DNA of 64,000 bases from Empedobacter tilapiae. GTDB lineage: Bacteria > Bacteroidota > Bacteroidia > Flavobacteriales > Weeksellaceae. The position numbers were made by a program, and so were the translations under genes. The notes below the pieces were generated by a model. It saw nothing but the letters and a program-made list of their open reading frames with translations, ran no database searches and was not told the DNA's origin. The DNA lies in assembly GCF_004785645.1 (NCBI RefSeq), contig NZ_SRPE01000014.1, positions 1-64,000 on the forward strand, read 5' to 3'. The stretch's first letter is position 1. Each line of letters begins with the position of its first letter. Shown piece after piece: positions 1-64,000 of the stretch.

Positions 1-8
1 TATAAACT

Positions 9-34
9 AAAAAAGCGTCAATTGACGCTTTTTT
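9..34. terminator. Bidirectional hairpin terminator
   Basis: Two 13-nt arms (A6-GCGTCAA / TTGACGC-T6) form a perfect inverted repeat with A-run and T-run flanks. It overlaps the stop codon of the minus-strand HTH gene and would end that transcript; by symmetry it also works on the plus strand. Confidence 0.8.
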
Positions 35-353
35 AAATAAATATCTTTTTCCACTTAGCAACAGTATTTCTACTTAATTTAAAATGATTTGCTAATTGAG
101 AATTATTTAGATTATGTTTTTTCTGATAATCTAATATTAATAAAATATCTTGTTTTGAATAAGATTTGAATTTTTGATTTACTTCAATATTTCTTTTGTG
201 TTCATCTCCGAAAATCAATTTATTCAATTCTAAAATATCTAAAATATTTAAATCTTGCTTATTTAGAATTTCTTGACATTGTAATATTTTATCAGGATAA
301 AGATCATTTATTATATCTGTATAAAGTGTTTTATAATTTATTTTGGTTTTCAT
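33..353 (-). CDS. Small HTH protein, transposase-like DNA-binding domain
   Basis: A 106-aa protein whose last ~25 residues form a clear helix-turn-helix (LNNSQLANHFKLSRNTVAKW), of the kind seen in transposase and Trp-repressor-like N-domains. The remainder is helical with no catalytic motif. It lies 89 bp downstream of another small HTH gene on the same strand, and the two probably share a transcript. Such HTH-only genes are common in flavobacteria and usually lack a transposase catalytic partner; none is visible here. Function unknown; DNA binding is inferred. Confidence 0.7.
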   Translation of the reverse strand: MKTKINYKTLYTDIINDLYPDKILQCQEILNKQDLNILDILELNKLIFGDEHKRNIEVNQKFKSYSKQDILLILDYQKKHNLNNSQLANHFKLSRNTVAKWKKIFI

Positions 354-442
354 TGGTTTGAGTTTAAAAAGCCACTAATCACTAAAAAATGATTAGCAGC
401 TAATGGTTAATTAGAATAGGTTTATTAGTAATTAGTAGTAGT

Positions 443-889
443 TTATTTTGTTGATTTTTTATACTTACTTATCCATTTATATAAAGTTGTCTTGGGAATA
501 TGGTAACGTTCAATTACTTCTGTAGTTTTCATTTCTCCCGTTTCTATTTTACTCAATATGTAATCGATTACTTCTTTGGTGTAAACATTTTTACGAAATC
601 TGGGTAAAGACGATTTATTGTTATTTTCTTCATCTTCTGTATAAGTCTTTTTACTTATTGGTGCATATAAAATCAAGTGTTGCGAATAAAGTCGAAAGAA
701 ATCATATTCTAATAATTTACTCCATTTTAAAAGAATATCAGTGTCAAGATTATTTGAAGAAGTACATTTGTTTATAAACTCTTTATCATCAACTTTAAAA
801 AATTTAATAATTCTCTCATTATCAATATTTTTCTCATCTAACATTGTCTTGATAAAACTTCCTATATGAATTTCTTTAAATTTTGACAT
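443..889 (-). CDS. HTH 'transposase-like' protein of the flavobacterial type
   Basis: A 148-aa protein. The N-terminus (FKEIHIGSFI...LLKWSKLLEYDFFRLYSQHL) matches my memory of a family widespread in Chryseobacterium and Elizabethkingia and often labelled 'transposase'. The C-terminal ~50 residues hold an HTH (TTEVIERYHIPKTTLYKWIS). There is no DDE domain, so this is at most a regulatory or OrfA-like subunit. It is upstream of the 106-aa HTH gene and probably co-transcribed. No terminal inverted repeats were found, so no insertion sequence is claimed. Confidence 0.7.
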   Translation of the reverse strand: MSKFKEIHIGSFIKTMLDEKNIDNERIIKFFKVDDKEFINKCTSSNNLDTDILLKWSKLLEYDFFRLYSQHLILYAPISKKTYTEDEENNNKSSLPRFRKNVYTKEVIDYILSKIETGEMKTTEVIERYHIPKTTLYKWISKYKKSTK

Positions 890-1011
890 AATATATTATT
901 CAATAGTTAATTATTTTAATAATGGTACAAATAGATTATTACTATTCAATGAACTATATAAGAAAGGATTATAATATCCTCCCTCATATAAATTCAATTT
1001 GAAGAATATTG

Positions 1012-2274
1012 TTAATACCCCGACATCCTTTGAGCAGTAATATTAATTACTCTTGTATTATCTGCGTCAGAAGTCGTATTTTTATTATCAACGACTATGT
1101 AAATTATTACACGATACCAAATTCCATCAATAATAAAGTCTATTGTTTCTGTTTCTGCTGAATTATCACTTCCTGTTACAGAAGTACGTGGAGTTGAAGA
1201 AGTAATATCATTATATCCATAACCAAGGTACATTCCATTATCTGTTTCCATATAACCATTCGGCGCAAGTAATACATTTGATCTTCTAAAATTATCTACA
1301 GAAGATACAGCTGCATACGAAATCTTTATATTACTTGAATGGACATTATAAACTCTAGGGTTCCATGTAACTGCATTCGCCTGATTAGAGCTACTACTAA
1401 AATATGGATCAATTCGCACCTTACCTCCTAAAATAGGGGCATCAGACACCATACTACTCAAAAGACCAGTAGTTGATGCTAATACTTCATAATTAAAGAA
1501 TTGATACTCTCCAGGTTGAAGTACTACTCCAGCACCTACTATAGCACTACAAGACTGTCCTCCAATATTAATTGAAAACTCCGTTGTACTAGGACTTGAA
1601 ACTGTAGGTGTTCCTGTAATGGTATATACTAATTGTCCTGTTCCTACAGAAAAGTTTCCATCGTTTAGTGTTGCAGTAAGTCCATTAACAGGACCTATTG
1701 ATTGAGCTGGATAAATCCCTCCATTTCCACCAGTATATGGAATAGTTAAAGCACCTTCATATGCTATCCCAGCTGTATAAGTAATTGGATTTAAAGATGC
1801 TCCTGTACAACTTAAGCTACCTAATGTACCTGGTATTAATAATTTACCATCTAAAGTTTTCCATTGTTTACCATCCCAAAATACGTATCCCTTGTATGTA
1901 AATGTTGAAACTTCACCTGTATTATAAACTAATAATCCTGTTGCAGGAGAGGGTATTGTAGATGAATCATTATAAGCAGAGAGTGCTACTCTTGGAGCTA
2001 AAAAACCTTTTTTACTACCATTGGCCAATTGATTTACATTAAGCTCTAAAATTGCAGAAGCATTAGGCTCTGTAGTACCAATTCCTACTGATCCATCAGC
2101 AAGTATTACAAAATCATCTTTTTGTTGATCAGCACTGGGTGTTCCAGTATTTGCATTATTTTTACCACCATCTACATTGAAAATTCCTTGTGGATTTTCG
2201 GTATTTATTCCTACTTGAGAAAAGAGAGTAACTGATGATAACAAACTCATCAAAATGACTAAATGTTTTTTCAT
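1012..2274 (-). CDS. Exported VGINT-motif surface protein
   Basis: A 420-aa protein with a signal peptide (residues 1-19, ending LFSQ) followed at once by VGINTENP and, near residue 65, VGIGTTEP. These motifs mark a large class of flavobacterial exported, adhesin- or tail-fibre-like proteins. The middle (about 155-245) has Ig-like composition with repeated TYTAG/TGTPTV segments and two cysteines; the C-terminus is beta-rich. No enzymatic motif is present. It is transcribed divergently from the TonB receptor at 2853, and the shared intergenic region carries two copies of one 17-nt palindrome. Cell-surface role is inferred from the family. Confidence 0.7.
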   Translation of the reverse strand: MKKHLVILMSLLSSVTLFSQVGINTENPQGIFNVDGGKNNANTGTPSADQQKDDFVILADGSVGIGTTEPNASAILELNVNQLANGSKKGFLAPRVALSAYNDSSTIPSPATGLLVYNTGEVSTFTYKGYVFWDGKQWKTLDGKLLIPGTLGSLSCTGASLNPITYTAGIAYEGALTIPYTGGNGGIYPAQSIGPVNGLTATLNDGNFSVGTGQLVYTITGTPTVSSPSTTEFSINIGGQSCSAIVGAGVVLQPGEYQFFNYEVLASTTGLLSSMVSDAPILGGKVRIDPYFSSSSNQANAVTWNPRVYNVHSSNIKISYAAVSSVDNFRRSNVLLAPNGYMETDNGMYLGYGYNDITSSTPRTSVTGSDNSAETETIDFIIDGIWYRVIIYIVVDNKNTTSDADNTRVINITAQRMSGY

Positions 2275-2306
2275 AATTTTAAATTGTTTAGTGATTCCTT
2301 AATAAA

Positions 2307-2323
2307 TAGTCCTAGTTAGACTA
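2307..2323 (-). promoter_or_regulatory. 17-nt palindrome, copy 1 (operator candidate)
   Basis: Read on the minus strand this is TAGTCTAACTAGGACTA (arms TAGTC/GACTA). It lies about 33 bp upstream of the VGINT gene start. An identical 17-mer is on the plus strand at 2491-2507. Identity of the two copies at the two sides of a divergent intergenic region suggests a shared regulator; this is inference. Confidence 0.4.
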
Positions 2324-2451
2324 TTAATAATCATATACAACTAAAGCTCAATTCTATATAATTATGAATTACATATATTTAATCATTTAATAAGTATTTA
2401 TAAAACTTATTAAAAAATACAATCGCTTATAAAACATTACTTTTTCAATAA

Positions 2452-2482
2452 TTTGCTTTTTTATAGAAAAATACTACCTTTG
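2452..2482 (+). promoter_or_regulatory. Bacteroidota-type promoter
   Basis: TTTG at 2452-2455 and TACCTTTG at 2475-2482, separated by 19 nt, match the Bacteroidota consensus TTTG-N19-TAnnTTTG. Transcription would begin near 2488, inside the hairpin at 2486-2515. Confidence 0.6.
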
Positions 2483-2485
2483 TAT

Positions 2486-2515
2486 AAAAGTAGTCTAACT
2501 AGGACTACTTTTTTT
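2486..2515 (+). terminator. Hairpin with T-run directly at a predicted start site; contains palindrome copy 2
   Basis: Arms AAAAGTAGTC (2486-2495) and GACTACTTTT (2503-2512) with a 7-nt loop and T run form a classic intrinsic terminator shape. It contains the palindrome TAGTCTAACTAGGACTA (2491-2507). Because it directly follows a strong -7 box, it may attenuate the promoter, make a tiny RNA, or be an operator. 2516-2852 holds a further small hairpin (ACATTCT/AGAATGT, 2608-2629) and no gene. Confidence 0.45.
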
Positions 2516-2852
2516 ATTAAATCTACCTCATTATTAATGCATTATATTAGATAAATTGCATTTACTTTTTTTACTATTTGATAATGAGTATCTAAAAAAA
2601 CAACTTACATTCTATATTTTCAGAATGTATTATTTCGGTATTGTCTAATGTTTCTTTTGTTATTTTCGAAGCCTAAAACTGCATTCAAAAATATAGCTTT
2701 TGATGAAGCAGAGAAAAGAATTCTAGTGATTAAAAAAATTTTCCTCCAAATGGAATCAAAATTAGTCCGTTTAATCCTTCATAGTTTTTTAAGATTTATT
2801 TAATTTTGCTTTATTACTAATTAGTCTAAATAGTATTTACTCAATAGAGCAC

Positions 2853-5186
2853 ATGAAAAAAAATTATTATTCGTTGAAAACAGTAGGAAAAGCATTCTTA
2901 CTTGTTCTAATGGTCAATCAAGTTGATGCAAAAGTTACCAATCTAAACGAAATATATTGGGAGAATACAATAAATTATGACCAAGAAGCTGGTGAAATTC
3001 ATGGTAATGTAGTAACAGAGGATGGATCTCCTATTGCAGATGCCTATGTTTCGTTATCTAATGGAATGAAAACAAAAACCAACTCGGATGGAACTTTTAT
3101 CTTCACAAATATTGAAAAAGGAATTTATCAAATAACGATCAATCATGTTAATTACAATGAAATAATTCAGGACGTAACAATCACTGATCAAACAAATGCA
3201 ATATTATCAATTGTATTAAAAACAGATCATCAATTAAAAGAAGTCGTTGTAACTGCCAGTAGAATGCCCGAAAGTATTGATGAAGTTCCTTCTACATTAA
3301 CATATATATCTGCTAAAGACATGCAGATACAATCTCAAATTAATGACAATTTACCAAATATTTTGATGCAAAAAGTTCCTAGCATTTCTCCTAGTGAAGA
3401 AAGTCAAAATAATTTTATTGGTAAAATTCGTGGTCGTAATTTTCTAGTGTTAATTGATGGTATTCCACAATCTACCCCTTTACGAAATGGAGGTCGAGAT
3501 TTAAGATTAATAGATGCTTCTGCAATTGACCATATAGAAGTTATACAAGGTGCGTCTTCTATGTACGGAAATGGTGCTGCAGGTGGAATTGTAAATTACA
3601 TTACAAAAAAAGCAAATAACAAGAAGAAAATTAATTCGTCAACTTATTTCAATAATACGTTAAGTTTGGTTAATCCTAAAGAAACTTTTGGATATAATAT
3701 TTCACAAGTATTTTCAGGAAAATTAGATAAATTCACTTATTTACTTCAAGGTAAAATAGCGAATACAGGAGTGATTAGATCTGCTGATGGTGAAATAAAT
3801 AGTCCATTTTATGGTATAGGAGAAACTAAAAGCTATAATGCCTTGCTTAAAATTGGATATCAGATAAATGACAATCACCATATCGAGTTAATGGGAAATT
3901 ATTACCGCAGCATGCAAGATAGTAAGTATGAAGGAACAAAAGGTATTTTTGGAGAAAGTCCTTCGATAGCAGTTCCTACTGATAATCCTGCAAATGGAGG
4001 TACGCCTTATAGTAAAAATGTAAGCTTACGTTATGATGGTGAATTTGGAAAAACAAGTGCAAATGCAGTCCTTTATTATGAAGATATGAACTCCGTTTTC
4101 GAAACGTATAATCAAATTTATTCTGATCATAAAGGAGCTCGTTTAAACTTTACAACGCCTTTTGAATTAGGAAAAGCAGGTAAAGTAACTTTAATTTACG
4201 GGGTTGATTTTCTGAAAGATCATGCTGTACAATTAGGATTAGACAAAAGCCATGTTACCCCTGATATGGATTTAAACAGTTTTGCTTATTACATCCAATC
4301 AAAGTTTAACTTAGCTGAACACTGGATTGTAAAAGCTGGACTGCGCCATGAGTTTTTAGGATTTAAAGTTGGTGATTTAACTAAAGCAAATAAATTTACA
4401 CCTGGTGATAAAAATAATTCAAATGCACTTGTTTTCAATATTGCAGCTAGATATAATAAACTTAGCTATTTACAACCTTTCGTTAGTTTTTCGCAAGGAT
4501 ATTCTATTGGTGATATCGGTTTAGTATTACGAAATAATGTTGCTTTAGATGCAATTGATCCTAAACCAGTTTCAGTTAATAATTACGAGGCCGGAATCAG
4601 TGGTAATTTCTGGAAATTAGACTATCAACTTACAGGATATTACAGCACCTCAGATCGTGGAACTACTTTTGCCGAAATTGGAGCTCCCGGTAATTATCAA
4701 TTATCACAAGTTCCACAACGTATATACGGTTTAGAAGCGGTGGTTAATGTAAAACCTACAAAATGGTTGAAAGTTGGGGGAATAATGGGATATATGGATG
4801 GTCGTCAAGATTTAAAAAATAAAGGAGAATTTAAAGATAAATTAGATAATTCTATCCTTACTCCACTTAAGTTATCTTTCAACTTAGACACTAAAATTAC
4901 AGACCAATGGAACGTATTTTTTCAGTTAACAAATTTATCAGGTCGTGATGTCTTTGATAAATCACAATATAACTATGGTAAATATCCTATTTCTGGTTAT
5001 ACAATATGTGATTTATATACAAGCTATAAGTTAAAGAATATAACATTTAACCTTTCTTTTAACAATTTATTCAATGCCGACTACTACCCTATTCATGCCG
5101 AAGTTAGAGGTGCTACTAATGACGGAAGATATTATATAAAAGGTAGTGGTACCACTGCTAGTCTTGGATTGAAACTCGATTTATAA
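2853..5186 (+). CDS. TonB-dependent outer-membrane receptor, siderophore (IutA-like) type
   Basis: A 777-aa protein: signal peptide (1-26), carboxypeptidase-D-like regulatory domain (about 46-124), TonB-box/plug start (EVVVTASR, about 130-137) with plug features (VLIDGIP, MYGNGAAGGIVNYITKK), then a 22-strand-type barrel ending in an aromatic-poor but typical GLKLDL. The barrel segments SFSQGYSIGD, YEAGISGNFW, QRIYGLEAVVNV and FNNLFNADYYP recall the aerobactin/hydroxamate receptor family IutA, so ferric siderophore uptake is inferred. The upstream sequence TTAGTCTAAATAG (2821-2833) resembles a DtxR-type iron box and could give iron control; it is a weak call. A terminator follows directly. Confidence 0.85.
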   Translation: MKKNYYSLKTVGKAFLLVLMVNQVDAKVTNLNEIYWENTINYDQEAGEIHGNVVTEDGSPIADAYVSLSNGMKTKTNSDGTFIFTNIEKGIYQITINHVNYNEIIQDVTITDQTNAILSIVLKTDHQLKEVVVTASRMPESIDEVPSTLTYISAKDMQIQSQINDNLPNILMQKVPSISPSEESQNNFIGKIRGRNFLVLIDGIPQSTPLRNGGRDLRLIDASAIDHIEVIQGASSMYGNGAAGGIVNYITKKANNKKKINSSTYFNNTLSLVNPKETFGYNISQVFSGKLDKFTYLLQGKIANTGVIRSADGEINSPFYGIGETKSYNALLKIGYQINDNHHIELMGNYYRSMQDSKYEGTKGIFGESPSIAVPTDNPANGGTPYSKNVSLRYDGEFGKTSANAVLYYEDMNSVFETYNQIYSDHKGARLNFTTPFELGKAGKVTLIYGVDFLKDHAVQLGLDKSHVTPDMDLNSFAYYIQSKFNLAEHWIVKAGLRHEFLGFKVGDLTKANKFTPGDKNNSNALVFNIAARYNKLSYLQPFVSFSQGYSIGDIGLVLRNNVALDAIDPKPVSVNNYEAGISGNFWKLDYQLTGYYSTSDRGTTFAEIGAPGNYQLSQVPQRIYGLEAVVNVKPTKWLKVGGIMGYMDGRQDLKNKGEFKDKLDNSILTPLKLSFNLDTKITDQWNVFFQLTNLSGRDVFDKSQYNYGKYPISGYTICDLYTSYKLKNITFNLSFNNLFNADYYPIHAEVRGATNDGRYYIKGSGTTASLGLKLDL

Positions 5187-5200
5187 TCTTATGCAGTTTA

Positions 5201-5232
5201 AAAACCTCTGTTATTTAATAGAGGTTTTACTT
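5201..5232 (+). terminator. Intrinsic terminator of the TonB receptor gene
   Basis: AAAACCTCT (5201-5209) pairs with AGAGGTTTT (5220-5228) 15 nt after the stop codon. Confidence 0.75.
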
Positions 5233-5253
5233 CGTTGTTTGATATGAAAAAGA

Positions 5254-5308
5254 TTTCTTGACATAAATCATCTCACAATAAATTACGGTTTCACGTAAAA
5301 GCAAGAAA
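5254..5308. repeat. TTACGGTTTCACGTAA palindromic element, copy 1
   Basis: The core TTACGGTTTCACGTAA (5283-5298) has TTACG/CGTAA arms. Outer arms TTTCTTG (5254-5260) and CAAGAAA (5302-5308) enclose it. The same core recurs at 39698-39713 and 62438-62453, with a degenerate copy at 36263-36278. Confidence 0.55.
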
Positions 5309-5417
5309 ACCGCTCTCAAAAAATCTAAATTTCAACTTTTATTGAAAAAAAGGTAAAAAACAAACGCCGTTTCAAATAAAAACCTATTTATTTTTCCTTC
5401 TCTTCACCCCTATTTTG

Positions 5418-5509
5418 TTCGACAATCCTTCGACTCTTGTTCGACCGTTGTTCGACAAAACACCCCTTTTTCCGAACCGTTGTCGAAGGACACTCGAAGG
5501 ACACTCGAA
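5418..5509. repeat. Short direct repeats with 11-bp period
   Basis: TTCGAC occurs at 5418, 5429, 5440 and 5451, exactly 11 bp apart. TCGAA then occurs at 5483, 5494 and 5505, again 11 bp apart, in an inverted sense. The stretch is C/T-rich and open in all three forward frames, which is why spurious ORFs run through it. Confidence 0.7.
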
Positions 5510-5603
5510 CAAACCTTATTTCTACTTTTCTCATTTCTTCTTCAACCCCTCATCAACAAAGGAAAGTTGTATTTTTTGTCTTTTTTCATCTCTCCTCCAT
5601 ACC

Positions 5604-5648
5604 AGACAAAAATGGACAATAGTGGACAAAAGCGGACTTTAATGGACA
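5604..5648. repeat. GGAC repeats with 10-bp period
   Basis: GGAC occurs at 5614, 5624, 5634 and 5644, with a degenerate AGAC at 5604, giving an exact 10-bp period about 80 bp before the DUF6266 gene. Together with the 11-bp array upstream these look like phased protein-binding sites or decayed tandem repeats. Confidence 0.65.
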
Positions 5649-5722
5649 GCTTACAACACCAACCTAAAAACCAACGCTTTAAACCACTAACTTGCTGCTA
5701 CATAACATAAAAATTTAAGAGT

Positions 5723-6364
5723 ATGGCCGAAATTAAAAAAGGAATCCTTGGCGGATTTTCAGGAAAAGTAGGAACAGTGATTGGTGTCAACTGGCGTGGA
5801 AAGGATATTATCCGAAGTCTACCAAAAGCATCAAAAAAAGCCCCCACAGAGGAACAATTAATTCAACGGGTAAAGTTTAGGAAAACCATTGATTTTTTAC
5901 AACCATTGCGTTCTATCCAAAACAGGTATTTTGGGAATAAAGCAGGTAAACAATCGCGTTTTAACAATGCAACGTCTTATACCCTAACCAATGCTGTAGA
6001 AATGGTACAAGATTTACCTGTTATTATCGTAGCACGTGTTCTCATTACCAAAGGCGAATTGTTAGACTTTCAGCTTCCAGAGCTTGACGCTACAACAGCT
6101 GGTACATTTAATCTTAGTTGGGAAGACAATTCAGGACAAGGGAATGCAAAAGAAACGGATCTTGTAAACGTGGTTTGCTATTGTGAGGAACTGAATAGTT
6201 TCTACATTTCCGAAGAAATTGCAACCCGTGATATGATTGTAGCAAGTATTAATTTACCTACACCCTATCAAAACAAGGAAATTGATGTGTGGATCTATCT
6301 CAACACAGAGAAAAGAACACAAGCTAGTACCAGTACTTATTTAGGGAAACACGAAGTGTTATAA
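5723..6364 (+). CDS. DUF6266 family protein
   Basis: A 213-aa protein beginning MAEIKKGILGGFSGKVGTVIG, which I recognise as the DUF6266 N-terminus common in Bacteroidota. The first ~90 residues are basic (NWRGKDIIRSLPK, KFRKTIDFLQPL, FGNKAGKQSRFN) and the rest is predicted beta-rich. No signal peptide, membrane segment or catalytic motif. It is monocistronic, with its own strong terminator, and sits after an unusual array of phased short repeats. Function unknown. Confidence 0.8.
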   Translation: MAEIKKGILGGFSGKVGTVIGVNWRGKDIIRSLPKASKKAPTEEQLIQRVKFRKTIDFLQPLRSIQNRYFGNKAGKQSRFNNATSYTLTNAVEMVQDLPVIIVARVLITKGELLDFQLPELDATTAGTFNLSWEDNSGQGNAKETDLVNVVCYCEELNSFYISEEIATRDMIVASINLPTPYQNKEIDVWIYLNTEKRTQASTSTYLGKHEVL

Positions 6365-6401
6365 CAGATGTATGATTTCTCAATCAACAGTTTGTTTAGT
6401 C

Positions 6402-6453
6402 ATTACCGAGAATAAGGTTTTAGAAATAGAATTTTATTCTCGGTAATTTTTTA
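6402..6453 (+). terminator. Intrinsic terminator of the DUF6266 gene
   Basis: A 14-bp stem, ATTACCGAGAATAA (6402-6415) with TTATTCTCGGTAAT (6434-6447), followed by TTTTTTA. Confidence 0.8.
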
Positions 6454-6576
6454 TTTGTTTTAACAAAATATAATATTATACTTTCCAATGGAACTCTCCA
6501 AAAAAACCAGCAGGACGACAAAATGAAGTTTAACTTTAACTGAAAAGCGTTTGTTAATTCTTAATGAGGTTTATAG

Positions 6577-7245
6577 CTAATATTGACTTTTAATTGTAAG
6601 AGCAATTGGAAAATGATGATCACTTTTAGGATAATTATCTAATGTTATTTGTTTACAATTATTTTTTGTTAGTATATGATCTAATTTATCACTGACTCCT
6701 TTATAAGAATTATCTAAAGGTATATCTCCAACTTCAAGATTTAAATCCCCTAAAAGAATTATATTTTGAGTACTAGGGTCAATACATCTTTTCCAAATAT
6801 CTATTGTTTCTTTAGCATACTCTTTCCAAGCTTCAGAATGTAAAAGATAAAAGTTGTAATTTTTATTATCTTTTAAAACCTCTATTTGAATGGGACATCT
6901 TAGATAATTACTATTTAAGTGATATATAAATTTATCTTCAAGAAAAAAATTGAGATTAGTGATTTTACAACTATTTTTCTCATATATAACTAAATAATAT
7001 CTATTCGAAGTACTAGCTCTTAGTGAGAACTTATTACTACACTCTGGAATTATTGAATATAAATATTGAGAATTTTCTAACACTTCTTTAACATCTTTCT
7101 CACAACCATTAAACTCTTGTAAAAAGATTAGATGTATATTTTTATTAAGTGCTATGTTAAAAATGTTTTTTAATCTTTGTTGGGATGATAAGCCATCTCT
7201 TTCTCCATAATAAATATTCCATGTTAAAACATCAATTGACGTCAT
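6577..7245 (-). CDS. Endonuclease/exonuclease/phosphatase (EEP) family protein
   Basis: A 222-aa protein with the full EEP active-site set: LTWN (Asn10), LQEF (Glu44), LLHS (His136), GDLN (Asp167, Asn169), LDH (Asp189) and SDHH (Ser208, Asp209, His210). The family includes DNase I-like nucleases and phospho(di)esterases; the substrate here cannot be told. There is no signal peptide. It is the last gene of the nine-gene minus-strand operon, 60 bp after the 768-aa gene, and its leader carries a diverged copy of a sequence also found before two other operon genes. The intact catalytic residues suggest an active enzyme, possibly an effector. Confidence 0.85.
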   Translation of the reverse strand: MTSIDVLTWNIYYGERDGLSSQQRLKNIFNIALNKNIHLIFLQEFNGCEKDVKEVLENSQYLYSIIPECSNKFSLRASTSNRYYLVIYEKNSCKITNLNFFLEDKFIYHLNSNYLRCPIQIEVLKDNKNYNFYLLHSEAWKEYAKETIDIWKRCIDPSTQNIILLGDLNLEVGDIPLDNSYKGVSDKLDHILTKNNCKQITLDNYPKSDHHFPIALTIKSQY

Positions 7246-7261
7246 GCTTAATTAAATTTAA

Positions 7262-7299
7262 ATTTTCCTTACTCTATTCGCTTTTCAGATTCCGCGTTT
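7262..7299 (-). repeat. Operon leader repeat, copy 3 (diverged)
   Basis: On the transcript strand it reads CGCGGAATCTGAAAAGCG followed by GAGTAAGG, about 24 nt before the EEP start codon. It aligns with copies 1 and 2 (19733-19795, 20122-20184), which sit at the same distance before other operon genes. Confidence 0.5.
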
Positions 7300-7305
7300 T
7301 TATAA

Positions 7306-9612
7306 TTAAGATTTTATATTGAAAATAACACGAGGTTGTTTGTATAAATAGTTATTGGCTGTAGTGACACTGTCTTCATTGGTTGATACAGAAATTATTT
7401 TGTCTTTATTACTTTTATAGTCCATACCAAAATGAGCATTTTCATTTTTTAGATACATTTCTATTTTAGAAAATGGCTTATCAGTAATGTATAAACGAAG
7501 CGTACTATTGATTGTGGTTACATAATGGAAATCATACGATTCATCAAGTTCTACAATCAAATGAGGCCAGTTTTTGATGGTTTGAGATTGAAGGAGAATA
7601 CCATAGTAACTGTTGTTGGCATTAAAAATAAACCAAAACTCATTTTTTATTATATCTAAGGTTTGTAAAAGAATTTGAAGTTCATTTTTATCTGATTCAG
7701 AAACATCTGTTTGAATCGCTATTTCACATTTTTCCTTAATTTCAGCTAAAAGAGTAGCAGAATTATTTTCTGATTTATTATCAGATAAATTATCCATAAG
7801 GTTTTTTAAATCTTCTTTAATGGATGAATTATTATCTAAATTAAAATTTCCAAATTCCTTAATTCTTTCATTTCTTTTTTTATTTAGAACTAGCTTTTCA
7901 AAATCTAAAATACTTAAATTTGGTCCAGCACTAAAAATTCCAAATAAGAAAGCTAAAATCCAAGAATTATCAATTTTAAAATATTGTAGAGACTCTTCTT
8001 TATTGAAATCTGCATGAGGTAATAAATAGTTAATTGGAAAATTTCTGAATCGTATCAACTCTGTAATATAATCTAATACCAACTGTGACACTTCTGGAGC
8101 TTTTGAGATAAAACTAGGTAGATGGCTATCTTTATTTTGATCCAGTATTAAGTTATGTAATTCTAAATCATATTTCCATTTTTTTAACTCTTGAAGAACT
8201 TTATTATCATTCATTATTAGCAGACGTCCTAATTGCCAAGCTACCGAATATGTCATATCATACATTTTCGTATCTTCATTAAAGAGAATTAAATAATCTG
8301 CATGATCAGGAATCGAATCATATAGTTGATGTTCAAATGTTGAGTAATTTTTTTCTTGATATTCCTTCTGATAATTATCCCTCCTTTCTTTTAAATAATT
8401 TAATATATCAAACGACGAGTTCCATTTTGTAAATGGTCCTTGATACCATGATACTATTTTACCACCAGCTTTAAGTTGGTGCTCTAACGGGACTTTTGCA
8501 GCTTCCAACAACCTAGAAATAGGGTCTTTATCAATTTTTAAATCACTCGCATTTTCTTTTAAAGCAGGTGATTTAATAAACGTTTTAAATGAATCTAAAT
8601 TTAGTTCATGTAAATATCCTTTTAGATTTTTACCATTATATTCTAAATATTCGATTATAAAGTTATTATCTACTTGTTCTTTTTCTAGTTGTTCAAATTC
8701 TTTTATTGCATTTTTATTAGACCACTTTTCCCATCGTAGTTTTCTATCCTTTAGATATTGTTCATTTTTTTCTATTAATTCTTTGAGTTCTGAATTCGCA
8801 AAAGATTTAATTTTATCTAAAATATCTATATTGGAATCTTTTAGATAACTTTTAAAAGAGTCAAACTTAGGGTGATTTCTTAATTTAGTAGAGTCAATTT
8901 GGTACAACTCAGAAGCAATACTTTCAAAAGACCATTCACTTAAAATAACACAAGTGTTTGAAATTTGATTTAAGTATTGAATCATTTCATATTTTCCTGA
9001 ATTTTCATTAGCATAATAACATATAAATGCTCTATATTTTGTATTCGGTTCAACAATTCTATTAGAGATAAGAATGGAAGTTTCTGTAGGTAGATTTAAG
9101 TCTTGAAGCTCTGTATGTTTTTGTACACGAACATGTGCCAGGTTCCCTATCAAATTAATAGGTGGATAAACTCCTTCTATTGGTTCTGAACGAGATAAGA
9201 TTTTTAATAGCTTAGGTTCTGTAGGAATTTCTAACGATCCTACTAAACTATTTGTATTAAATTCTTTGATAATGAATTCGCCTTCATTTATTTCGTCTTC
9301 TTTTAACAAGACTAAAAAGAGATAAGGTAATCTCTTACCAGAGCTTCTTACTTCGTATTCCCAAGGAAGTGTACTTCTCCTAAACTGAATATGTGGAAAG
9401 GTACCTGCAAAATTCCCTTTATGTTCTTGAGGAGGATATACCGTTAAAATTTCATCCTGAGGAATAATATGATTGTAACCTTCAACGTGAAAGACAATAT
9501 CCTTTTTACCCGTAGTACAAATATTATTTTCAAGTTGTACATTGATATTATATTGACCAGAAGCAATTGTTGGAATATTTGAAGGAGCAATTCCAATTGA
9601 TTTTTTTTCCAT
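7306..9612 (-). CDS. Uncharacterised 768-aa operon protein
   Basis: Soluble, no signal peptide. An N-terminal beta-rich region (1-230) contains LTVYPPQEHKGNFAGTFPHI and FRRSTLPWEY; I recall similar 'LPH...R.TLPWE' and 'YPP' segments in hypothetical proteins of other phyla, but cannot name a family. The middle (about 240-420) is helical and charged, and the C-terminus (about 640-768) is beta-rich. Its start lies 1 bp after the stop of the DUF6603-like gene, indicating translational coupling. Probably a structural partner of the 918- and 1288-aa proteins; function unknown. Confidence 0.75.
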   Translation of the reverse strand: MEKKSIGIAPSNIPTIASGQYNINVQLENNICTTGKKDIVFHVEGYNHIIPQDEILTVYPPQEHKGNFAGTFPHIQFRRSTLPWEYEVRSSGKRLPYLFLVLLKEDEINEGEFIIKEFNTNSLVGSLEIPTEPKLLKILSRSEPIEGVYPPINLIGNLAHVRVQKHTELQDLNLPTETSILISNRIVEPNTKYRAFICYYANENSGKYEMIQYLNQISNTCVILSEWSFESIASELYQIDSTKLRNHPKFDSFKSYLKDSNIDILDKIKSFANSELKELIEKNEQYLKDRKLRWEKWSNKNAIKEFEQLEKEQVDNNFIIEYLEYNGKNLKGYLHELNLDSFKTFIKSPALKENASDLKIDKDPISRLLEAAKVPLEHQLKAGGKIVSWYQGPFTKWNSSFDILNYLKERRDNYQKEYQEKNYSTFEHQLYDSIPDHADYLILFNEDTKMYDMTYSVAWQLGRLLIMNDNKVLQELKKWKYDLELHNLILDQNKDSHLPSFISKAPEVSQLVLDYITELIRFRNFPINYLLPHADFNKEESLQYFKIDNSWILAFLFGIFSAGPNLSILDFEKLVLNKKRNERIKEFGNFNLDNNSSIKEDLKNLMDNLSDNKSENNSATLLAEIKEKCEIAIQTDVSESDKNELQILLQTLDIIKNEFWFIFNANNSYYGILLQSQTIKNWPHLIVELDESYDFHYVTTINSTLRLYITDKPFSKIEMYLKNENAHFGMDYKSNKDKIISVSTNEDSVTTANNYLYKQPRVIFNIKS

Positions 9613-9613
9613 G

Positions 9614-12370
9614 TTATATTACTACTTTATATGTACCAAAAAATGATTCTTTGTATTTATAAGCATTAATATCATTTTCTAAGTCCGTTAAATCGATATC
9701 ATCTTCATTTAATATTCCAAAACCAATCATCGTACTATTATCTAATTTTTCTTTTCTATTTATAAAATTTATTTCGAGATTTTTATTATCTAAATGAATC
9801 TCTTTTTCCAAGGAGTCATATAAAGAGACTTCTACTTCTTTTATCTGTGAAATAACTTTTGAAAATTCCAGTTTTACCCCATTACAAACATTTTTTAATA
9901 AATTATCATTTGAAAGTGCCTCAGTTTCTGAAATGCTATTTTTTGTATTCCATATTGATTTAGGTACTGATCTATAAATTGGAGATAATACAAAAGATTT
10001 AAAATCTTTAGTTGCACCTTGAACTTCAAGTTTAAGTTTATTTGTAAGTTTATCCGATTCTGTAAATACTGGATATATAGGACTTGGTGTATTTAGTCGC
10101 TCTATATTTAATTGTGTATCATAAATATCAGTTATTTGAATATAAGTTTTTGGAATCTCAGTTATTGGAATCTCAGAATATACCTCTAGAGCAAATGTTT
10201 TTGGATTCACGACAATACATTCAGAACCATCAACTTTCTTTATTTTTTTAATTATACCAGAGGTGATATTATAAGAAATTATATTTTTTATTTCTGGTAG
10301 ATATGCTGAAATGAAATCAGATTGTGTAAGCGTTTTATTAATTGATGTATTGTGATTACCAAATTTAACTTCCAATTGATATCCTACTACTTTGAATACG
10401 GCTACTCCTTTAAAGTCTGGACCACAAATAAATAATTTTGCAGCTAAACTGAAAGAGCTATTAATGTTAAATAACCAAACATCTATTACAACTTTCGCAT
10501 ATATTTGCACGGAAACTTCTGCTTCGTAAAAAAATGGATTCCAATGAATTATAAAATCTACTTTTAATAAAATTCCAATTTCAGCATAAACTACCCCAGC
10601 GTTTAACTTAACTCTTAATCCTCCCTCAATACCAGCCATTATACAGCTAGGAGTCAAAGCAAAATAAGCTTTTCCATACAATTGTACAGGTCCCATGTTA
10701 AAGTCAAAACCTAATCTCGAAATATTATTTGGATAATGAGATGGAACGTTGAATTTAGGATGATATCCACCTATAGAAAAAACAAAATCACCTGAATTAC
10801 TTCCCTTTAGCCATATTCCTAAAGCAAAACCACCTGTTAATTTTAGCTGTGGCAATAAAATATAAGTATTATCTGTAAGTTGTCCTTGTGCTAAAAATAT
10901 CCCTTCATCCAAATCTGCACGCATTGAAAATGCAAATTCGAAATTATACACTCCTGGCATTTTCATTGTAGAAAGCCCTAAAAGATTAAATGATGTTTTA
11001 TTTCCAAATGCAATTGCAACGATTCCTGTAGTATAAATCATTTTATAAGAATCGAACTTGATACCAGCAACAATTACATAAGTATCTTCACAAGCAGGCA
11101 AATAACGATTTAAATCGGAAAATATCTTTTGAATACTATCTCCTTGTTTTAAACCTCCTTGATGAACCAATTTAACAAGTGGAAAATTTGGTACTTCGCT
11201 TATATTTGGCATTAAAAAATTTCTGTTCATACCAAATCCTAAAGCAAATCCATGAATATAGAATGCAGGATCTACAGGTATAGGAATACCAAGATAACCA
11301 AATGCAAATAATGAAGAATAAGTAGGGGTTTTAATGTAAGAGCCTATGGCTATAAGCTCAATCTTACCCATTCTGAAAGTTAATAAACCATTGTATTCTT
11401 CTTTATTATCTTTTATTTCTCTCAAAAATGCACCAGAAATCCCTAAAGTAGGTGTATCATAAACAATTGCCATTCCTTTTAAAGAAAATTCTATCTCATT
11501 CCATAGTTTTTCTAAAGAAAAGTTTTGGAAGACCTTGAATGGCACCTTTATAGCTAAACCAACCAGTTGTAAGCCAAATGTACCAATATTAAAATCTGCA
11601 GAAATAGCAATTTGTATAGCATCATTATTAACAATAGAAGGAACAATCTCGTTAATTTTAACTAAAGGCTGTTTTTCTACTGATGAAGGAGACGAAACTT
11701 TATTAGATTTTGGATTACTTTTAATATCATTTTTTATTGGTAAAGAAGGAATATTTATTCCACCTACATTAAAACCTGGATAAGTAATTTTATTCTCATC
11801 ATTTCCTGTTTTAAAAACAAGACCTGCGCTAAATGAATTTCCTAAATTTACTTGTTCATCATTAATCCAAATATTTTTGTTTACAAATTGCTTTTTAGTA
11901 TAATCAATTAATATGTTTTTGTTGTCATCTGATTGCTCAGATTTAGAAACATAAACCAGTTCTACATTACTAATAGCGTAGTCTTTCAGGTATTCTCCAA
12001 CTAAAGGAAGCTCTTTAAGACTAATTTCTTCTGCAATACCAACAGAAAATAATTTTATTTCTTTAGAAATTACACCTTGAATTTTAAATTTTTCATATTG
12101 AGCTGCAATTTGAAATGCAGTTATACTCTCTTTTTTATCTGATAATTTATATACACCAAAATTTAATTTTTCTGGTATAAAAGGAGTAATAACCTTTTGT
12201 ATTTCTCCTTCTTCTGCTAAGATTTCTTTTATATTTTCCTTAGCATTAGGTAGCTCACCTACAAGAGACATTGTGGAAAATTCTTCTTGATTAATGAGAC
12301 TCCCTCTAACTGTAAGGTCTACTTCTTTTACAGTTACATCTAGCGCTATTTGAACATTGGTTTTGGACAT
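9614..12370 (-). CDS. DUF6603-like large beta-rich protein
   Basis: A 918-aa protein. The core (about 250-700) has repeated amphipathic beta segments rich in Gly and aromatics. Examples are SIGGYHPKF, FDFNMGPVQLYGKAYFALTP, GFALGFGMN and FFYEAEVSVQIYAKV, which resemble the DUF6603 family as I remember it. No signal peptide, so it is not a conventional outer-membrane barrel, although the pattern is barrel- or shell-like. The C-terminal ~200 residues are less conserved-looking. It starts 21 bp after the collar-fibre gene and is tightly coupled to the 768-aa gene. Family call tentative; role unknown. Confidence 0.7.
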   Translation of the reverse strand: MSKTNVQIALDVTVKEVDLTVRGSLINQEEFSTMSLVGELPNAKENIKEILAEEGEIQKVITPFIPEKLNFGVYKLSDKKESITAFQIAAQYEKFKIQGVISKEIKLFSVGIAEEISLKELPLVGEYLKDYAISNVELVYVSKSEQSDDNKNILIDYTKKQFVNKNIWINDEQVNLGNSFSAGLVFKTGNDENKITYPGFNVGGINIPSLPIKNDIKSNPKSNKVSSPSSVEKQPLVKINEIVPSIVNNDAIQIAISADFNIGTFGLQLVGLAIKVPFKVFQNFSLEKLWNEIEFSLKGMAIVYDTPTLGISGAFLREIKDNKEEYNGLLTFRMGKIELIAIGSYIKTPTYSSLFAFGYLGIPIPVDPAFYIHGFALGFGMNRNFLMPNISEVPNFPLVKLVHQGGLKQGDSIQKIFSDLNRYLPACEDTYVIVAGIKFDSYKMIYTTGIVAIAFGNKTSFNLLGLSTMKMPGVYNFEFAFSMRADLDEGIFLAQGQLTDNTYILLPQLKLTGGFALGIWLKGSNSGDFVFSIGGYHPKFNVPSHYPNNISRLGFDFNMGPVQLYGKAYFALTPSCIMAGIEGGLRVKLNAGVVYAEIGILLKVDFIIHWNPFFYEAEVSVQIYAKVVIDVWLFNINSSFSLAAKLFICGPDFKGVAVFKVVGYQLEVKFGNHNTSINKTLTQSDFISAYLPEIKNIISYNITSGIIKKIKKVDGSECIVVNPKTFALEVYSEIPITEIPKTYIQITDIYDTQLNIERLNTPSPIYPVFTESDKLTNKLKLEVQGATKDFKSFVLSPIYRSVPKSIWNTKNSISETEALSNDNLLKNVCNGVKLEFSKVISQIKEVEVSLYDSLEKEIHLDNKNLEINFINRKEKLDNSTMIGFGILNEDDIDLTDLENDINAYKYKESFFGTYKVVI

Positions 12371-12391
12371 AGGAGAACTATAAAATCTTAA

Positions 12392-13204
12392 TTATTTAAC
12401 TTTCATGATGTAAGCTAATTGAATATGTTTTGGTACTATACTAAATGGTTTGGATATCATATTAGAAGAATTTCCATTTTCCGAACTTCCTGACGTTGTT
12501 AATCTTGATTTAAAATCATAATTATGATTATAATAGTATGGATAATTAGTACCAAAACCTCCAGAAGCTGCACCTTTTTGCGTAGGTATCACCCACGATT
12601 CATAATATCTATGATTATGATCAGGTAAATTTTCAACTTTAAGGGTAACTAGATCATCTCCACCCCAATCACGATTCTTGACAATAGAATGGGCTCCTCT
12701 GACAAACTTATCTTTTAAATCTGGCATCCAGTCATTTAGAAATTTATTGAAGTGACCATCGCACAAAGCCCAGCCATCAGGAATTCTATCACCATAAAAT
12801 GCCACAATAGTACCAATAGGAACCGAAACTATTTCAGATTGAATAGATACAATATTATCATTTTTGTCTTTATAAGATTGACTGATACATAATTTGTTTT
12901 TGATTTCAGTATTATCTTTAGAAATTATAATTAATTCTGTAGAATCTTTTACTACTTTTAATTCCGTACTTAAGAGTTCTATTTGTTGTTTTAATTTTAA
13001 GAATTCGGATGTTATTTTATCTATTGTAGCATCTTTTGATTTTAATGTATCGAAATTGGCATTATTTGTTGTTAGTTTGTCAATATTAGCATCTTTTGAC
13101 ATTAGATTATCGATATGAGCATGTAATTTTTCCTCCATTTCTCTTAAAATTTTAATTTGAATAATATACTCTTCCTGTTTTAATAAAGAATTTAACTTTC
13201 CCAT
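12392..13204 (-). CDS. Coiled-coil fibre with phage tail-collar domain
   Basis: A 270-aa protein. Residues ~20-95 are a coiled coil containing a 10-residue tandem repeat (SKDANIDKLT, TNNANFDTLK, SKDATIDKIT). Residues ~130-180 carry the tail-collar signature (VPIGTIVAFYGDRIPDGWALCDG, here in two pieces: VPIGTIVAFYG and IPDGWALCDG; then PDLKDKFVRGA). The end is a His/Tyr-rich tip with LPDHNH and IQLAYIMK. This is a short trimeric-fibre architecture. The ATG at 13204 overlaps the preceding gene by 53 bp and has AGGA upstream; an alternative ATG at 13138 would remove the overlap. Likely the adhesive or receptor-binding part of the operon's product. Confidence 0.8.
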   Translation of the reverse strand: MGKLNSLLKQEEYIIQIKILREMEEKLHAHIDNLMSKDANIDKLTTNNANFDTLKSKDATIDKITSEFLKLKQQIELLSTELKVVKDSTELIIISKDNTEIKNKLCISQSYKDKNDNIVSIQSEIVSVPIGTIVAFYGDRIPDGWALCDGHFNKFLNDWMPDLKDKFVRGAHSIVKNRDWGGDDLVTLKVENLPDHNHRYYESWVIPTQKGAASGGFGTNYPYYYNHNYDFKSRLTTSGSSENGNSSNMISKPFSIVPKHIQLAYIMKVK

Positions 13205-15275
13205 TTCTGTATCCTGGAATATTTCTGTATTCTAAATAAAAAGGATAAGAGCCAGAAGGGTTATTAATACCAGTATTATTTACTTTGATGTTGGATAATC
13301 TTATACTGATATTTTTTGCGGAAAAATTCTCATCAGAATAATATCTATAAATAATACTATTTAACAATAAATTAGTGATATCACCAAATAGTTGCTTTTC
13401 TTTAGATTCTACAACTAACTCGTCTTTAATCTTTCTATACTTTTCTATATATAGATTATTATTTAAGCTATTAGCTACTTCTTTTATGCAATTTGTTAAT
13501 TTAATAAAATTTTTCTCGTCTGCGATATCCTTAATAAGATGGTCTATTTTTTTTGAATAAAACGAATTTTGTTTTACTTCATTTAGTTTTATAGAAATAT
13601 TTTCCCAATTGTTTAAATTTAAGATCTCTTTAAAAATATATTTATTAAGACAGGATTCAAGGTTATTTCCAACTGCAATTTCTTCATTAAAAATTCCTTT
13701 ATAAAAAGCTTTATTCAGTTTTTCGCTATCGTAATTAATTTCTACGCTGTCTAAGTCCGTAAAATCGTTGGCTAACTTCAACCTATTAAATACCTGACAA
13801 TTAAATTTTGATCTTTCATATTTAGACAAACCCAGCAGTACATTTTCTGAAGTAATTTGCACCTCTGTAGTACTTAAAGAATCTTTTTTTAGAATATCAT
13901 TTATGTAAGGAGAAGATAGTGAAAATTTACTTTTAGAATTCAATTCAACAGGTATCTCCAAAACATTGATAATATTGATATTTATTAACTGCGATGTATT
14001 ATCATCTCCATTGTACAAAGTATCATTTCCAAAAACAAAAACGTCAAACGGACAAATATTTTTTCCTCTATTATCAATTACATCGAAGGTTTTGTCTATT
14101 ATAAGTGGATTGTTTTTTGTAAAGTTTTCTTCAAAATTATCATCATCTTTAACCAAGGTTAAATTGTAAATTTCTAATTGAAATAAAACACGTTCTAATT
14201 CAAGCAAATTAAGAATTTCTATGTTATTAAAGATAGCAGAAAGTTTATTCTCATTTATATTAGGATCAATTGTAAAACTTATTTCATCATTATTTTCATT
14301 TGAATCATCATTTTCATTTAGATCATTTGATGTATTTTTTAAAAAACCTTTTTTTACTCTAAGTATACCTCTGATTTTATTTCTATTTTCATCGTCTTTA
14401 ATTTGAAAATCACCTAGATTAAATTCAAATTTTATGGGTACAACTTCATTTTGTAGTATTAAGCTATTTGAATCATCATCATTGAAGAGATTAAAATCTA
14501 CATTTTCTAGCATTGTACTTTTAGATAACAATACGAGATGAGTTTCTATTAACGAATTAATTGTAGAAATAACTTCATCTTGCGCTACATTTTCAAAAAT
14601 AGAAAGATCAGCTATTTTAACACTTTGCTCATTTTTGTTAGCACCAAATAACAGACTAAAAATCTTTGTGTTTATTTTAGTACTTATGATAGGTTCTTTT
14701 GATATTAGCTGCTTTTCATCCGTTATATATAAATCGACAATTTGGTCTTTTTTTAAATGAAGGGTGCAGTTGTACCAAGTGTTTTTTCTAACCCCCGATT
14801 CTTTTGTATTTCCTCTTTTTTGTTCTATAAAAACCAATGAATAACTACCATTATCTTTCTTAATCTTTAAAGCATCATTTTCTTTCTGAGATTCTTGATC
14901 CGTTTTTTTTTCCAGTTCTTGATCTGCTACTTTATTAGGAATTAATTCTAAAAAATTAGCAGAATCACTATTTTCAAATCTTATAAAAAAATTAAACAAA
15001 ACATCTCCATTTTCAATAACACTATTAAAAACATCATTAAAACCAATTGTAATTTCTGCCTCTTTTTTTAATTCGATATATGATCCTTTATATTCATCAA
15101 AACTTGAGTCTAATTCTCCTATAGCTTTTATATCGACTGTAGTATATCTTGTTTTAATTAAATGTTGTTCTTTTTTACTAGAATTATCTTTATCACTCTC
15201 ATTGTTTTCATCAGAGGTAACAATTCCATTTTTAATGACATTATCTAAAGGAAAATAATATTTTAATTTTGCCAT
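13152..15275 (-). CDS. Uncharacterised 707-aa protein with LamG-like N-domain
   Basis: Starts MAKLKYYFPLDN. Residues ~45-235 alternate short beta strands around GSYIELKKEAEITI, NTWYNCTLHLKKDQIVDLYI and SVKIADLSIFENVAQDEVI, the pattern of a concanavalin/LamG jelly roll. The middle is strongly acidic (N/D/E-rich runs) and the C-terminus ends in a small beta region (GKVKFFIKTGRVYYSN). It begins 3 bp after the 1288-aa gene and overlaps the collar gene. No catalytic motif. Fold assignment is inferred from pattern only. Confidence 0.7.
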   Translation of the reverse strand: MAKLKYYFPLDNVIKNGIVTSDENNESDKDNSSKKEQHLIKTRYTTVDIKAIGELDSSFDEYKGSYIELKKEAEITIGFNDVFNSVIENGDVLFNFFIRFENSDSANFLELIPNKVADQELEKKTDQESQKENDALKIKKDNGSYSLVFIEQKRGNTKESGVRKNTWYNCTLHLKKDQIVDLYITDEKQLISKEPIISTKINTKIFSLLFGANKNEQSVKIADLSIFENVAQDEVISTINSLIETHLVLLSKSTMLENVDFNLFNDDDSNSLILQNEVVPIKFEFNLGDFQIKDDENRNKIRGILRVKKGFLKNTSNDLNENDDSNENNDEISFTIDPNINENKLSAIFNNIEILNLLELERVLFQLEIYNLTLVKDDDNFEENFTKNNPLIIDKTFDVIDNRGKNICPFDVFVFGNDTLYNGDDNTSQLININIINVLEIPVELNSKSKFSLSSPYINDILKKDSLSTTEVQITSENVLLGLSKYERSKFNCQVFNRLKLANDFTDLDSVEINYDSEKLNKAFYKGIFNEEIAVGNNLESCLNKYIFKEILNLNNWENISIKLNEVKQNSFYSKKIDHLIKDIADEKNFIKLTNCIKEVANSLNNNLYIEKYRKIKDELVVESKEKQLFGDITNLLLNSIIYRYYSDENFSAKNISIRLSNIKVNNTGINNPSGSYPFYLEYRNIPGYRNGKVKFFIKTGRVYYSN

Positions 15276-15278
15276 TGC

Positions 15279-18200
15279 TTATATTTTTGTGGATTTAATA
15301 GCTAACCAACCTTCTTTTAAAACCATTCTAGAGTTAGACGGTCTGTTAACATTAAATGGAGGAATAGACATTACGTTATTTTTAAATAATTCATATATTT
15401 CTAACTCCCTTTCATCTTTGTTTTCTTTATTGAATAATTCCATCCATTTTTCTTCGTTTATATAGAAGATATTGTCTTCTTTGTTTTGATTTTCATCGTA
15501 AATCAAAAACTCGTTCTCATCAAAAAACTTTTTATACCTATTAAATTGTCCTTGTTTCAATTCAATAGCTAAGTCTTGCGTTATCCGATTCTTTTTTAGT
15601 TCAGTTTTTATAGAATTATTTTCTAAAGATGGATTTTCGTCTTTTTTTGTTTTGTGTAGCTCGATCCAAGACCATCTGTAACGAGAATCTTTAGATAAAG
15701 ACATTTCTAATGATTCTTTTTTTGTTAAAATTGGAGCTGTTAGCATAGTTAGTTCTATTTTTTTTAATGCGTTTTTAATCTGGTCAAAAGGAATTTTGGT
15801 ACTAGAAACAGGTAGAAAACCAGTTTTTACATTTAAACTTCCTTTAGGATGCATTAAAACATATCTTTTACAAGAATTTCTGTTTTCATTTAATCTTAAA
15901 TAGTTTTTTTTATCATTCTTTTTAGAATTAATACCTGTATAAATTCCTTTTAAAAGAGAGCCATCCATTTCAAAATAAATTTCACTTTCTAAGTTTGGCA
16001 TTTTAGCCTCATTAGTGAATTCAATTTCTTTATAATATGAATCTAGATCACCATGCCAATAACCTAATACTCCATCATTATACTGATTTACATCTCCTAT
16101 AGACATCGGCATTTTAACACGATCATATTGTCTCTGATTATCATAAGTATTGATACTAATTTTTTCATCAAAATTTAAATCGTACAAAGCTTCACCCTTT
16201 GTATATAAATTTATATTAACTAATGTAATAGCAATTGGAATGGTTGAAATAGTTTCTAAAAGAGATGGATTACTATTATCTTCAGGAAAACAATTAGCCA
16301 TGGCATCCTGAGTATTCTTGATAAAAGCAGACATAAATTTAGTTTTTCTCTCTCCTTTTTTGCATTTAATTTTTATCCAATCGACAATCCTAGTTAAATG
16401 TATATTCTCAATAATCTCTTTATAATTTTCACCACTTTTTGCAATAGTAATTTCAAAAGGGGATGATTCCCAGTTACCACTATCATCAAGTGATCCTAAA
16501 TGTTTACCATTTGTATCGAAAAACTCTAGTTTTTGAGTTAAATAAAAAGGTATAATCCAACCTATTACTGGCGAAGAATGTTGGTTTGTACTTGTTACAT
16601 CAAAATCTATATCAACCGAAGCAGGCTGTAGATATCTTGGTGGAAGCTCAATCCACTGCGGTTTATTGTTTATCTTTTGATTTTGTGTTGTAAGTGTTTT
16701 TGTTGGTTGTATAATTATATTTCTTCCAAAGGAATCAACTATTCGTAAACTATTTAATCTAAATGCACCATTTCGAAAAGGGTTAAAAACAGAGTATTTA
16801 TTTGGTGTTAATAAATTTAAATTTTTCTTATTTGAAGTAAGTAAATCAGTAATTTCTTTAGCCAGATTTTGATGATCAGAAAAACCATTAGGAATTAATG
16901 GTAATACAGTTAACGCATTGCTTCTTTGTAATAATTGATTGTTAAAATCAGATAGTGTCAATTCTAAAACATCTGTTTTATTTAAATTATCTATAGCGTT
17001 ATTAATAACACCAACAATATTCTTATTTACTTTATTTTCAATTTTTTCACTATTTTCTTTTAAAGTATCTAATAGATGTTTTTTTACTGTATTCCCTACA
17101 AATGCATTACCATAATAGGTGTTAGAATTGGGCATGAAAGCAATATTACCTACATCATTATTTTTAATAATATCTGCATTAAGTTCATCTAGACCATAAG
17201 TGTTAGAAATAAAATCCTCATTAAAAATACCCGAGTTATTTATATAGTGCCCTTCTTTATTAGGTAAAAAACTAGCTTCCCATTCTACTTTGTAAGTAGT
17301 CCATTCATCAACTTTAATATTTTTTTGAAATAAAGGTTGATTTAATATGTCATTATTTGTAAACTCATCCCAAATATTATCAAATTTTACATTGATAATA
17401 TTATCTTTTCCATTCTGATTTTCTTCATTTTTATATTTATCTGAATACAAATTGAATATCGAATTTTCTTTTGAATTTTCTGTAGAAATAATTACACTTG
17501 GGGGCAATGATTCGTAGTAATCTGTTTTACTAATCTGAGAAAGATTAAGCTCTGAATCTATTTTTTTATTATATAATTCTTTTATTTTTAATATAATTTC
17601 ACTTTTCCCTTCTTCAGTTACACCTTTTTTACTAATTTTTAAAATTGCATTAACGAACTGAAAAGTTAAATATTTTTGATAGTAACCTTTCAATTTATTT
17701 TCGAATTCCTCTTTCGAAGTTTCTAGTTTACTTTCAAAAGTTCCAACTCTAGCTTTTAATTTTTTAATTTGAGAAATTAAAAGTTTAAGATCGCTTTTAA
17801 TCTTATTTATGTTTTTGTTTTTATTTACAAATAAAGCATTTAAATAGGTAGACCAATGAATATACAAACTTTCGAGTTCAGTATTCAATCTAAAACACTC
17901 AAGCTCATATTCATTTAATTGTCTATTTAAAAAATACAAATTTTCAGTGAGTTTATATTTTGAGTCTTTTTGTGTTAATTCATTAAAATTTGTTTTAATT
18001 TGAGATGAAATTTTCTCTATAATTTTTTCATTTACTGAAATTTCACTGTCAAATATCAATGTATTTAATATTCTAATAATTTCATCTGAATTGCTTTCTG
18101 TTATATTACTTTCATCTATTGTTTCATTTAAATTGTATGAAAAATTGGATACATCAATATCATACTCAACTACTTCATTATCAATATCATCACCATCACT

Positions 18201-19145
18201 AGCTACATTTATGTTATTCTTAGTTATATTGATAATATACTGTGTAGTCCCAGAAATTTTATTGAATTGTTTTTCGTGTCTTTTTATTCTTAATCGTGAA
18301 AGCCAATCTAACTTTAAGTCATTTAACTCGTCAAAATTTAATATAGATTCTATTTGCTCTTCTATCTTAATTTTATCTGTATCATTATTTTTATCCGTTA
18401 GTAATGCAACAAGCGTTTCCTGTAAAGAATTCGCAATAGAAACATCAAAATTTATTAATTTAGATTTTCCCGTAGATTCTTCTAGCTTAAATCGACCTGC
18501 GACAATAAATTCTTCTTTTTTATCGACCCAACCAATAATAGAATAAACATCATTCTCATTTCCATCGGGATCATGAAAACCAAAAATAGAACGACAGTTA
18601 GGGTAATGCACATCAAAAGACATAGAACCCCAGCCTAAGGCTGTGAGACTCTTTAAATAATTAGTATGTTTTGGTCTTGTGTTCCATTCATCAAGGCTAT
18701 ATCTTCTTCCAACATAATGAAAATTAAAATCTTTTCCTTCCTCACCTTCTACATACGTACAAGTATTATATTTAAATAATTTTTCGTCATATACATTCCA
18801 TATATAATCACTTTCTATAACATATTCTTTACCTGTACGTTCATTTTTAACATACCAACGATTAGGCGCAAGCGGAAGATTACCTTGCTCATCGAACTTT
18901 TTAAAATGAGCAGGTAATACAAAGTGTAAATGAACTCCCTTCTCCAGATAAATAGCATTATCATAAGAAAAAGGCCTAGGTATAATAGAATTTGTCTCTA
19001 AAGGTGTATTGGGATTTTCAAATACACCTTTTTCTTCATTCATCCAAGGTATATTTTCAAAACGAATATCTTGGCCGATAACTTGTTCTGGAGATTCTAA
19101 GTATAGCGCATTAATATGGAGAGGAAGTAATTTCATCTTAATCAA
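15279..19145 (-). CDS. Giant 1288-aa operon protein of unknown function
   Basis: The N-terminal 250 residues contain DNAIYLEKGVHLHFVLPAHF and LPLAPNRWYVKNE. I recall the same 'GVHLHW.LP...PNRW' theme in hypothetical proteins of actinobacteria and cyanobacteria, but no named family. Residues ~330-510 form a long charged coiled coil. The C-terminal half has beta-rich segments and AIKSTKI at the end. No signal peptide or membrane segment. Its ATG overlaps the 192-aa gene stop by 8 bp; a second ATG at 19136 would avoid this. Its size and coiled coil suggest a scaffold or baseplate-like component; this is inference. Confidence 0.75.
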   Translation of the reverse strand: MIKMKLLPLHINALYLESPEQVIGQDIRFENIPWMNEEKGVFENPNTPLETNSIIPRPFSYDNAIYLEKGVHLHFVLPAHFKKFDEQGNLPLAPNRWYVKNERTGKEYVIESDYIWNVYDEKLFKYNTCTYVEGEEGKDFNFHYVGRRYSLDEWNTRPKHTNYLKSLTALGWGSMSFDVHYPNCRSIFGFHDPDGNENDVYSIIGWVDKKEEFIVAGRFKLEESTGKSKLINFDVSIANSLQETLVALLTDKNNDTDKIKIEEQIESILNFDELNDLKLDWLSRLRIKRHEKQFNKISGTTQYIINITKNNINVASDGDDIDNEVVEYDIDVSNFSYNLNETIDESNITESNSDEIIRILNTLIFDSEISVNEKIIEKISSQIKTNFNELTQKDSKYKLTENLYFLNRQLNEYELECFRLNTELESLYIHWSTYLNALFVNKNKNINKIKSDLKLLISQIKKLKARVGTFESKLETSKEEFENKLKGYYQKYLTFQFVNAILKISKKGVTEEGKSEIILKIKELYNKKIDSELNLSQISKTDYYESLPPSVIISTENSKENSIFNLYSDKYKNEENQNGKDNIINVKFDNIWDEFTNNDILNQPLFQKNIKVDEWTTYKVEWEASFLPNKEGHYINNSGIFNEDFISNTYGLDELNADIIKNNDVGNIAFMPNSNTYYGNAFVGNTVKKHLLDTLKENSEKIENKVNKNIVGVINNAIDNLNKTDVLELTLSDFNNQLLQRSNALTVLPLIPNGFSDHQNLAKEITDLLTSNKKNLNLLTPNKYSVFNPFRNGAFRLNSLRIVDSFGRNIIIQPTKTLTTQNQKINNKPQWIELPPRYLQPASVDIDFDVTSTNQHSSPVIGWIIPFYLTQKLEFFDTNGKHLGSLDDSGNWESSPFEITIAKSGENYKEIIENIHLTRIVDWIKIKCKKGERKTKFMSAFIKNTQDAMANCFPEDNSNPSLLETISTIPIAITLVNINLYTKGEALYDLNFDEKISINTYDNQRQYDRVKMPMSIGDVNQYNDGVLGYWHGDLDSYYKEIEFTNEAKMPNLESEIYFEMDGSLLKGIYTGINSKKNDKKNYLRLNENRNSCKRYVLMHPKGSLNVKTGFLPVSSTKIPFDQIKNALKKIELTMLTAPILTKKESLEMSLSKDSRYRWSWIELHKTKKDENPSLENNSIKTELKKNRITQDLAIELKQGQFNRYKKFFDENEFLIYDENQNKEDNIFYINEEKWMELFNKENKDERELEIYELFKNNVMSIPPFNVNRPSNSRMVLKEGWLAIKSTKI

Positions 19146-19716
19146 TAACCTTTACAGTCGTTTCTAGTTGTTTAAAAATTTCTTCTGTTGAACCTAATTT
19201 CATCATTCTTTTAACAATAGTACGTTCAGTATTCCAAACAGAAAAACTAACAGCATTAATAGAAAACATTCCAGCTAAATCTGAGAAGAAATCCTTACTA
19301 TCTATACTTATAGATAAAGCATATTCCCATTCAGCTTTTTTATCTGTTGCTTTTAGGTCACTTCCATCCTCTTTACACTCAACCTCATTGTTATCAACTA
19401 CTTTATAATATGCTTTTTTGTATAAAAAGACAGTATCTAAATAGAATTTTATTTTATTGATATCAAAAGGTGAATCTTTTTTATTATTTTCCTTCAAATT
19501 ACCCTCTATCAACTTTTCAGTTTCCTTTTCATCTTTTCCAAATACTTTTTTAAAAGCATCTTTAATTTCTCCAATTGTAAATGATTCATTTGCTTCTACT
19601 GAAGTAGGTGTTAAAAGATATTCTTTTACAATAACTTTTTCTTTCTTTTCATTTTTTACAACTACTGCTAAATCTCTTTTTAAAAAAATAAGAGATACCC
19701 CTAATTGAAATTCCAT
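19138..19716 (-). CDS. Small uncharacterised operon protein (192 aa)
   Basis: A mixed alpha/beta protein rich in Lys and Glu, with no recognised motif. The N-terminus FQLGVSLIFLKRDLAVVVKN and C-terminus SFSVWNTERTIVKRMM look like edge strands and an amphipathic helix. It precedes the 1288-aa gene with an 8-bp overlap, so the two are probably made in fixed ratio. Its leader carries copy 1 of the operon leader repeat. Confidence 0.65.
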   Translation of the reverse strand: MEFQLGVSLIFLKRDLAVVVKNEKKEKVIVKEYLLTPTSVEANESFTIGEIKDAFKKVFGKDEKETEKLIEGNLKENNKKDSPFDINKIKFYLDTVFLYKKAYYKVVDNNEVECKEDGSDLKATDKKAEWEYALSISIDSKDFFSDLAGMFSINAVSFSVWNTERTIVKRMMKLGSTEEIFKQLETTVKVID

Positions 19717-19732
19717 AATTAAAATTTTATTT

Positions 19733-19795
19733 TATCCTACTCATCTGGCTTTTCGGAATACGCCCCGTTTAAATGGTTTCTGGACTCCATTTCTA
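19733..19795 (-). repeat. Operon leader repeat, copy 1
   Basis: On the transcript strand it runs from ATGGAGTCCAGAAACCAT through CGGGGCGTATTCCGAAAAGC to GAGTAGG, ending about 20 nt before the ATG at 19716. Copy 2 (20122-20184) differs at only a few positions. Copy 1 can encode 17 codons from ATGGAG, but copy 2 has a 1-nt insertion that breaks this frame, so the signal is conserved at nucleotide level. Confidence 0.65.
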
Positions 19796-19850
19796 TCTTA
19801 ATAAGTAAGATTTAATTCCTAACTGATAAAGGGTTTGATTTTAAAGACAA

Positions 19851-20108
19851 TTATCCATTTAATTTATCTGGACCAGTACACGCAAACTTATGCGGACCAA
19901 TTATATACTTAACCCTAAGTACTGTATCGGCATTAGTATTATTTGTCCCTTTCGAATTGTAAATTAATTCTTCACCTTCCTTAACTTCATGATGTCTATA
20001 CCACTCCTTTGTACAAACTACCCAACATTTCTCATCTAGAACTACTTCACGTTCAATTGATGTAACTGCTGCTTCATCTTTTCTATCATTAGTCATAATT
20101 GTTCCCAT
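19851..20108 (-). CDS. Small uncharacterised operon protein (85 aa)
   Basis: Contains LDEKCWVVCTKEWYRHHEVKE and RVKYIIGPHKFACTG: three cysteines, a Trp/His-rich centre and predicted short beta strands. It could be a small SH3-like or OB-like module, but nothing is recognised. It lies between the amidase and the 192-aa gene, with an operon leader repeat before and another after it. Real-gene status rests on its position, sensible composition and conserved leader. Confidence 0.6.
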   Translation of the reverse strand: MGTIMTNDRKDEAAVTSIEREVVLDEKCWVVCTKEWYRHHEVKEGEELIYNSKGTNNTNADTVLRVKYIIGPHKFACTGPDKLNG

Positions 20109-20121
20109 TTTTTTTAATATT

Positions 20122-20184
20122 TATCTTTCCCTACTCTTATGGCTTTTCGGAATACGCCCCGTTTGTAATGGTTTCTGATCTCCA
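20122..20184 (-). repeat. Operon leader repeat, copy 2
   Basis: Nearly identical to copy 1 over about 60 nt (CGGGGCGTATTCCGAAAAGC block exact), ending about 22 nt before the ATG at 20108. Confidence 0.65.
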
Positions 20185-20226
20185 TTTTATTTAAACAATT
20201 TTTGAAATATGAAAAAAGGAATAAGA

Positions 20227-21213
20227 TTAGTATTGTAAATATTTTTGATTTACCCATTTATCGTCCAATCCTATTTTTATCCAATTTTCTTTCTTTTCAT
20301 ATTCAAAAACTTCATCTCCTTTTTTCAAAACACCTATCAATTTATATTCTGATGAAGCTCCTATTCGTACATTAAGGGAAGGAGCTCCTACTATTGCTCT
20401 TTTTACCTTATTGGTATATTTTGAAGAAATCCAACACTCTTTATCTTGAGATATTTTATACCAATTATCTTTTGTATCAACTATTCTAATGATTGCGCCA
20501 TAATAAACTGCAGCTACATCTTTACTTATATTATAGTTAACATTTGGTCCAGTTCTTACATTTAGAGATTGAGTATTAATCATTGCGTAATCACAATTTG
20601 TAGGTAAAACAGGATTATAATTATGTGTTTCTAATTCTTTTATAACTAGTGGTAAAAAACTATTTTTAAAGTTTACTACTTTATTACCTCCAAAAAAATT
20701 AGTTCCTGGGCAAGTCTTATTACAACCATTACCATCATTACGAGTTCCATTATCTAGTCGAAACCAATGATGATATACAATTGATTTATCAGAAGGTTGA
20801 AGCCCAAACTTTTTACACAAAATTGCTGTTACTGAAATAATTGTATTAGCTTGTTGTGCTGTCATCACATCTGCTCCTATATCAAAATTTCCTACATTTT
20901 CTATACATATCGCGTGTGCATTTTGAAAGCTAATACATGCAGGGGATTTTTCAAAAGATCGTCCTGTTACTATACTGCCATCAGGAAAAACACTAATATG
21001 CTGGCCGATATCTGCCCATCCATTTTGTTGTACATGGCATTCTTTCATGGCCTTTTGTCTTTCAAAATGATTACTTCCATCAAAATGTTTATAATTTGGT
21101 ATGTAGGTGTGATGTTGTTGTATTTGACATATGGTTCTTGAAATTCGTATCGTTTTGATCCAATTTCTAAACTCTTCTACTGTCATTTTATAAAAGCCAT
21201 ATTTGTTTTCCAT
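20227..21213 (-). CDS. N-acetylmuramoyl-L-alanine amidase (PGRP/Amidase_2) with two SH3 domains
   Basis: A 328-aa protein. The zinc amidase domain (about 1-195) has QHHTY (His34/35), YHHWFR (His148/149) and KTCPGTNF (Cys168), the expected zinc ligands of the T7-lysozyme/PGRP fold. Two bacterial SH3 repeats follow (about 207-270, 273-328), each with LNVRTG or LNVRIG. It would cleave the MurNAc-L-Ala bond of peptidoglycan. There is no signal peptide, which is lysin-like and fits delivery by lysis or a particle rather than Sec export. It is the first gene of the nine-gene operon. Confidence 0.9.
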   Translation of the reverse strand: MENKYGFYKMTVEEFRNWIKTIRISRTICQIQQHHTYIPNYKHFDGSNHFERQKAMKECHVQQNGWADIGQHISVFPDGSIVTGRSFEKSPACISFQNAHAICIENVGNFDIGADVMTAQQANTIISVTAILCKKFGLQPSDKSIVYHHWFRLDNGTRNDGNGCNKTCPGTNFFGGNKVVNFKNSFLPLVIKELETHNYNPVLPTNCDYAMINTQSLNVRTGPNVNYNISKDVAAVYYGAIIRIVDTKDNWYKISQDKECWISSKYTNKVKRAIVGAPSLNVRIGASSEYKLIGVLKKGDEVFEYEKKENWIKIGLDDKWVNQKYLQY

Positions 21214-21252
21214 AATTGTTTGTTTTTTGTTATGCTATCGATACCAATAAAA

Positions 21253-21260
21253 CAAACTTA
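21253..21260 (-). promoter_or_regulatory. -7 box of the nine-gene operon
   Basis: On the minus strand this reads TAAGTTTG, matching TAnnTTTG, 40 nt before the amidase start codon. The -33 element is only approximate (TTTTAG). Confidence 0.45.
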
Positions 21261-21309
21261 CTTTAACTAAATACACTAAAACAGCGTAAAAACACTGGAA
21301 AATAAAAAT

Positions 21310-21325
21310 TAGGTAGATTTACCTA
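21310..21325. promoter_or_regulatory. Inverted repeat TAGGTA-N4-TACCTA (operator candidate)
   Basis: Six-bp arms separated by GATT, about 50 bp upstream of the operon -7 box. TACCTAT matches the NarL-type half-site TACYYMT, and the adjacent gene encodes a NarL/FixJ response regulator. Confidence 0.4.
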
Positions 21326-21360
21326 TTCTAGGTTTTAATCAAGAATTAATACATCTTTTG

Positions 21361-21397
21361 AAAAAAAAATCACCTATTAAGAAATCCTAATAGGTGA
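21361..21397 (-). terminator. Terminator of the two-component operon
   Basis: TCACCTATTA (21370-21379) pairs with TAATAGGTGA (21388-21397); on the minus strand it is followed by a run of about nine T. It separates the response regulator gene from the nine-gene operon. Confidence 0.8.
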
Positions 21398-21421
21398 ATG
21401 ATAAATGTTATATTGTATAAA

Positions 21422-22090
21422 TTAAATTATAAAAATATCTTGAGGATTTAGTATCTTCTTCTGAATAGCATACAAAACTAAACCTGCAATATTTTTTGTT
21501 CCAGTTTTTAGAAAAAGATTATTTTTATGACCTTCTACTGTTCGAGTCGAAATAAATAGTAGTTCACCTATTTCTTTAGCTGTATTTTGCATTGCAATAA
21601 GTTTTAATATCTCTATTTCTCGTTCTGTAATGCCCTCTGATAAAAATTGAGCAGCCGAATTAGATAACGGTATCTGATCTCTAAGCACCTCAATCTGTGT
21701 CGGTAACAAATAAAATCCATGTTTATTCACTTCATTTATTACATCTATTAACTTAGAGAGAGAAATACCTTTTGGTAAAAATGCTGCTACACCATGCTTT
21801 ATCATAAAGCTTAAAAAACTATCTTGATAATGTGATGAAATTATAATGACAGATAATTCTGGATAATTATGTTTTATAAATTGAGTTAGTTCTACACCAT
21901 TCATTTCTTTCATCTTAAGGTCGATTAACAAAATATGTGGCAATTCCTCTGCTTGTTTTAAAAAATCGATTGCTTCCTGTCCAGATGTTTTAGAAAAAAG
22001 CATGTCACAATTTTGTTGTTCTTGTAAAAACTTTGTCATCAAATCTACAATTAAATAATCATCATCTACAATTCCTATTTTTATTTTCAT
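21422..22090 (-). CDS. NarL/FixJ-family response regulator
   Basis: A 222-aa protein: receiver domain with acidic pocket Asp9-11, phosphoacceptor Asp57 (LLIDLKM), SSH switch region and Lys107 (LPKG), then a GerE/LuxR HTH (about 148-212, TEREIEILKLIAMQNTAKEI...RTVEGHKNNL). It is a transcription factor controlled by the upstream kinase; start and stop codons of the pair overlap by 1 nt. The target is unknown; the palindrome at 21310 is a candidate. Confidence 0.9.
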   Translation of the reverse strand: MKIKIGIVDDDYLIVDLMTKFLQEQQNCDMLFSKTSGQEAIDFLKQAEELPHILLIDLKMKEMNGVELTQFIKHNYPELSVIIISSHYQDSFLSFMIKHGVAAFLPKGISLSKLIDVINEVNKHGFYLLPTQIEVLRDQIPLSNSAAQFLSEGITEREIEILKLIAMQNTAKEIGELLFISTRTVEGHKNNLFLKTGTKNIAGLVLYAIQKKILNPQDIFII

Positions 22091-22887
22091 TATGATATAA
22101 CAATTAATGTTCGAAATCCATTTAGTGAGGGATAAAATTTTACTTTACCTTTTAACTGTGCAACTCTATCTTTTATACTATCTAAACCTAGTCCTGTATA
22201 TTTTGGTGTTTGCAAAACACATCCATTATCTGAATATAATAAAATTACACAATTCGTTACTTTTATTGTAATATTTATTTTGCTAGCATTAGCGTGTTTA
22301 CGTGTATTTGTAATAAGTTCTTGTAAAATTCTTACCAGATGTAATTTCTGTTCCTCCGACCATTTGATATCACGTCGTATATCAGTATAATAATTTATTT
22401 CGTAACCTGTTTTATAAAGAGAAATACATTGTTGTATCAAGTCATTTAAAGATGATTCTTTTAGTAGAGGAGGATATAAATTATGAGATAACCTTCTCGA
22501 ATCTTCAATACATTCTCCCAAGATATCATCTATTTTTTCTATCGGTATCTGCATTTGTAAGCCATACCGAATAGCTGTCATTTTACCAATAATTGCATCA
22601 TGAAGATCATTCGCAAATCGTTTACGTTCTTCTTCTAAACTTTGCAGAGTTGCTTCTTTTAGCTGTAAAGTATACTCGTGAGACATTTTTTGTTGATTCA
22701 ATTTATTCTTGTATCGCTGACGAATATTCATATTAAAAACATAAATTAAACAAATAATAATCCCACTAACAAATAGTAATACAATTACTATCCAAAAAAT
22801 GATTGTTTCTTGATTTTTCCATAACGCCAAAGATGAGTTAGCAAATAAAAATAAAAAAATACAAGAAGAAAAAGGTTGAATAACCAT
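22090..22887 (-). CDS. Sensor histidine kinase, DesK/NarX type (HisKA_3)
   Basis: One or two N-terminal membrane segments (about 1-50), a short coiled coil, the HisKA_3 H-box (FANDLHDAIIGKMTAIR, His96), an N-box (ELITNTRKHA) and a G-box (YTGLGLDSIKDRV). It phosphorylates the downstream response regulator. The ATG at 22887 overlaps the previous gene by 100 bp, unusually long; the true start may be further in, for example a TTG near 22830. The sensing part is probably supplied by the 7-TM protein encoded just upstream. Confidence 0.9.
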   Translation of the reverse strand: MVIQPFSSCIFLFLFANSSLALWKNQETIIFWIVIVLLFVSGIIICLIYVFNMNIRQRYKNKLNQQKMSHEYTLQLKEATLQSLEEERKRFANDLHDAIIGKMTAIRYGLQMQIPIEKIDDILGECIEDSRRLSHNLYPPLLKESSLNDLIQQCISLYKTGYEINYYTDIRRDIKWSEEQKLHLVRILQELITNTRKHANASKINITIKVTNCVILLYSDNGCVLQTPKYTGLGLDSIKDRVAQLKGKVKFYPSLNGFRTLIVIS

Positions 22888-23447
22888 AGCAATAAACTTA
22901 TACTTAATGGAACATTAACAATAAAATTAATTGGCAAATAAAAAATAAAATTTAATGAAAAATATAAAAGAATGATAGCATTTAATTTTAGGATTTGTTT
23001 CTCTACAAAATTATCTTTTAGCATATAAAAATAAAAAACAATACTACTTACAACTATATAAATAGAACTAAGACATCGTGTATATGTCTGAAAATGTAAA
23101 ACTGTTTCTATTTTAATATTAACGATATCTAAAACAATATAAATAAATAGTAAAATAGCAGGAATCAAACCTAAAATCTTTAATTTAGGTAACAGTGTTA
23201 GATAATAAAATAGGTAAAATAAAATCAATTCAACTAGTGCAAAAAGAGCTATAAAGTTTAAGTTTTCTTGAAAACGATAAGACCAATATCTGCTACTTAG
23301 ATCAAAGAATAAAGAGAGTAAAAGATAAGTATAAATTATTTTTTGGTAAGATTCTTTTATATTTCGAAAAATATAAATTGCCGTGCAGCCTATAAAAAGA
23401 ATAAAGGGAACTATCCATGTTCCCAAATCTAATATTTCTGTCAACAT
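22788..23447 (-). CDS. Polytopic membrane protein (about 7 TM), kinase partner
   Basis: A 219-aa protein composed almost wholly of hydrophobic helices, about seven, with short polar loops. It has no enzymatic motif. It is encoded between the 213-aa gene (7-bp gap) and the histidine kinase (overlap), so it is likely the sensory or signal-transfer component of this two-component cassette. Role inferred from position. Confidence 0.7.
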   Translation of the reverse strand: MLTEILDLGTWIVPFILFIGCTAIYIFRNIKESYQKIIYTYLLLSLFFDLSSRYWSYRFQENLNFIALFALVELILFYLFYYLTLLPKLKILGLIPAILLFIYIVLDIVNIKIETVLHFQTYTRCLSSIYIVVSSIVFYFYMLKDNFVEKQILKLNAIILLYFSLNFIFYLPINFIVNVPLSISLLLWLFNLFLLVFFYFYLLTHLWRYGKIKKQSFFG

Positions 23448-23454
23448 TTTTTTC

Positions 23455-24096
23455 TTAGTTATGTTCTAAAAGAAATAAAGTTTTTGTTGTTGGCGGGAAT
23501 GGAGGTACTAATCGTATTGTATCATAGCTAATTTCTGCTTCTTGCATACGATCTTTTTCTATATTTTTAATAATTAAATCAAGTCTATAATCTTTTTCTT
23601 TTGCTGTTCTTGCTTTTTTTATTGCAAAGTATGCTCTATGACTAGTTGTCAATAAGTCTTCTGTAGGTATTTTAAAACAACGAACTAAGTTATCATCTCC
23701 TGATACTTGTTCTTTTAAATAAGAATATGGATCTTTTTTCCATCTACTAATTCTCTTTTTAACACGCTTATCATCAATAACTTCTTTTATCATCCCTTTT
23801 TTAGTATCTTTTTTAGTATATTTTATAAGATTAGCTATTGAAATATGGTTCGAAATATCAGATTTTTTTTCCTTACAATCATGGAAATCAGAAATTATAA
23901 AAATTTGAATATCTTTAAAATCTTCAGAAATTCCTATATAAGCATGTAAATATTCTGAATCACTTCCTAAACTAGGATTACTTTCAAATTCAAAATATTC
24001 ATAATCCTTCAATATTTTTGTTAATCCTTCTACCCTATTTTCTTTTAGATACATTGACCAATTTTTAATATAGCCTTTAATTTCATCAAGTTTCAT
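23455..24096 (-). CDS. Uncharacterised cytosolic protein (213 aa)
   Basis: First gene of the four-gene two-component operon. Mixed alpha/beta with charged helices (KEKKSDISNHISIANLIKYTKK) and a C-terminal EISYDTIRLVPPFPP. No signal peptide, membrane segment or recognised domain. Tight spacing suggests a role with the sensor system. Confidence 0.6.
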   Translation of the reverse strand: MKLDEIKGYIKNWSMYLKENRVEGLTKILKDYEYFEFESNPSLGSDSEYLHAYIGISEDFKDIQIFIISDFHDCKEKKSDISNHISIANLIKYTKKDTKKGMIKEVIDDKRVKKRISRWKKDPYSYLKEQVSGDDNLVRCFKIPTEDLLTTSHRAYFAIKKARTAKEKDYRLDLIIKNIEKDRMQEAEISYDTIRLVPPFPPTTKTLFLLEHN

Positions 24097-24270
24097 TTTT
24101 CTCGTTTTTAGTTTATAGTGTAATAATATTCAATATTAAACTTTTTTTTTGACATTTTAAAATATAGAAAAACTAAGAGAATAATTAAAACTCTAAATTC
24201 AATTTCGAAAAGCTTTTTAAAGTTTTTATTTTTAACCACATATGTTTATTGATTTCTTTTTTAGCTCGTT

Positions 24271-24571
24271 TCAATGGATTGAAGCTCGTTTGCAAATTGT
24301 ATGTCGACTTTAAAACTCTTATTTACAGTAATCTCGACTTGTCAGCAATGACGGTTTTAAAATTCGTTATTATAAGTGAATTTGAATATTGAAAAAGAAT
24401 TAAAAAAACGGCATTAAAACTCACACGTTAAGAAAATGGTTGAATAAAACGTAAAAAAGGTTTTAGCCCGTAGGGTTTTTAAAATCTTTAGTGGAATGAG
24501 AACATTTTTAGTAGAGAGGTTTACAGCCAAGAGTTTTTTGATTACTTTTTTGCTCATAAAAAAGTGACATT
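24271..24571. repeat. Dispersed repeat R1 (copy A) with its 5' extension
   Basis: The core at 24410-24571 recurs at 34027-34184, 34583-34740, 49053-49211 and 60855-61015. It has hairpin 1 (24456-24489; AAAGGTTTTA...CCC-gta-GGG...TAAAATCTTT) and a terminator-like hairpin 2 (GATTAC...GTGAC region). The 5' part (24271-24409) is also repeated before copies B and C. 24097-24270 is AT-rich with nothing recognised. Confidence 0.7.
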
Positions 24572-24611
24572 AAAGAAAAGGAATACATATACCCTTCTGG
24601 AAACCTTGATG

Positions 24612-24658
24612 AAAAAACATTTGAAATTAAAAGGAGAAGCTCTAGTGGAGCTTAGGTA
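24612..24658. repeat. Dispersed repeat R2, copy 1
   Basis: About 47 bp containing GGAGAAGCTCTAGTGGAGCT, a hairpin AAGCTC/GAGCTT. Other copies are at 24733-24779, 34238-34284 and 48560-48606. Confidence 0.7.
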
Positions 24659-24732
24659 CATACGTTCATTTTTACTCATGAGTTATTATTGTTTTCAAAT
24701 GAATTCATATTCCCTTCGGGGAAGTCTTGACA

Positions 24733-24779
24733 CAAAAACATTTGAGATTAAGAGGAGAAGCTCCAGTGGAGCTTAGGTA
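24733..24779. repeat. Dispersed repeat R2, copy 2
   Basis: As copy 1, with GGAGAAGCTCCAGTGGAGCT at its centre. The two copies here are 121 bp apart. Confidence 0.7.
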
Positions 24780-24848
24780 CATTTTTAAACTTTTACCTTA
24801 ATGCAAAGTCTGTGCTAACAGAGTATGTGATTACAAAACATCAAGTCT

Positions 24849-24976
24849 GTGCCTACAAGTCGGTCAATAACGACTACTCGCTAAATGCTTTAAATCATTC
24901 ACATATAAAATGTGAACAGTAAATCATTTTTAACGCTCACTACGTCGAATTGACACTCGACTCTTCAGCAATGACG
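24849..24976. repeat. Dispersed repeat R3, copy 1 (structured)
   Basis: About 128 bp that recur at 48609-48736. Two stems are conserved: AGTCG/CGACT and TTCACAT/ATGTGAA. In copy 2 the latter is TTCGCAT/ATGCGAA, a paired A-T to G-C change. 24977-25054 shows nothing further. Confidence 0.65.
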
Positions 24977-25054
24977 ATCTATAAATTTGTTGTTAAAAGC
25001 AAACTTGAATTAGAAAAATGATTATAAAAATATCATATAACTTGAAGTTGAGTA

Positions 25055-25834
25055 TTAAATTTTATTTATTAAATCAAATTCAAGGGCAAAACGTAACAAT
25101 TCAGCAAAGGATTTTGCATCTAATTTTCGGATGATATTTTTTCTGTGCGTAGCTACTGTTTGTTTTGAAATAAATAGTTCATCAGCAATTTCTATAGAAG
25201 ATTTACCTACACTTAATAATGCTAAAACTTCCTTTTCGCGTTTGGTTAAAGAACAGTAAATTGTTGAATTATTATTGGGCGATAATACATTATAATAAGA
25301 AGGTTCACTATCTAATCCTATAAACGAAAGTCCTAGAGGTTTATGATCAGTTTTTAAAAGTGAAATATCAGTATGGACACCTAAAACTCTTATCACACCA
25401 CCATTATCAGAACTTTGTATAGTAGAAACTTGTTGTAAAATCCATTTGTAACAATTGTTAGCACAACGTATTCGGTAATCATAATGAACTTTATAGTTCA
25501 GGATTTTATTTGGAGGAAGTTGAGTAAAGAAATCAGTTACTTTCTGTTCATATTGTACAAATCGATCTTGATCTTCAGGATGAATATTATGGATAACTAA
25601 ATCTGGTGAGAAATCATCAGGTTTATATCCTATAACATTAATGATCTCAGGACTTACGAATTCCATTTTAGCTTCAAGAACATTAAAAATATAGTAATAA
25701 TAGCTTCCAGGATGGAATCTGTCAAACAGTTTTTTATAAATCTCTAATTCAAAATTAGGAGAAATCTTTGTTTTGTAATCTTTAGAAATCTCTCTCCACG
25801 TTTTTTTTACTTCATCAAACTTAAGTAGTGTCAT
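25055..25834 (-). CDS. PAS-domain LuxR-type regulator
   Basis: A 259-aa protein: PAS_3-like fold (about 45-160; FVSPEIINVIGYKPDDF, IHPEDQDRF, YRIRCANNCYKWIL, VLGVHTDISLLK) and a C-terminal GerE HTH (about 193-255; LTKREKEVLALLSVGKSSIEIADELFISKQTV in pieces). There is no receiver domain, so it probably senses a ligand or redox state through PAS. It lies 39 bp after a paralogue with an almost identical HTH; likely one operon. Confidence 0.85.
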   Translation of the reverse strand: MTLLKFDEVKKTWREISKDYKTKISPNFELEIYKKLFDRFHPGSYYYYIFNVLEAKMEFVSPEIINVIGYKPDDFSPDLVIHNIHPEDQDRFVQYEQKVTDFFTQLPPNKILNYKVHYDYRIRCANNCYKWILQQVSTIQSSDNGGVIRVLGVHTDISLLKTDHKPLGLSFIGLDSEPSYYNVLSPNNNSTIYCSLTKREKEVLALLSVGKSSIEIADELFISKQTVATHRKNIIRKLDAKSFAELLRFALEFDLINKI

Positions 25835-25873
25835 ATTTAGAGGTTTAGTGTGTTTACATTAATATCTAAAAAA

Positions 25874-26587
25874 TCAATCCGTAATCAAATCAAATGCTAG
25901 GGCAAATCGCAACAATTCGGCAAAGGATTTTACATCTAATTTTCGGATGATGTTTTTTCGGTGGGTTGCAACGGTTTCTTTTGAAATAAAGAGCTGATCT
26001 GCAATTTCCATCGATGATTTTCCAATGCTTAGCAAAGTTAGAATTTCTTTTTCGCGTTTGGTAAGTAAAGCGAATTTCTTATAATTATTTCTAATATATT
26101 CATTTTCATCTAACACTCGTTTTACTTTCTCCATCAATGCTCCTACACCATCAATCGGTGTCGAAAGCATAATCAATCGTTGTTGATCTGCATCATTCTT
26201 TTCTAATAATTTACAAACGGTGTAAAACCATCTGTGTTTATCGGCTTTATAAACTTTTACACGCTGAAAAAAATTGAGTTGCGTAGCATGATCTCCTTCA
26301 TTACAATAACGGATAACTTTCGGGTAAATATCTTCTAAATCTTCTTGTACAAAAAATTGTTCGTAATAATATGCTTGTAGAGCATTTAGCTCTTCCAATT
26401 CTACACCCAAATTGTTACAGCCCCAGTTGTTCATGTAAATAATTTGTTGCGGTATACCATCGCTTAACTCATGAACCATTATGGAAGCAGGAATAACTTC
26501 TGAAATATCGGCTACATCAAAAGAATCCTTTGAGAGATTTCGTTCTATCTGAAAAAGTTTCTGTTCTATGTCTTCATATTCTTTCAT
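25874..26587 (-). CDS. LuxR-type regulator, paralogue of the PAS regulator
   Basis: A 237-aa protein. N-terminus (about 30-150) is PAS-like but less clear (SDGIPQQIIYMNNWGC, FYTVCKLLEKN). The C-terminal GerE HTH (about 172-235) is near-identical to that of the 25055 gene (IADQLFISKETVATHRKNII), pointing to tandem duplication and overlapping DNA targets. It is divergent from the exported-protein locus at 26747, with a palindrome midway between the two promoters. Confidence 0.8.
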   Translation of the reverse strand: MKEYEDIEQKLFQIERNLSKDSFDVADISEVIPASIMVHELSDGIPQQIIYMNNWGCNNLGVELEELNALQAYYYEQFFVQEDLEDIYPKVIRYCNEGDHATQLNFFQRVKVYKADKHRWFYTVCKLLEKNDADQQRLIMLSTPIDGVGALMEKVKRVLDENEYIRNNYKKFALLTKREKEILTLLSIGKSSMEIADQLFISKETVATHRKNIIRKLDVKSFAELLRFALAFDLITD

Positions 26588-26646
26588 ATTACAAGCATTT
26601 TAAATAAAAGAAGCTGAAATTTTATGATTTTTAGAATGAATTGTAT

Positions 26647-26654
26647 CAAATATA
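26647..26654 (-). promoter_or_regulatory. -7 box for the LuxR regulator pair
   Basis: Minus-strand TATATTTG (TAnnTTTG), 60 nt before the start codon at 26587. No good -33 element. Confidence 0.4.
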
Positions 26655-26671
26655 CTTAATTTTTTGTTAAA

Positions 26672-26691
26672 AATACCCTCTAGTGGGTATT
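26672..26691. promoter_or_regulatory. Palindrome AATACCC-N6-GGGTATT between divergent promoters
   Basis: Seven-bp arms; read as TACCCTC-TA-GTGGGTA it has the 7-2-7 layout used by NarL-type GerE domains. It sits midway between the minus-strand -7 box (26647-26654) and the plus-strand -7 box (26713-26720). Confidence 0.5.
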
Positions 26692-26720
26692 GTTTCATGT
26701 GATTCCCACAAATAACTTTG
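26690..26720 (+). promoter_or_regulatory. Promoter of the exported-protein locus
   Basis: TTG at 26690-26692 and TAACTTTG at 26713-26720, spacing 20 nt. The start site near 26727 supports translation from the ATG at 26747 rather than 26729. Confidence 0.55.
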
Positions 26721-26746
26721 ATTGATCAATGATAATCTATAAAAGC

Positions 26747-28630
26747 ATGAATACTATTACTAAAACAATAGCAGGCATTTTCGGGATGATTTGTTTGCTT
26801 ATCGCAGTAGATGCAAGGGCACAATCGCAGTGGTCAAATCCAGCGACAGTTGGTTCTCGTTCAGAAGTAGTTCTTTTATACAGTTACCAATGGGTAACTG
26901 CCGGAAAAGGACATCAGGATTTAAAAATTGTTTGTAAGAATATAACAACAGACAAAATAAAATTCAAGATTAATTATGAAGTTCATTTTCATAGCGGAGA
27001 TGTAGAACGTGTAGCTTCGGAGAATACGATTGAATTAAAACCAGGTGAAGTTTATGACCCAAAATCTGTTGCAGATTGGGGAGGTGTTTATATGCGTTAT
27101 TTTCTTACACCAACAGGAGGAAAATATGGCGCAAAAGAAAAGTGGTTTCAGTTTGGAAAAGACAGTTATGGGACACCTTTATATACTGCTATACATAGCG
27201 TAATGAATATGAAAATTACAGATTTTGAAAATCTTAGTCTGAAAGAACGGGAAGAAAAAGAAAAATTAGATAAACAGAAGAAAGAAGCCGAAGAGAAAAA
27301 GAAAAAAGAGGAGGAAGAAAAGAAACGTAAAGAAGCCGAAACTAAAAATCAGCAAACAACGTCTAAAAAAGAGACATCTAATAATGATACGTCTAATGAA
27401 ACAACATCAAACAACAAAACTACCGATGATTTTTGGGGAGAGGGATCTTCTTCTAAAAAGTCAACAACCTCAAACAATAACAACAAAGACTTGTATCCGA
27501 AAGACGAAAATTTTGTTGCCGATTCTAAATTTAAAGATAAGTTGAGTGGCGTTAAAGAAGGAGAATATTTTACTGATGGTGCTGGTGGTTATTATAAAAA
27601 AGAATTAGGTGGCGCGCGTAAAGTAGATAAAATGGTTTATGAACGCGAAGCAGCGAATAAGATTTACGAAAAAATGGAACGCCAAGAAGCAGAACGCCAA
27701 CAACGCGATGCCGAATTTAAACAAAACTGGGATAATATGAGTACCAGCTTTTATGCGATGTCGGTAGCTAAAGAGGGTATGCGAGATGCTAAAGATTTGG
27801 GCAGTGGTTATTCGAGTATTGAAGAACTCAATGCCGCTTTTAATCAAAAAATGCGTCAAGTATCGGCAATGGGTAGTCAAATGCAAGCATCTACTAACCA
27901 AGCTGTACAAGCTTATTCAAATGTAATAAGTACAGGTTCCAGTGGCTATGATTACTCAGGATATACCAATGCTATAGGAACTATTGCTTCTGCTATTTCG
28001 GCAAATAAAGCAGAAAATGAGGCAAGAGAAGAACTGAAAAGACAACGCGCAGAAGAAGAAGCACGAATAAAAAAAGTACAATTAGACGCTTTAATCGCTA
28101 TCCGTACGGAGATTGGTAAAGTCTATACCGAAGGCGGAATGCCGTTAAGTGCACACAAAATAACCGCTCCCGTGTTGTATGTATTTGCCTATAACAGCAA
28201 CAAAGCCGATTGGGATAAAAACCAAAGCGTACCGATGAGCATCAGCAACATAATTCCTGTTTATCGTTACAGCGACGGTACTTATCCTTATACATCCAAT
28301 GTAAAGCGAACCTTTGAAAACGCCGGTATCAGCAGTCCGGTTTTAATGGGGTATTTCACCAATAAAAGTGAAGCCGAAAATTACCGCAGTTCCCTGTTAG
28401 AGGTTGCACCTAATGCCAAGTTTGCTGTAAAAGAAGTGGAAGTAAAAGAACAAAAGCCAAATACAACAACCAATACTTCGGAAACTGATTTTTGGGGAAC
28501 AAAAACCGAAACTAAAAAGCAAGACAATACCCAAAACACCGAAACCGACTTTTGGGGTACATCAACAAAAGATAAAAAAGCAGAGCCTAAAAAGGAAACA
28601 AAAAAAGAAGTTGACTTTTGGAGTAAGTAA
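26747..28630 (+). CDS. Exported protein with DFWG repeats and SPOR-like C-domain
   Basis: About 627 aa from ATG 26747 (an in-frame ATG at 26729 would be almost leaderless). Order: signal peptide ending ARAQ; beta-rich domain (about 25-150); charged K/E helix (about 165-205); Asn/Thr/Ser-rich linker; helical region with two E/R-rich coiled coils; a C-terminal segment (NIIPVYRYSDGTYPYTSNVK...GYFTNKSEAENY) that resembles a SPOR fold. Four DFWG or DFWS motifs occur, one in the linker and three in the tail, the last ending the protein (EVDFWSK). These look like short binding motifs. Function unknown. Confidence 0.75.
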   Translation: MNTITKTIAGIFGMICLLIAVDARAQSQWSNPATVGSRSEVVLLYSYQWVTAGKGHQDLKIVCKNITTDKIKFKINYEVHFHSGDVERVASENTIELKPGEVYDPKSVADWGGVYMRYFLTPTGGKYGAKEKWFQFGKDSYGTPLYTAIHSVMNMKITDFENLSLKEREEKEKLDKQKKEAEEKKKKEEEEKKRKEAETKNQQTTSKKETSNNDTSNETTSNNKTTDDFWGEGSSSKKSTTSNNNNKDLYPKDENFVADSKFKDKLSGVKEGEYFTDGAGGYYKKELGGARKVDKMVYEREAANKIYEKMERQEAERQQRDAEFKQNWDNMSTSFYAMSVAKEGMRDAKDLGSGYSSIEELNAAFNQKMRQVSAMGSQMQASTNQAVQAYSNVISTGSSGYDYSGYTNAIGTIASAISANKAENEAREELKRQRAEEEARIKKVQLDALIAIRTEIGKVYTEGGMPLSAHKITAPVLYVFAYNSNKADWDKNQSVPMSISNIIPVYRYSDGTYPYTSNVKRTFENAGISSPVLMGYFTNKSEAENYRSSLLEVAPNAKFAVKEVEVKEQKPNTTTNTSETDFWGTKTETKKQDNTQNTETDFWGTSTKDKKAEPKKETKKEVDFWSK

Positions 28631-29040
28631 GGTCTCATGCCGAATGTCATCCTAAGCTTGTCGAAGGATCTCTTGAGATCCCTCCACTTCAACATCTGTC
28701 ATTCCGAGGCACTCGAGGCATCTCATGTTATAAACAATAGAGATGTTTCGACTCCACTGTCGTTTCGCTCAACATGACAAAGCGGCTGTCTTTCCGACCT
28801 AAGTGTAACGAAGTGGAGGAATCTCAAAAAAGAAAAGATTTCTCGACAAGCTCGAAATGACAAAAAATAACAAAGCGCATGTCATTCCGATGAACGAAGC
28901 ATAGCGGAGTGACAGAGGAATCTCAAAAAAGAAAAGATTTCTCGACAAGCTCGAAATGACAAAAAATAACAAAGCGCGTGTCATTCCGATGAACGAAGCA
29001 TAGCGGAGTGACAGAGGAATCTCATAAAAAAGCAAAGAAT
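28631..29040. repeat. 99-bp tandem repeats and REP-like sequences, left block
   Basis: GTCATTCCGATGAACGAAGC occurs at 28881 and 28980, a 99-bp period. Each unit contains TTTCTCGACAAGCTCGAAAT, a REP-like palindrome. A hairpin GGATCTC/GAGATCC is at 28666-28681. Related single REP-like pieces lie near 48970, 49210, 61020 and 61200. Confidence 0.75.
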
Positions 29041-29349
29041 ATGTACAAAACAACAGGCACGCATAATTATTACGTATACATCTTAACCAATAAAGTAAAA
29101 ACTGTATTGTACATCGGTGTGACGAATGATTTAAAAGAACGTTTGTATTGGCATCAAAATCCCGAAGCCAATTCAAAGGCTTTTACTGCAAAATACAACT
29201 GTTTTTACTTAATCTATTATGAACATTTTCAGGAGATTGAACAAGCTATTAACAGAGAAAAACAATTAAAAAAATGGAGAAGAGAGAAAAAAGAAAAATT
29301 GATTGAATCATTTAATCCGGAATGGATTTTTTTGAATGATGAAATATAG
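29041..29349 (+). CDS. GIY-YIG family endonuclease
   Basis: A 102-aa protein from ATG 29041. The GIY-YIG core is present: YYVYILTN, LYIGVTNDLKER (catalytic Arg), the Tyr/His region LIYYEHF, and Glu in AINREKQLKKW. Length and layout fit the small UPF0213/COG2827-like nucleases common in flavobacteria. Extending the ORF to 29008 would enter the repeat. It is embedded in 99-bp tandem repeats on both sides, interrupting an otherwise continuous set of exported-protein genes, which suggests mobility. Confidence 0.85.
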   Translation: MYKTTGTHNYYVYILTNKVKTVLYIGVTNDLKERLYWHQNPEANSKAFTAKYNCFYLIYYEHFQEIEQAINREKQLKKWRREKKEKLIESFNPEWIFLNDEI

Positions 29350-29700
29350 AGATGTTTCGACTTCCACTTCGACAAGCTCAGTGTTCGCTCAACATGACAA
29401 AGCGCCTGTCATTCCGAATGAAGCGAAGCGGAATTGAGGAATCTCACGCTATAAATGCAGAAATGTTTCGACTCCGTTGCACTTCGCTCAACATGACAAA
29501 GCGCCTGTCATTCCGAATGAAGCGAAGCGGAATTGAGGAATCTCACGCTATAAATGCAGAAATGTTTCGACTCCGTTGCACTTCGCTCAACATGACAAAG
29601 CGCCTGTCTTTCCGAATGCAGCGAAGCGGAATTGAGGAATCTCAAAACAATAGAGATTTCTCGACAAGCTCGAAATGACAAAAAACAAAATAATAAACAA
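29350..29700. repeat. 99-bp tandem repeats, right block
   Basis: GCCTGTCATTCCGAATGAAG and variants start at 29404, 29503 and 29602, an exact 99-bp period. Units contain ATGTTTCGACTCCGTTGCAC. The 33-codon period creates spurious long ORFs on both strands. The final part (29655-29685) repeats the TTTCTCGACAAGCTCGAAAT piece of the left block. Confidence 0.75.
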
Positions 29701-29717
29701 ATAAACAATAATAAATC

Positions 29718-30692
29718 ATGAAACAGTTTTTACAAATTTTAATCTTTTTGTGTGTAGCAACAGTTGCCAACGCACAAAGCAGTTTAGAAGCAAAAATGGC
29801 ATATCAAATGGCTGAGGAAAAGTTTGATGCCAAACAATACACCGAAGCGTTGGATTATTTGGAAAAAGCCGAAACCGCTTTGGGTAGCACCAACCCGCCG
29901 ATGCTGTTTTTGAAGGTCATGATAACCAACCAAATTGTTACCGTCAAAGAAAGCACAGACAATTACCGAAAGTTAGAAAAAGCCATTGCCGATTTCGACA
30001 AGCACAAAGACAAAAATGCACTTGGCGAAGACAAACAAATGGACGTTTACCGTATAAAAATGGATTTGGATAAACGGAAAAATGCTTACGAAAAAGAAGC
30101 AAACCGCACAGCAGATTTAAAAAAGCAATATAATGAAATGGTTTATCGTTTGGCTGCTGAATTTCCAAAAACAGAGGTAACGGTACGTAATTTAATAGAA
30201 AGTGTACCTTCAACGTGGGCAAGACCTAAATGGGGAAGTGGATGGGATACTAGAATTAAAGATAGGGATTATGAAAGATTTGTAAAATGGGGTAAAGTAA
30301 GTCTTACAACTAGTTACGAGGACACGCAAGGGAAGCTTTGTCTTGAAGAAATTAAAACACATAATCCTGGCGAAGACCGTATAAAAGGTTATGAAGTGAG
30401 AAAAAAAATAAAATATTATGATAAACCTAAAAATAATATCTCGAGAGATTTAACCATTGACGAAATCTGCGAAGTATTAAAAATAACACCACAACAATGG
30501 AGTGATTTTACATCGGGAATAAAACCTTTGATTACAAAAGATACTGATCCATACGGATATTGGGTTACTCTTACGTTATCTGAAAAAGATCCTGATGGAA
30601 AGTATAAATATTTTCAAATGTATATTTATGAAAAAACATGGGGTTATTCATATGAAGAAATGCGAATTGATATTTTCGAGAATACACTTTAA
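29718..30692 (+). CDS. Exported TPR-like protein (324 aa)
   Basis: Signal peptide (1-19, ANAQ). Residues ~20-120 form helical TPR-like repeats (AYQMAEEKFDAKQYTEALDY), closely matched in layout by the N-terminus of the Sel1 protein at 32041, so the two are N-terminal paralogues. A coiled coil (115-145) leads to a C-terminal alpha/beta domain (about 150-324) with no recognised motif. Likely periplasmic and acting with neighbouring exported proteins. Confidence 0.7.
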   Translation: MKQFLQILIFLCVATVANAQSSLEAKMAYQMAEEKFDAKQYTEALDYLEKAETALGSTNPPMLFLKVMITNQIVTVKESTDNYRKLEKAIADFDKHKDKNALGEDKQMDVYRIKMDLDKRKNAYEKEANRTADLKKQYNEMVYRLAAEFPKTEVTVRNLIESVPSTWARPKWGSGWDTRIKDRDYERFVKWGKVSLTTSYEDTQGKLCLEEIKTHNPGEDRIKGYEVRKKIKYYDKPKNNISRDLTIDEICEVLKITPQQWSDFTSGIKPLITKDTDPYGYWVTLTLSEKDPDGKYKYFQMYIYEKTWGYSYEEMRIDIFENTL

Positions 30693-30726
30693 ACAATAAA
30701 TAATTAACACATAAAAATTATAGATC

Positions 30727-32028
30727 ATGAGAACAATACTATTAGCACTTTTCGCCTTGATGATTTCGGGCGGGGTGTGTGGGCAGGGTAATGAAAAAGT
30801 TGAGGAGGAAATAAAAATGGTTGATTCAATAAGTAAAAAAAGTATAAATGAAGAAAAACCACTAACAAAAACAGATTTAGAAGCAATAATAAAAAAAGCA
30901 CTGAAAGAGCAAGAAGATGACAGAGTTTCTTTAGGAGAAATAAGACTAAAAGAAAAGGTTACCATATACTTGCCTGTCCCAAATGAAAAACGATTCAAAA
31001 TAAGTGACTCTATTGTAGATAATAATATTGCAATTGATAGTGTAAAAATTGATTTGCAGGAAGGAATGTTAGAATATATAAAAGTGTATTTAGCAAATGG
31101 TACAATATATTCTAATAAAAAAGCACCTATTGCTATTATTTATACCGATAACAGAGGTTATGATAAATTATATGATAATGAAGAACAATCTTATATTCTA
31201 TTTCGTGATGTACTAACAGTAGATACAAAAAAACGTTTTGGTTTTTTACCAAACAATGACACATTTTCTTTAACAAATATTAAAGATAAAGGTTATAATG
31301 TGAAAAATTTAAAAAAGTCTGGAAGCATTAACTCTTTGGTAAATTTTACAACTTATACGGATTTATTAGGATTAATGGGCGATCAACCTAATTCATTGGT
31401 TAATTTTGAAGCAAATGCGAAGTTTTACCTTAACAGGCATAATTGGACAAATAGGTTTATTTATTTTTTACCTTATGTTCAACCAAGTTTACATTACAAT
31501 AAAGTAGATAGTAAGTTTGATACGGTTATGGTAGATTTACGAAAAGTAAACCCAACCGAAATTTACAGACGATATAATTATTCTGTAGGAATTGACCTTA
31601 CTCTCGCAAGGTGGGATTTTAGACCATCTAATTCCTTAGAATTAAAAGCTGGTTATCAGTATTCGTCCAGCAAAATATTTGCTAATGACACATTAATAAA
31701 CAAAGCTTTAAGCGAAATTAGGGCTGTTAACCATATCAAATATTGGGAATTAGCTTTACATTCCAAATTAGTTGAAAATTTTGGAATAGAATTAAGTTCA
31801 AAATATATCTGGCAAACCTTAAATAAGTCAGAGTTTTATAATAAATCAGATAATTCTATGTTAGCTTTCAAAGGAGGTATTTATTATTATCCGCCGAAAG
31901 GAAATGGGAGTGATAAAATTTTTGTCCGTTTTACCAATTACCTTGTTTTTAATAAACGAGAATTAGATTTCTCTCAAATACAAGTTGGTTTTTCAAAAGC
32001 CTTAAATTTTAAAAATAACAACAATTAA
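30727..32028 (+). CDS. Exported protein with predicted C-terminal outer-membrane barrel
   Basis: A 433-aa protein. Signal peptide (1-19, ending GVCGQ), charged helical segment (20-75), beta domain (75-200), then alternating aromatic beta strands to the end (YFLPYVQPSLHYN, LELKAGYQYSSSK, IFVRFTNYLVFN), consistent with an 8-10-strand barrel. It follows the 324-aa gene by 34 bp. Possibly the outer-membrane anchor of this locus; inference from pattern. Confidence 0.65.
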   Translation: MRTILLALFALMISGGVCGQGNEKVEEEIKMVDSISKKSINEEKPLTKTDLEAIIKKALKEQEDDRVSLGEIRLKEKVTIYLPVPNEKRFKISDSIVDNNIAIDSVKIDLQEGMLEYIKVYLANGTIYSNKKAPIAIIYTDNRGYDKLYDNEEQSYILFRDVLTVDTKKRFGFLPNNDTFSLTNIKDKGYNVKNLKKSGSINSLVNFTTYTDLLGLMGDQPNSLVNFEANAKFYLNRHNWTNRFIYFLPYVQPSLHYNKVDSKFDTVMVDLRKVNPTEIYRRYNYSVGIDLTLARWDFRPSNSLELKAGYQYSSSKIFANDTLINKALSEIRAVNHIKYWELALHSKLVENFGIELSSKYIWQTLNKSEFYNKSDNSMLAFKGGIYYYPPKGNGSDKIFVRFTNYLVFNKRELDFSQIQVGFSKALNFKNNNN

Positions 32029-32040
32029 ACAACAACAATC

Positions 32041-33369
32041 ATGAAAAAACTATACACATTTTTAATTTTAATCTTTGCTTTTACGTTTGCCCAAGCGCAA
32101 AACGATATAAAAGCCCGCATAGAGTTTGAAGAAGCAGAAAAAGCTTTTACAGAAGAAAACTACGAAACAGCTCTAAAACACCTGAACCAAACCGAAAAAG
32201 AATTAGGTAGATGGACACCTAATGTATCCTATCTTAAAATAGAAAGTTTGTATTCCCTTACCGATATGGGAAATTTTGAAGACCCTAATATGCAGCCACT
32301 TTACGAAGAAGTTACTAAATATATGGCGTACCTCAACAAACTAAAAAGCGACGATGTACCCATGGAAAAATACAAAGTGGTGTACGGTATCGAAAAAACC
32401 TTGAAAGTACTAAAAATAGACGAACCACAAAGTCCTGAGTTTTTAAAAGCGAAAAAAGAACACGATGCTAAAAACTATGATGCAGCCATTCCGTTATACG
32501 AAAAGTTAGCTAAACAAGGCAATAGCTGGGCAATGCGCAATTTGGGGTTAGTTTACGAAACAAAAAAAGACAACGAAAAAGCCAAAGAGTGGTATCAAAA
32601 AGCAGCTCAGATGGGACATCCGCGTGGCTTTTATTTCTTGGGTTGGTATGCCGATAAAGATGGCAATACAACAAAAGCATTGGAATATTACCAACAGGCA
32701 GTCGATTTGGGAGATGTGGCTGGCTTATTAGGAATTGGTGACTTATATAAACAAGGCAAAAGTGTTACCAAAGATTACAAAAAAGCGGAAGAGTATTATA
32801 AAAAAGCAGCTGTAAAAGACAGGTCAGAGGCAATGTATAAAATAGGTACTTTATACCACAACGGCGGAAATGGAATTGCTCAAAATCATAAAACCGCAAT
32901 GGAATGGTATCTAAAAGCGGCGGAAAAGAAAAATACAAATGCTATGGGCGAAATAGGTTGGATATACCAACATGGACAAGGAGATTATGCTAAAGATTAC
33001 AAAAAAGCAGCAGAATGGTATCAGAAAAGAATTGATTACGGAGATAACTATGGCTTTTTAAACTTAGGAGATTTATACAGTTTGTCTGATAACAGCCAAT
33101 CACAAAAAGAATTAGAGAGCTATGAAAAAGCTGCCGAAGCAGGATACCTTAAAGGAATGTTAGAAACCGCCAATCTATACTTTTCGGGCAAAGGCGGTAT
33201 CACAAAAGATTACGCCAAAGCGGCAAAATATTACGAAGAATATTACAACGATAAAAAGGAAAACGAAAGCTATATTAATAATCTTATCGAAATCTATAAC
33301 CGTGGTGGCAACGGCATAGAAAAAGACAAAGAGAAAGCTAAATATTGGAAAGAAATTAGGAGAAAATAA
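32041..33369 (+). CDS. Exported Sel1-repeat protein
   Basis: A 442-aa protein with a signal peptide (1-19, FAQAQ), a TPR-like N-domain paralogous to that of the 29718 gene, and about six Sel1-like repeats (AMRNLGLVYETKKDNEKAKEWY, GLLGIGDLYKQGKSVTKDYK and similar) from residue ~145 to the end. Sel1 repeats mediate protein-protein contacts. It starts 12 bp after the barrel gene, so is probably in the same transcript. Confidence 0.85.
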   Translation: MKKLYTFLILIFAFTFAQAQNDIKARIEFEEAEKAFTEENYETALKHLNQTEKELGRWTPNVSYLKIESLYSLTDMGNFEDPNMQPLYEEVTKYMAYLNKLKSDDVPMEKYKVVYGIEKTLKVLKIDEPQSPEFLKAKKEHDAKNYDAAIPLYEKLAKQGNSWAMRNLGLVYETKKDNEKAKEWYQKAAQMGHPRGFYFLGWYADKDGNTTKALEYYQQAVDLGDVAGLLGIGDLYKQGKSVTKDYKKAEEYYKKAAVKDRSEAMYKIGTLYHNGGNGIAQNHKTAMEWYLKAAEKKNTNAMGEIGWIYQHGQGDYAKDYKKAAEWYQKRIDYGDNYGFLNLGDLYSLSDNSQSQKELESYEKAAEAGYLKGMLETANLYFSGKGGITKDYAKAAKYYEEYYNDKKENESYINNLIEIYNRGGNGIEKDKEKAKYWKEIRRK

Positions 33370-33435
33370 TAACCATTAATAGATTTAATTTCGGCTGTTT
33401 AATATTAAACAGATCTTATTGAAAAGTATTAATCA

Positions 33436-33945
33436 ATGTCTAATTCTTTCTACATGAAAACCAATCCTTATCAATTAAAAAATATCGATTTTGTTGATTC
33501 AATTGCTGTAGTATGTCCGCGTTGTAGTAAAAAAGCAGTGGTTTCGGGCGGGCAACCTGTTTCTAATACGGTTGGTTTTGAAGAGGCAATACAATTTACG
33601 TGCACGTATTGTGTTTATGTATTAAAGTACGCCAATACACCCAAATTCCCTGTTTTTACGAATAGTAAAGGAGTTACAAAATATGCTCGAATCTTGTTTT
33701 TTGATTCGCAAACCGATCCGTATTTTAATTTTCCGTTGTGGTACATTATAGAAACTCCTTGGGGAATTATCTGGGCATATAATCTAATGCATTTAGAAGT
33801 TATTGAAAATTATATTGGTAGTAAAGACCGAAATAGAAACGGAATTCCCATACAAAACGACAGTATTGCTTCGCGTTTGCCACAATGGGCTAAAAGTGCT
33901 AAGAACAGAGAAACTTTGTTAAAGTTGATTAAAGCAAAAAAATGA
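33436..33945 (+). CDS. Zinc-ribbon-containing protein (169 aa)
   Basis: Two CxxC pairs, CPRC (about 28-31) and CTYC (about 57-60), make a TFIIB/rubredoxin-like zinc ribbon. The rest is aromatic-rich with PLWYIIETPWGIIWAYNLMHLEVI, matching a family of Bacteroidota hypothetical proteins. No signal peptide. It closes the locus, 66 bp after the Sel1 gene; a link to it is only positional. Confidence 0.7.
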   Translation: MSNSFYMKTNPYQLKNIDFVDSIAVVCPRCSKKAVVSGGQPVSNTVGFEEAIQFTCTYCVYVLKYANTPKFPVFTNSKGVTKYARILFFDSQTDPYFNFPLWYIIETPWGIIWAYNLMHLEVIENYIGSKDRNRNGIPIQNDSIASRLPQWAKSAKNRETLLKLIKAKK

Positions 33946-34740
33946 CACTCGACTCTTCAGCAAATGACGGTCTATTAATTCGTTGTTAAAAAATGAATTT
34001 GAATATTAAAAAAGAATTAAGAAAACGGCATTAAAACTCACACGTTAAGAAAATGGTTGAATGCAACGTTAAAAAGATTTTAGCCCGTAGGGTTTTTAAA
34101 ATCTTTAGTGAAATGAGAACATTTTTAGTCGAGAGGTTTACAGCCAAGTCTTTTTTCGTTAGTTTTTTTGACTAAAAAAGTGACAAAAGATTATTCTCGT
34201 TTTTCAAAACTATATTTCATTCATTTTTACCTTGACACAAAAACATTTGAGATAAAGAGGAGAAGCTCTAGTGGAGCTTAGGTAAAATTGTTACAAATTA
34301 ATTAATAATTATATGTTCATTTTTTCCTTGATGAAAAAACGAACCAAAAAGGTCAAGACTGCGATTTTCGACGTTCAATCTTCATTTTACTCACTAAAAA
34401 TATTAAATGACTCGCTATCGCTCACTAATCTTTTTAACGCTCGTTTCAATGGATTGAATCTCGTCTGCAAATCGTATGTCGGCTTTAAAATTCTTATTTA
34501 CAGTAATCTCCACTCTTCAGCAATGACGGTTTTAATTAGTTGTTAAAAGTGAATTTGAATATTGAAAAAGAATTAAGAAAACGGCATTAAAACTCACACG
34601 TTAAGAAAATGATTGAATGCAACGTAAAAAAGGTTTTAGCCCGTAGGGTTTTTAAAATCTTTAGTGAAATGAGAACATTTTTAGTCGAGAGTTTTACAGC
34701 CTTGACTTTTTGGTTACTTTTTAGTCAAGTAAAAAGTGAC
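33946..34740. repeat. Composite of dispersed repeats: R1 copy B, R2 copy 3, R1 copy C
   Basis: R1 copy B is 34027-34184, R2 copy 3 is 34238-34284, and R1 copy C is 34583-34740 with its 5' extension from about 34442. In copy B hairpin 1 is fully Watson-Crick (AAAGATTTTA/TAAAATCTTT) where other copies have a G-T pair. In copy C hairpin 2 is GTTAC TTTTT / AAAAA GTGAC. No gene seen; the stretch to 34880 is AT-rich spacer. Confidence 0.7.
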
Positions 34741-34880
34741 ATTAAAAAAAAGAAATTCGAATAATTAAAACAGAAAATCAATAAAAAAAGTGACACTCCC
34801 TCCCTATCCCTACTTCCCCTTATGATTTGTTTTATTTAATTAAAATATGTATCTTACTGAAATTAAGTAAATTAAAGCGT

Positions 34881-35138
34881 ATGCAAAACACTTACTTTTT
34901 TACACAAAAAGAGAAGGATAGCAACGAGTTAAAACTTCTTTTAGTAGAGTTAATTACGAATATACAACCCACGGACAAAGATCACGGATTCTACGACAGT
35001 GCAGATGTAAAAAGGCTGCTTAACGTTAGTGACAAAACGTTGTATCGCATGAGGAGAAACAAGACGATTCCTTGTTTTAAGCTCGGTAAAAAGTACTTTT
35101 ACCCAAAACATTTCTTTAACAAAAAAGCTCTTGGATAA
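34881..35138 (+). CDS. Excisionase-like HTH protein
   Basis: An 85-aa protein from ATG 34881. It has an HTH_17/MerR-like fold (YDSADVKRLLNVSDKTLYRM) and a wing (RNKTIPCFKLGKKYFYPKHF), the layout of Bacteroidota excisionase/regulator proteins from mobile elements. It marks the left edge of the defence-like island; no integrase is in the window. Confidence 0.8.
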   Translation: MQNTYFFTQKEKDSNELKLLLVELITNIQPTDKDHGFYDSADVKRLLNVSDKTLYRMRRNKTIPCFKLGKKYFYPKHFFNKKALG

Positions 35139-35150
35139 GAGCTTTTTTTT
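35123..35150 (+). terminator. Intrinsic terminator of the HTH gene
   Basis: AAAAGCTCTT (35123-35132) pairs with AAGAGCTTTT (35137-35146), followed by more T. It overlaps the gene's 3' end and serves the convergent PIN-like gene too. Confidence 0.8.
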
Positions 35151-35168
35151 GGTATAAAATTATATTTA

Positions 35169-36200
35169 TTAGGTTACATTACTTTCCATACTTGCAATCA
35201 TACTTTTTATTATTTCAGTGTTAGGATATTCTACTTGTTTCATAGCTTTATGTTTAAAAATATCTAGAATTTTTTTATTTAATTCGTCAACAAATTTATC
35301 ATCATAATAAGGTGGGTAATTGCTTTTTCCTGTAGTTATACTAATTCTTCTTTTGTCAAATTCAGTCGAATATTCCACTTGAGGTGACAATAATTCAAAT
35401 AATCTTTTGTCATTGGTTATAAATATAGAGTTAACATCTTCATCAATAATTTCTGACAATTGTTTTGAATTCCTACTCAATCTTGCATGTAACAGATCCC
35501 AAGAACTTCCCCATAAAGCTTTTAAAGTTTTTTCTTTACTTGAATTTTCTTTAATCATTGTATTGAAACTATTATTTCCACCAAAAATTTGAAAGGCTAA
35601 TTGATATTCTAAACCTAAAATTAGTCCAATTTTATTGTTCATCCAATCTACAAATTCAATAATATTTTCCTTTGCCTTATGTTTACTCAAATCTTTACTA
35701 GCTATTTCTCTAATTTTTAATAATGCACTGTAATGAATCAATATTTGTTCAACAAATACAGATGCATCATTATTCAAATTTGGCTTTTTACTTGAAAAAA
35801 AATTAGATGAAAAATCAAAATTATTTGTTTTAAGTCTTTCTAAAGGAATCTGAAAAGCAAACATTAGTTTATTACTTATGTCAAAAAATTTTTCTGTATT
35901 TAATTTATATGTTGCTTTATCTAATGATAATTCTAAAAGGGCAAATATTTCAAAAGGAGGCATTGATTTTTTTTGTGAATATTTTATTAATTCAAATACC
36001 TTTCTTTTAGAATCTTTATTAATATTTTTTTTATTAACTATATTCACTATGTCTAAACAAACTGAGCTGTCTAGCACAAGAAGGGTTTTCTTTTCTAAAT
36101 TTGGATTTGATTTATAAAAACCTTTTAAAGCTCCAAATTTAGTTAAATAGTGATATTCAATTTTTGTATTCAATTTAATAAAATTTATGTTAACATTCAA
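35169..36200 (-). CDS. PIN-like nuclease candidate (343 aa)
   Basis: Conserved-looking acidic positions fit a PIN-like RNase: Asp44 in LLVLDSSVCLD, Glu84/Glu90 in PPFEIFALLELSLD, Asp235 in SWDLLHARL, and Asp264 in SIFITNDKRLFELL, the last being the typical 'T-D-D/N.L' strand. The core is flanked by a long helical insert. No signal peptide. It follows the caspase-like gene by 166 bp on the same strand. RNase activity is inferred; sequence similarity to named PIN families was not recognised. Confidence 0.55.
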   Translation of the reverse strand: MNVNINFIKLNTKIEYHYLTKFGALKGFYKSNPNLEKKTLLVLDSSVCLDIVNIVNKKNINKDSKRKVFELIKYSQKKSMPPFEIFALLELSLDKATYKLNTEKFFDISNKLMFAFQIPLERLKTNNFDFSSNFFSSKKPNLNNDASVFVEQILIHYSALLKIREIASKDLSKHKAKENIIEFVDWMNNKIGLILGLEYQLAFQIFGGNNSFNTMIKENSSKEKTLKALWGSSWDLLHARLSRNSKQLSEIIDEDVNSIFITNDKRLFELLSPQVEYSTEFDKRRISITTGKSNYPPYYDDKFVDELNKKILDIFKHKAMKQVEYPNTEIIKSMIASMESNVT

Positions 36201-36262
36201 CTTGATTTATGAAGTAAGTAATATTTATATCACCAGACATCCAAAAAACATCTCATAATAAA

Positions 36263-36278
36263 TTACAATTTCACATAA
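36263..36278. repeat. Degenerate copy of the TTACGGTTTCACGTAA element
   Basis: TTACAATTTCACATAA; its left flank CATCTCATAATAAA also matches copy 1 (5268-5282 region, CATCTCACAATAAA), so the similarity extends over about 33 bp. Confidence 0.4.
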
Positions 36279-36366
36279 AAGATACAAACTTCATTTAAAA
36301 CAACTAAACTTGTATTCTATTATCTTATTTTGAAATTGTACAATTCTTATCGATCATAGTAATAAT

Positions 36367-37575
36367 CTATACTTTATTTTCGTCCTTTAACATCTTCCAC
36401 ATTAACCCTGCAGTTTCAGCTTGATTTTTACCCCATGCAATTAAATTATTATAATACCCTTCTTTTGTTTTACTAAAAGCAATCATCCTATCATTACATC
36501 TACATATAGCCATAAACGGATTTTCTAAAATATCAGTTCTTTGAAAGGTAACTGAAGCATAATCATAAGAACCTTTTTCTAAGTCTCCTAATTGATCATA
36601 TCCATCATAACTAGCTATAAAAGTATGTTTGTCAACTTTTATATCTTGCGGAATAAATTCAGCCAACTCTTCATATGTAAATGCAGAACAAAGAAAATTA
36701 GTTTCTGTATCATATTTTTTTAATATTATTTTGTCATTTACATTATAATATGCAAAAATACTTTCCTGCGACATACCGTTTTCCTTTAAGATCTTAGAAG
36801 TCTCATAGGAAATTACAATTTTGTTCAAGCAATCTGAATGATTAAAAACTTCATGGACAGATGTTTTGTTAATATTAAATACTAATTGACCATTCTGATG
36901 CCCAAGCTCTCTTATTGAACCAAATAAGGGCTGTTGTTTTGAAATACTTCCAACACCTTTGGTTACAGCAACAGCAAGTTCTCCTACAGAAAAAGTTCTT
37001 TCAGAATTTTTATTAAGATATTCTGTTAATATGATAGAAAAAGGGCTACCTTCACCTATACTGCCATCTGAAACTTTCTCATTTCTTCCTGAGCTTATAA
37101 TCCATCTTGAATTTAAACTATTAAGTTTTTGATAATGATCATATATCGATCTACTTTGATTAAAAAAACTACCTGAAAAGCAAGAATCGATAATTAATAA
37201 CAAATGTTTAACATCTATTCCACTTAATATATCAATGATTGTAGAATTTGGCACAAAGTCACTAATTGATTTATCAGCATCAAAAGGCACCCAATAACCT
37301 CTATTAGTCAGAGGATTTAATTCCCCATGTCCTGCAAAATAAATAATCAAGCTATCCTCTTTAGTTATCAAATAAGAGATTCTATTTAGATCGTCTATTA
37401 TATTCTTTCTTGTAGCTTTTTCATTAAATAAAGGTTCTAAAATTAAATCAAAAGAATATTTATTATTAAGTATTTTAATAAGTTTTGATGCATCAAGGAC
37501 GGCATTGTTTAAAGGTAAAATTTTACCATTTGAATATTTGTCAATTGCAATTACAAATAAATAGTTTTTTCCCAT
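36367..37575 (-). CDS. Caspase-like (C14) peptidase with extra C-domain
   Basis: A 402-aa protein. The peptidase domain (about 1-240) has the His-Cys dyad in YFAGHGE (His83) and IIDSCFSG (Cys132), plus GKNYLFVIAIDKYS at the N-terminus. The C-terminal ~160 residues (about 245-402; FAYYNVNDKIILKKYDTETN, RMIAFSKTKEGYYNNLIAWG) form a separate, unrecognised alpha/beta module. Bacterial caspases act as proteases in several abortive-infection systems. Its neighbours are a reverse transcriptase and a PIN-like protein, so a defence effector role is inferred. Confidence 0.85.
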   Translation of the reverse strand: MGKNYLFVIAIDKYSNGKILPLNNAVLDASKLIKILNNKYSFDLILEPLFNEKATRKNIIDDLNRISYLITKEDSLIIYFAGHGELNPLTNRGYWVPFDADKSISDFVPNSTIIDILSGIDVKHLLLIIDSCFSGSFFNQSRSIYDHYQKLNSLNSRWIISSGRNEKVSDGSIGEGSPFSIILTEYLNKNSERTFSVGELAVAVTKGVGSISKQQPLFGSIRELGHQNGQLVFNINKTSVHEVFNHSDCLNKIVISYETSKILKENGMSQESIFAYYNVNDKIILKKYDTETNFLCSAFTYEELAEFIPQDIKVDKHTFIASYDGYDQLGDLEKGSYDYASVTFQRTDILENPFMAICRCNDRMIAFSKTKEGYYNNLIAWGKNQAETAGLMWKMLKDENKV

Positions 37576-37684
37576 AGTTTAATATTACAATAATCTAAAA
37601 AATAACTCTTTATTATTTAACAAGAGACTTAAAACAATTGAAAATCTTATCATTTAAAATAGTATTTACGATTAAATAACATTA

Positions 37685-38608
37685 TCAACTGATATTTTTC
37701 TGTATTTTATTGAATTTCCTATTCTTTGTAAGTCCTAAAACTTCATTATATTCTCTTTCCTTTGTTATAGGATTATGTTTTCCTTTAAGAATTTGATAAA
37801 AAGACTGTTCAACATCGCTAGTATCATTTTTTCTAGTAAGACTTAAGTCAAATAAATTACAAATAGCTTTTGCTGATTTAGAAATATCTCCCCATTGTAA
37901 TTCATCAATCCAATTATTTTTTCGCAATTCTACAAATAATTCACACAAGTCTTTTTGACTTCCTTTCCAAACAAATTTTGTTGGAATTTTCATAAATTCT
38001 TCCTTAAACTCTATGAAAGAAGGATTTAGCATTTCAAGTCTCAACTTAATAAATCTAATGTAGATTCTTAAAATATTATCACTGATACTCTTATTTAATA
38101 CAATGCCATGAAATATTTGAATTTGCTTATTTTCTGAATTTAAGATTTCTTGATATTTTTTTAGATGAATAAGTAGTATTCTTTCTTCATCTTCTATACC
38201 AAATAGTCTATTTGTTTCAACAGTAGATTTTAAAACATCATTATATTGATAAACTAATTTTGAAACTTTGTCATTAATTGCATAATAAATAGTTTCAGAA
38301 AATATGTCAGTATCCATTAGATTCATTATTGTTTTTTCTATCCCTTTTTCAACTAACGTAGGATGGTTTATTTTCCAATCGTTAACAAGTAAATCATAAT
38401 ATTCTCTATATATACTAAGAGTATTAGTAGAATTTAATGAATAAATTGGAAAACTAAAATTTTGGTATTTATTCATCCATTCTAAATCTGCACTCCTTAT
38501 TACTGAATTTCTTTTAAATAATTGAATTTGATTTTTTTTCTCACAATTATTTAATTCTTCTTCTATGAGTTCTAATAAGTCATTTGCAAAATCAATTTCT
38601 ATAATCAT
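37685..38608 (-). CDS. Uncharacterised protein with RteC-like C-terminal segment
   Basis: A 307-aa mostly helical protein. Residues ~210-300 (TKFVWKGSQKDLCELFVELR, AKAICNLFDL, SSFYQILKGK-like) recall the C-terminal domain of RteC and related proteins from Bacteroidota mobile elements, which ends in a winged-helix-like fold. The N-terminal 200 residues are unrecognised helices. It lies between the 261-aa gene (168 bp) and the caspase gene (109 bp). A regulatory role is possible but unproven. Confidence 0.6.
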   Translation of the reverse strand: MIIEIDFANDLLELIEEELNNCEKKNQIQLFKRNSVIRSADLEWMNKYQNFSFPIYSLNSTNTLSIYREYYDLLVNDWKINHPTLVEKGIEKTIMNLMDTDIFSETIYYAINDKVSKLVYQYNDVLKSTVETNRLFGIEDEERILLIHLKKYQEILNSENKQIQIFHGIVLNKSISDNILRIYIRFIKLRLEMLNPSFIEFKEEFMKIPTKFVWKGSQKDLCELFVELRKNNWIDELQWGDISKSAKAICNLFDLSLTRKNDTSDVEQSFYQILKGKHNPITKEREYNEVLGLTKNRKFNKIQKNIS

Positions 38609-38776
38609 ATCTTATTTTTTTTTAAAGATCTTAAATTTGATTTTAGCTTACAATTACAATTAACTTACGAAAGTATCATATTATCAGCTAATGAGATATT
38701 TATCAACTCCTTTAATAAATTACATATCAATTCATTACTTAATAAAACTTTCACAAAAAACTTCTTGTTAGTAGCA

Positions 38777-39562
38777 TTATGGTTCTATTATTTCGTGCAA
38801 TTTTAGAATTTTATATAATTTAGTTTCAGAGTTCACTTCAACAATTTCTACATCTACTATGAAAATCATTTTTAATGGATTATCATCACAGTTTAACATT
38901 TCTTGTTTTTCTGATTCATTTTCCCAAATAAGATTCAAACTATTCTCATTTAATTCTTTAATTACACCCCTGTTTCCTTTTTTAGAATCTAAATCACGCT
39001 TAATTTGATCTAAATAAAGTGCCTGATTTGTTTTAATAGATTTATCTTTTTGTGTTAACTCCTTTTTTTCTGATCTAATTCTATCTCTAATTATCCTCGA
39101 TTCATTTTCATTTACAGATAATGGATTTAGAATAACTCTATTGTTTTTACCTTTTACTTTAATAATAATATTGTTATTATTGTGCGTACCTGGTTCAATT
39201 ATTTTTTGAAAATTTGATAAATCTTTTATATCTAAATCTTTAAAATCATCAGTTTTTTTTCCAGTCAAGAGAAAGTCATAACCTGATTTGATAAACTTTC
39301 CAAATTCAACAACTGTATTAACATCTCCTAGAAAAGGAAGAATCATTGCAGAACATTCAACTAATGTAGTTACAATACTTCCTTTTTTTATTTCTTGTAC
39401 AAATAATTCAGCTTCTGGTCTTTCAGAACCATACTTATCAATTAAAAACTTTTCATATCCATTTGAAATTGCATTAAGTGAATTTGTAAACTCAGTTACT
39501 GAGATTGGTTTGTCATAATCAATAGTATATTCAAACTGAAATTCATTAATAATAGGCTTCAT
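38777..39562 (-). CDS. Uncharacterised defence-island protein (261 aa)
   Basis: The N-domain (1-110) includes FVQEIKKGSIVTTLVECSAM and FLGDVNTVVEFGKFIKSGYD, an amphipathic or weakly hydrophobic helix pair that I associate with hypothetical proteins near phage-defence genes. A low-complexity Asn/Lys turn (about 127-145) leads to a basic helix and a beta-rich C-domain (MIFIVDVEIVEVNSE). No catalytic motif. It is directly downstream of the reverse transcriptase and a structured element, so may be its partner. Confidence 0.6.
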   Translation of the reverse strand: MKPIINEFQFEYTIDYDKPISVTEFTNSLNAISNGYEKFLIDKYGSERPEAELFVQEIKKGSIVTTLVECSAMILPFLGDVNTVVEFGKFIKSGYDFLLTGKKTDDFKDLDIKDLSNFQKIIEPGTHNNNNIIIKVKGKNNRVILNPLSVNENESRIIRDRIRSEKKELTQKDKSIKTNQALYLDQIKRDLDSKKGNRGVIKELNENSLNLIWENESEKQEMLNCDDNPLKMIFIVDVEIVEVNSETKLYKILKLHEIIEP

Positions 39563-39682
39563 TTATTTAATAGTATGGTTTTGAGCAAAATTGCAATTAA
39601 AATAATTTTTTAAGAATAGTAAACATATTACCATTTCGTAAAAACATCTATATTTTATATAATAATTCCAAAGATGCAAGAT

Positions 39683-39767
39683 TTACTTCAAAATAAATTA
39701 CGGTTTCACGTAAATAGAATATCCTCGTTAAAAAAATAAACGAGGATATTCTATTGTTTTGAAGTAA
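39683..39767 (-). ncRNA. Predicted three-way-junction structure 3' of the reverse transcriptase gene
   Basis: Outer stem TTACTTCAAAA (39683-39693) / TTTTGAAGTAA (39757-39767), 11 bp perfect. Inside are the palindrome TTACGGTTTCACGTAA (39698-39713) and a 16-bp perfect stem ATAGAATATCCTCGTT (39714-39729) / AACGAGGATATTCTAT (39739-39754). It starts 30 nt after the RT stop codon. It may be a transcript end, a processed RNA, or a template for the RT; only the pairing is directly visible. Confidence 0.45.
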
Positions 39768-39796
39768 TATAAAAACTTTATTACCACAAATATATT

Positions 39797-41101
39797 TTAT
39801 TCAGTATCATTTTTTTTTACTTCTTCCTCAATCTTTTTAATTTTATTTTCAACAAGTTCATTTGTGATTGGAATACCACAATTACTTCTTTGTAGATTTG
39901 AAATACAGTGATTACTTTGATTCTTTAATCTTAAATTTTTAGGTAAAGAATCTAACCTTTGTTCCTTTAATTTCCAATCTATTTTTTCTAATTTCATATA
40001 GATAATACGATTGATAATATAGTCTAAATCATCAGAATATCTATAAATGTCTGTATAAATAAAAGCAGATATCCAACCATCATGTCTGTTTTTTATTTTT
40101 GTAAGAAACTCTATAAGATTTAAGTCAACTTTCCCTTTTAATAATTCCCATAGCTTCTCCTTAAACTTTTCAAAGTTTTCTAGGGATGGATATAATTGCT
40201 TTCCATTAAAAGTTACTGATAAGAAAGTTAAAGTCTCTTTATCTATATCAGTAATTTTAGTTTTACTGTCGTTCCCTAATGGATGAATTTCTAATTTTAA
40301 CTCTTTAAGATATTTAAGAGACTTTTGATATGCATTTTCACATTCTTTTTTTGTTTTGGCTAGAATTACAAAGTCGTCAGCATAACGTACCAAACATAGA
40401 TTATCTTCAATCAGTTTTTGATCAAATTCAGATAAATAAATATTTGATAACAAAGGAGAAAGAGCATTACCTTGAGGAATTCCTTTATCTACATTTTCAA
40501 AATACTTAATTTTATCGGCATCGAAATCTCCTAAATTTCCAACTTTCTGACTTAATGCATCTAAAATTAAATGGTTAATTGAGGTATCAGGTAAATTAGG
40601 AAATATTTGATTTGATAATAAATCTGATTTATCAACTGTTCCAAAGAAATTAATTAAATCTGCTTCTAAAACAAATTTATTATCATTATTATAATGATCT
40701 TGAATTTTTAATAATGCATCTTTAACTCCAATACTTTTTTGATAAGCAAAACTGTAACCTTTACTTTTTGATAATGTTTCAGCGAAAATCTCATCAAGTT
40801 GAATTGCTATTGCTTTAATTACAACCCTATCACATATTTCTGGAATTTGTAGCGGTCTAAATGTATTTTTGCCTTTTTTAGCAATTAATACACCTCTTGT
40901 CGGATGAAATTTATACTTTCCTAATTTAAGATTTTCAGATATAATTGAAATTTTATCGTCAAGATTTTTTTCAAAAGCTTCTATTGTTTCTCCTGATAGA
41001 CCATGTGAATCTTTGTTAAATTTATCAAGCTTTCTCCAAGCTTCTTTAAGAATATCTTTTTCAGATATAATTTGTAAAAGTGTTTGTGTTTTATTTCTCA
41101 T
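39797..41101 (-). CDS. Reverse transcriptase, group II intron-like, stand-alone
   Basis: A 434-aa protein with the RT core: FRPLQIPEICDRVVIKAI (motif 1-2), EADLINFFGTVD (Asp148), GIPQGNALSPLLSNIYL (about 207-223), RYADDFVIL (catalytic YADD, 240-243), then thumb. A short C-terminal helical part (about 330-434) resembles a maturase X/thumb (IKNRHDGWISAF). No HNH nuclease domain, and no flanking group II intron structure was recognised. Together with the caspase-like neighbour this suggests a defence-associated RT rather than an intron. Which RT class it belongs to needs phylogeny. Confidence 0.85.
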   Translation of the reverse strand: MRNKTQTLLQIISEKDILKEAWRKLDKFNKDSHGLSGETIEAFEKNLDDKISIISENLKLGKYKFHPTRGVLIAKKGKNTFRPLQIPEICDRVVIKAIAIQLDEIFAETLSKSKGYSFAYQKSIGVKDALLKIQDHYNNDNKFVLEADLINFFGTVDKSDLLSNQIFPNLPDTSINHLILDALSQKVGNLGDFDADKIKYFENVDKGIPQGNALSPLLSNIYLSEFDQKLIEDNLCLVRYADDFVILAKTKKECENAYQKSLKYLKELKLEIHPLGNDSKTKITDIDKETLTFLSVTFNGKQLYPSLENFEKFKEKLWELLKGKVDLNLIEFLTKIKNRHDGWISAFIYTDIYRYSDDLDYIINRIIYMKLEKIDWKLKEQRLDSLPKNLRLKNQSNHCISNLQRSNCGIPITNELVENKIKKIEEEVKKNDTE

Positions 41102-41164
41102 ATTTCTTGTAGTGCAAAGACCCTTAGAATGACATATTGTCAGTACGATAAACTTTACATAATA

Positions 41165-41276
41165 GAGACAGAAGCCTTAATTGAAATAGTCACGGCAAGA
41201 ACCATCAAGGTTCGAACTAAGACTTTGCTAAGGCGTTCTTCGGCAATCCTTACTTTCGATTGAATTATCAATCTTA
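41165..41276. repeat. 112-bp perfect direct repeat, copy 1
   Basis: Identical to 41555-41666; the copies are 390 bp apart. It contains AAGGTTCGAACTAAGAC and GGCGTTCTTCGGCAATCC. It lies 60 bp upstream of the RT start codon. Confidence 0.9.
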
Positions 41277-41282
41277 TGTCAA

Positions 41283-41322
41283 GCGCACACTTAAGAGAAA
41301 ACTTAAGCTTTAATCGGTGCGC
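41283..41322. other. Nested inverted repeat, attC-like hairpin candidate
   Basis: Outer arms GCGCAC/GTGCGC and inner CTTAAG/CTTAAG lie just inside direct-repeat copy 1. On the minus strand a TAACGCAAATCATTATGCGC segment adjoins it, recalling integron recombination-site ends. Only the inverted repeats are directly seen. The rest of the 275-bp segment to 41554 shows no gene I trust. Confidence 0.35.
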
Positions 41323-41554
41323 ATAATGATTTGCGTTATAGGTTGTCACTGCGCACTCGCTCTTTTGGGCTTTGGTTGTTCTATCCATACTACTCAAATT
41401 TACGGTTTTTTGTTTTCTGTGCAAGTTTTTTAAAACTTTCGCATTTTTTAACATTTCGGCGCTAGATTGGCTCTCATCTCTACTAAATAAATAGCTTTCT
41501 ACCATCGTTTCATTGGGTTTGTGTTTATCATACACAACGGTATCAAACGAGATT

Positions 41555-41666
41555 GAGACAGAAGCCTTAATTGAAATAGTCACGGCAAGAACCATCAAGG
41601 TTCGAACTAAGACTTTGCTAAGGCGTTCTTCGGCAATCCTTACTTTCGATTGAATTATCAATCTTA
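41555..41666. repeat. 112-bp perfect direct repeat, copy 2
   Basis: Exact duplicate of 41165-41276. 41667-42148, between it and the ABC-3C promoter, is AT-rich and shows nothing else recognisable. Confidence 0.9.
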
Positions 41667-42148
41667 AGTAAATGAACTTCTATTATTCTAAATATGTCAA
41701 TTGTTATACCAATATTGAATTTATGACAGAATTGCATATTATAATTTAAAAATTGGTGTCAGTAACCTAAACTTAGCTAGACAAAAAGTATAATTCAACT
41801 TATTATATTCTAGTTTTCCCTTGTTAAAATAGAGTGTAATTACCAATGACCACTAACATTATTTTACACGAAATTAAATATAGTTTTTTCTCGTGATAAA
41901 AACCTCACTTAAAAACAATTATCGAGATTCTATAGTTTATTTTTTTTTCGAAATATCGAGTAGAGCAACAGCTAACGATGTTATAGAATTTTTTCTATTG
42001 ATTGAAATAACATTAGAGGAAGGTATTTTGTTTTACGGATTTGCATTTATTTTTACTTTCTTTTGAAATAGTTTTTCAGAAACTCAAAAAGCAAAAAAAT
42101 ATTTTTGCCGAAGTTTGGTTACTTAAGTTACTTTAATAATTGAAATGT

Positions 42149-42156
42149 TATATTTG
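42149..42156 (+). promoter_or_regulatory. -7 box of the ABC-3C operon
   Basis: TATATTTG matches TAnnTTTG. It lies downstream of the ATG at 42145, so that ATG cannot be the start if this promoter is used; the ATG at 42184 is preferred. The -33 element is weak. Confidence 0.45.
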
Positions 42157-42183
42157 CAACAACCTAATATAATAAAAAGTATT

Positions 42184-43485
42184 ATGAATAATAGAAACGC
42201 TACTGCTAGTTGGAGTGGTTATTCTCATCAAGGTCAAGTGGGTTTACTCGTTGCACTCCGTAAGCTCCAAGAACCTAATATTGATTTATCAAATTATTTT
42301 GTAGAATTTGAAAATACGGAGGATGTTGCAATTTATGAGTTAACACAAGTTGGTGAAAAAAACTTTCTTTCAGTGCATCAAGTAAAAGCTTATTATTCAG
42401 ATGGTAATCGTCAAAATAATTATATTGATGTATTTAGGGGGAAATCTATTTATGAAACAGATGCTGAAGGGAAATATGTAAAAGATGCTAATAAGAAAAA
42501 AATTCCCACTGGTAATTATGAGTCAGGGCAATGGTGTTCAAATGATAATTATTTACACACTGTTGTTGAAGTTGTAGATTGGGATAATAATATTGCTAAA
42601 ACAACAGACACTATACCAATTTATATAAAGAGATATCCATATTCAACTACTCAATTTCACTGTGATACGACAGAAGTTGAAGATTTTATTTTATTAGAAC
42701 TTAATAAAATATTTCCCGCAAATCCAAGTCAAGCTGAATTGGCGTACAAAAAATTAAGTTTTGAATTAGATAATCGAATTAGAAATGAACATAAAAAGGT
42801 TTCAAAAGCTCTATTTGATATTAAATTTTCATTACAAGAAATAGCTGATATTATAAATGATCAATCACTTTTTAAAAGACAAGGTATATACGAATGCCGT
42901 AAAATATTTTATGAAACTTTTATAGAAGTCATTACTGAGGATAGCATATCAGATGAAAAACGTGATTTTTTAGAAAATGGAGTTGTTAAAGAGATTAATG
43001 ATTTAGATGACGATAATTTCAAGAGATTCTTGCAATATCTAAATATATGTGAACCAATAAAAGATTTAGATAAATCACAAATACTTGCTAATAAAGATGG
43101 TTTAGACCAAGTATTTTTTCACTTATTAATTGAAGTATTGGAATTAGAACCTTTACAAGAACAAAATTTAATTAAATATAGAAAAGACAATCTCAATTCT
43201 GATTTTGTTATTACATCCATAATTAAAGAACCAAAAAGAACTACTACTGTAGTTAAAAATATCATTGAAAATCTAGAATCAATGAGTTTATTATGGGAAA
43301 ATCACCAATTGATTAACAAAGAAATTAATGCAGATTTTGCGCCAAATATTCCTTCTTTCCGAGACAATTTTGAAGAAACCGAAGAATCAAAGAAAGATCG
43401 TGATCGATTTATGTATTACTCAAATACAAAATTAATTTCTAGAGAAAACGCAATTCAACTACTAAATGATACAAACAATAATTAA
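42184..43485 (+). CDS. ABC-3C system effector with Cap4-like nuclease N-domain
   Basis: A 433-aa protein. The N-terminus ATASWSGYSHQGQVGLLVAL is typical of the dsDNA-endonuclease-like domain found in ABC-three-component and CBASS effectors, with the restriction-fold motif EDVAIYEL (Glu/Asp) ... VHQVKAY (Gln66, Lys68). The C-terminal ~250 residues are helical and probably bind the other components. Start chosen at 42184 from the promoter position. It overlaps the next gene by 20 bp. Likely cuts nucleic acid when the ATPase senses infection; inferred from the family. Confidence 0.8.
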   Translation: MNNRNATASWSGYSHQGQVGLLVALRKLQEPNIDLSNYFVEFENTEDVAIYELTQVGEKNFLSVHQVKAYYSDGNRQNNYIDVFRGKSIYETDAEGKYVKDANKKKIPTGNYESGQWCSNDNYLHTVVEVVDWDNNIAKTTDTIPIYIKRYPYSTTQFHCDTTEVEDFILLELNKIFPANPSQAELAYKKLSFELDNRIRNEHKKVSKALFDIKFSLQEIADIINDQSLFKRQGIYECRKIFYETFIEVITEDSISDEKRDFLENGVVKEINDLDDDNFKRFLQYLNICEPIKDLDKSQILANKDGLDQVFFHLLIEVLELEPLQEQNLIKYRKDNLNSDFVITSIIKEPKRTTTVVKNIIENLESMSLLWENHQLINKEINADFAPNIPSFRDNFEETEESKKDRDRFMYYSNTKLISRENAIQLLNDTNNN

Positions 43486-44170
43486 TAAAATTTTCGAAGA
43501 ATCAAATTTTGAGGAGAAGGAAGGTTATTATTCAAAAGACAATAATCAATTCTATTTAACTTTAAAACTAAAGGAAACAGAATTTCAAACGATCGAAAAT
43601 AAAAATTCAATTGAGGTAATTCCTTCCTATAAAGAATTACTAGATTTTTTTAATGAACTAGTTCAATCAGGCACTAGTACTTCAATTGAAAAAAACACTT
43701 CTCTCTTAATATTTGTAGAATGTGAAAATATCAAAGCATTGGAGGTGTACAAACAACAGATATTACTACTTGAAGAAGATCAGTATTTCTTCAAAAAATA
43801 CGTAATTCTATATACGGAAAATGGTATTAGCGGTATCAATACAGATACTATTTTATCTGATTTAAAGGCGAAGTTAAGCGACAAAGATAATTTTGACAAT
43901 TATTACACAAATGGATTTAGTACGGAGCTAGAAGAATATTTATTTATACTGCAACTTTATATAAAAATACCTTTTATAACACTACCTAGTTTTGATAACC
44001 AATTCAAAACGTTGGAAACTAAAATAACAGAAGATTTAGGAGATAATTATATAATAAAAGAAACAGTCATTGAAAAGTTTGATGAAATAATGGCTATTGA
44101 TTTTTTTGTACCAGGAGAGAACGTTGATCAAAACATTGAAACCATTTTAAATTCATTATCAAATGATTAA
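43466..44170 (+). CDS. ABC-3C system middle component
   Basis: A 234-aa alpha/beta protein with no catalytic motif, positioned between the nuclease effector (20-bp overlap) and the SMC-like ATPase (8-bp overlap). This is the usual place and size of the ABC-3C 'middle component', an adaptor linking effector to ATPase. Assignment rests mainly on gene order. Confidence 0.65.
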   Translation: MIQTIINKIFEESNFEEKEGYYSKDNNQFYLTLKLKETEFQTIENKNSIEVIPSYKELLDFFNELVQSGTSTSIEKNTSLLIFVECENIKALEVYKQQILLLEEDQYFFKKYVILYTENGISGINTDTILSDLKAKLSDKDNFDNYYTNGFSTELEEYLFILQLYIKIPFITLPSFDNQFKTLETKITEDLGDNYIIKETVIEKFDEIMAIDFFVPGENVDQNIETILNSLSND

Positions 44171-46535
44171 GATTGATAAAATTTACATAGAAAATTTTAA
44201 AGGAATTAAGGACAAGGTAATTTTTGATTTTAAAAACACTGATCATAATATCAATGTCCTTTCAGGTCCTAATGGTTTCGGTAAAACAACAATATTCGAG
44301 GTCATTGAAATTTGCCTTACAAGTAATTTTAATAGAATTGAGCAATTTGAAAATGTTCAACAACATAGATCGAATAGAAAGAAACCTTTTTTTCAAAACA
44401 CTGATAATAAGGATGTAGTAATAAAATTATGCTTGTATAATACGGAAACAAAAGAGTATAGTGTTATTATAAAATACTATGACGATGTTAACTCTCCTAA
44501 AAAGAAAAATAAAGGAAAGAATTTTATTCCAGTAGATTCAAAAAATATTTTTTCAACTTATTATAGTACTAATATTGATGATTTTGAAAATAACGATTTT
44601 TCACATTTAGTTCCAGTTGAGCAAGAATATATCAATCAATTAATTTATGGAGTAGGTACTGAAATAGATCTGTCATCGGTGTATTATCTATTCAATTACA
44701 TTCAACAAGAAGATAATATTTACTTTTTAAGACAAAAGGAGGAAGATAAGGGACAATCATTATCTTTCTTATTTAATATTAGTAAGGAAGAAGAGGAAAA
44801 AAATAAGATAACAAAAGTTGAGAATCAATTATCCACTCAAAAAAGAAGCTTAAATCAAGAAATTGAGTTAATAGAATCTTCTTTATCAGATAATGAATAT
44901 CTAGTTTATGAACGTTTATTCGACCAAAAAGATTATGATTTTGACAAAGAAGTTGTTTTCGATGAAGATTCCATTGAAGAAGCTAAAATAAAATACGGAA
45001 GCTTTATTGATATTTTAAATAACTTAATTAATCTGAAGCAAAATTTTTCAGTTGATGAATATGACAAATCAATAAAGTATAAATTTATAAATGAAAGAAT
45101 ATTAGGGCATAATAATTTATTAAATGCTTTCCTTTTTAAAAATGTATATACTCCAGATTTAAATACAAAATTAACTACACATAATTCTGAAATAAACTAT
45201 GCTAATAGATATTTGAATCTTAAACCAAATGAACTAATTGATAAAGTATATTTTGACTTATTTATTAATGATGAAGTAAAGTACGAGGAGTATAAGGTGC
45301 TTGAACAAGCTATAATCAAGTTAAATGAAGATTTAGGAACGATTGGTAAATTATTAGCTGATTTTAATGCAGAACGTGATTTATTAAATGAACATTATAA
45401 TAATGTAATTGAAAGCGATCATATTTCAAATACAAATTGTCCTCTTTGTAATTCAAGATTTACATCGTATGAAGAGCTCCAAATAGCAATTACAGCCAAA
45501 ACTGATTTAATTAAAGAGTTTGATAAATCTAGATTAGAGGATAAAGCTAAACTCGAAGAGGAATTAAAAAAATACCACGAATCAATAAAAGAGAAGGTTC
45601 GATTATTCCTAAAAGACAATTTTAAATATGATGAATCGATTTTAGGAATTCTTAGAGAACAGGAATCATATTTAACGAATATAGAAACTTATGTAATGAA
45701 AATTGAAGGTCTGAATACTGAATCTTTTAATGATTTGTTATTTAAAGAAGTACCGCATTTGTTTGAAGAATTAGAACCTAAAAGAGAAGCTCTTAAAAAG
45801 TATATAACAGAAAATATTTTAGAACTTTTTAAATTCCAAGAAGAGCTAATTACTGATAAGATTTTATATACTGAATATTTTAACTATAAAGAAAAATTTG
45901 AAAATACTTCAATAGAACAATTTGAAAGTAAAAAAGCATACATTAAAAACGAATTGAATAAAGTTTCAAGTGTAAGACTTAACTTTTTAAAAAATAGATT
46001 TTCAGCAGTTGAGATATTACTGTCAAAAATAGAACCAGTTAAGACTTCATTAAGCGATATTATTAAGGAGCATAAAAGGGAAATGATTGAAAAAATTAAA
46101 ATTCCGTTTTATGTGTATTCAGGTAAAATTCTACAAAGTTATCAGCAAGGATTAGGTATTTTTATTGATATCAATACTACTGGATTATCTAATTTTGTAA
46201 CATTTAAAACTGGGAATAGTTCTGACCACGATATTGTTTATCATTTAAGTTCTGGTCAAATGGCTGTTGTTTCATTAGCGTTTTGCTTATCATTGAATAA
46301 GGTATACAATACGAATCAACACTTTAAATTTTTATCGATTGATGACCCTGTTCAAACTATGGATGACTTAAATGTTCACACTTTTATCGAATTAGTTAGA
46401 AATGAATTTCAAGACTATCAAATGATAATGTCAACACACGATGATTTCACATCAAGATATATGAAGTATAAATTTGATAAGTTTAATTTAAAAACTCAGA
46501 TATTAAATGTGCAAGATATAGTTATAGAGTCATAA
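44163..46535 (+). CDS. ABC-3C system SMC/RecF-like ATPase
   Basis: A 790-aa protein. Walker A GPNGFGKT (35-42), long coiled coils with a zinc-hook CPLC motif (about 425-428), ABC signature LSSGQMAVVSL (about 693-703), Walker B FLSIDDP (about 722-728) and STHDD H-loop. This is a complete Rad50/SMC-type ATPase. It ends the three-gene operon and is followed by a strong terminator. It probably detects invading or aberrant DNA and licenses the nuclease; this role is inferred from the family. Confidence 0.9.
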   Translation: MIKIDKIYIENFKGIKDKVIFDFKNTDHNINVLSGPNGFGKTTIFEVIEICLTSNFNRIEQFENVQQHRSNRKKPFFQNTDNKDVVIKLCLYNTETKEYSVIIKYYDDVNSPKKKNKGKNFIPVDSKNIFSTYYSTNIDDFENNDFSHLVPVEQEYINQLIYGVGTEIDLSSVYYLFNYIQQEDNIYFLRQKEEDKGQSLSFLFNISKEEEEKNKITKVENQLSTQKRSLNQEIELIESSLSDNEYLVYERLFDQKDYDFDKEVVFDEDSIEEAKIKYGSFIDILNNLINLKQNFSVDEYDKSIKYKFINERILGHNNLLNAFLFKNVYTPDLNTKLTTHNSEINYANRYLNLKPNELIDKVYFDLFINDEVKYEEYKVLEQAIIKLNEDLGTIGKLLADFNAERDLLNEHYNNVIESDHISNTNCPLCNSRFTSYEELQIAITAKTDLIKEFDKSRLEDKAKLEEELKKYHESIKEKVRLFLKDNFKYDESILGILREQESYLTNIETYVMKIEGLNTESFNDLLFKEVPHLFEELEPKREALKKYITENILELFKFQEELITDKILYTEYFNYKEKFENTSIEQFESKKAYIKNELNKVSSVRLNFLKNRFSAVEILLSKIEPVKTSLSDIIKEHKREMIEKIKIPFYVYSGKILQSYQQGLGIFIDINTTGLSNFVTFKTGNSSDHDIVYHLSSGQMAVVSLAFCLSLNKVYNTNQHFKFLSIDDPVQTMDDLNVHTFIELVRNEFQDYQMIMSTHDDFTSRYMKYKFDKFNLKTQILNVQDIVIES

Positions 46536-46542
46536 TCAAATA

Positions 46543-46569
46543 AAAAGAGAACCATAATGGTTCTCTTTT
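46543..46569. terminator. Bidirectional terminator between convergent genes
   Basis: AAAAGAGAACCA (46543-46554) pairs perfectly with TGGTTCTCTTTT (46558-46569), 3-nt loop. It ends both the ABC-3C operon and the opposite small-gene pair. Confidence 0.85.
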
Positions 46570-46803
46570 CTATTCTTTATCTTTAAAATTTTCCACCTGA
46601 TCCATTACCTGGTCAAATACTTCTTCATTGTACTGTGGAGGACAACCATCTTTAACTAAACAGAAAAATATTTTTTGATTCAAATCCGCTCTAACATTTG
46701 AGTTATTAAACCAATCTATAAAAGAAGATAGAATATTATTTTCGTTAAATTCAAATCCACGGTGGATTACTTCCTGTAATTGCTTTATACTCTTCCAAAG
46801 CAA
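46570..46803 (-). CDS. Small uncharacterised protein (77 aa), second of a pair
   Basis: Acidic, helical, with one CPPQY motif and no recognised domain. From the ATG at 46803 it overlaps the preceding small gene by 53 bp; a later, non-ATG start near the upstream stop is possible. The pair is convergent with the ABC-3C operon. Confidence 0.5.
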   Translation of the reverse strand: MLWKSIKQLQEVIHRGFEFNENNILSSFIDWFNNSNVRADLNQKIFFCLVKDGCPPQYNEEVFDQVMDQVENFKDKE

Positions 46804-46984
46804 CTTCTTTATGTTCCAAAATAACAGCAGCTAAAATAGAATTAGGATAGTGAGGTTTCACAATTTCAATAGCCTTGCTTTTAATTATATTTATATTGTA
46901 ATCTCCCATACCTGTAATGGTAACTAATTCTTGTTCAACCCCATTAATAATTACATTTACAGTATCAATATAGTAATTTTTCAT
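46751..46984 (-). CDS. Small uncharacterised protein (77 aa), first of a pair
   Basis: An alpha/beta layout with VNVIINGVEQELVTITG and a C-terminal SNPPWI. No signal peptide. A minus-strand TATATTTG (47017-47024) lies 33 nt upstream as a plausible -7 box. Function unknown. Confidence 0.55.
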   Translation of the reverse strand: MKNYYIDTVNVIINGVEQELVTITGMGDYNINIIKSKAIEIVKPHYPNSILAAVILEHKEVALEEYKAITGSNPPWI

Positions 46985-47053
46985 AATATTTATTTATAAG
47001 GTATATTTTGTAAAGTCAAATATATAAAAAATACTATACGTATTATTGTGTAA

Positions 47054-47089
47054 ATAAACAAAGGGTTCTATATAGAACCCTTTGTTTAT
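47054..47089. other. 36-bp perfect palindrome
   Basis: Eighteen-nt arms (ATAAACAAAGGGTTCTAT and its reverse complement) meet with no spacer. As RNA it gives a long hairpin. No T-run follows on either strand, so it may be a recombination or protein-binding site rather than a terminator. Confidence 0.6.
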
Positions 47090-47114
47090 ATTAATCTGAT
47101 GTGTTTATATATAA

Positions 47115-47159
47115 TAAAAAACTCAGGTGAACTTTTAACCTAAAAACCAACACCTGAGT
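47115..47159 (-). terminator. Terminator of the XRE regulator gene
   Basis: On the minus strand, ACTCAGGTG and CACCTGAGT form a 9-bp stem followed by six T. A second small hairpin (AAATGAA 47163-47169 / TTCATTT 47190-47196, with inner GTCAT/ATGAC) lies between it and the gene. Confidence 0.7.
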
Positions 47160-47262
47160 AATAAATGAACGTCATGCCTATGACTTAAATTCATTTCAAA
47201 TTTAGTATTTTCATCTTAAACTAAACATTTTTAATTACTTAATGTCTTATATTTTTTTTAAA

Positions 47263-47541
47263 CTAAAAATCAAGATTATTCTCTTTAATATATTTCTTAA
47301 CATCTATTGATAAATTAAAAATATTTAATTGATCCTGATTTAGAGCATTAGCTAATATAATTAGTGAATCTAGAGTTGGATTAGCACTTCCATTTTCAAT
47401 AGATAATAATGTATTTTTAGAGAGCCCTTTAGTTTTATCAGCTAATTCTTGTTGTGATATACTTCTATCATTATAATCTGAACTTTTTATATTCTTTCTC
47501 AAAGAGGTTAAATAATTACCTAATTTCTCTTTTTCTGTCAT
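47263..47541 (-). CDS. XRE-family HTH regulator
   Basis: A 92-aa protein from ATG 47541 (MTEKEKLGNYL); the in-frame ATG at 47595 would add an unlikely hydrophobic leader. The HTH (ISQQELADKTKGLSKNTLLSIENGSANPTLDSL, given here as one motif region about residues 26-60) is typical of Cro/CI-type repressors. It marks the right edge of the defence-like island and may control it. Confidence 0.8.
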   Translation of the reverse strand: MTEKEKLGNYLTSLRKNIKSSDYNDRSISQQELADKTKGLSKNTLLSIENGSANPTLDSLIILANALNQDQLNIFNLSIDVKKYIKENNLDF

Positions 47542-47693
47542 TTTATTCTTAGTTAAAAATAAAATTGTAACTATTTGAATAAAATAATGGTACAATATAT
47601 TGTACTATTCAATTTTAATTTGTACTTTTGAATGTATAAAATTAATACAGAGATTTTTATTAAAATAAATATATAAGCTTAGTCTTATTTTTT

Positions 47694-47806
47694 CCTGAAT
47701 AGAAAACTGCCAATTTTCAAAAGGAACGGGAAAATAAGTATCTTTGCTCACGTCTTAGGGCGTGGGCTTACTTTTTCGTTCCTGGTATGGCAGTACCTCT
47801 ATTCGG
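47694..47806. ncRNA. Long-hairpin structured RNA candidate
   Basis: Nested paired segments: CTGAATAGA/TCTATTCGG (47695-47703/47798-47806), CTGCCA/TGGCAG (47707-47712/47788-47793), GGAACG/CGTTCC (47723-47728/47777-47782), AAGTA/TACTT (47736-47740/47769-47773) and GCTCACG/CGTGGGC (47746-47752/47761-47767). Together these give a 113-nt rod with internal loops, GC-richer than its surroundings. Strand unknown. It could be an ncRNA or a folded recombination site. Confidence 0.45.
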
Positions 47807-49499
47807 ATTTGTAAGTTCCATGCCTTTTTGTTTTTTGGGTATTTCTACCATTACAATCGCATTGAACTTCATACAATAAATATACTTGATTTTATTCCTC
47901 TACAAATCAAGTGAAATACACTCTCTATAAATATGTGTTTCTTAAAATAGAAATACACAGATGGTTATTCGATTCTCGTGGAATTGAAAAGTGATAGAAA
48001 TATATTTTGGAATATCATATTGGATGGGATTCTGAAACGAGTTCAGAAAGACAGAAAAGAAAAGACATATAACATAAACAAATACTCACACAGTTATCCC
48101 CCGAAGACACCCTAAGAAGAAAGTAAATGATCTTCATAAAGTGATTAGTGTTAATTTTTAGTTTTCATTTATTAATGTAATTTTTAAAACTGTTGGAGGG
48201 GGATATTTTTAGCAGGAATATAGGATAAAAGTGGACGAACGCGCGCGCGAAAATGTAGAAAGTAAAATCTACAGATTGGATTTGAGACATGAGAATTGAG
48301 ATTTTAGAGCTGTTAAAAGTGACAACGAATTTGAACTTAGAAAAAAGGATCATAAAAATGTCATATGATTTGGAGGCGAGTGTCAAAAAGTTGAGAGGCA
48401 TGGTTAAAATGTTTTACTGTTTGCGCAGCAAATGATTTAAAACATTGAATGGCTGAAACTTATTTTGACCGTCGAAAATCAAAGACAAGAGTTTTTTGAT
48501 TACTTTTTTGCTCTCAAAAAAGTGATAGAAAGTATTTTACATTCATTTTTTCCTTGATGAAAAAACATTTGAAATTAAAAGGAGAAGCTCCAGTGGAGCT
48601 TAGGTATAGTGCTTACAAGTCGGTCAATAACGGCTACTCGCTAAATGCTTTGAATCATTCGCATGTAAAATGCGAACAGTAAATCATTTTTAACGCTCTT
48701 TACGCCGAATTGACGCTCGACTTTTCAGCAAGGACGGTTTTGGAATTCGTTGTTAAATAGTGAATTTGAATATTAAAAAAAGAGTTAAAAATCCGACGAT
48801 TTAGAATCGAAATGCAATTCAATTCTAAATTATTGGAATAAAAAAAGTTGGAGTGTTTGAGTGGAGCGAGTTGCCAACTTTATGGAAATAATTTATTTAG
48901 TTGAATCATTGAGAGACTACTGTCGGCATCTTTTTTTGTTTCGTTTTTTGGATGAGCAAAAAATGAAAAAGAAGAGATTCTTCGACAGGCTCAGAATGAC
49001 AAAGTCCGTTTTTAAAAAGTGGATTTGAGTATTGAAAAAAGGATGAAAAACCGGCATTAAAACTCTCACGTTAAGAAAATATTTGAATGTAACGTTAAAA
49101 AGGTTTTAGCCCGTAGGGTTTTTAAAATCTTTAGTGGAATGAGAACATTTTTAGTAGAGAGGTTTACAGCCAAGCGTTTTTTGTTTCGTTTTTTGCGCTC
49201 AAAAAATGAAAAAGAAGAGATTCTTCGACAGGCTCAGAATGACAAAATTCATTGTTAAATAGTGAATTTGAATATTAAAAAAAGAATGATAAAGAAAAGA
49301 CATTTCGATACTATTTTCTTTTTCTATGAAACGAAAATCACTCAATGTGACAGTAAGTAAGAAAAATACGTAAAACGTTAAGCGTAGAACGTAAAACATA
49401 ACAAAAAACCCCTTTCCCAAAAACAAAGTTGGCGCGATGTACTGGAAAAGGAGTGGCTTTTAAAACTAATGTTGAATTTTAAAAAACTTATGTAAAATT
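47807..49499. repeat. Gene-free region with dispersed repeats R2, R3 and R1
   Basis: R2 copy 4 is 48560-48606, R3 copy 2 is 48609-48736 and R1 copy D is 49053-49211. Partial hairpin-2-like pieces of R1 lie at about 48480-48530 and 48925-48965. REP-like TTCTTCGACAGGCTCAGAAT occurs near 48970 and 49217. 47807-48480 holds a short alternating CG run near 48240 and otherwise no recognised feature. Confidence 0.65.
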
Positions 49500-52457
49500 A
49501 TGAAAATATTTTACTTTAAACTCAATAGACATACAATAAGTGTGCTATTGGGATTGGTTTGTGCTACACCCCTATTCGCACAAACAGGAAAAACCGTGAC
49601 TGGAACGGTGAAAGATCATAACCATTTGCTCTCTGGTGTGGTGGTAACAGAAGAAGGTACACAGAATAGTGTGCAAACTGATGCGAATGGATACTATTCG
49701 TTGACCTTACAGCATGATGATGCTAAACTAATTTTCGAGCAATTGGACTTCCCTATTCGAGAAGAAGAGGTATTGAATAGAAGTGTGATAAATGTAAGTT
49801 TCACAAAAGAAGATCACAGGATTCAGCTAAAAGATGTGGTGATAAATGCAGGGTACTATGCTGTAAAAGATAAAGAACGTACGGGGTCTATAGCACGTGT
49901 AACGGCTAAGGAAATAGAGAATCAGCCCGTAGATAATTTTTTAGCAACGCTACAAGGGCGGATGGCAGGAGTAGAAATAACTCAAGAAAGTGGTGGTTCT
50001 GGAGGCGGATTTCAGATAAAAATACGAGGACAGAACAGTTTAAGACCCGATGCCAATCAACCTTTATTCATTATAGATGGCATCCCCTACTCTTCGGATC
50101 CTATTGGAGGCACATCTACCTCTGGAAACAGACCTTCTTTTACAAGTCCGTTATCTACGATTAATCCTGCTGATATAGAAAGTATAGAAGTACTGAAAGA
50201 TGCTGATGCTACTGCTATATATGGTTCGCGTGGAGCAAATGGTGTGGTACTCGTTACTACCAAACAGGGGAAAATAGGTGCTACACAGGTAAGTATTCGG
50301 ACATCGATGGGGTTAGGAAAAATTACACGCCCATTGAAATTGATGAATACCAAACAATATCTTGATATGCGTAGACAGGCTTATGCCTATGATGGTATTT
50401 CTACTTATCCTACAAATGCTTATGATATAAACGGGACATGGGATATAAACCGATCTACCGATTGGCAAAAAGAATTAATTGGAGGTACAGCAGAATATAA
50501 CACGATACAAACTTCTATAAGTGGTGGTAACACCGCTTTTAATTATACCGTGAATGGTACACATCACGAAGAAACTACTGTTTATCCAGGATCATTTAAA
50601 TATTTGAAAAATGCTGTTCATTTGGTTTTAAACTACAAGGATAAAAAGTTTAATCTCTTATTTACGGGTAATTATAGCAATCAAAATAACAATCAACCTT
50701 CTACTGATTTAACAACCGTTGCAAGAGAATTAGCACCCAATGCACCTGCTTTATATGATGAAAATGGACAATTGAATTGGGCAAATAATACATGGACCAA
50801 TCCATTTGCAAGTTTAGAGTCTAAATTTCTATCAAAAATAGATAATCTAACGGCCAATATGATGTTGAGTTATACTATTTTACCTGAATTAACTTTTAAA
50901 ACCAATTTAGGCTTTACCCAATTGCATAGCCGCGAGTTGAGAACTTTTCCGTCGACTATGTATAATCCTTCTTCTGGGCAAGGTAGTGAATCATCAAGTG
51001 TAGAATCTAATCAAACTAATCGTTCTTCATGGATTATAGAACCTCAACTAAGTTGGGATAAGAAATGGAATCAACATCGTTTTTCTTTTCTTATAGGTGC
51101 AACTTTTCAGGATCAAACCACTGATAGGCTGTATTTAACTGCCGCTGATTTCCCTTCCAATGAAATGTTATTGTCTTTGTCTACTGCTGCTTTACAATTA
51201 ATAGGCTTAGATGAAAAAACAAATTACCGTTATCAAGCTTTTTATGGGCGATTGAATTACATCTTACAAGATAAATATATACTTAACGTAACAGCTAGAC
51301 GAGATGGCTCGAGTCGTTTTAGTCCTCAGAATAGATATTCTAATTTTGGTGCAATTGGTGCGGCTTGGCTATTCACAAAAGAGGATTTTATAAAAAACAA
51401 TAGATGGTTGAGTTTTGGAAAATTGCGTGGTAGCTATGGAATTACAGGAAGTGATAATATTGGAGATTATCAATATTTAGATAATTATCAAACAACATCC
51501 AATCCATATAATGGGACAGTTGGATTAAGTCCTATTCGTTTGTATAATCCCAATTATCATTGGGAAACGAATCGTAAATTAGAAGTTGCGCTAGAATTAG
51601 GTTTTCTACATGATCATCTTAATTTTTCTATGGCTTATTATCAAAACAGATCAGGAAATCAATTGGTCGGTATTGCTCTACCTACTACAACTGGTTTTTC
51701 TTCTTTTTCTGGAAATTTACCTGCAACAGTAGAAAATAAAGGATGGGAATTTACACTAGGTTCCAAAAATATAACGACTAATAATTGGAAGTGGACAACA
51801 GAGGTTAATTTATCTTTTAATCGGAACAAATTACTTTCATATCCAGACCTTGAAAGCTCTGCTTACGCCAATACTTATGTTATCGGTCGATCTATTAACA
51901 GCATCAAACTTTATCAATACACAGGTATAAATCCTACAAATAACCAATATGAATTCTATGATTATGATGGAGATGGTAAAATAACTTCTCTGAAAGATCG
52001 AATTATACTCACTGATCTTAATCCTTCTTATTATGGTGGTGTCGCCAATCAGATTCGGTACAAACAGTTGAGTTTCGATGTATTATTTCAGTTCGTAAAA
52101 CAAGAACGACAATTGTATTTGCCAACAGCCATAGCTGGTACAATGACCAATCAGTTAGTAGACTATGGTATACCTATGCAACCATATAGTACTAAAAATT
52201 CGCAAATAGCAGCTAATTATAATTTAATGCGAAGTAGTACGCTTTCTATTGTGGATGCTTCTTACATACGATTGAAAAACATTTCGATTACCTATGATAT
52301 CCCTTTAAAAGATCATTTCTTGAAACCTCAAATCTTTCTACAAGGACAAAATCTATTTACTATAACGCCTTATAAAGGTGGTGATCCCGAATTTAAGTAC
52401 AACCGATTTCTCCCTCCTCTTCGTACCATAGTAATGGGAATGAAATTAAACTTTTAG
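49500..52457 (+). CDS. SusC/RagA-family TonB-linked outer-membrane protein
   Basis: A 985-aa protein: signal peptide (1-27, LFAQ), carboxypeptidase-D-like domain (about 30-105), SusC plug signature (IENQPVDNFLATLQGRMAGV, IRGQNSLRPDANQPLFIIDG, ATAIYGSRGANGVVLVTT) and a long barrel ending MKLNF. It forms the TonB-driven channel with the SusD lipoprotein encoded 28 bp downstream. A peptidase completes the operon, so peptides or a protein-derived substrate are the likely cargo (inferred). Confidence 0.92.
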   Translation: MKIFYFKLNRHTISVLLGLVCATPLFAQTGKTVTGTVKDHNHLLSGVVVTEEGTQNSVQTDANGYYSLTLQHDDAKLIFEQLDFPIREEEVLNRSVINVSFTKEDHRIQLKDVVINAGYYAVKDKERTGSIARVTAKEIENQPVDNFLATLQGRMAGVEITQESGGSGGGFQIKIRGQNSLRPDANQPLFIIDGIPYSSDPIGGTSTSGNRPSFTSPLSTINPADIESIEVLKDADATAIYGSRGANGVVLVTTKQGKIGATQVSIRTSMGLGKITRPLKLMNTKQYLDMRRQAYAYDGISTYPTNAYDINGTWDINRSTDWQKELIGGTAEYNTIQTSISGGNTAFNYTVNGTHHEETTVYPGSFKYLKNAVHLVLNYKDKKFNLLFTGNYSNQNNNQPSTDLTTVARELAPNAPALYDENGQLNWANNTWTNPFASLESKFLSKIDNLTANMMLSYTILPELTFKTNLGFTQLHSRELRTFPSTMYNPSSGQGSESSSVESNQTNRSSWIIEPQLSWDKKWNQHRFSFLIGATFQDQTTDRLYLTAADFPSNEMLLSLSTAALQLIGLDEKTNYRYQAFYGRLNYILQDKYILNVTARRDGSSRFSPQNRYSNFGAIGAAWLFTKEDFIKNNRWLSFGKLRGSYGITGSDNIGDYQYLDNYQTTSNPYNGTVGLSPIRLYNPNYHWETNRKLEVALELGFLHDHLNFSMAYYQNRSGNQLVGIALPTTTGFSSFSGNLPATVENKGWEFTLGSKNITTNNWKWTTEVNLSFNRNKLLSYPDLESSAYANTYVIGRSINSIKLYQYTGINPTNNQYEFYDYDGDGKITSLKDRIILTDLNPSYYGGVANQIRYKQLSFDVLFQFVKQERQLYLPTAIAGTMTNQLVDYGIPMQPYSTKNSQIAANYNLMRSSTLSIVDASYIRLKNISITYDIPLKDHFLKPQIFLQGQNLFTITPYKGGDPEFKYNRFLPPLRTIVMGMKLNF

Positions 52458-52485
52458 TCTGATAAGAATAATAAAATTTAGCACA

Positions 52486-53853
52486 ATGAAAAATATATAT
52501 ACGTTAAGTTTAACTGTCGTTATAAGCGTCTTATTCTTTAGATGCAATGACTTTTTGGATGTTGATGTTCCTACTTCTCAATACAATAGTGAGTTGGTTT
52601 TTGCTGATAAAAAGACAACAAATGCTGCGCTTATTAACCTATATGCAGATATGAGAGAAAAAGGTTTTGTAAGTGGACAAATGAGTGCTTTTCCTGTTTC
52701 TATTGGTCTATATACCGATGAATTGGATTCGTATCAAATCAATCAAGTAGAATCTCAAAATTTATATAATAATACATTACAGGCAAATAGCGCTACGGTC
52801 TTACAATATTGGTCGCAAACCTATTATCAGATCTATATGGCAAATGCTATTATAGAAGGTTGCCAAAATAGTAAAGGCTTATCTACACCAGATAAAAATG
52901 GTTTTATAGGTGAAGCACTTTTTGTGAGAGCATTGCTCCATTTTTATTTAGTGAATACCTATGGCGATATTCCTTATATAAAAACAACGAATTATGAGTT
53001 GAACAAAAGTGTTTTTCGTTTAGAGAAAGCAAAAGTGTATGAACAAATTACACAAGATTTAGAAGTAGCTATACCGCTATTATCCTCACAAATAACACTA
53101 CAACGTAATCGTCCTAATCAAGTAACTGCACAAGCTTTACTAGCACGTGTAGAATTGTATAAAGGAAATTGGTTAAATGCTGAAAAATGGGCTTCAACAG
53201 TAATCAATACTCCTTCTATAGAATGGCAACAAGATGTTAATCAAGAGTTTTTGAAAGAGAATAAATCGATTATTTGGCAAATATCTCCTAAGCAAGCTGG
53301 TAACTATGCGTATGAAGGTGGTACGTACTATGTCGCAACTGGTCCTCCTACTTCTATTGCTTTAACTGAAGTAAATACGCAGTTTGAACCAAATGATCTT
53401 CGTCAAAAAAACTGGGTAAGAGAAGTTACAAACGGTACAAGTACTTGGAAACATGCTTATAAATACAAACAAAGAACAAACTCTTCTTCAACAACAGAAA
53501 ACTCGGTTGTTTTTCGATTAGCAGAACAATTTTTAATTCGAGCTGAGGCACGTCTAAAACAACAAAATAAAGTAGGTGCCTTACAAGATCTAAACAAAAT
53601 TAGATCAAGAGCTGGTTTACCTGCTTATATCGCATTGACTGATGAGGAATTTATAGAATCTATTTTACTAGAAAGACAGCATGAGTTCTTCTGTGAATTT
53701 GGGCATCGTTTTTTTGATTTAAAACGATTGAATCTAATCGATCAAGTACTAACTCCAACAAAATCAAATTGGAAAAGCTATTGCCAACAATGGCCAATTC
53801 CTGAACAAGAAATATTAAAGAATTCGAATTTAACACAAAACACTGGATACTAA
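52486..53853 (+). CDS. SusD/RagB-family nutrient-binding lipoprotein
   Basis: A 455-aa protein with lipobox FFRC (Cys20), N-terminal CNDFLDVDVPTSQY as in SusD, TPR-like helices, and the C-terminal block (FRLAEQFLIRAEARLKQQNK, ALQDLNKIRSRAGL, ILLERQHEFFCEFGHRFFDL) typical of the family. It caps the SusC channel on the cell surface. Its stop overlaps the start of the peptidase gene (TAATG). Confidence 0.92.
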   Translation: MKNIYTLSLTVVISVLFFRCNDFLDVDVPTSQYNSELVFADKKTTNAALINLYADMREKGFVSGQMSAFPVSIGLYTDELDSYQINQVESQNLYNNTLQANSATVLQYWSQTYYQIYMANAIIEGCQNSKGLSTPDKNGFIGEALFVRALLHFYLVNTYGDIPYIKTTNYELNKSVFRLEKAKVYEQITQDLEVAIPLLSSQITLQRNRPNQVTAQALLARVELYKGNWLNAEKWASTVINTPSIEWQQDVNQEFLKENKSIIWQISPKQAGNYAYEGGTYYVATGPPTSIALTEVNTQFEPNDLRQKNWVREVTNGTSTWKHAYKYKQRTNSSSTTENSVVFRLAEQFLIRAEARLKQQNKVGALQDLNKIRSRAGLPAYIALTDEEFIESILLERQHEFFCEFGHRFFDLKRLNLIDQVLTPTKSNWKSYCQQWPIPEQEILKNSNLTQNTGY

Positions 53854-56417
53854 TGAAAACAACTATATTGAAGCATCTTATTGTATTGATACACCTCTTG
53901 TTTTTATTTAACATGAAGCCTGTATTTGCACAGCTTACTCACCGAACAGTAAAAGAATCTGAATACGATAAATGGGGAAAAGTCATTGGTTCGCAAATTT
54001 CTGAAAAAGGGAATTGGTCTACTATTAGTATGTCTTACGCAACTACAGATTCTGTATTTTTGATTAACAACTTGACGAAACAACAAATAAGTATTTCCGG
54101 AATAAGAGAAGGTGCTTTTATGAAAGAAAATTCTTTTCTATGGTTAAAAAATAACAATCTTTCTATACTTAATTTGAAAACGCTAGAAAATATTGAGATT
54201 CCTGATGTAAAAAAATATGTTGTTTCAATGGACAAGAATATTCTTATTTCCATAGAAAAACACAACAATACACAACGAATTGTTTTGCGAGATATAAAAG
54301 GTAATAGCATAAAAACCATTGAAAATACGCGTAATTATAGTTTTGATAATGAAACAAATCGAATGGTATATGAAAAAATAGTTGATACTAGTGTCTTTTT
54401 AGAATACATAGATCTTTCTCGCCCTTTATCATCGAATGCGGTAGTACATAAAGAAGCTGGTTCTTACATTAATTTTAAATGGAACGACAATGGTGTCGTT
54501 ATATTATCGCAAAACGAAAACGCCTTGTCTAGCATTTGTTATTTTGATCTAAAAAGTAAAAACTTAGACTGTATGAATACTGATTTGATAGAAGACGAAA
54601 TCGATCAAACAACAAATACATTGTATCTTTCTGATAATGCTGAATTCATTTATTTCAACGCCAAAAAGAAGTTGGTAAACAGAACAACAAATGATTCCGT
54701 AGAAATATGGTATGGTTCGGATCAGCTGATCTATCCAATTAGAAAAATGAGAGATGAACGAGGTTATACCCCTTATACTTGGGTTTGGAATAGAGTAGAA
54801 AATACTGTAAAACAGATTACAGACGATGAATTACCTAATATACATTATTTATCGAATAGTAATAAGCTCTTATTATACAACCCATATCAAAACACAACAG
54901 ATAATAAATTGATAAACGATTATGATGTTTATTTCTATGATTCGAAAACAGCTGTTAAGAAAAGAATTATTCAAGAATTTGATCCAAATACTCATTTATT
55001 CGGAAATGTAGGACAAACAGATGATTTTGTTTACTACTATGACAATAATTGGTGGTGGTATAATACAAAACTTGAAACAGCTACAAATCTGACTTCTTCC
55101 ATACATGCCGAATGGGATAACAAATTACTAGATGAAGGTTATCAACAAATTGCATGGGGAATTGCAGGAATCTCAAATGATAAACAATACCTCTATCTAT
55201 ATGACACCTATGATATATGGAAAATAAATGTAAAAACATTAGCTTCTACTAAGTTGACAAAAGGTAGAGAATCGCAGCAAGTTTTTCGTTTTGAGTTATT
55301 GACGAAATCAAAAAACACGTCGGATATCCGTCTTATTGACGAAACTAAGAACAACAGATTGGTTATAAACGATCTAAATACAAGAATTAAATCTTATGCC
55401 ATATTAAAGCCTAATCATACAATTGATTTACTATTGACAAGTAATGATTTTTTATATACAAGGTTGCAACAAGCCAAGTTAACAACAGATTTTATTTACT
55501 TAAAAGAAGCCTATAATTTACCACCAGAATTGTGGTATAAAAAAGATATTAAAAGTGAACCAATACAATTATTCGCAACGAATAAACAACATTATCTTTA
55601 TGATTGGGGAACATCCGAATTATTGCATTACACAACTGTAGATGGAAAAAAACTAAAAGCTGCTATATTTTATCCACCGAATTACAAGAAAGGAAATGTA
55701 TATCCTGCTATAGTTCGTGTCTACGAAAATTTGTCACAAACAGTAAAAGAATACCACAATCCATCGATGTATAACAACATAGGATTTAACGTATCAAATC
55801 TTACGCAACAAGGTTATATTGTTGTACTTCCTGATATGGTATATGATAAAGGTTTTACTGGTGCATCTGCTACAAATTCAGTTGTAGGAGTTCTGAACAA
55901 ACTAATTGATGGAGGTGTAACTGAAAAAGGAAAAATAGGATTGATTGGACAGTCATTTGGAGGATATGAAACCAATTTTATACTTACACAAACCGATTTA
56001 TTTAGTGCTGCTGTTACAGGAGCAAGTTTATTTGACTTGGTAAAAGACTATTTTTGGAATGAACCTTACGAAAAAACAGAAAGCTGGCGCTATGAAAATT
56101 TTCAATTTAGAATAAAAAAGCCTTTTTTTGAAGCGCCCGAACTTTATATAAAAAATTCTCCTTTGTATCATGCAAGTAGAATCACAACACCAATATTGAG
56201 TTGGACAGGTAAAAATGATACTACTGTACCTCCAGAACAAACTCTGACAATTTATACCGCTTTGAGAAAACTCAAAAAAAAGATTGTTATGTTACGCTAT
56301 CCTGAAGCAAGACATTTTGTTACAAGTAAAGAAGATCAAACAGATTTGACAAGGAGAATAGAACAATGGTTTGCTTTTTATTTGAAAAACGAACCAAAAA
56401 GTAGTTGGATTAAATAA
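53853..56417 (+). CDS. S9 family (prolyl oligopeptidase-like) serine peptidase
   Basis: An 854-aa protein: signal peptide (1-26, PVFAQ), N-terminal propeller-like beta region (about 30-590), and C-terminal alpha/beta-hydrolase with Ser701 (GQSFGGYE), Asp789 (GKNDTTVPPEQ) and His821 (EARHF). It would cleave oligopeptides, often after proline, in the periplasm or at the surface. It is translationally coupled to SusD, so probably trims the peptides imported by this SusCD pair. A terminator follows. Confidence 0.9.
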   Translation: MKTTILKHLIVLIHLLFLFNMKPVFAQLTHRTVKESEYDKWGKVIGSQISEKGNWSTISMSYATTDSVFLINNLTKQQISISGIREGAFMKENSFLWLKNNNLSILNLKTLENIEIPDVKKYVVSMDKNILISIEKHNNTQRIVLRDIKGNSIKTIENTRNYSFDNETNRMVYEKIVDTSVFLEYIDLSRPLSSNAVVHKEAGSYINFKWNDNGVVILSQNENALSSICYFDLKSKNLDCMNTDLIEDEIDQTTNTLYLSDNAEFIYFNAKKKLVNRTTNDSVEIWYGSDQLIYPIRKMRDERGYTPYTWVWNRVENTVKQITDDELPNIHYLSNSNKLLLYNPYQNTTDNKLINDYDVYFYDSKTAVKKRIIQEFDPNTHLFGNVGQTDDFVYYYDNNWWWYNTKLETATNLTSSIHAEWDNKLLDEGYQQIAWGIAGISNDKQYLYLYDTYDIWKINVKTLASTKLTKGRESQQVFRFELLTKSKNTSDIRLIDETKNNRLVINDLNTRIKSYAILKPNHTIDLLLTSNDFLYTRLQQAKLTTDFIYLKEAYNLPPELWYKKDIKSEPIQLFATNKQHYLYDWGTSELLHYTTVDGKKLKAAIFYPPNYKKGNVYPAIVRVYENLSQTVKEYHNPSMYNNIGFNVSNLTQQGYIVVLPDMVYDKGFTGASATNSVVGVLNKLIDGGVTEKGKIGLIGQSFGGYETNFILTQTDLFSAAVTGASLFDLVKDYFWNEPYEKTESWRYENFQFRIKKPFFEAPELYIKNSPLYHASRITTPILSWTGKNDTTVPPEQTLTIYTALRKLKKKIVMLRYPEARHFVTSKEDQTDLTRRIEQWFAFYLKNEPKSSWIK

Positions 56418-56430
56418 CCAACAAATAAGA

Positions 56431-56457
56431 AGAGGTTCCTTTCGGAACCTCTATTTT
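56431..56457. terminator. Terminator between S9 peptidase and DUF6520 genes
   Basis: AGAGGTTCC (56431-56439) pairs with GGAACCTCT (56444-56452), then ATTTTT. It ends the SusCD operon and abuts the convergent DUF6520 stop codon. Confidence 0.85.
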
Positions 56458-56747
56458 TAATTAATTGGTTTATATAATTCTAAAATACACTGACCAACAC
56501 CATTTTTTTGCCAAACTTGCTGTGGAGTTGCTTCTTCTGTCATACAAAGTTGATCTGTAGATACAGGTGTACAATCAACTTTAATTTCTTCACAATCTGT
56601 AGACGAACTATGTCGAATAAATCCATCGATTAAAGCAGCATCTTTGATAGATTCGTTGCTTTTTGTTTGCTGTGTAGCAAACGCTCCTATTCCAGCCAAT
56701 AAAAATGCTGCAATAGGCAATACTGTTTGAAGTTTTAAATTTTTCAT
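56457..56747 (-). CDS. DUF6520 family exported small protein
   Basis: A 96-aa protein starting MKNLKLQTVLPIAAFLLAGIGA, the recognisable DUF6520 leader, cleaved near ATQQ. The mature part has four cysteines (DCEEIKVDC, LCMTEE, GQCILEL), suggesting two disulfides. It is last in a three-gene minus-strand unit after a MauE-like membrane protein, which could supply disulfide chemistry. Function of the family is unknown. Confidence 0.85.
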   Translation of the reverse strand: MKNLKLQTVLPIAAFLLAGIGAFATQQTKSNESIKDAALIDGFIRHSSSTDCEEIKVDCTPVSTDQLCMTEEATPQQVWQKNGVGQCILELYKPIN

Positions 56748-56807
56748 TTTTTGTAATTATTTTGGTTTTAACCTACTATATTATACAGGTGTTCGGTTAT
56801 CCTCCTG

Positions 56808-56821
56808 CTATCGGCCGATAG
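56808..56821. other. 14-bp perfect GC-centred palindrome
   Basis: CTATCGGCCGATAG directly abuts the stop codon of the MauE-like gene and lies 61 bp before DUF6520. No T-run follows. It may stabilise a processed 3' end or bind a protein. Confidence 0.45.
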
Positions 56822-56822
56822 T

Positions 56823-58292
56823 TTATTGTATGATTTTCGTATTAAGCGTATATACAACCAGTTGATTCTTTATAATTGCATATAAGTTGTTATTGTTAAT
56901 AATAAATTCATTTGTTTTTTGACGATTAACATCATAGAGATAAAAACTACCTTTATACAATTGTTTTTGATAATCATATATATCTACTGCTGAAGCTTGT
57001 TTCCATACTTGATTATCTTCAAATTGTCCTTTTTTAGTAGAATTTATATACAATAGTCCATTATCTACTGCTGCTAAGCGGTTTACTACACTATTGGGAT
57101 TTAATAATTTTTGCTGATTTTGCTGATTCGTTATAACTTTAAGTGGTGCTAAACGGGTGGTGTCTATTGTATGAGATCTAGTGATTACATCTAAATTTTT
57201 ATTCGCAACTGTATAATTGTTTCGATAATAGTATACATATAGAAATTTATTTTGTTGTAAATCAAACAACGGAATACCATCTGTATCAAAAATCCCTTGT
57301 GTTGCTTCCCCTAATATTGATGTAGTGGTAAATTGTTGAACAGAAGGTGCTAAATTATATCGTGCTAGTATATTTTGCTTTGTTTTAAAATCTTGCTTAC
57401 GGACAAATAACTCGTCTGTTGAACTTATAACAGCTTTCGAAAAATAAAGGGTTGGATCTGTTGATAATACTTTAGCTTCCCATGTTTTGATATCCCCTTT
57501 AAAGATTACAGGAACAGTTCCATCTACTAAAAAGAAATGTGGAGATGAAATAAATATTTTAACTGTACGAAAAGGAAAGTCGTCTTGATCGATTTTAATT
57601 ATTAGCTCACGAGATTGATAATTATCTAAATCTATTTCCGTTACATAAAGAGGTGCAAATCGATTTCCTAAGTACAGCTTATTGTTTGTAACACCAATAA
57701 AATAGTGTGAATTATTTTTAAGCTTATACGAATGTTTACCAATCACAATATCTTTCAAATATTTTCGAATAAATGGATTCTGTTTAGACATCTTTGCTTC
57801 TGATTGCAAGAATAAAATAACAACACAACCCACACTCAAAATACCAATTACAATTAATTTCAAGAAAAGCTTTCGTTTTACACTTTCTCTTGTAATCATA
57901 ATAGCAATGATGGAAAGACCAACAAAGACTACATTAAAAATTAAATGCTCTGTCCATCCCATCTTTTCTAAAATACCGCCACAGGAACATGGAATGAAAT
58001 CGCTGTAATTTAATATCAGATAAATATAGACTGTAAATGCTATCATTAATCCGAATGAAGCGTAAAGCCCAATTAATCGCCATCTTTTATAACAAAGCAG
58101 TAATGCAATCACTATTTCCGCAATAATAACTGCATAAGAAATGAATCCTGCATAAACACTAAGCAATGGTGATTGAGCCAATTGAATTTGAAAATTCTCA
58201 AAATCCATCAGCTTGCTTACCGCCGCATAAATAAACAACACAATAAATAGGTAGCAGATGAGTGTTTGTATAAATGGATCGTATTTTCTCAT
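56823..58292 (-). CDS. MauE/DoxX-like membrane protein fused to a beta-propeller-like domain
   Basis: A 489-aa protein. Residues 1-165 hold four to five membrane helices with a CSCGG motif (about 99-103) between helices, as in MauE-type methylamine-utilisation and DoxX-like redox proteins. Residues ~170-489 form repeated beta segments (KLYLGNRFAPLYVTEIDLDN, LYINSTKKGQFEDN, FYLYDVNRQKTNEFIINNNN) like a sensor-type propeller. The cysteines suggest a thiol/disulfide role for the exported DUF6520 peptide encoded next. Fusion assignment is pattern-based. Confidence 0.75.
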   Translation of the reverse strand: MRKYDPFIQTLICYLFIVLFIYAAVSKLMDFENFQIQLAQSPLLSVYAGFISYAVIIAEIVIALLLCYKRWRLIGLYASFGLMIAFTVYIYLILNYSDFIPCSCGGILEKMGWTEHLIFNVVFVGLSIIAIMITRESVKRKLFLKLIVIGILSVGCVVILFLQSEAKMSKQNPFIRKYLKDIVIGKHSYKLKNNSHYFIGVTNNKLYLGNRFAPLYVTEIDLDNYQSRELIIKIDQDDFPFRTVKIFISSPHFFLVDGTVPVIFKGDIKTWEAKVLSTDPTLYFSKAVISSTDELFVRKQDFKTKQNILARYNLAPSVQQFTTTSILGEATQGIFDTDGIPLFDLQQNKFLYVYYYRNNYTVANKNLDVITRSHTIDTTRLAPLKVITNQQNQQKLLNPNSVVNRLAAVDNGLLYINSTKKGQFEDNQVWKQASAVDIYDYQKQLYKGSFYLYDVNRQKTNEFIINNNNLYAIIKNQLVVYTLNTKIIQ

Positions 58293-58320
58293 CTTAATGT
58301 GTTTTAGGGTTTAAAGTGAA

Positions 58321-58560
58321 CTACTCACCTCCTTCTTCAGTACGTTTGATGTAAGGATCTTTATCTTTTGGTGGATCAGCTTCTTCTTGAATAGAATCAG
58401 CAGTAACGATACTATCCAATTCTATATGTAAATCTGATTTGCGTTTTTGTTCTACAACAGATAAACCATCTGATCTTAATTGTGGAGCTTCCTCCTCCTC
58501 TATACATTGATAAAATAGGAAACTAATGATGCTAATGAATAAATAAGTTTTTGTTTTCAT
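58321..58560 (-). CDS. Small lipoprotein (79 aa)
   Basis: Signal sequence with lipobox FYQC (Cys19) followed by an acidic, disordered tail (EEEEAP ... EEADPPKDKD). It is 28 bp upstream of the MauE-like gene and probably co-transcribed. Function unknown. 58561-58900 is AT-rich intergenic with no recognised element. Confidence 0.65.
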   Translation of the reverse strand: MKTKTYLFISIISFLFYQCIEEEEAPQLRSDGLSVVEQKRKSDLHIELDSIVTADSIQEEADPPKDKDPYIKRTEEGGE

Positions 58561-58906
58561 AGTCGTGTTTTTTAGGATTATTTATATTCTTAGCTTAAAA
58601 TTAGAAGGCATAATGATTAAAACAATAAAGAAGCACGTCAAAAACATAAACACTATGTTGATTTTATAAAAGTGTCACCTGTAATCGTTTATATTATTAA
58701 TAAACAACAAATTACCAAATGTTAATTTTTTAATTTACTATGAAAAAGATATCCTACCACGCTGTATAAATGTGTGAAATTTATAAATTCATACATTTCA
58801 TAGAGTAATCGATTAGTGATTTGTAACAATTTACAATCGTAATTTAATTAAAATAAGTAACTTACATAAAAATCTACTACTGTTTTCATCTAAAAAAACA
58901 ATGCTT

Positions 58907-60544
58907 ATGAAAACATCTATACCTCTTCTAATTGGATTTTTATGGCTTATTTTAAACATCGAAAATGTCTATGCAATTGATCTACTAAGCACACAAACAA
59001 ATGATTTTCTGGTTCAGAGAATTGATTCATTTCAAACCGATAAGAACAATCCCGAAGTTTGGAAGTACATTAATGCTTATATCCTAAAGGCTAAGATTAG
59101 TAATGATGACGAAACTTTATTCTATGGCTATAAAGAAGCTATTTACTATTCACAGGATTATGCAACCAAATTAAAATATGCTGATAGTGCGATAGTTGTT
59201 GCTCAACAGACAAGGAATAATGATTTGATTGTTCAAAGTTTTCTTTCGAAAGGATTGGTTCATTATCAATTCAAGAAATTTCAACCAGCTTTAAAGAATT
59301 ATTTATGGGCTGAAAAGAAATTGAATAAAAAATCGTCTAACTATTTAACACATAAAGTCCTTTTTAATGTTGCTTTAATTAAATTTCAATTAAAACAATT
59401 TAGTGAAGCAGAACTATTATTTCAGAAATGTATTATTTACTTTGAAAATAATAGTTCGGATGTAAATCATCATGCTTATTATTTAAATAGCTTATATTAT
59501 TCCGTTCAAATTTTACAGGCTCAACATAAATACACTGATGCTAATCAACTTAATCATATCGGTTTGAAATTGAGTCAAGATTCGCAAAACGACTATTTTA
59601 TTCATTATTTCACCTATTTAAAAGGAGTTCAATTTTATTTAGAAAAAGAGTATCAACAATCTATAGTCATATTAACAAATGAATTAGATTATTTAAAAGA
59701 TCAACAAGATTCTAATACACTTAGTTTGGCTTATTTTTATATTGGTAAATCTTACGAGGCAATAAATGAAGTACAAAAAGCAATTATATATTTTGAAAAA
59801 ATAGATCAACTTTTTAATGAATATGATTTTTTAGATAGCGATGTTCGTGCTGCTTACGATGCCTTAATCCATAATTCTGAAAATAATCGTAATTACCCAA
59901 ATCAATTGTATTATATCAATCAGTTACTAAAACTAGATCATTTGACTCAGCAAAATACAGTAAAGCTATCTCCCGTTCTCCAAAAAGAATATGATGAAAA
60001 AGAACTGTTAGAGTTGAAGAAAAATGTTGAATTCAAAATCACCATCTACCCTATTTTGATAGGTTTTGTGATCATATTATGTTCAATCGGGGTATTGTAT
60101 GGTTACAAACGTTTTTTCAAAAAGCTTACTACAGATAAAAGGAAAATAAAAGATCCTTCTATTGTTGAGATTCCTGCTGAAGTTGTAAATCATGTCTTGA
60201 ATCAGCTGAATGATTTTGAAATGAATCACTTGTTTGTACAAAAAACTTTAACCTTAGCTCAGTTAGCAAAATCATTTAAAACCAATTCTGCATATTTATC
60301 AAAGATTGTTAACTCAGAAAAAGGAACTAATTTTTCAAATTACATCAATCAACTTCGAATAAATTATGTTCTTCATCTCCTAATGGATTCAGATCAGTAT
60401 CATCAACATTCAATTGGTGATTTAGCAGAATTAGTAGGTTTTTCATCTTCTCGCCAATTTTCGAATGTATTCTTTCAATTGACTTCATTTCGCCCTTATG
60501 AATATATAAAACAATTGAAATTCAATCTAAACAAAGACGATTAA
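58907..60544 (+). CDS. Membrane TPR-AraC hybrid regulator
   Basis: About 545 aa from ATG 58907 (58901 is also in frame). It has a signal peptide, TPR repeats (about 75-340), one membrane helix (about 378-400; ITIYPILIGFVIILCSIGVL), and a cytoplasmic AraC HTH pair (about 445-545; LAQLAKSFKTNSAYLSKIVN, IGDLAELVGFSSSRQFSNVF). This design is common in Bacteroidota for regulators that sense periplasmic or surface signals. It probably controls the SusCD-peptidase or the DUF6520 unit nearby; target not shown. Confidence 0.88.
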   Translation: MKTSIPLLIGFLWLILNIENVYAIDLLSTQTNDFLVQRIDSFQTDKNNPEVWKYINAYILKAKISNDDETLFYGYKEAIYYSQDYATKLKYADSAIVVAQQTRNNDLIVQSFLSKGLVHYQFKKFQPALKNYLWAEKKLNKKSSNYLTHKVLFNVALIKFQLKQFSEAELLFQKCIIYFENNSSDVNHHAYYLNSLYYSVQILQAQHKYTDANQLNHIGLKLSQDSQNDYFIHYFTYLKGVQFYLEKEYQQSIVILTNELDYLKDQQDSNTLSLAYFYIGKSYEAINEVQKAIIYFEKIDQLFNEYDFLDSDVRAAYDALIHNSENNRNYPNQLYYINQLLKLDHLTQQNTVKLSPVLQKEYDEKELLELKKNVEFKITIYPILIGFVIILCSIGVLYGYKRFFKKLTTDKRKIKDPSIVEIPAEVVNHVLNQLNDFEMNHLFVQKTLTLAQLAKSFKTNSAYLSKIVNSEKGTNFSNYINQLRINYVLHLLMDSDQYHQHSIGDLAELVGFSSSRQFSNVFFQLTSFRPYEYIKQLKFNLNKDD

Positions 60545-60584
60545 AAAGAAAAACGTAAACAACATTTTCATCTCTAAGTAGTAG

Positions 60585-60646
60585 CAGGATACTCCCAACA
60601 TCAAGGCAAGATAAAGGCAACATAGTGGCAGTAGAATGTATGTAAA
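60585..60646 (+). repeat. 62-bp direct repeat, copy 1
   Basis: Contains GGCAAGATAAAGGCAACATA; matches 61526-61587 with one mismatch, 941 bp apart. It begins 41 bp after the AraC regulator gene. Confidence 0.85.
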
Positions 60647-60772
60647 CGATTTTAGATGTACGATGTAATAAGTATTACGTAAAAAGTAGTATGTATTAAG
60701 TATTTTAGATTTTAAAATTGAGATGAAAAAATGTAAGATGTAATCTGTCAAACTGAATTAATTTCAGTTTCT

Positions 60773-61525
60773 CATCCAATGGATTGAAGCTCCTCTGCAA
60801 ATCGTATATCAACTTTAGAATCCTTTATTAATAATCAACTTGAATTAGAAAAACGGCATTAAAACTCTCACGTTAAGAAAATGTTTGAATGCAACGTTAA
60901 AAAGGTTTTAGCCCGTAGGGTTTTTAAAATCTTTAGTGAAATGATAACATATTTTTAGTAGAGAGGTTTACAGCCAAGCGTTTTTTGTTTCGTTTTTTGC
61001 GCTTAAAAAATGAAAGAAAGAGATTTCTCGATCACTTCGATTCATTCAGCAGACATCGAAGATAATAGGTGACTGTCATTCTAAAAGAGTGATAACGGAA
61101 TGAGGAATCTTGTTATTCATCTTTTTTTGGATAAGCTTCCCCTAAGGACATATGAATACCGATAATTAAAATAAATATTCAATGAATAAAAAAAGTGACA
61201 TAAAGATTCTTCGACAAGCTCAGAATGACAAAGTCCGTAAAACTTTATAAAACCTATGTTTCTATTGTGGTTAGAAAATTAAAGGATTCAGTTCTTCACT
61301 TCGATACTTCAGTAGACTCTCAGTAACCGAGGTTCAGTGCCCCTATTCAAAAAGATAGTAAATACCGTCACTTCGAGTGATTTTCGAAATGTAATGTAGA
61401 AAATTGTATCGAGAAGTTAGACGTTTTAAAACGATTTTCTTCTTATTCTTCGACTTAATAAATGTGACAGCAAGAAAGAAAAAAACGTATCACGTTAACC
61501 GTATAACATAGACAATTCCAAATGA
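60773..61525. repeat. Gene-free stretch with R1 copy E and REP-like pieces
   Basis: The 5' extension is seen at 60773-60830 and the R1 core at 60855-61015, with hairpin 2 of the TTTCG...GAAA type. REP-like TTCTTCGACAAGCTCAGAAT occurs near 61205. No coding sequence is supported. Confidence 0.65.
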
Positions 61526-61587
61526 CAGGATACTCCCAACATCGAGGCAAGATAAAGGCAACATAGTGGCAGTAGAATGTATGTAAA
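61526..61587 (+). repeat. 62-bp direct repeat, copy 2
   Basis: One mismatch to copy 1. Its 3' end runs into the truncated AraC fragment. Confidence 0.85.
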
Positions 61588-61723
61588 AGACTTAGCTGAG
61601 TTAGGAGGCTTTTCCTATGTACGTCATTTTTCTGATGCTTTTTTTCAATTTACTTCTTTACGTCCCTATGATTATATCAAGCAAATAAAACACTATTTGA
61701 AATGGAATGAATTGAAAAAATAA
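61577..61723 (+). pseudogene. Truncated AraC-family regulator (C-terminal HTH remnant)
   Basis: Forty-eight codons translate to MYVKDLAELGGFSYVRHFSD followed by AFFQFTSLRPYDYIKQIKHY and a short tail. This matches the last part of the intact regulator ending at 60544 (DLAELVGFSSSRQFSNVFFQ, then LTSFRPYEYIKQLKF). The rest of the gene is missing; it joins the 62-bp repeat. It is a remnant of a second regulator locus, probably lost by deletion. Confidence 0.8.
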
Positions 61724-61736
61724 TTTAAATAACAGA

Positions 61737-62393
61737 TTATTCTAAAATAGTACCATCTGTATAAACAACTTTTTCAATTTTAATTACAAATTTTAGATCT
61801 TCGAATTTGCTATTTTTAATCTTAATATCTTGATCCATAAATTGATTGTAATCATAATAAGCTTCATTTGAGTAGACTTGATTTGGCGCAATTTTGTCAT
61901 TTGTTAAACTCATCTGAAATCCCTCTCCAACTTCGTCACCTAATTTATCAAAAATATTAAAACTAAATTTTAATGCATCAATTGTTTTATCAGATTTGTT
62001 TTTAACAGCATATTTTAAAACATTTGATGACTCCCAATCTCCTTTATAAAAACTTTTTCCTGTTATTGAAACAGTTAAAGCATCGCTCATTTTCTTAGCC
62101 TTTTCTGCTTCTGCTTTTTCTGCTTCAAGCTTAAGTTTCTCTTGATCATCCTTATATGCTTTTGCTTCCTTTAGAATATCATTATAAGTCTTATCATCTA
62201 ATGACTCTCCTGATAATTTAGATTTTAAAATCCAACCTGCTAGTAATTGCAAATCTTCATCAGACATCTTATTAGATTCTTTTAATTCTTTTGCATCTTG
62301 TTTTAATGTTGCTTCAGAATATTTTTTATCCAAAGGATTACTACAACTAATTAGCGCTACAGTAAATAAGAATAAAGTAATTTTTTTGATCAT
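61737..62393 (-). CDS. Exported lipoprotein (218 aa)
   Basis: Lipobox LISC (Cys17). A helical, K/E/A-rich middle (about 75-105) leads to an Ig-like beta domain (about 105-218; LKYAVKNKSDKTIDALKFSF, VYTDGTILE). This resembles proteins with a FxLYD/'telomere-like' Ig fold that respond to stress, but no firm family is named. The palindrome TTACGGTTTCACGTAA lies 45 bp upstream. Confidence 0.75.
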   Translation of the reverse strand: MIKKITLFLFTVALISCSNPLDKKYSEATLKQDAKELKESNKMSDEDLQLLAGWILKSKLSGESLDDKTYNDILKEAKAYKDDQEKLKLEAEKAEAEKAKKMSDALTVSITGKSFYKGDWESSNVLKYAVKNKSDKTIDALKFSFNIFDKLGDEVGEGFQMSLTNDKIAPNQVYSNEAYYDYNQFMDQDIKIKNSKFEDLKFVIKIEKVVYTDGTILE

Positions 62394-62427
62394 AAATTGT
62401 TAATTTTTACAAATATATACCTTATTA

Positions 62428-62465
62428 CTTTTATATTTTACGGTTTCACGTAACACAAATAAAAG
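62428..62465. repeat. TTACGGTTTCACGTAA element, copy 3
   Basis: Core 62438-62453, enclosed by outer arms CTTTTAT (62428-62434) and ATAAAAG (62459-62465). It is in the promoter region of the minus-strand lipoprotein gene. Confidence 0.55.
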
Positions 62466-62584
62466 CCTTTTATAAAACTACATAAGCTAATTATTATAAA
62501 TTTATAATACTGTTCATCATATTTAATAAATAGTATTTTAACATTAAAATCATCTTCGTATCTTCACCTCTCAAACAACAAATA

Positions 62585-63553
62585 ATGAAATTCGTTACTT
62601 TCTTAGAAAATCAACAAGAAAAAGTAGGTCTTGTTTGGCAAGATGCTATCTATGATTTGACAAAAATTAATCACAACTTACCCACTACTCTAATTGATAT
62701 CTTGGCTGATGATGAGTTCTCTCTTTTAATATGTCAACAGATCACAAACGAAATATCGCGTGGTGAATATAAAAAAGCTATTATAAAAGAACCTCAAATC
62801 TTAGCTCCAATACCTCATCCATCAAGTTTTAGAGATGCATATGCATTTCGTCAACATGTGGAAACTTCTCGCTTGAATAGAGGATTGGATATGATTCCTG
62901 AATTTGATCAATTTCCTGTATTCTATTTTTCTAATCATCAAGCCATTCAAGGTCCTGGAAAAGTCTATGCAATGGAAAAACATTTTGATCGCATGGATTT
63001 CGAACTTGAAATTGCTATTGTTATCAAAAAAGAAGGTATCAATATAAAAGCTGAAAATGCAGATGAATATATTGGAGGTTTTATGGTTTTGAATGATTTA
63101 AGTGCACGTGCATTACAAATGGAAGAAATGAAATTGAATCTTGGTCCTGCAAAAGGAAAAGATTTTTCTTCTATGTTTGGTCCATATTTAGTTACACCAA
63201 ATGAAATTGAAAATTATAAAGTTGCTCCTAAAGAAAATCATATCGGAAATTGTTATGATCTAGAAATGACATGCTCTGTAAATAATGTAGAAGTTTCTCG
63301 TGGAAATTTCAAGGATATGCATTGGACTTTCGCGGAAATTATAGAACGTATTTCTTATGGTGTTAAACTATTTCCAGGTGATATTATCGGTTCTGGAACT
63401 GTAGGCACTGGTTGCTTTCTTGAATTGAATGGAACTGGAAAACGCAAAGACTCTTCTTACCAAGAACAATGGTTACAACCAAATGATACGATTGAAATGT
63501 CTGTAACAGGATTAGGAAAATTAGTAAATTCTGTTCATCTTTATAACCAATAA
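62585..63553 (+). CDS. Fumarylacetoacetate hydrolase family protein
   Basis: A 322-aa protein with family features: FRDAYAFRQHVE near the N-domain junction, metal-binding FELEIAIVIK (Glu pair), GFMVLNDLSAR, KDFSSMFGPYL and GDIIGSGTVGTGCFLELNG. It cleaves C-C bonds of 2,4-dioxo or fumarylacetoacetate-type acids, using a divalent metal. The next gene encodes a flavin-reductase-family protein, an arrangement seen in flavobacterial aromatic or tyrosine degradation clusters; the exact substrate is inferred. Confidence 0.88.
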   Translation: MKFVTFLENQQEKVGLVWQDAIYDLTKINHNLPTTLIDILADDEFSLLICQQITNEISRGEYKKAIIKEPQILAPIPHPSSFRDAYAFRQHVETSRLNRGLDMIPEFDQFPVFYFSNHQAIQGPGKVYAMEKHFDRMDFELEIAIVIKKEGINIKAENADEYIGGFMVLNDLSARALQMEEMKLNLGPAKGKDFSSMFGPYLVTPNEIENYKVAPKENHIGNCYDLEMTCSVNNVEVSRGNFKDMHWTFAEIIERISYGVKLFPGDIIGSGTVGTGCFLELNGTGKRKDSSYQEQWLQPNDTIEMSVTGLGKLVNSVHLYNQ

Positions 63554-63562
63554 ACTCAATTT

Positions 63563-64000
63563 ATGCAACATACAAAATCTTTTGAGCCAAATACAAGTCA
63601 ATTTGATGATATTTTCAAACACGCCATTTCTCCTCGTCCTATTTGCTTTGCAAGTACGATGGATAAAGATGGAAATGTGAATTTAAGTCCTTTTTCATTC
63701 TTTAATATGATGGGACAAAACCCTCCTATTTGTGTCTTTTCTCCATTAAGAAAAATGAGAGATGGATCAACAAAACATACATTAGAAAATGTTTGGGAAC
63801 ACCCTGAATGTGTAATTAATATTGTGAATTATAACATTGTTCAACAACAATCATTGGCGAGTGTTGAATACCCGAAAGGTGTAAATGAATTTGTGAAAGC
63901 TGGCTTTACAGAACTTCCTTCAGAATTAGTAAAACCTCCTCGTGTAGCCGAATCGCCTGTTCAGCTAGAATGTAAGGTACGTGAAGTGATTTCTATTACA
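63563..64000 (+). CDS. Flavin reductase-family protein (partial, runs off window)
   Basis: ATG 63563, 9 nt after the preceding stop codon; 146 codons are visible and open to the window end. ISPRPICFASTMDKDGNVNL and SPFSFFNMMGQNPP are the FMN-binding flavin-reductase-like (split-barrel) signature. It probably acts with the FAH-family enzyme in the same operon. Confidence 0.85.
   Translation, partial: MQHTKSFEPNTSQFDDIFKHAISPRPICFASTMDKDGNVNLSPFSFFNMMGQNPPICVFSPLRKMRDGSTKHTLENVWEHPECVINIVNYNIVQQQSLASVEYPKGVNEFVKAGFTELPSELVKPPRVAESPVQLECKVREVISIT

Follow-up and report, generated by a model that had tools for sequence, protein, structure and literature searches.

Three protein families, referred to here as D (DUF6603), B and A, occur in close linkage from genome to genome; many of the loci also have a fibre or adhesin gene, and a changing enzyme gene is often found alongside. 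We read D-B-A as a widespread, horizontally transferred module, of which a gene cluster of Empedobacter tilapiae is one instance. This cluster lies in the window, by which we mean the whole 64,000-nt stretch of DNA that was analysed (contig NZ_SRPE01000014.1, positions 1 to 64,000).

A cluster of nine genes in Empedobacter tilapiae

The original prediction described nine minus-strand genes, and all nine open reading frames (ORFs) were confirmed at their claimed coordinates. Together with the RNA elements among them they are, in order of coordinate:

6577..7245, minus strand: EEP222, endonuclease/exonuclease/phosphatase (EEP) family (PF03372, E=1.2e-10); candidate cargo or effector
7266..7298, minus strand: DUF805b RNA (RF02914), 21 nt before the EEP222 start; 38.5 bits against a gathering cut-off of 35.6
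7306..9612, minus strand: U768 (B), core protein of no known family; one chain in the window
9614..12370, minus strand: D918 (D), DUF6603 core protein (PF20248, E=1.8e-102); predicted large beta-sheet
12392..13204, minus strand: C270, coiled coil and tail-collar fibre (phrog_1800, E=3.1e-17); adhesin/tip slot
13152..15275, minus strand: U707 (L), overlapping C270 by 53 bp; HMM matches in 10 loci
15279..19145, minus strand: U1288 (A), core protein of no known family
19138..19716, minus strand: U192, small protein; first gene of the conserved operon
19730..19795, minus strand: DUF805 RNA (RF03081), leader 14 nt before U192; 74.1 bits against a gathering cut-off of 51.1
19851..20108, minus strand: U85, small protein, linked to the cluster only through its location and the DUF805 RNA before it
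20124..20190, minus strand: DUF805 RNA (RF03081), leader 16 nt before U85; 72.4 bits against a gathering cut-off of 51.1
20227..21213, minus strand: AMI328, Amidase_2 and SH3; doubtful cluster member

Spacing had been described as mostly 1–60 bp. This holds from U192 to EEP222, where U192 and A overlap by 8 bp, A and U707 are 3 bp apart, U707 and C270 overlap, C270 and D are 21 bp apart, D and B 1 bp, and B and EEP222 60 bp. It does not hold for the gaps between AMI328 and U85 (118 bp) and between U85 and U192 (134 bp), both of which contain a DUF805 RNA element. Judged by gap size, the tight run therefore extends from U192 to B.

Profile searches bore out most of the domain readings. D918 matched DUF6603 with 344 bits (curated cut-off 27), AMI328 has both the amidase and the SH3 domain, and EEP222 matched its family, with N, E, GDLN and SDH elements visible by reading, which we take to be the EEP-family motifs. 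The collar fibre was recognized with PHROGs; the Pfam Collar match of C270 (E=3.9e-4, 20.8 bits) is under the 24-bit cut-off. No support was found for a LamG-like assignment of U707 or of its L048 homologue; Laminin_G_3 (E=1.2e-16) is present in the fibre of another D locus, L070. The proteins A, B, U707, U192 and U85 had no Pfam or NCBIfam match above cut-off and nothing convincing in PHROGs, where the nine proteins together gave fibre/tail-fibre and lysis matches and otherwise weak unknowns. As anticipated, no capsid, terminase, portal, sheath or tube profile matched any of the nine proteins, nor did a spike, baseplate or ATPase profile; a single match of C270 to one holin profile (E=0.088) was taken as chance. 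A promoter scan gave matches no more frequent than in shuffles.

A six-gene unit conserved in Chryseobacterium

Seven Chryseobacterium loci (L048–L054) contain a complete run of six genes on one strand, in the order U192-A-U707-C270-D-B. Their D proteins are 59–63% identical to window D over the best segment; U192 homologues (E<1e-99) occupy the same place in all seven loci, as do C270 homologues. The genes flanking the run vary between loci (L048, L049, L050, L052 and L053 were listed gene by gene). U85, the amidase and EEP222 are absent from the run, which holds no enzyme gene in any of the seven loci. The nine genes had been read as one unit; it is six of them that these genomes keep. In three further loci, L025 (genome G364), L055 (C. 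takakiae) and L056 (Pedobacter BAL39), a single protein of 727–731 aa has matches to U707 as well as to the collar protein.

No relative of U85 was found at E 1e-5 among all ORFs of the examined loci. A lysis-released particle had also been proposed, and lysis through the amidase was rejected as its route: the same ORFs contain no relative of AMI328 at this threshold, and the idea is therefore left with no comparative support.

D, B and A are linked across phyla

A D alignment was used to scan 84,980 species genomes, which gave 132 pattern matches, 128 of them confirmed; the best 80 were used. Loci from Bacteroidota genomes, from seven of nine plasmid records and from G364 were added. The complete set comprised 103 loci with D, 95 with B and 81 with A. 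Removal of four duplicates left 99 loci for counting, among which near-copies remain (e.g. L051/L052 and L098/L100).

B lies downstream of D on the same strand in 91 of the 99 loci, within 150 bp in 88 of these 91, with a median gap of 3 bp; in many genomes B is made up of two adjacent genes. Where B is missing, the locus either ends at most 1 kb from D (L089, L091, L107, L115) or offers 3.6–7 kb of room (L068, L069, L097, L101), the latter being real exceptions or misses. The third protein is A in 77 loci (3′ of D in 57, 5′ of D in 20) and another giant, A2, in nine (L023, L033–L036, L038–L040 and L047), so that 86 of the 99 loci have A or A2 and 13 have neither. A2 proteins are 1512–3225 aa long as listed, some being cut by the locus end, and in L034, L036 and L038 a subtilase gene is located just 5′ of D. 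Comparison with hhalign revealed no detectable homology for the pairs A-A2, A-B, B-A2, A-D and B-D (probability at most 0.14%).

The reciprocal test covered 395 Bacteroidota genomes, the same draw by handles, searched with each family. D was found in 17 of them (16 over cut-off), B in 11 and A in nine. The occurrences are nested: every genome with A has B and every genome with B has D, with the matches at or within ~10 kb of D. Several of the D-only genomes carry the A2 subtype, the divergent B of which was missed by the profile and found by an iterated HMM. A single-sequence search for A in 60 genomes matched only the window's own genome. By sequence, no solved relative was found for D or B, and A matched one designed protein at chance level (E=0.56). 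Among 37 A members searched against Pfam, one had Kelch/propeller matches and the others had nothing at E 0.01; no toxin family was matched.

Twelve phylum-rank groups are represented among the 80 genome loci. A D tree built by a quick method has 26 phylum changes against a minimum of 11; on its supported branches Bacteroidota need at least nine changes and Pseudomonadota at least seven, more than one change being no proof of transfer. Linked D, B and A are found in genomes as far apart as those of Chryseobacterium and Streptomyces, and haloarchaea share D and B, two of their plasmids carrying D, each with B and A2. The cross-phylum relatives originally suggested for the 768-, 918- and 1288-aa proteins proved to be real. 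The survey looked for scattered homologues or matches to prophage genes and found B behind D in 91 of 99 loci and, at limited sensitivity, no phage or viral match, in agreement with the original view of a conserved, horizontally spread and apparently non-viral system whose three large proteins co-occur, with a fibre and an enzyme.

Fibre genes and the question of phage ancestry

The gene 5′ of D encodes the fibre both in the window and in the Chryseobacterium type. Besides the window, collar fibres are found in L048 (Pfam Collar 2.4e-6, above cut-off), L055, L056 and L072. Fibres of L029, L061 and L075 contain an S74 chaperone domain, with a sub-threshold match in L083, and the fibre slot of L108 is taken by a beta-propeller. 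Single-linkage clustering united the fibres of 37 loci in one family, Y. Below threshold, the L055 and L056 fibres match the baseplate protein Gp10_C and L029 gives a Dit-like match, as would fit a phage origin for the fibre part.

The collar fibre, the lysin-like Amidase_2 gene, these sub-threshold matches and a pair of baseplate-V genes ~9 kb 5′ of D on a Paenibacillus polymyxa plasmid might all be expected of a degenerate prophage or tailocin remnant that has kept its fibre and lysin genes. We nevertheless consider such a remnant very improbable. Window D has no tblastn match in 50,697 phage records and neither do A and B of L113, while viral_contigs pattern scans, which are of limited sensitivity, returned 0, 3 and 1 stretches, none confirmed. 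The D-B-A linkage is kept over twelve phyla, the amidase is unconserved, and capsid, terminase and portal profiles are missing among the nine proteins.

On the P. polymyxa plasmid (L022, 5382–10377) two genes annotated as baseplate assembly protein V, a DUF4280 gene and a GH-E nuclease gene are located ~8–14 kb 5′ of D; they are either a separate VgrG-like cluster or linked to D. At the P. polymyxa locus a PLD-like gene is the second gene 3′ of A.

Enzyme genes beside the core

Fifty-one same-strand genes located just 5′ of D (gap ~150 bp or less) were chosen by hand and compared with Pfam at E 0.01. Lactamase_B (MBL) was found in 12, Lipase_3 in five, Peptidase_S8 in three, DUF4135 and Exo_endo_phos in two each, and RIP and GIY-YIG in one each, which makes 26 if none was counted twice. 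About 25 of the 51 are outside these families, a histidine kinase being one of them. The RIP and GIY-YIG matches, the EEP matches of L093 and L119, and some of the MBL matches (e.g. L104) are below the Pfam cut-offs. As a control, one random gene more than 2.5 kb from the core was drawn from each of 51 loci, out of 66 that were usable. These genes matched 105 families, each with at most two members; the first 25 families listed include one ODP-family beta-lactamase, an MBL relative, and single matches to slot enzymes among the others are possible.

EEP-family genes are present at three other D-B loci, L093, L102 and L119. A search with EEP222 at E 1e-5 over the ORFs of all loci returned one relative, that of L102 (24% identity, E=9.5e-10 in a small comparison, in which the L093 and L119 proteins had no significant match to the window enzyme). 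In both the window and L102 the gene is 3′ of B; in L102 the two are separated by the gene of a glycosyltransferase-like protein of 1311 aa (14793–18728, several such domains), within a run of overlapping genes. With EEP-family genes at these loci and a DUF805b RNA before the window gene, the EEP enzyme stays a possible candidate for cargo.

These counts bear on whether the enzymes belong to the system at all. The unit could consist of D-B-A alone, perhaps as a complex of the cell surface or of a biosynthetic pathway, and the enzymes could be hitch-hikers in mobile islands; the Chryseobacterium run is free of enzymes at seven loci, and roughly one in two genes 5′ of D falls outside the counted enzyme families. 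MBL, lipase and subtilase genes nevertheless recur 12, five and three times among 51 against at most two members per family in the control, and EEP-family genes are found beside distantly related cores (L093, L119, L102 and the window). Of the readings with a serious claim we rate hitch-hiking the least probable.

At L029 and L061 the MBL genes match defence-effector profiles and resemble the effectors of Lamassu (LmuA) and Avs1 and the DRT-associated MBL effectors; the L061 gene matched the PADLOC profiles of LmuA (1.5e-19), the reverse transcriptase (RT)-associated MBL (1.5e-14) and Avs1a (1.3e-10). Nucleases, lipases and proteases all serve as effectors in defence, and a patchy, horizontally spread distribution would suit an intracellular anti-phage conflict system in which D-B-A senses infection and the adjoining enzyme kills or arrests the cell. 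Unlike those systems, however, the seven window proteins from EEP222 to U192 had no match in PADLOC. Furthermore, domains such as those of the fibres (collar, S74 chaperone, lectin) are typical of recognition outside the cell and not of sensing within it. We regard a defence function as unlikely.

Three further genes just 5′ of D were noted. The gene of L084 (7451–8530, Streptosporangium) is ribosome-inactivating-like (E=6.5e-4, below the Pfam cut-off). The genes of L109 (7806–8468) and L118 (2329–3159), both from Frankiaceae, have a common HHxVPYSKLR-type motif that looks HNH-like by eye, and had no Pfam match.

RNA leaders

In the 3.7-Mb genome two matches to RF03081 were found, at E 1e-13, one before U192 and the other before U85, and no others (150 of 658 first-look candidates scored). 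The best genome match to RF02914 precedes EEP222, and one other above cut-off is located elsewhere (150 of 2441 candidates scored). No DUF805 RNA was found before AMI328. With DUF805 RNAs before U192 and U85 and DUF805b before EEP222, the U192 operon (U192-A-L-C-D-B, led by one of the window copies), U85 and EEP222 probably belong to one regulon.

One DUF805 RNA precedes the operon in all six Chryseobacterium loci scanned, of seven. In family genomes the element was found in 22 of 120, in 20 of them over cut-off, and it precedes various genes; G364 has D-B-A and three DUF805 RNA copies, none of them near D. The genes behind the element in these genomes are a possible regulon. In L133–L160 it is often located 10–20 nt before unrelated small genes, among them those of 182–183-aa and 440-aa proteins, the former presumably PixA/AidA-like inclusion proteins. 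In the open-access literature, to which the search was confined (subscription papers and preprints being outside its scope), no paper naming DUF6603, PF20248, DUF805 RNA or DUF805b was found.

Predicted fold of DUF6603

The AlphaFold model of D918 has a mean pLDDT of 77.6, with mostly 85–97 for residues of about 291–670. It predicts a large beta-sheet with amphipathic C-terminal strands; for 13 of 23 strands tested the two faces do not differ significantly. The top fold match is apoB100 (Z 16.9, rmsd 10.0, 283 aligned residues, 4% identity), and outer-membrane barrels follow close behind at an rmsd of about 11. Superpositions as poor as these (rmsd of at least 10) may reflect nothing beyond the presence of a large beta-sheet. 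On the question whether D could be an outer-membrane porin, a crude hydropathy scan revealed no strongly hydrophobic stretch at the N-terminus of D, and D occurs in Gram-positives and archaea.

An apoB-like sheet that wraps lipid could also belong to the producer's own lipid-handling or storage/surface structure, with the fibre as anchor and with lipases, proteases and EEP phosphatases as processing enzymes. The top fold match, the amphipathic C-terminal strands, Lipase_3 genes beside D in five of 51 cases and the presumably inclusion-body-like proteins behind DUF805 RNA in relatives are all consistent with it. GIY-YIG, RIP-like and MBL neighbours are unsuited to lipid work, though, and patchy spread across phyla and into archaea suggests an accessory trait. 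We hold this reading to be improbable, on a par with defence; it can overlap with the hitch-hiker reading, and the probabilities given to the alternatives need not total one.

A possible effector-carrying complex

The reading we favour is that of an effector-carrying complex; we place it tentatively ahead of defence and of a lipid or surface structure serving the producer, and then of a core with hitch-hikers. Here D, B and A, presumably lacking signal peptides, would be made in the cytoplasm and assemble into a complex. D, with its large beta-sheet and amphipathic C-terminal part, would bind lipid or insert into a membrane. The fibre, a coiled coil with a collar and a tip that is S74-matured or lectin-like, would dock the complex onto a target surface. 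The exchangeable cargo would be an enzyme: EEP in the window, and MBL, lipase, subtilase, GIY-YIG or RIP-like proteins elsewhere. The complex is favoured because a fibre suggests target recognition, the D sheet suggests contact with lipid or membrane, and the changing enzyme gene suggests an activity that can be exchanged. The linkage of the three families is an observation; that D-B-A works as a fibre-bearing, lipid- or membrane-binding scaffold with an exchangeable enzyme is a functional proposal to which we assign a little under an even chance. Counting against this reading are the ~25 of 51 5′ genes outside the enzyme families, the fibre in place of an enzyme 5′ of D in the window and the Chryseobacterium type, the four roomy D loci where B was not detected, the enzyme-free Chryseobacterium run, the non-specific DUF805 RNA, the fold rmsd of at least 10, the sub-threshold standing of several enzyme matches, the MBL relative in the control and the likeness of slot MBL genes to defence effectors.

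We find it doubtful, though less so than the alternatives above, that D-B-A represents a new sheathless and capsidless effector-delivery class in bacteria and haloarchaea, in which a scaffold of an apoB-like, lipid-binding D and two giants, possibly a lipid-coated particle, would carry one exchangeable enzyme and a phage-type fibre and, in some Weeksellaceae, be controlled by an RNA leader.

Several known systems are similar in part. Extracellular contractile injection systems, tailocins and T6SS resemble D-B-A by analogy, in phage-type fibres and hydrolytic cargo; unlike them, the nine window proteins match no sheath, tube, spike, baseplate or ATPase profile. D is comparable to apoB and large lipid transfer proteins, with a best Z of 16.9, yet the identity is 4% and the rmsd 10, and barrels are close. 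Polymorphic toxin systems are like D-B-A in having a conserved carrier, exchangeable enzymes and horizontal spread. In D-B-A, by contrast, the enzymes found are separate genes, the carrier consists of three families of unknown function, and the nine window proteins match no known carrier family. The D-B-A core does not clearly fit any of the tested systems, and its conservation beside fibres and changing enzymes suggests a novel type of molecular machine for delivery or attack; a prior description under another name, beyond the literature searched, is possible. Three large families with no credible solved relative by sequence are kept together beside fibres and changing enzymes. If an effector-delivery complex is what they make, it would stand alongside contractile systems, Tc toxins and polymorphic toxins as an independent solution; the orphan domain DUF6603 would then gain a function and the orphan RNA DUF805 a possible role. 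Several D-B-A carriers are named, cultured strains, so the claim can be tested directly; among them are Chryseobacterium gambrini and Algoriphagus locisalis, whose enzyme slot is taken by a lipase gene in A. locisalis.

Surroundings of the cluster

The G+C content of the cluster is 25–30% and that of the first 40 kb spans 23–39%, without sharp compositional contrast. An empty-site comparison was made with the same-genus genome G003. The TonB-receptor gene (2687–5229) is 94% identical to its G003 counterpart at the DNA level; elsewhere in the first 24 kb G003 gave short matches of 68–84%. Between 5.3 and 24.3 kb the window matched 59.7 kb of G003 over ~350 bp (5855–6196, 68%) and 51 bp (6404–6451) and nowhere else, and exact borders of the cluster were not found by this comparison. 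A DUF6266 protein (5723–6364; PF19781, E=6e-36) faces the cluster over a terminator-like hairpin (6402–6447). Dispersed repeats are located between long ORFs at 24257–25031, 33963–34756, 48529–49293 and 60806–61007, with 202-nt copies 70–88% alike, and this repeat family also matches several places in G003. Direct repeats of 99 bp at 28764–29732 are partly tandem, two copies being identical, and overlap doubtful short ORFs.
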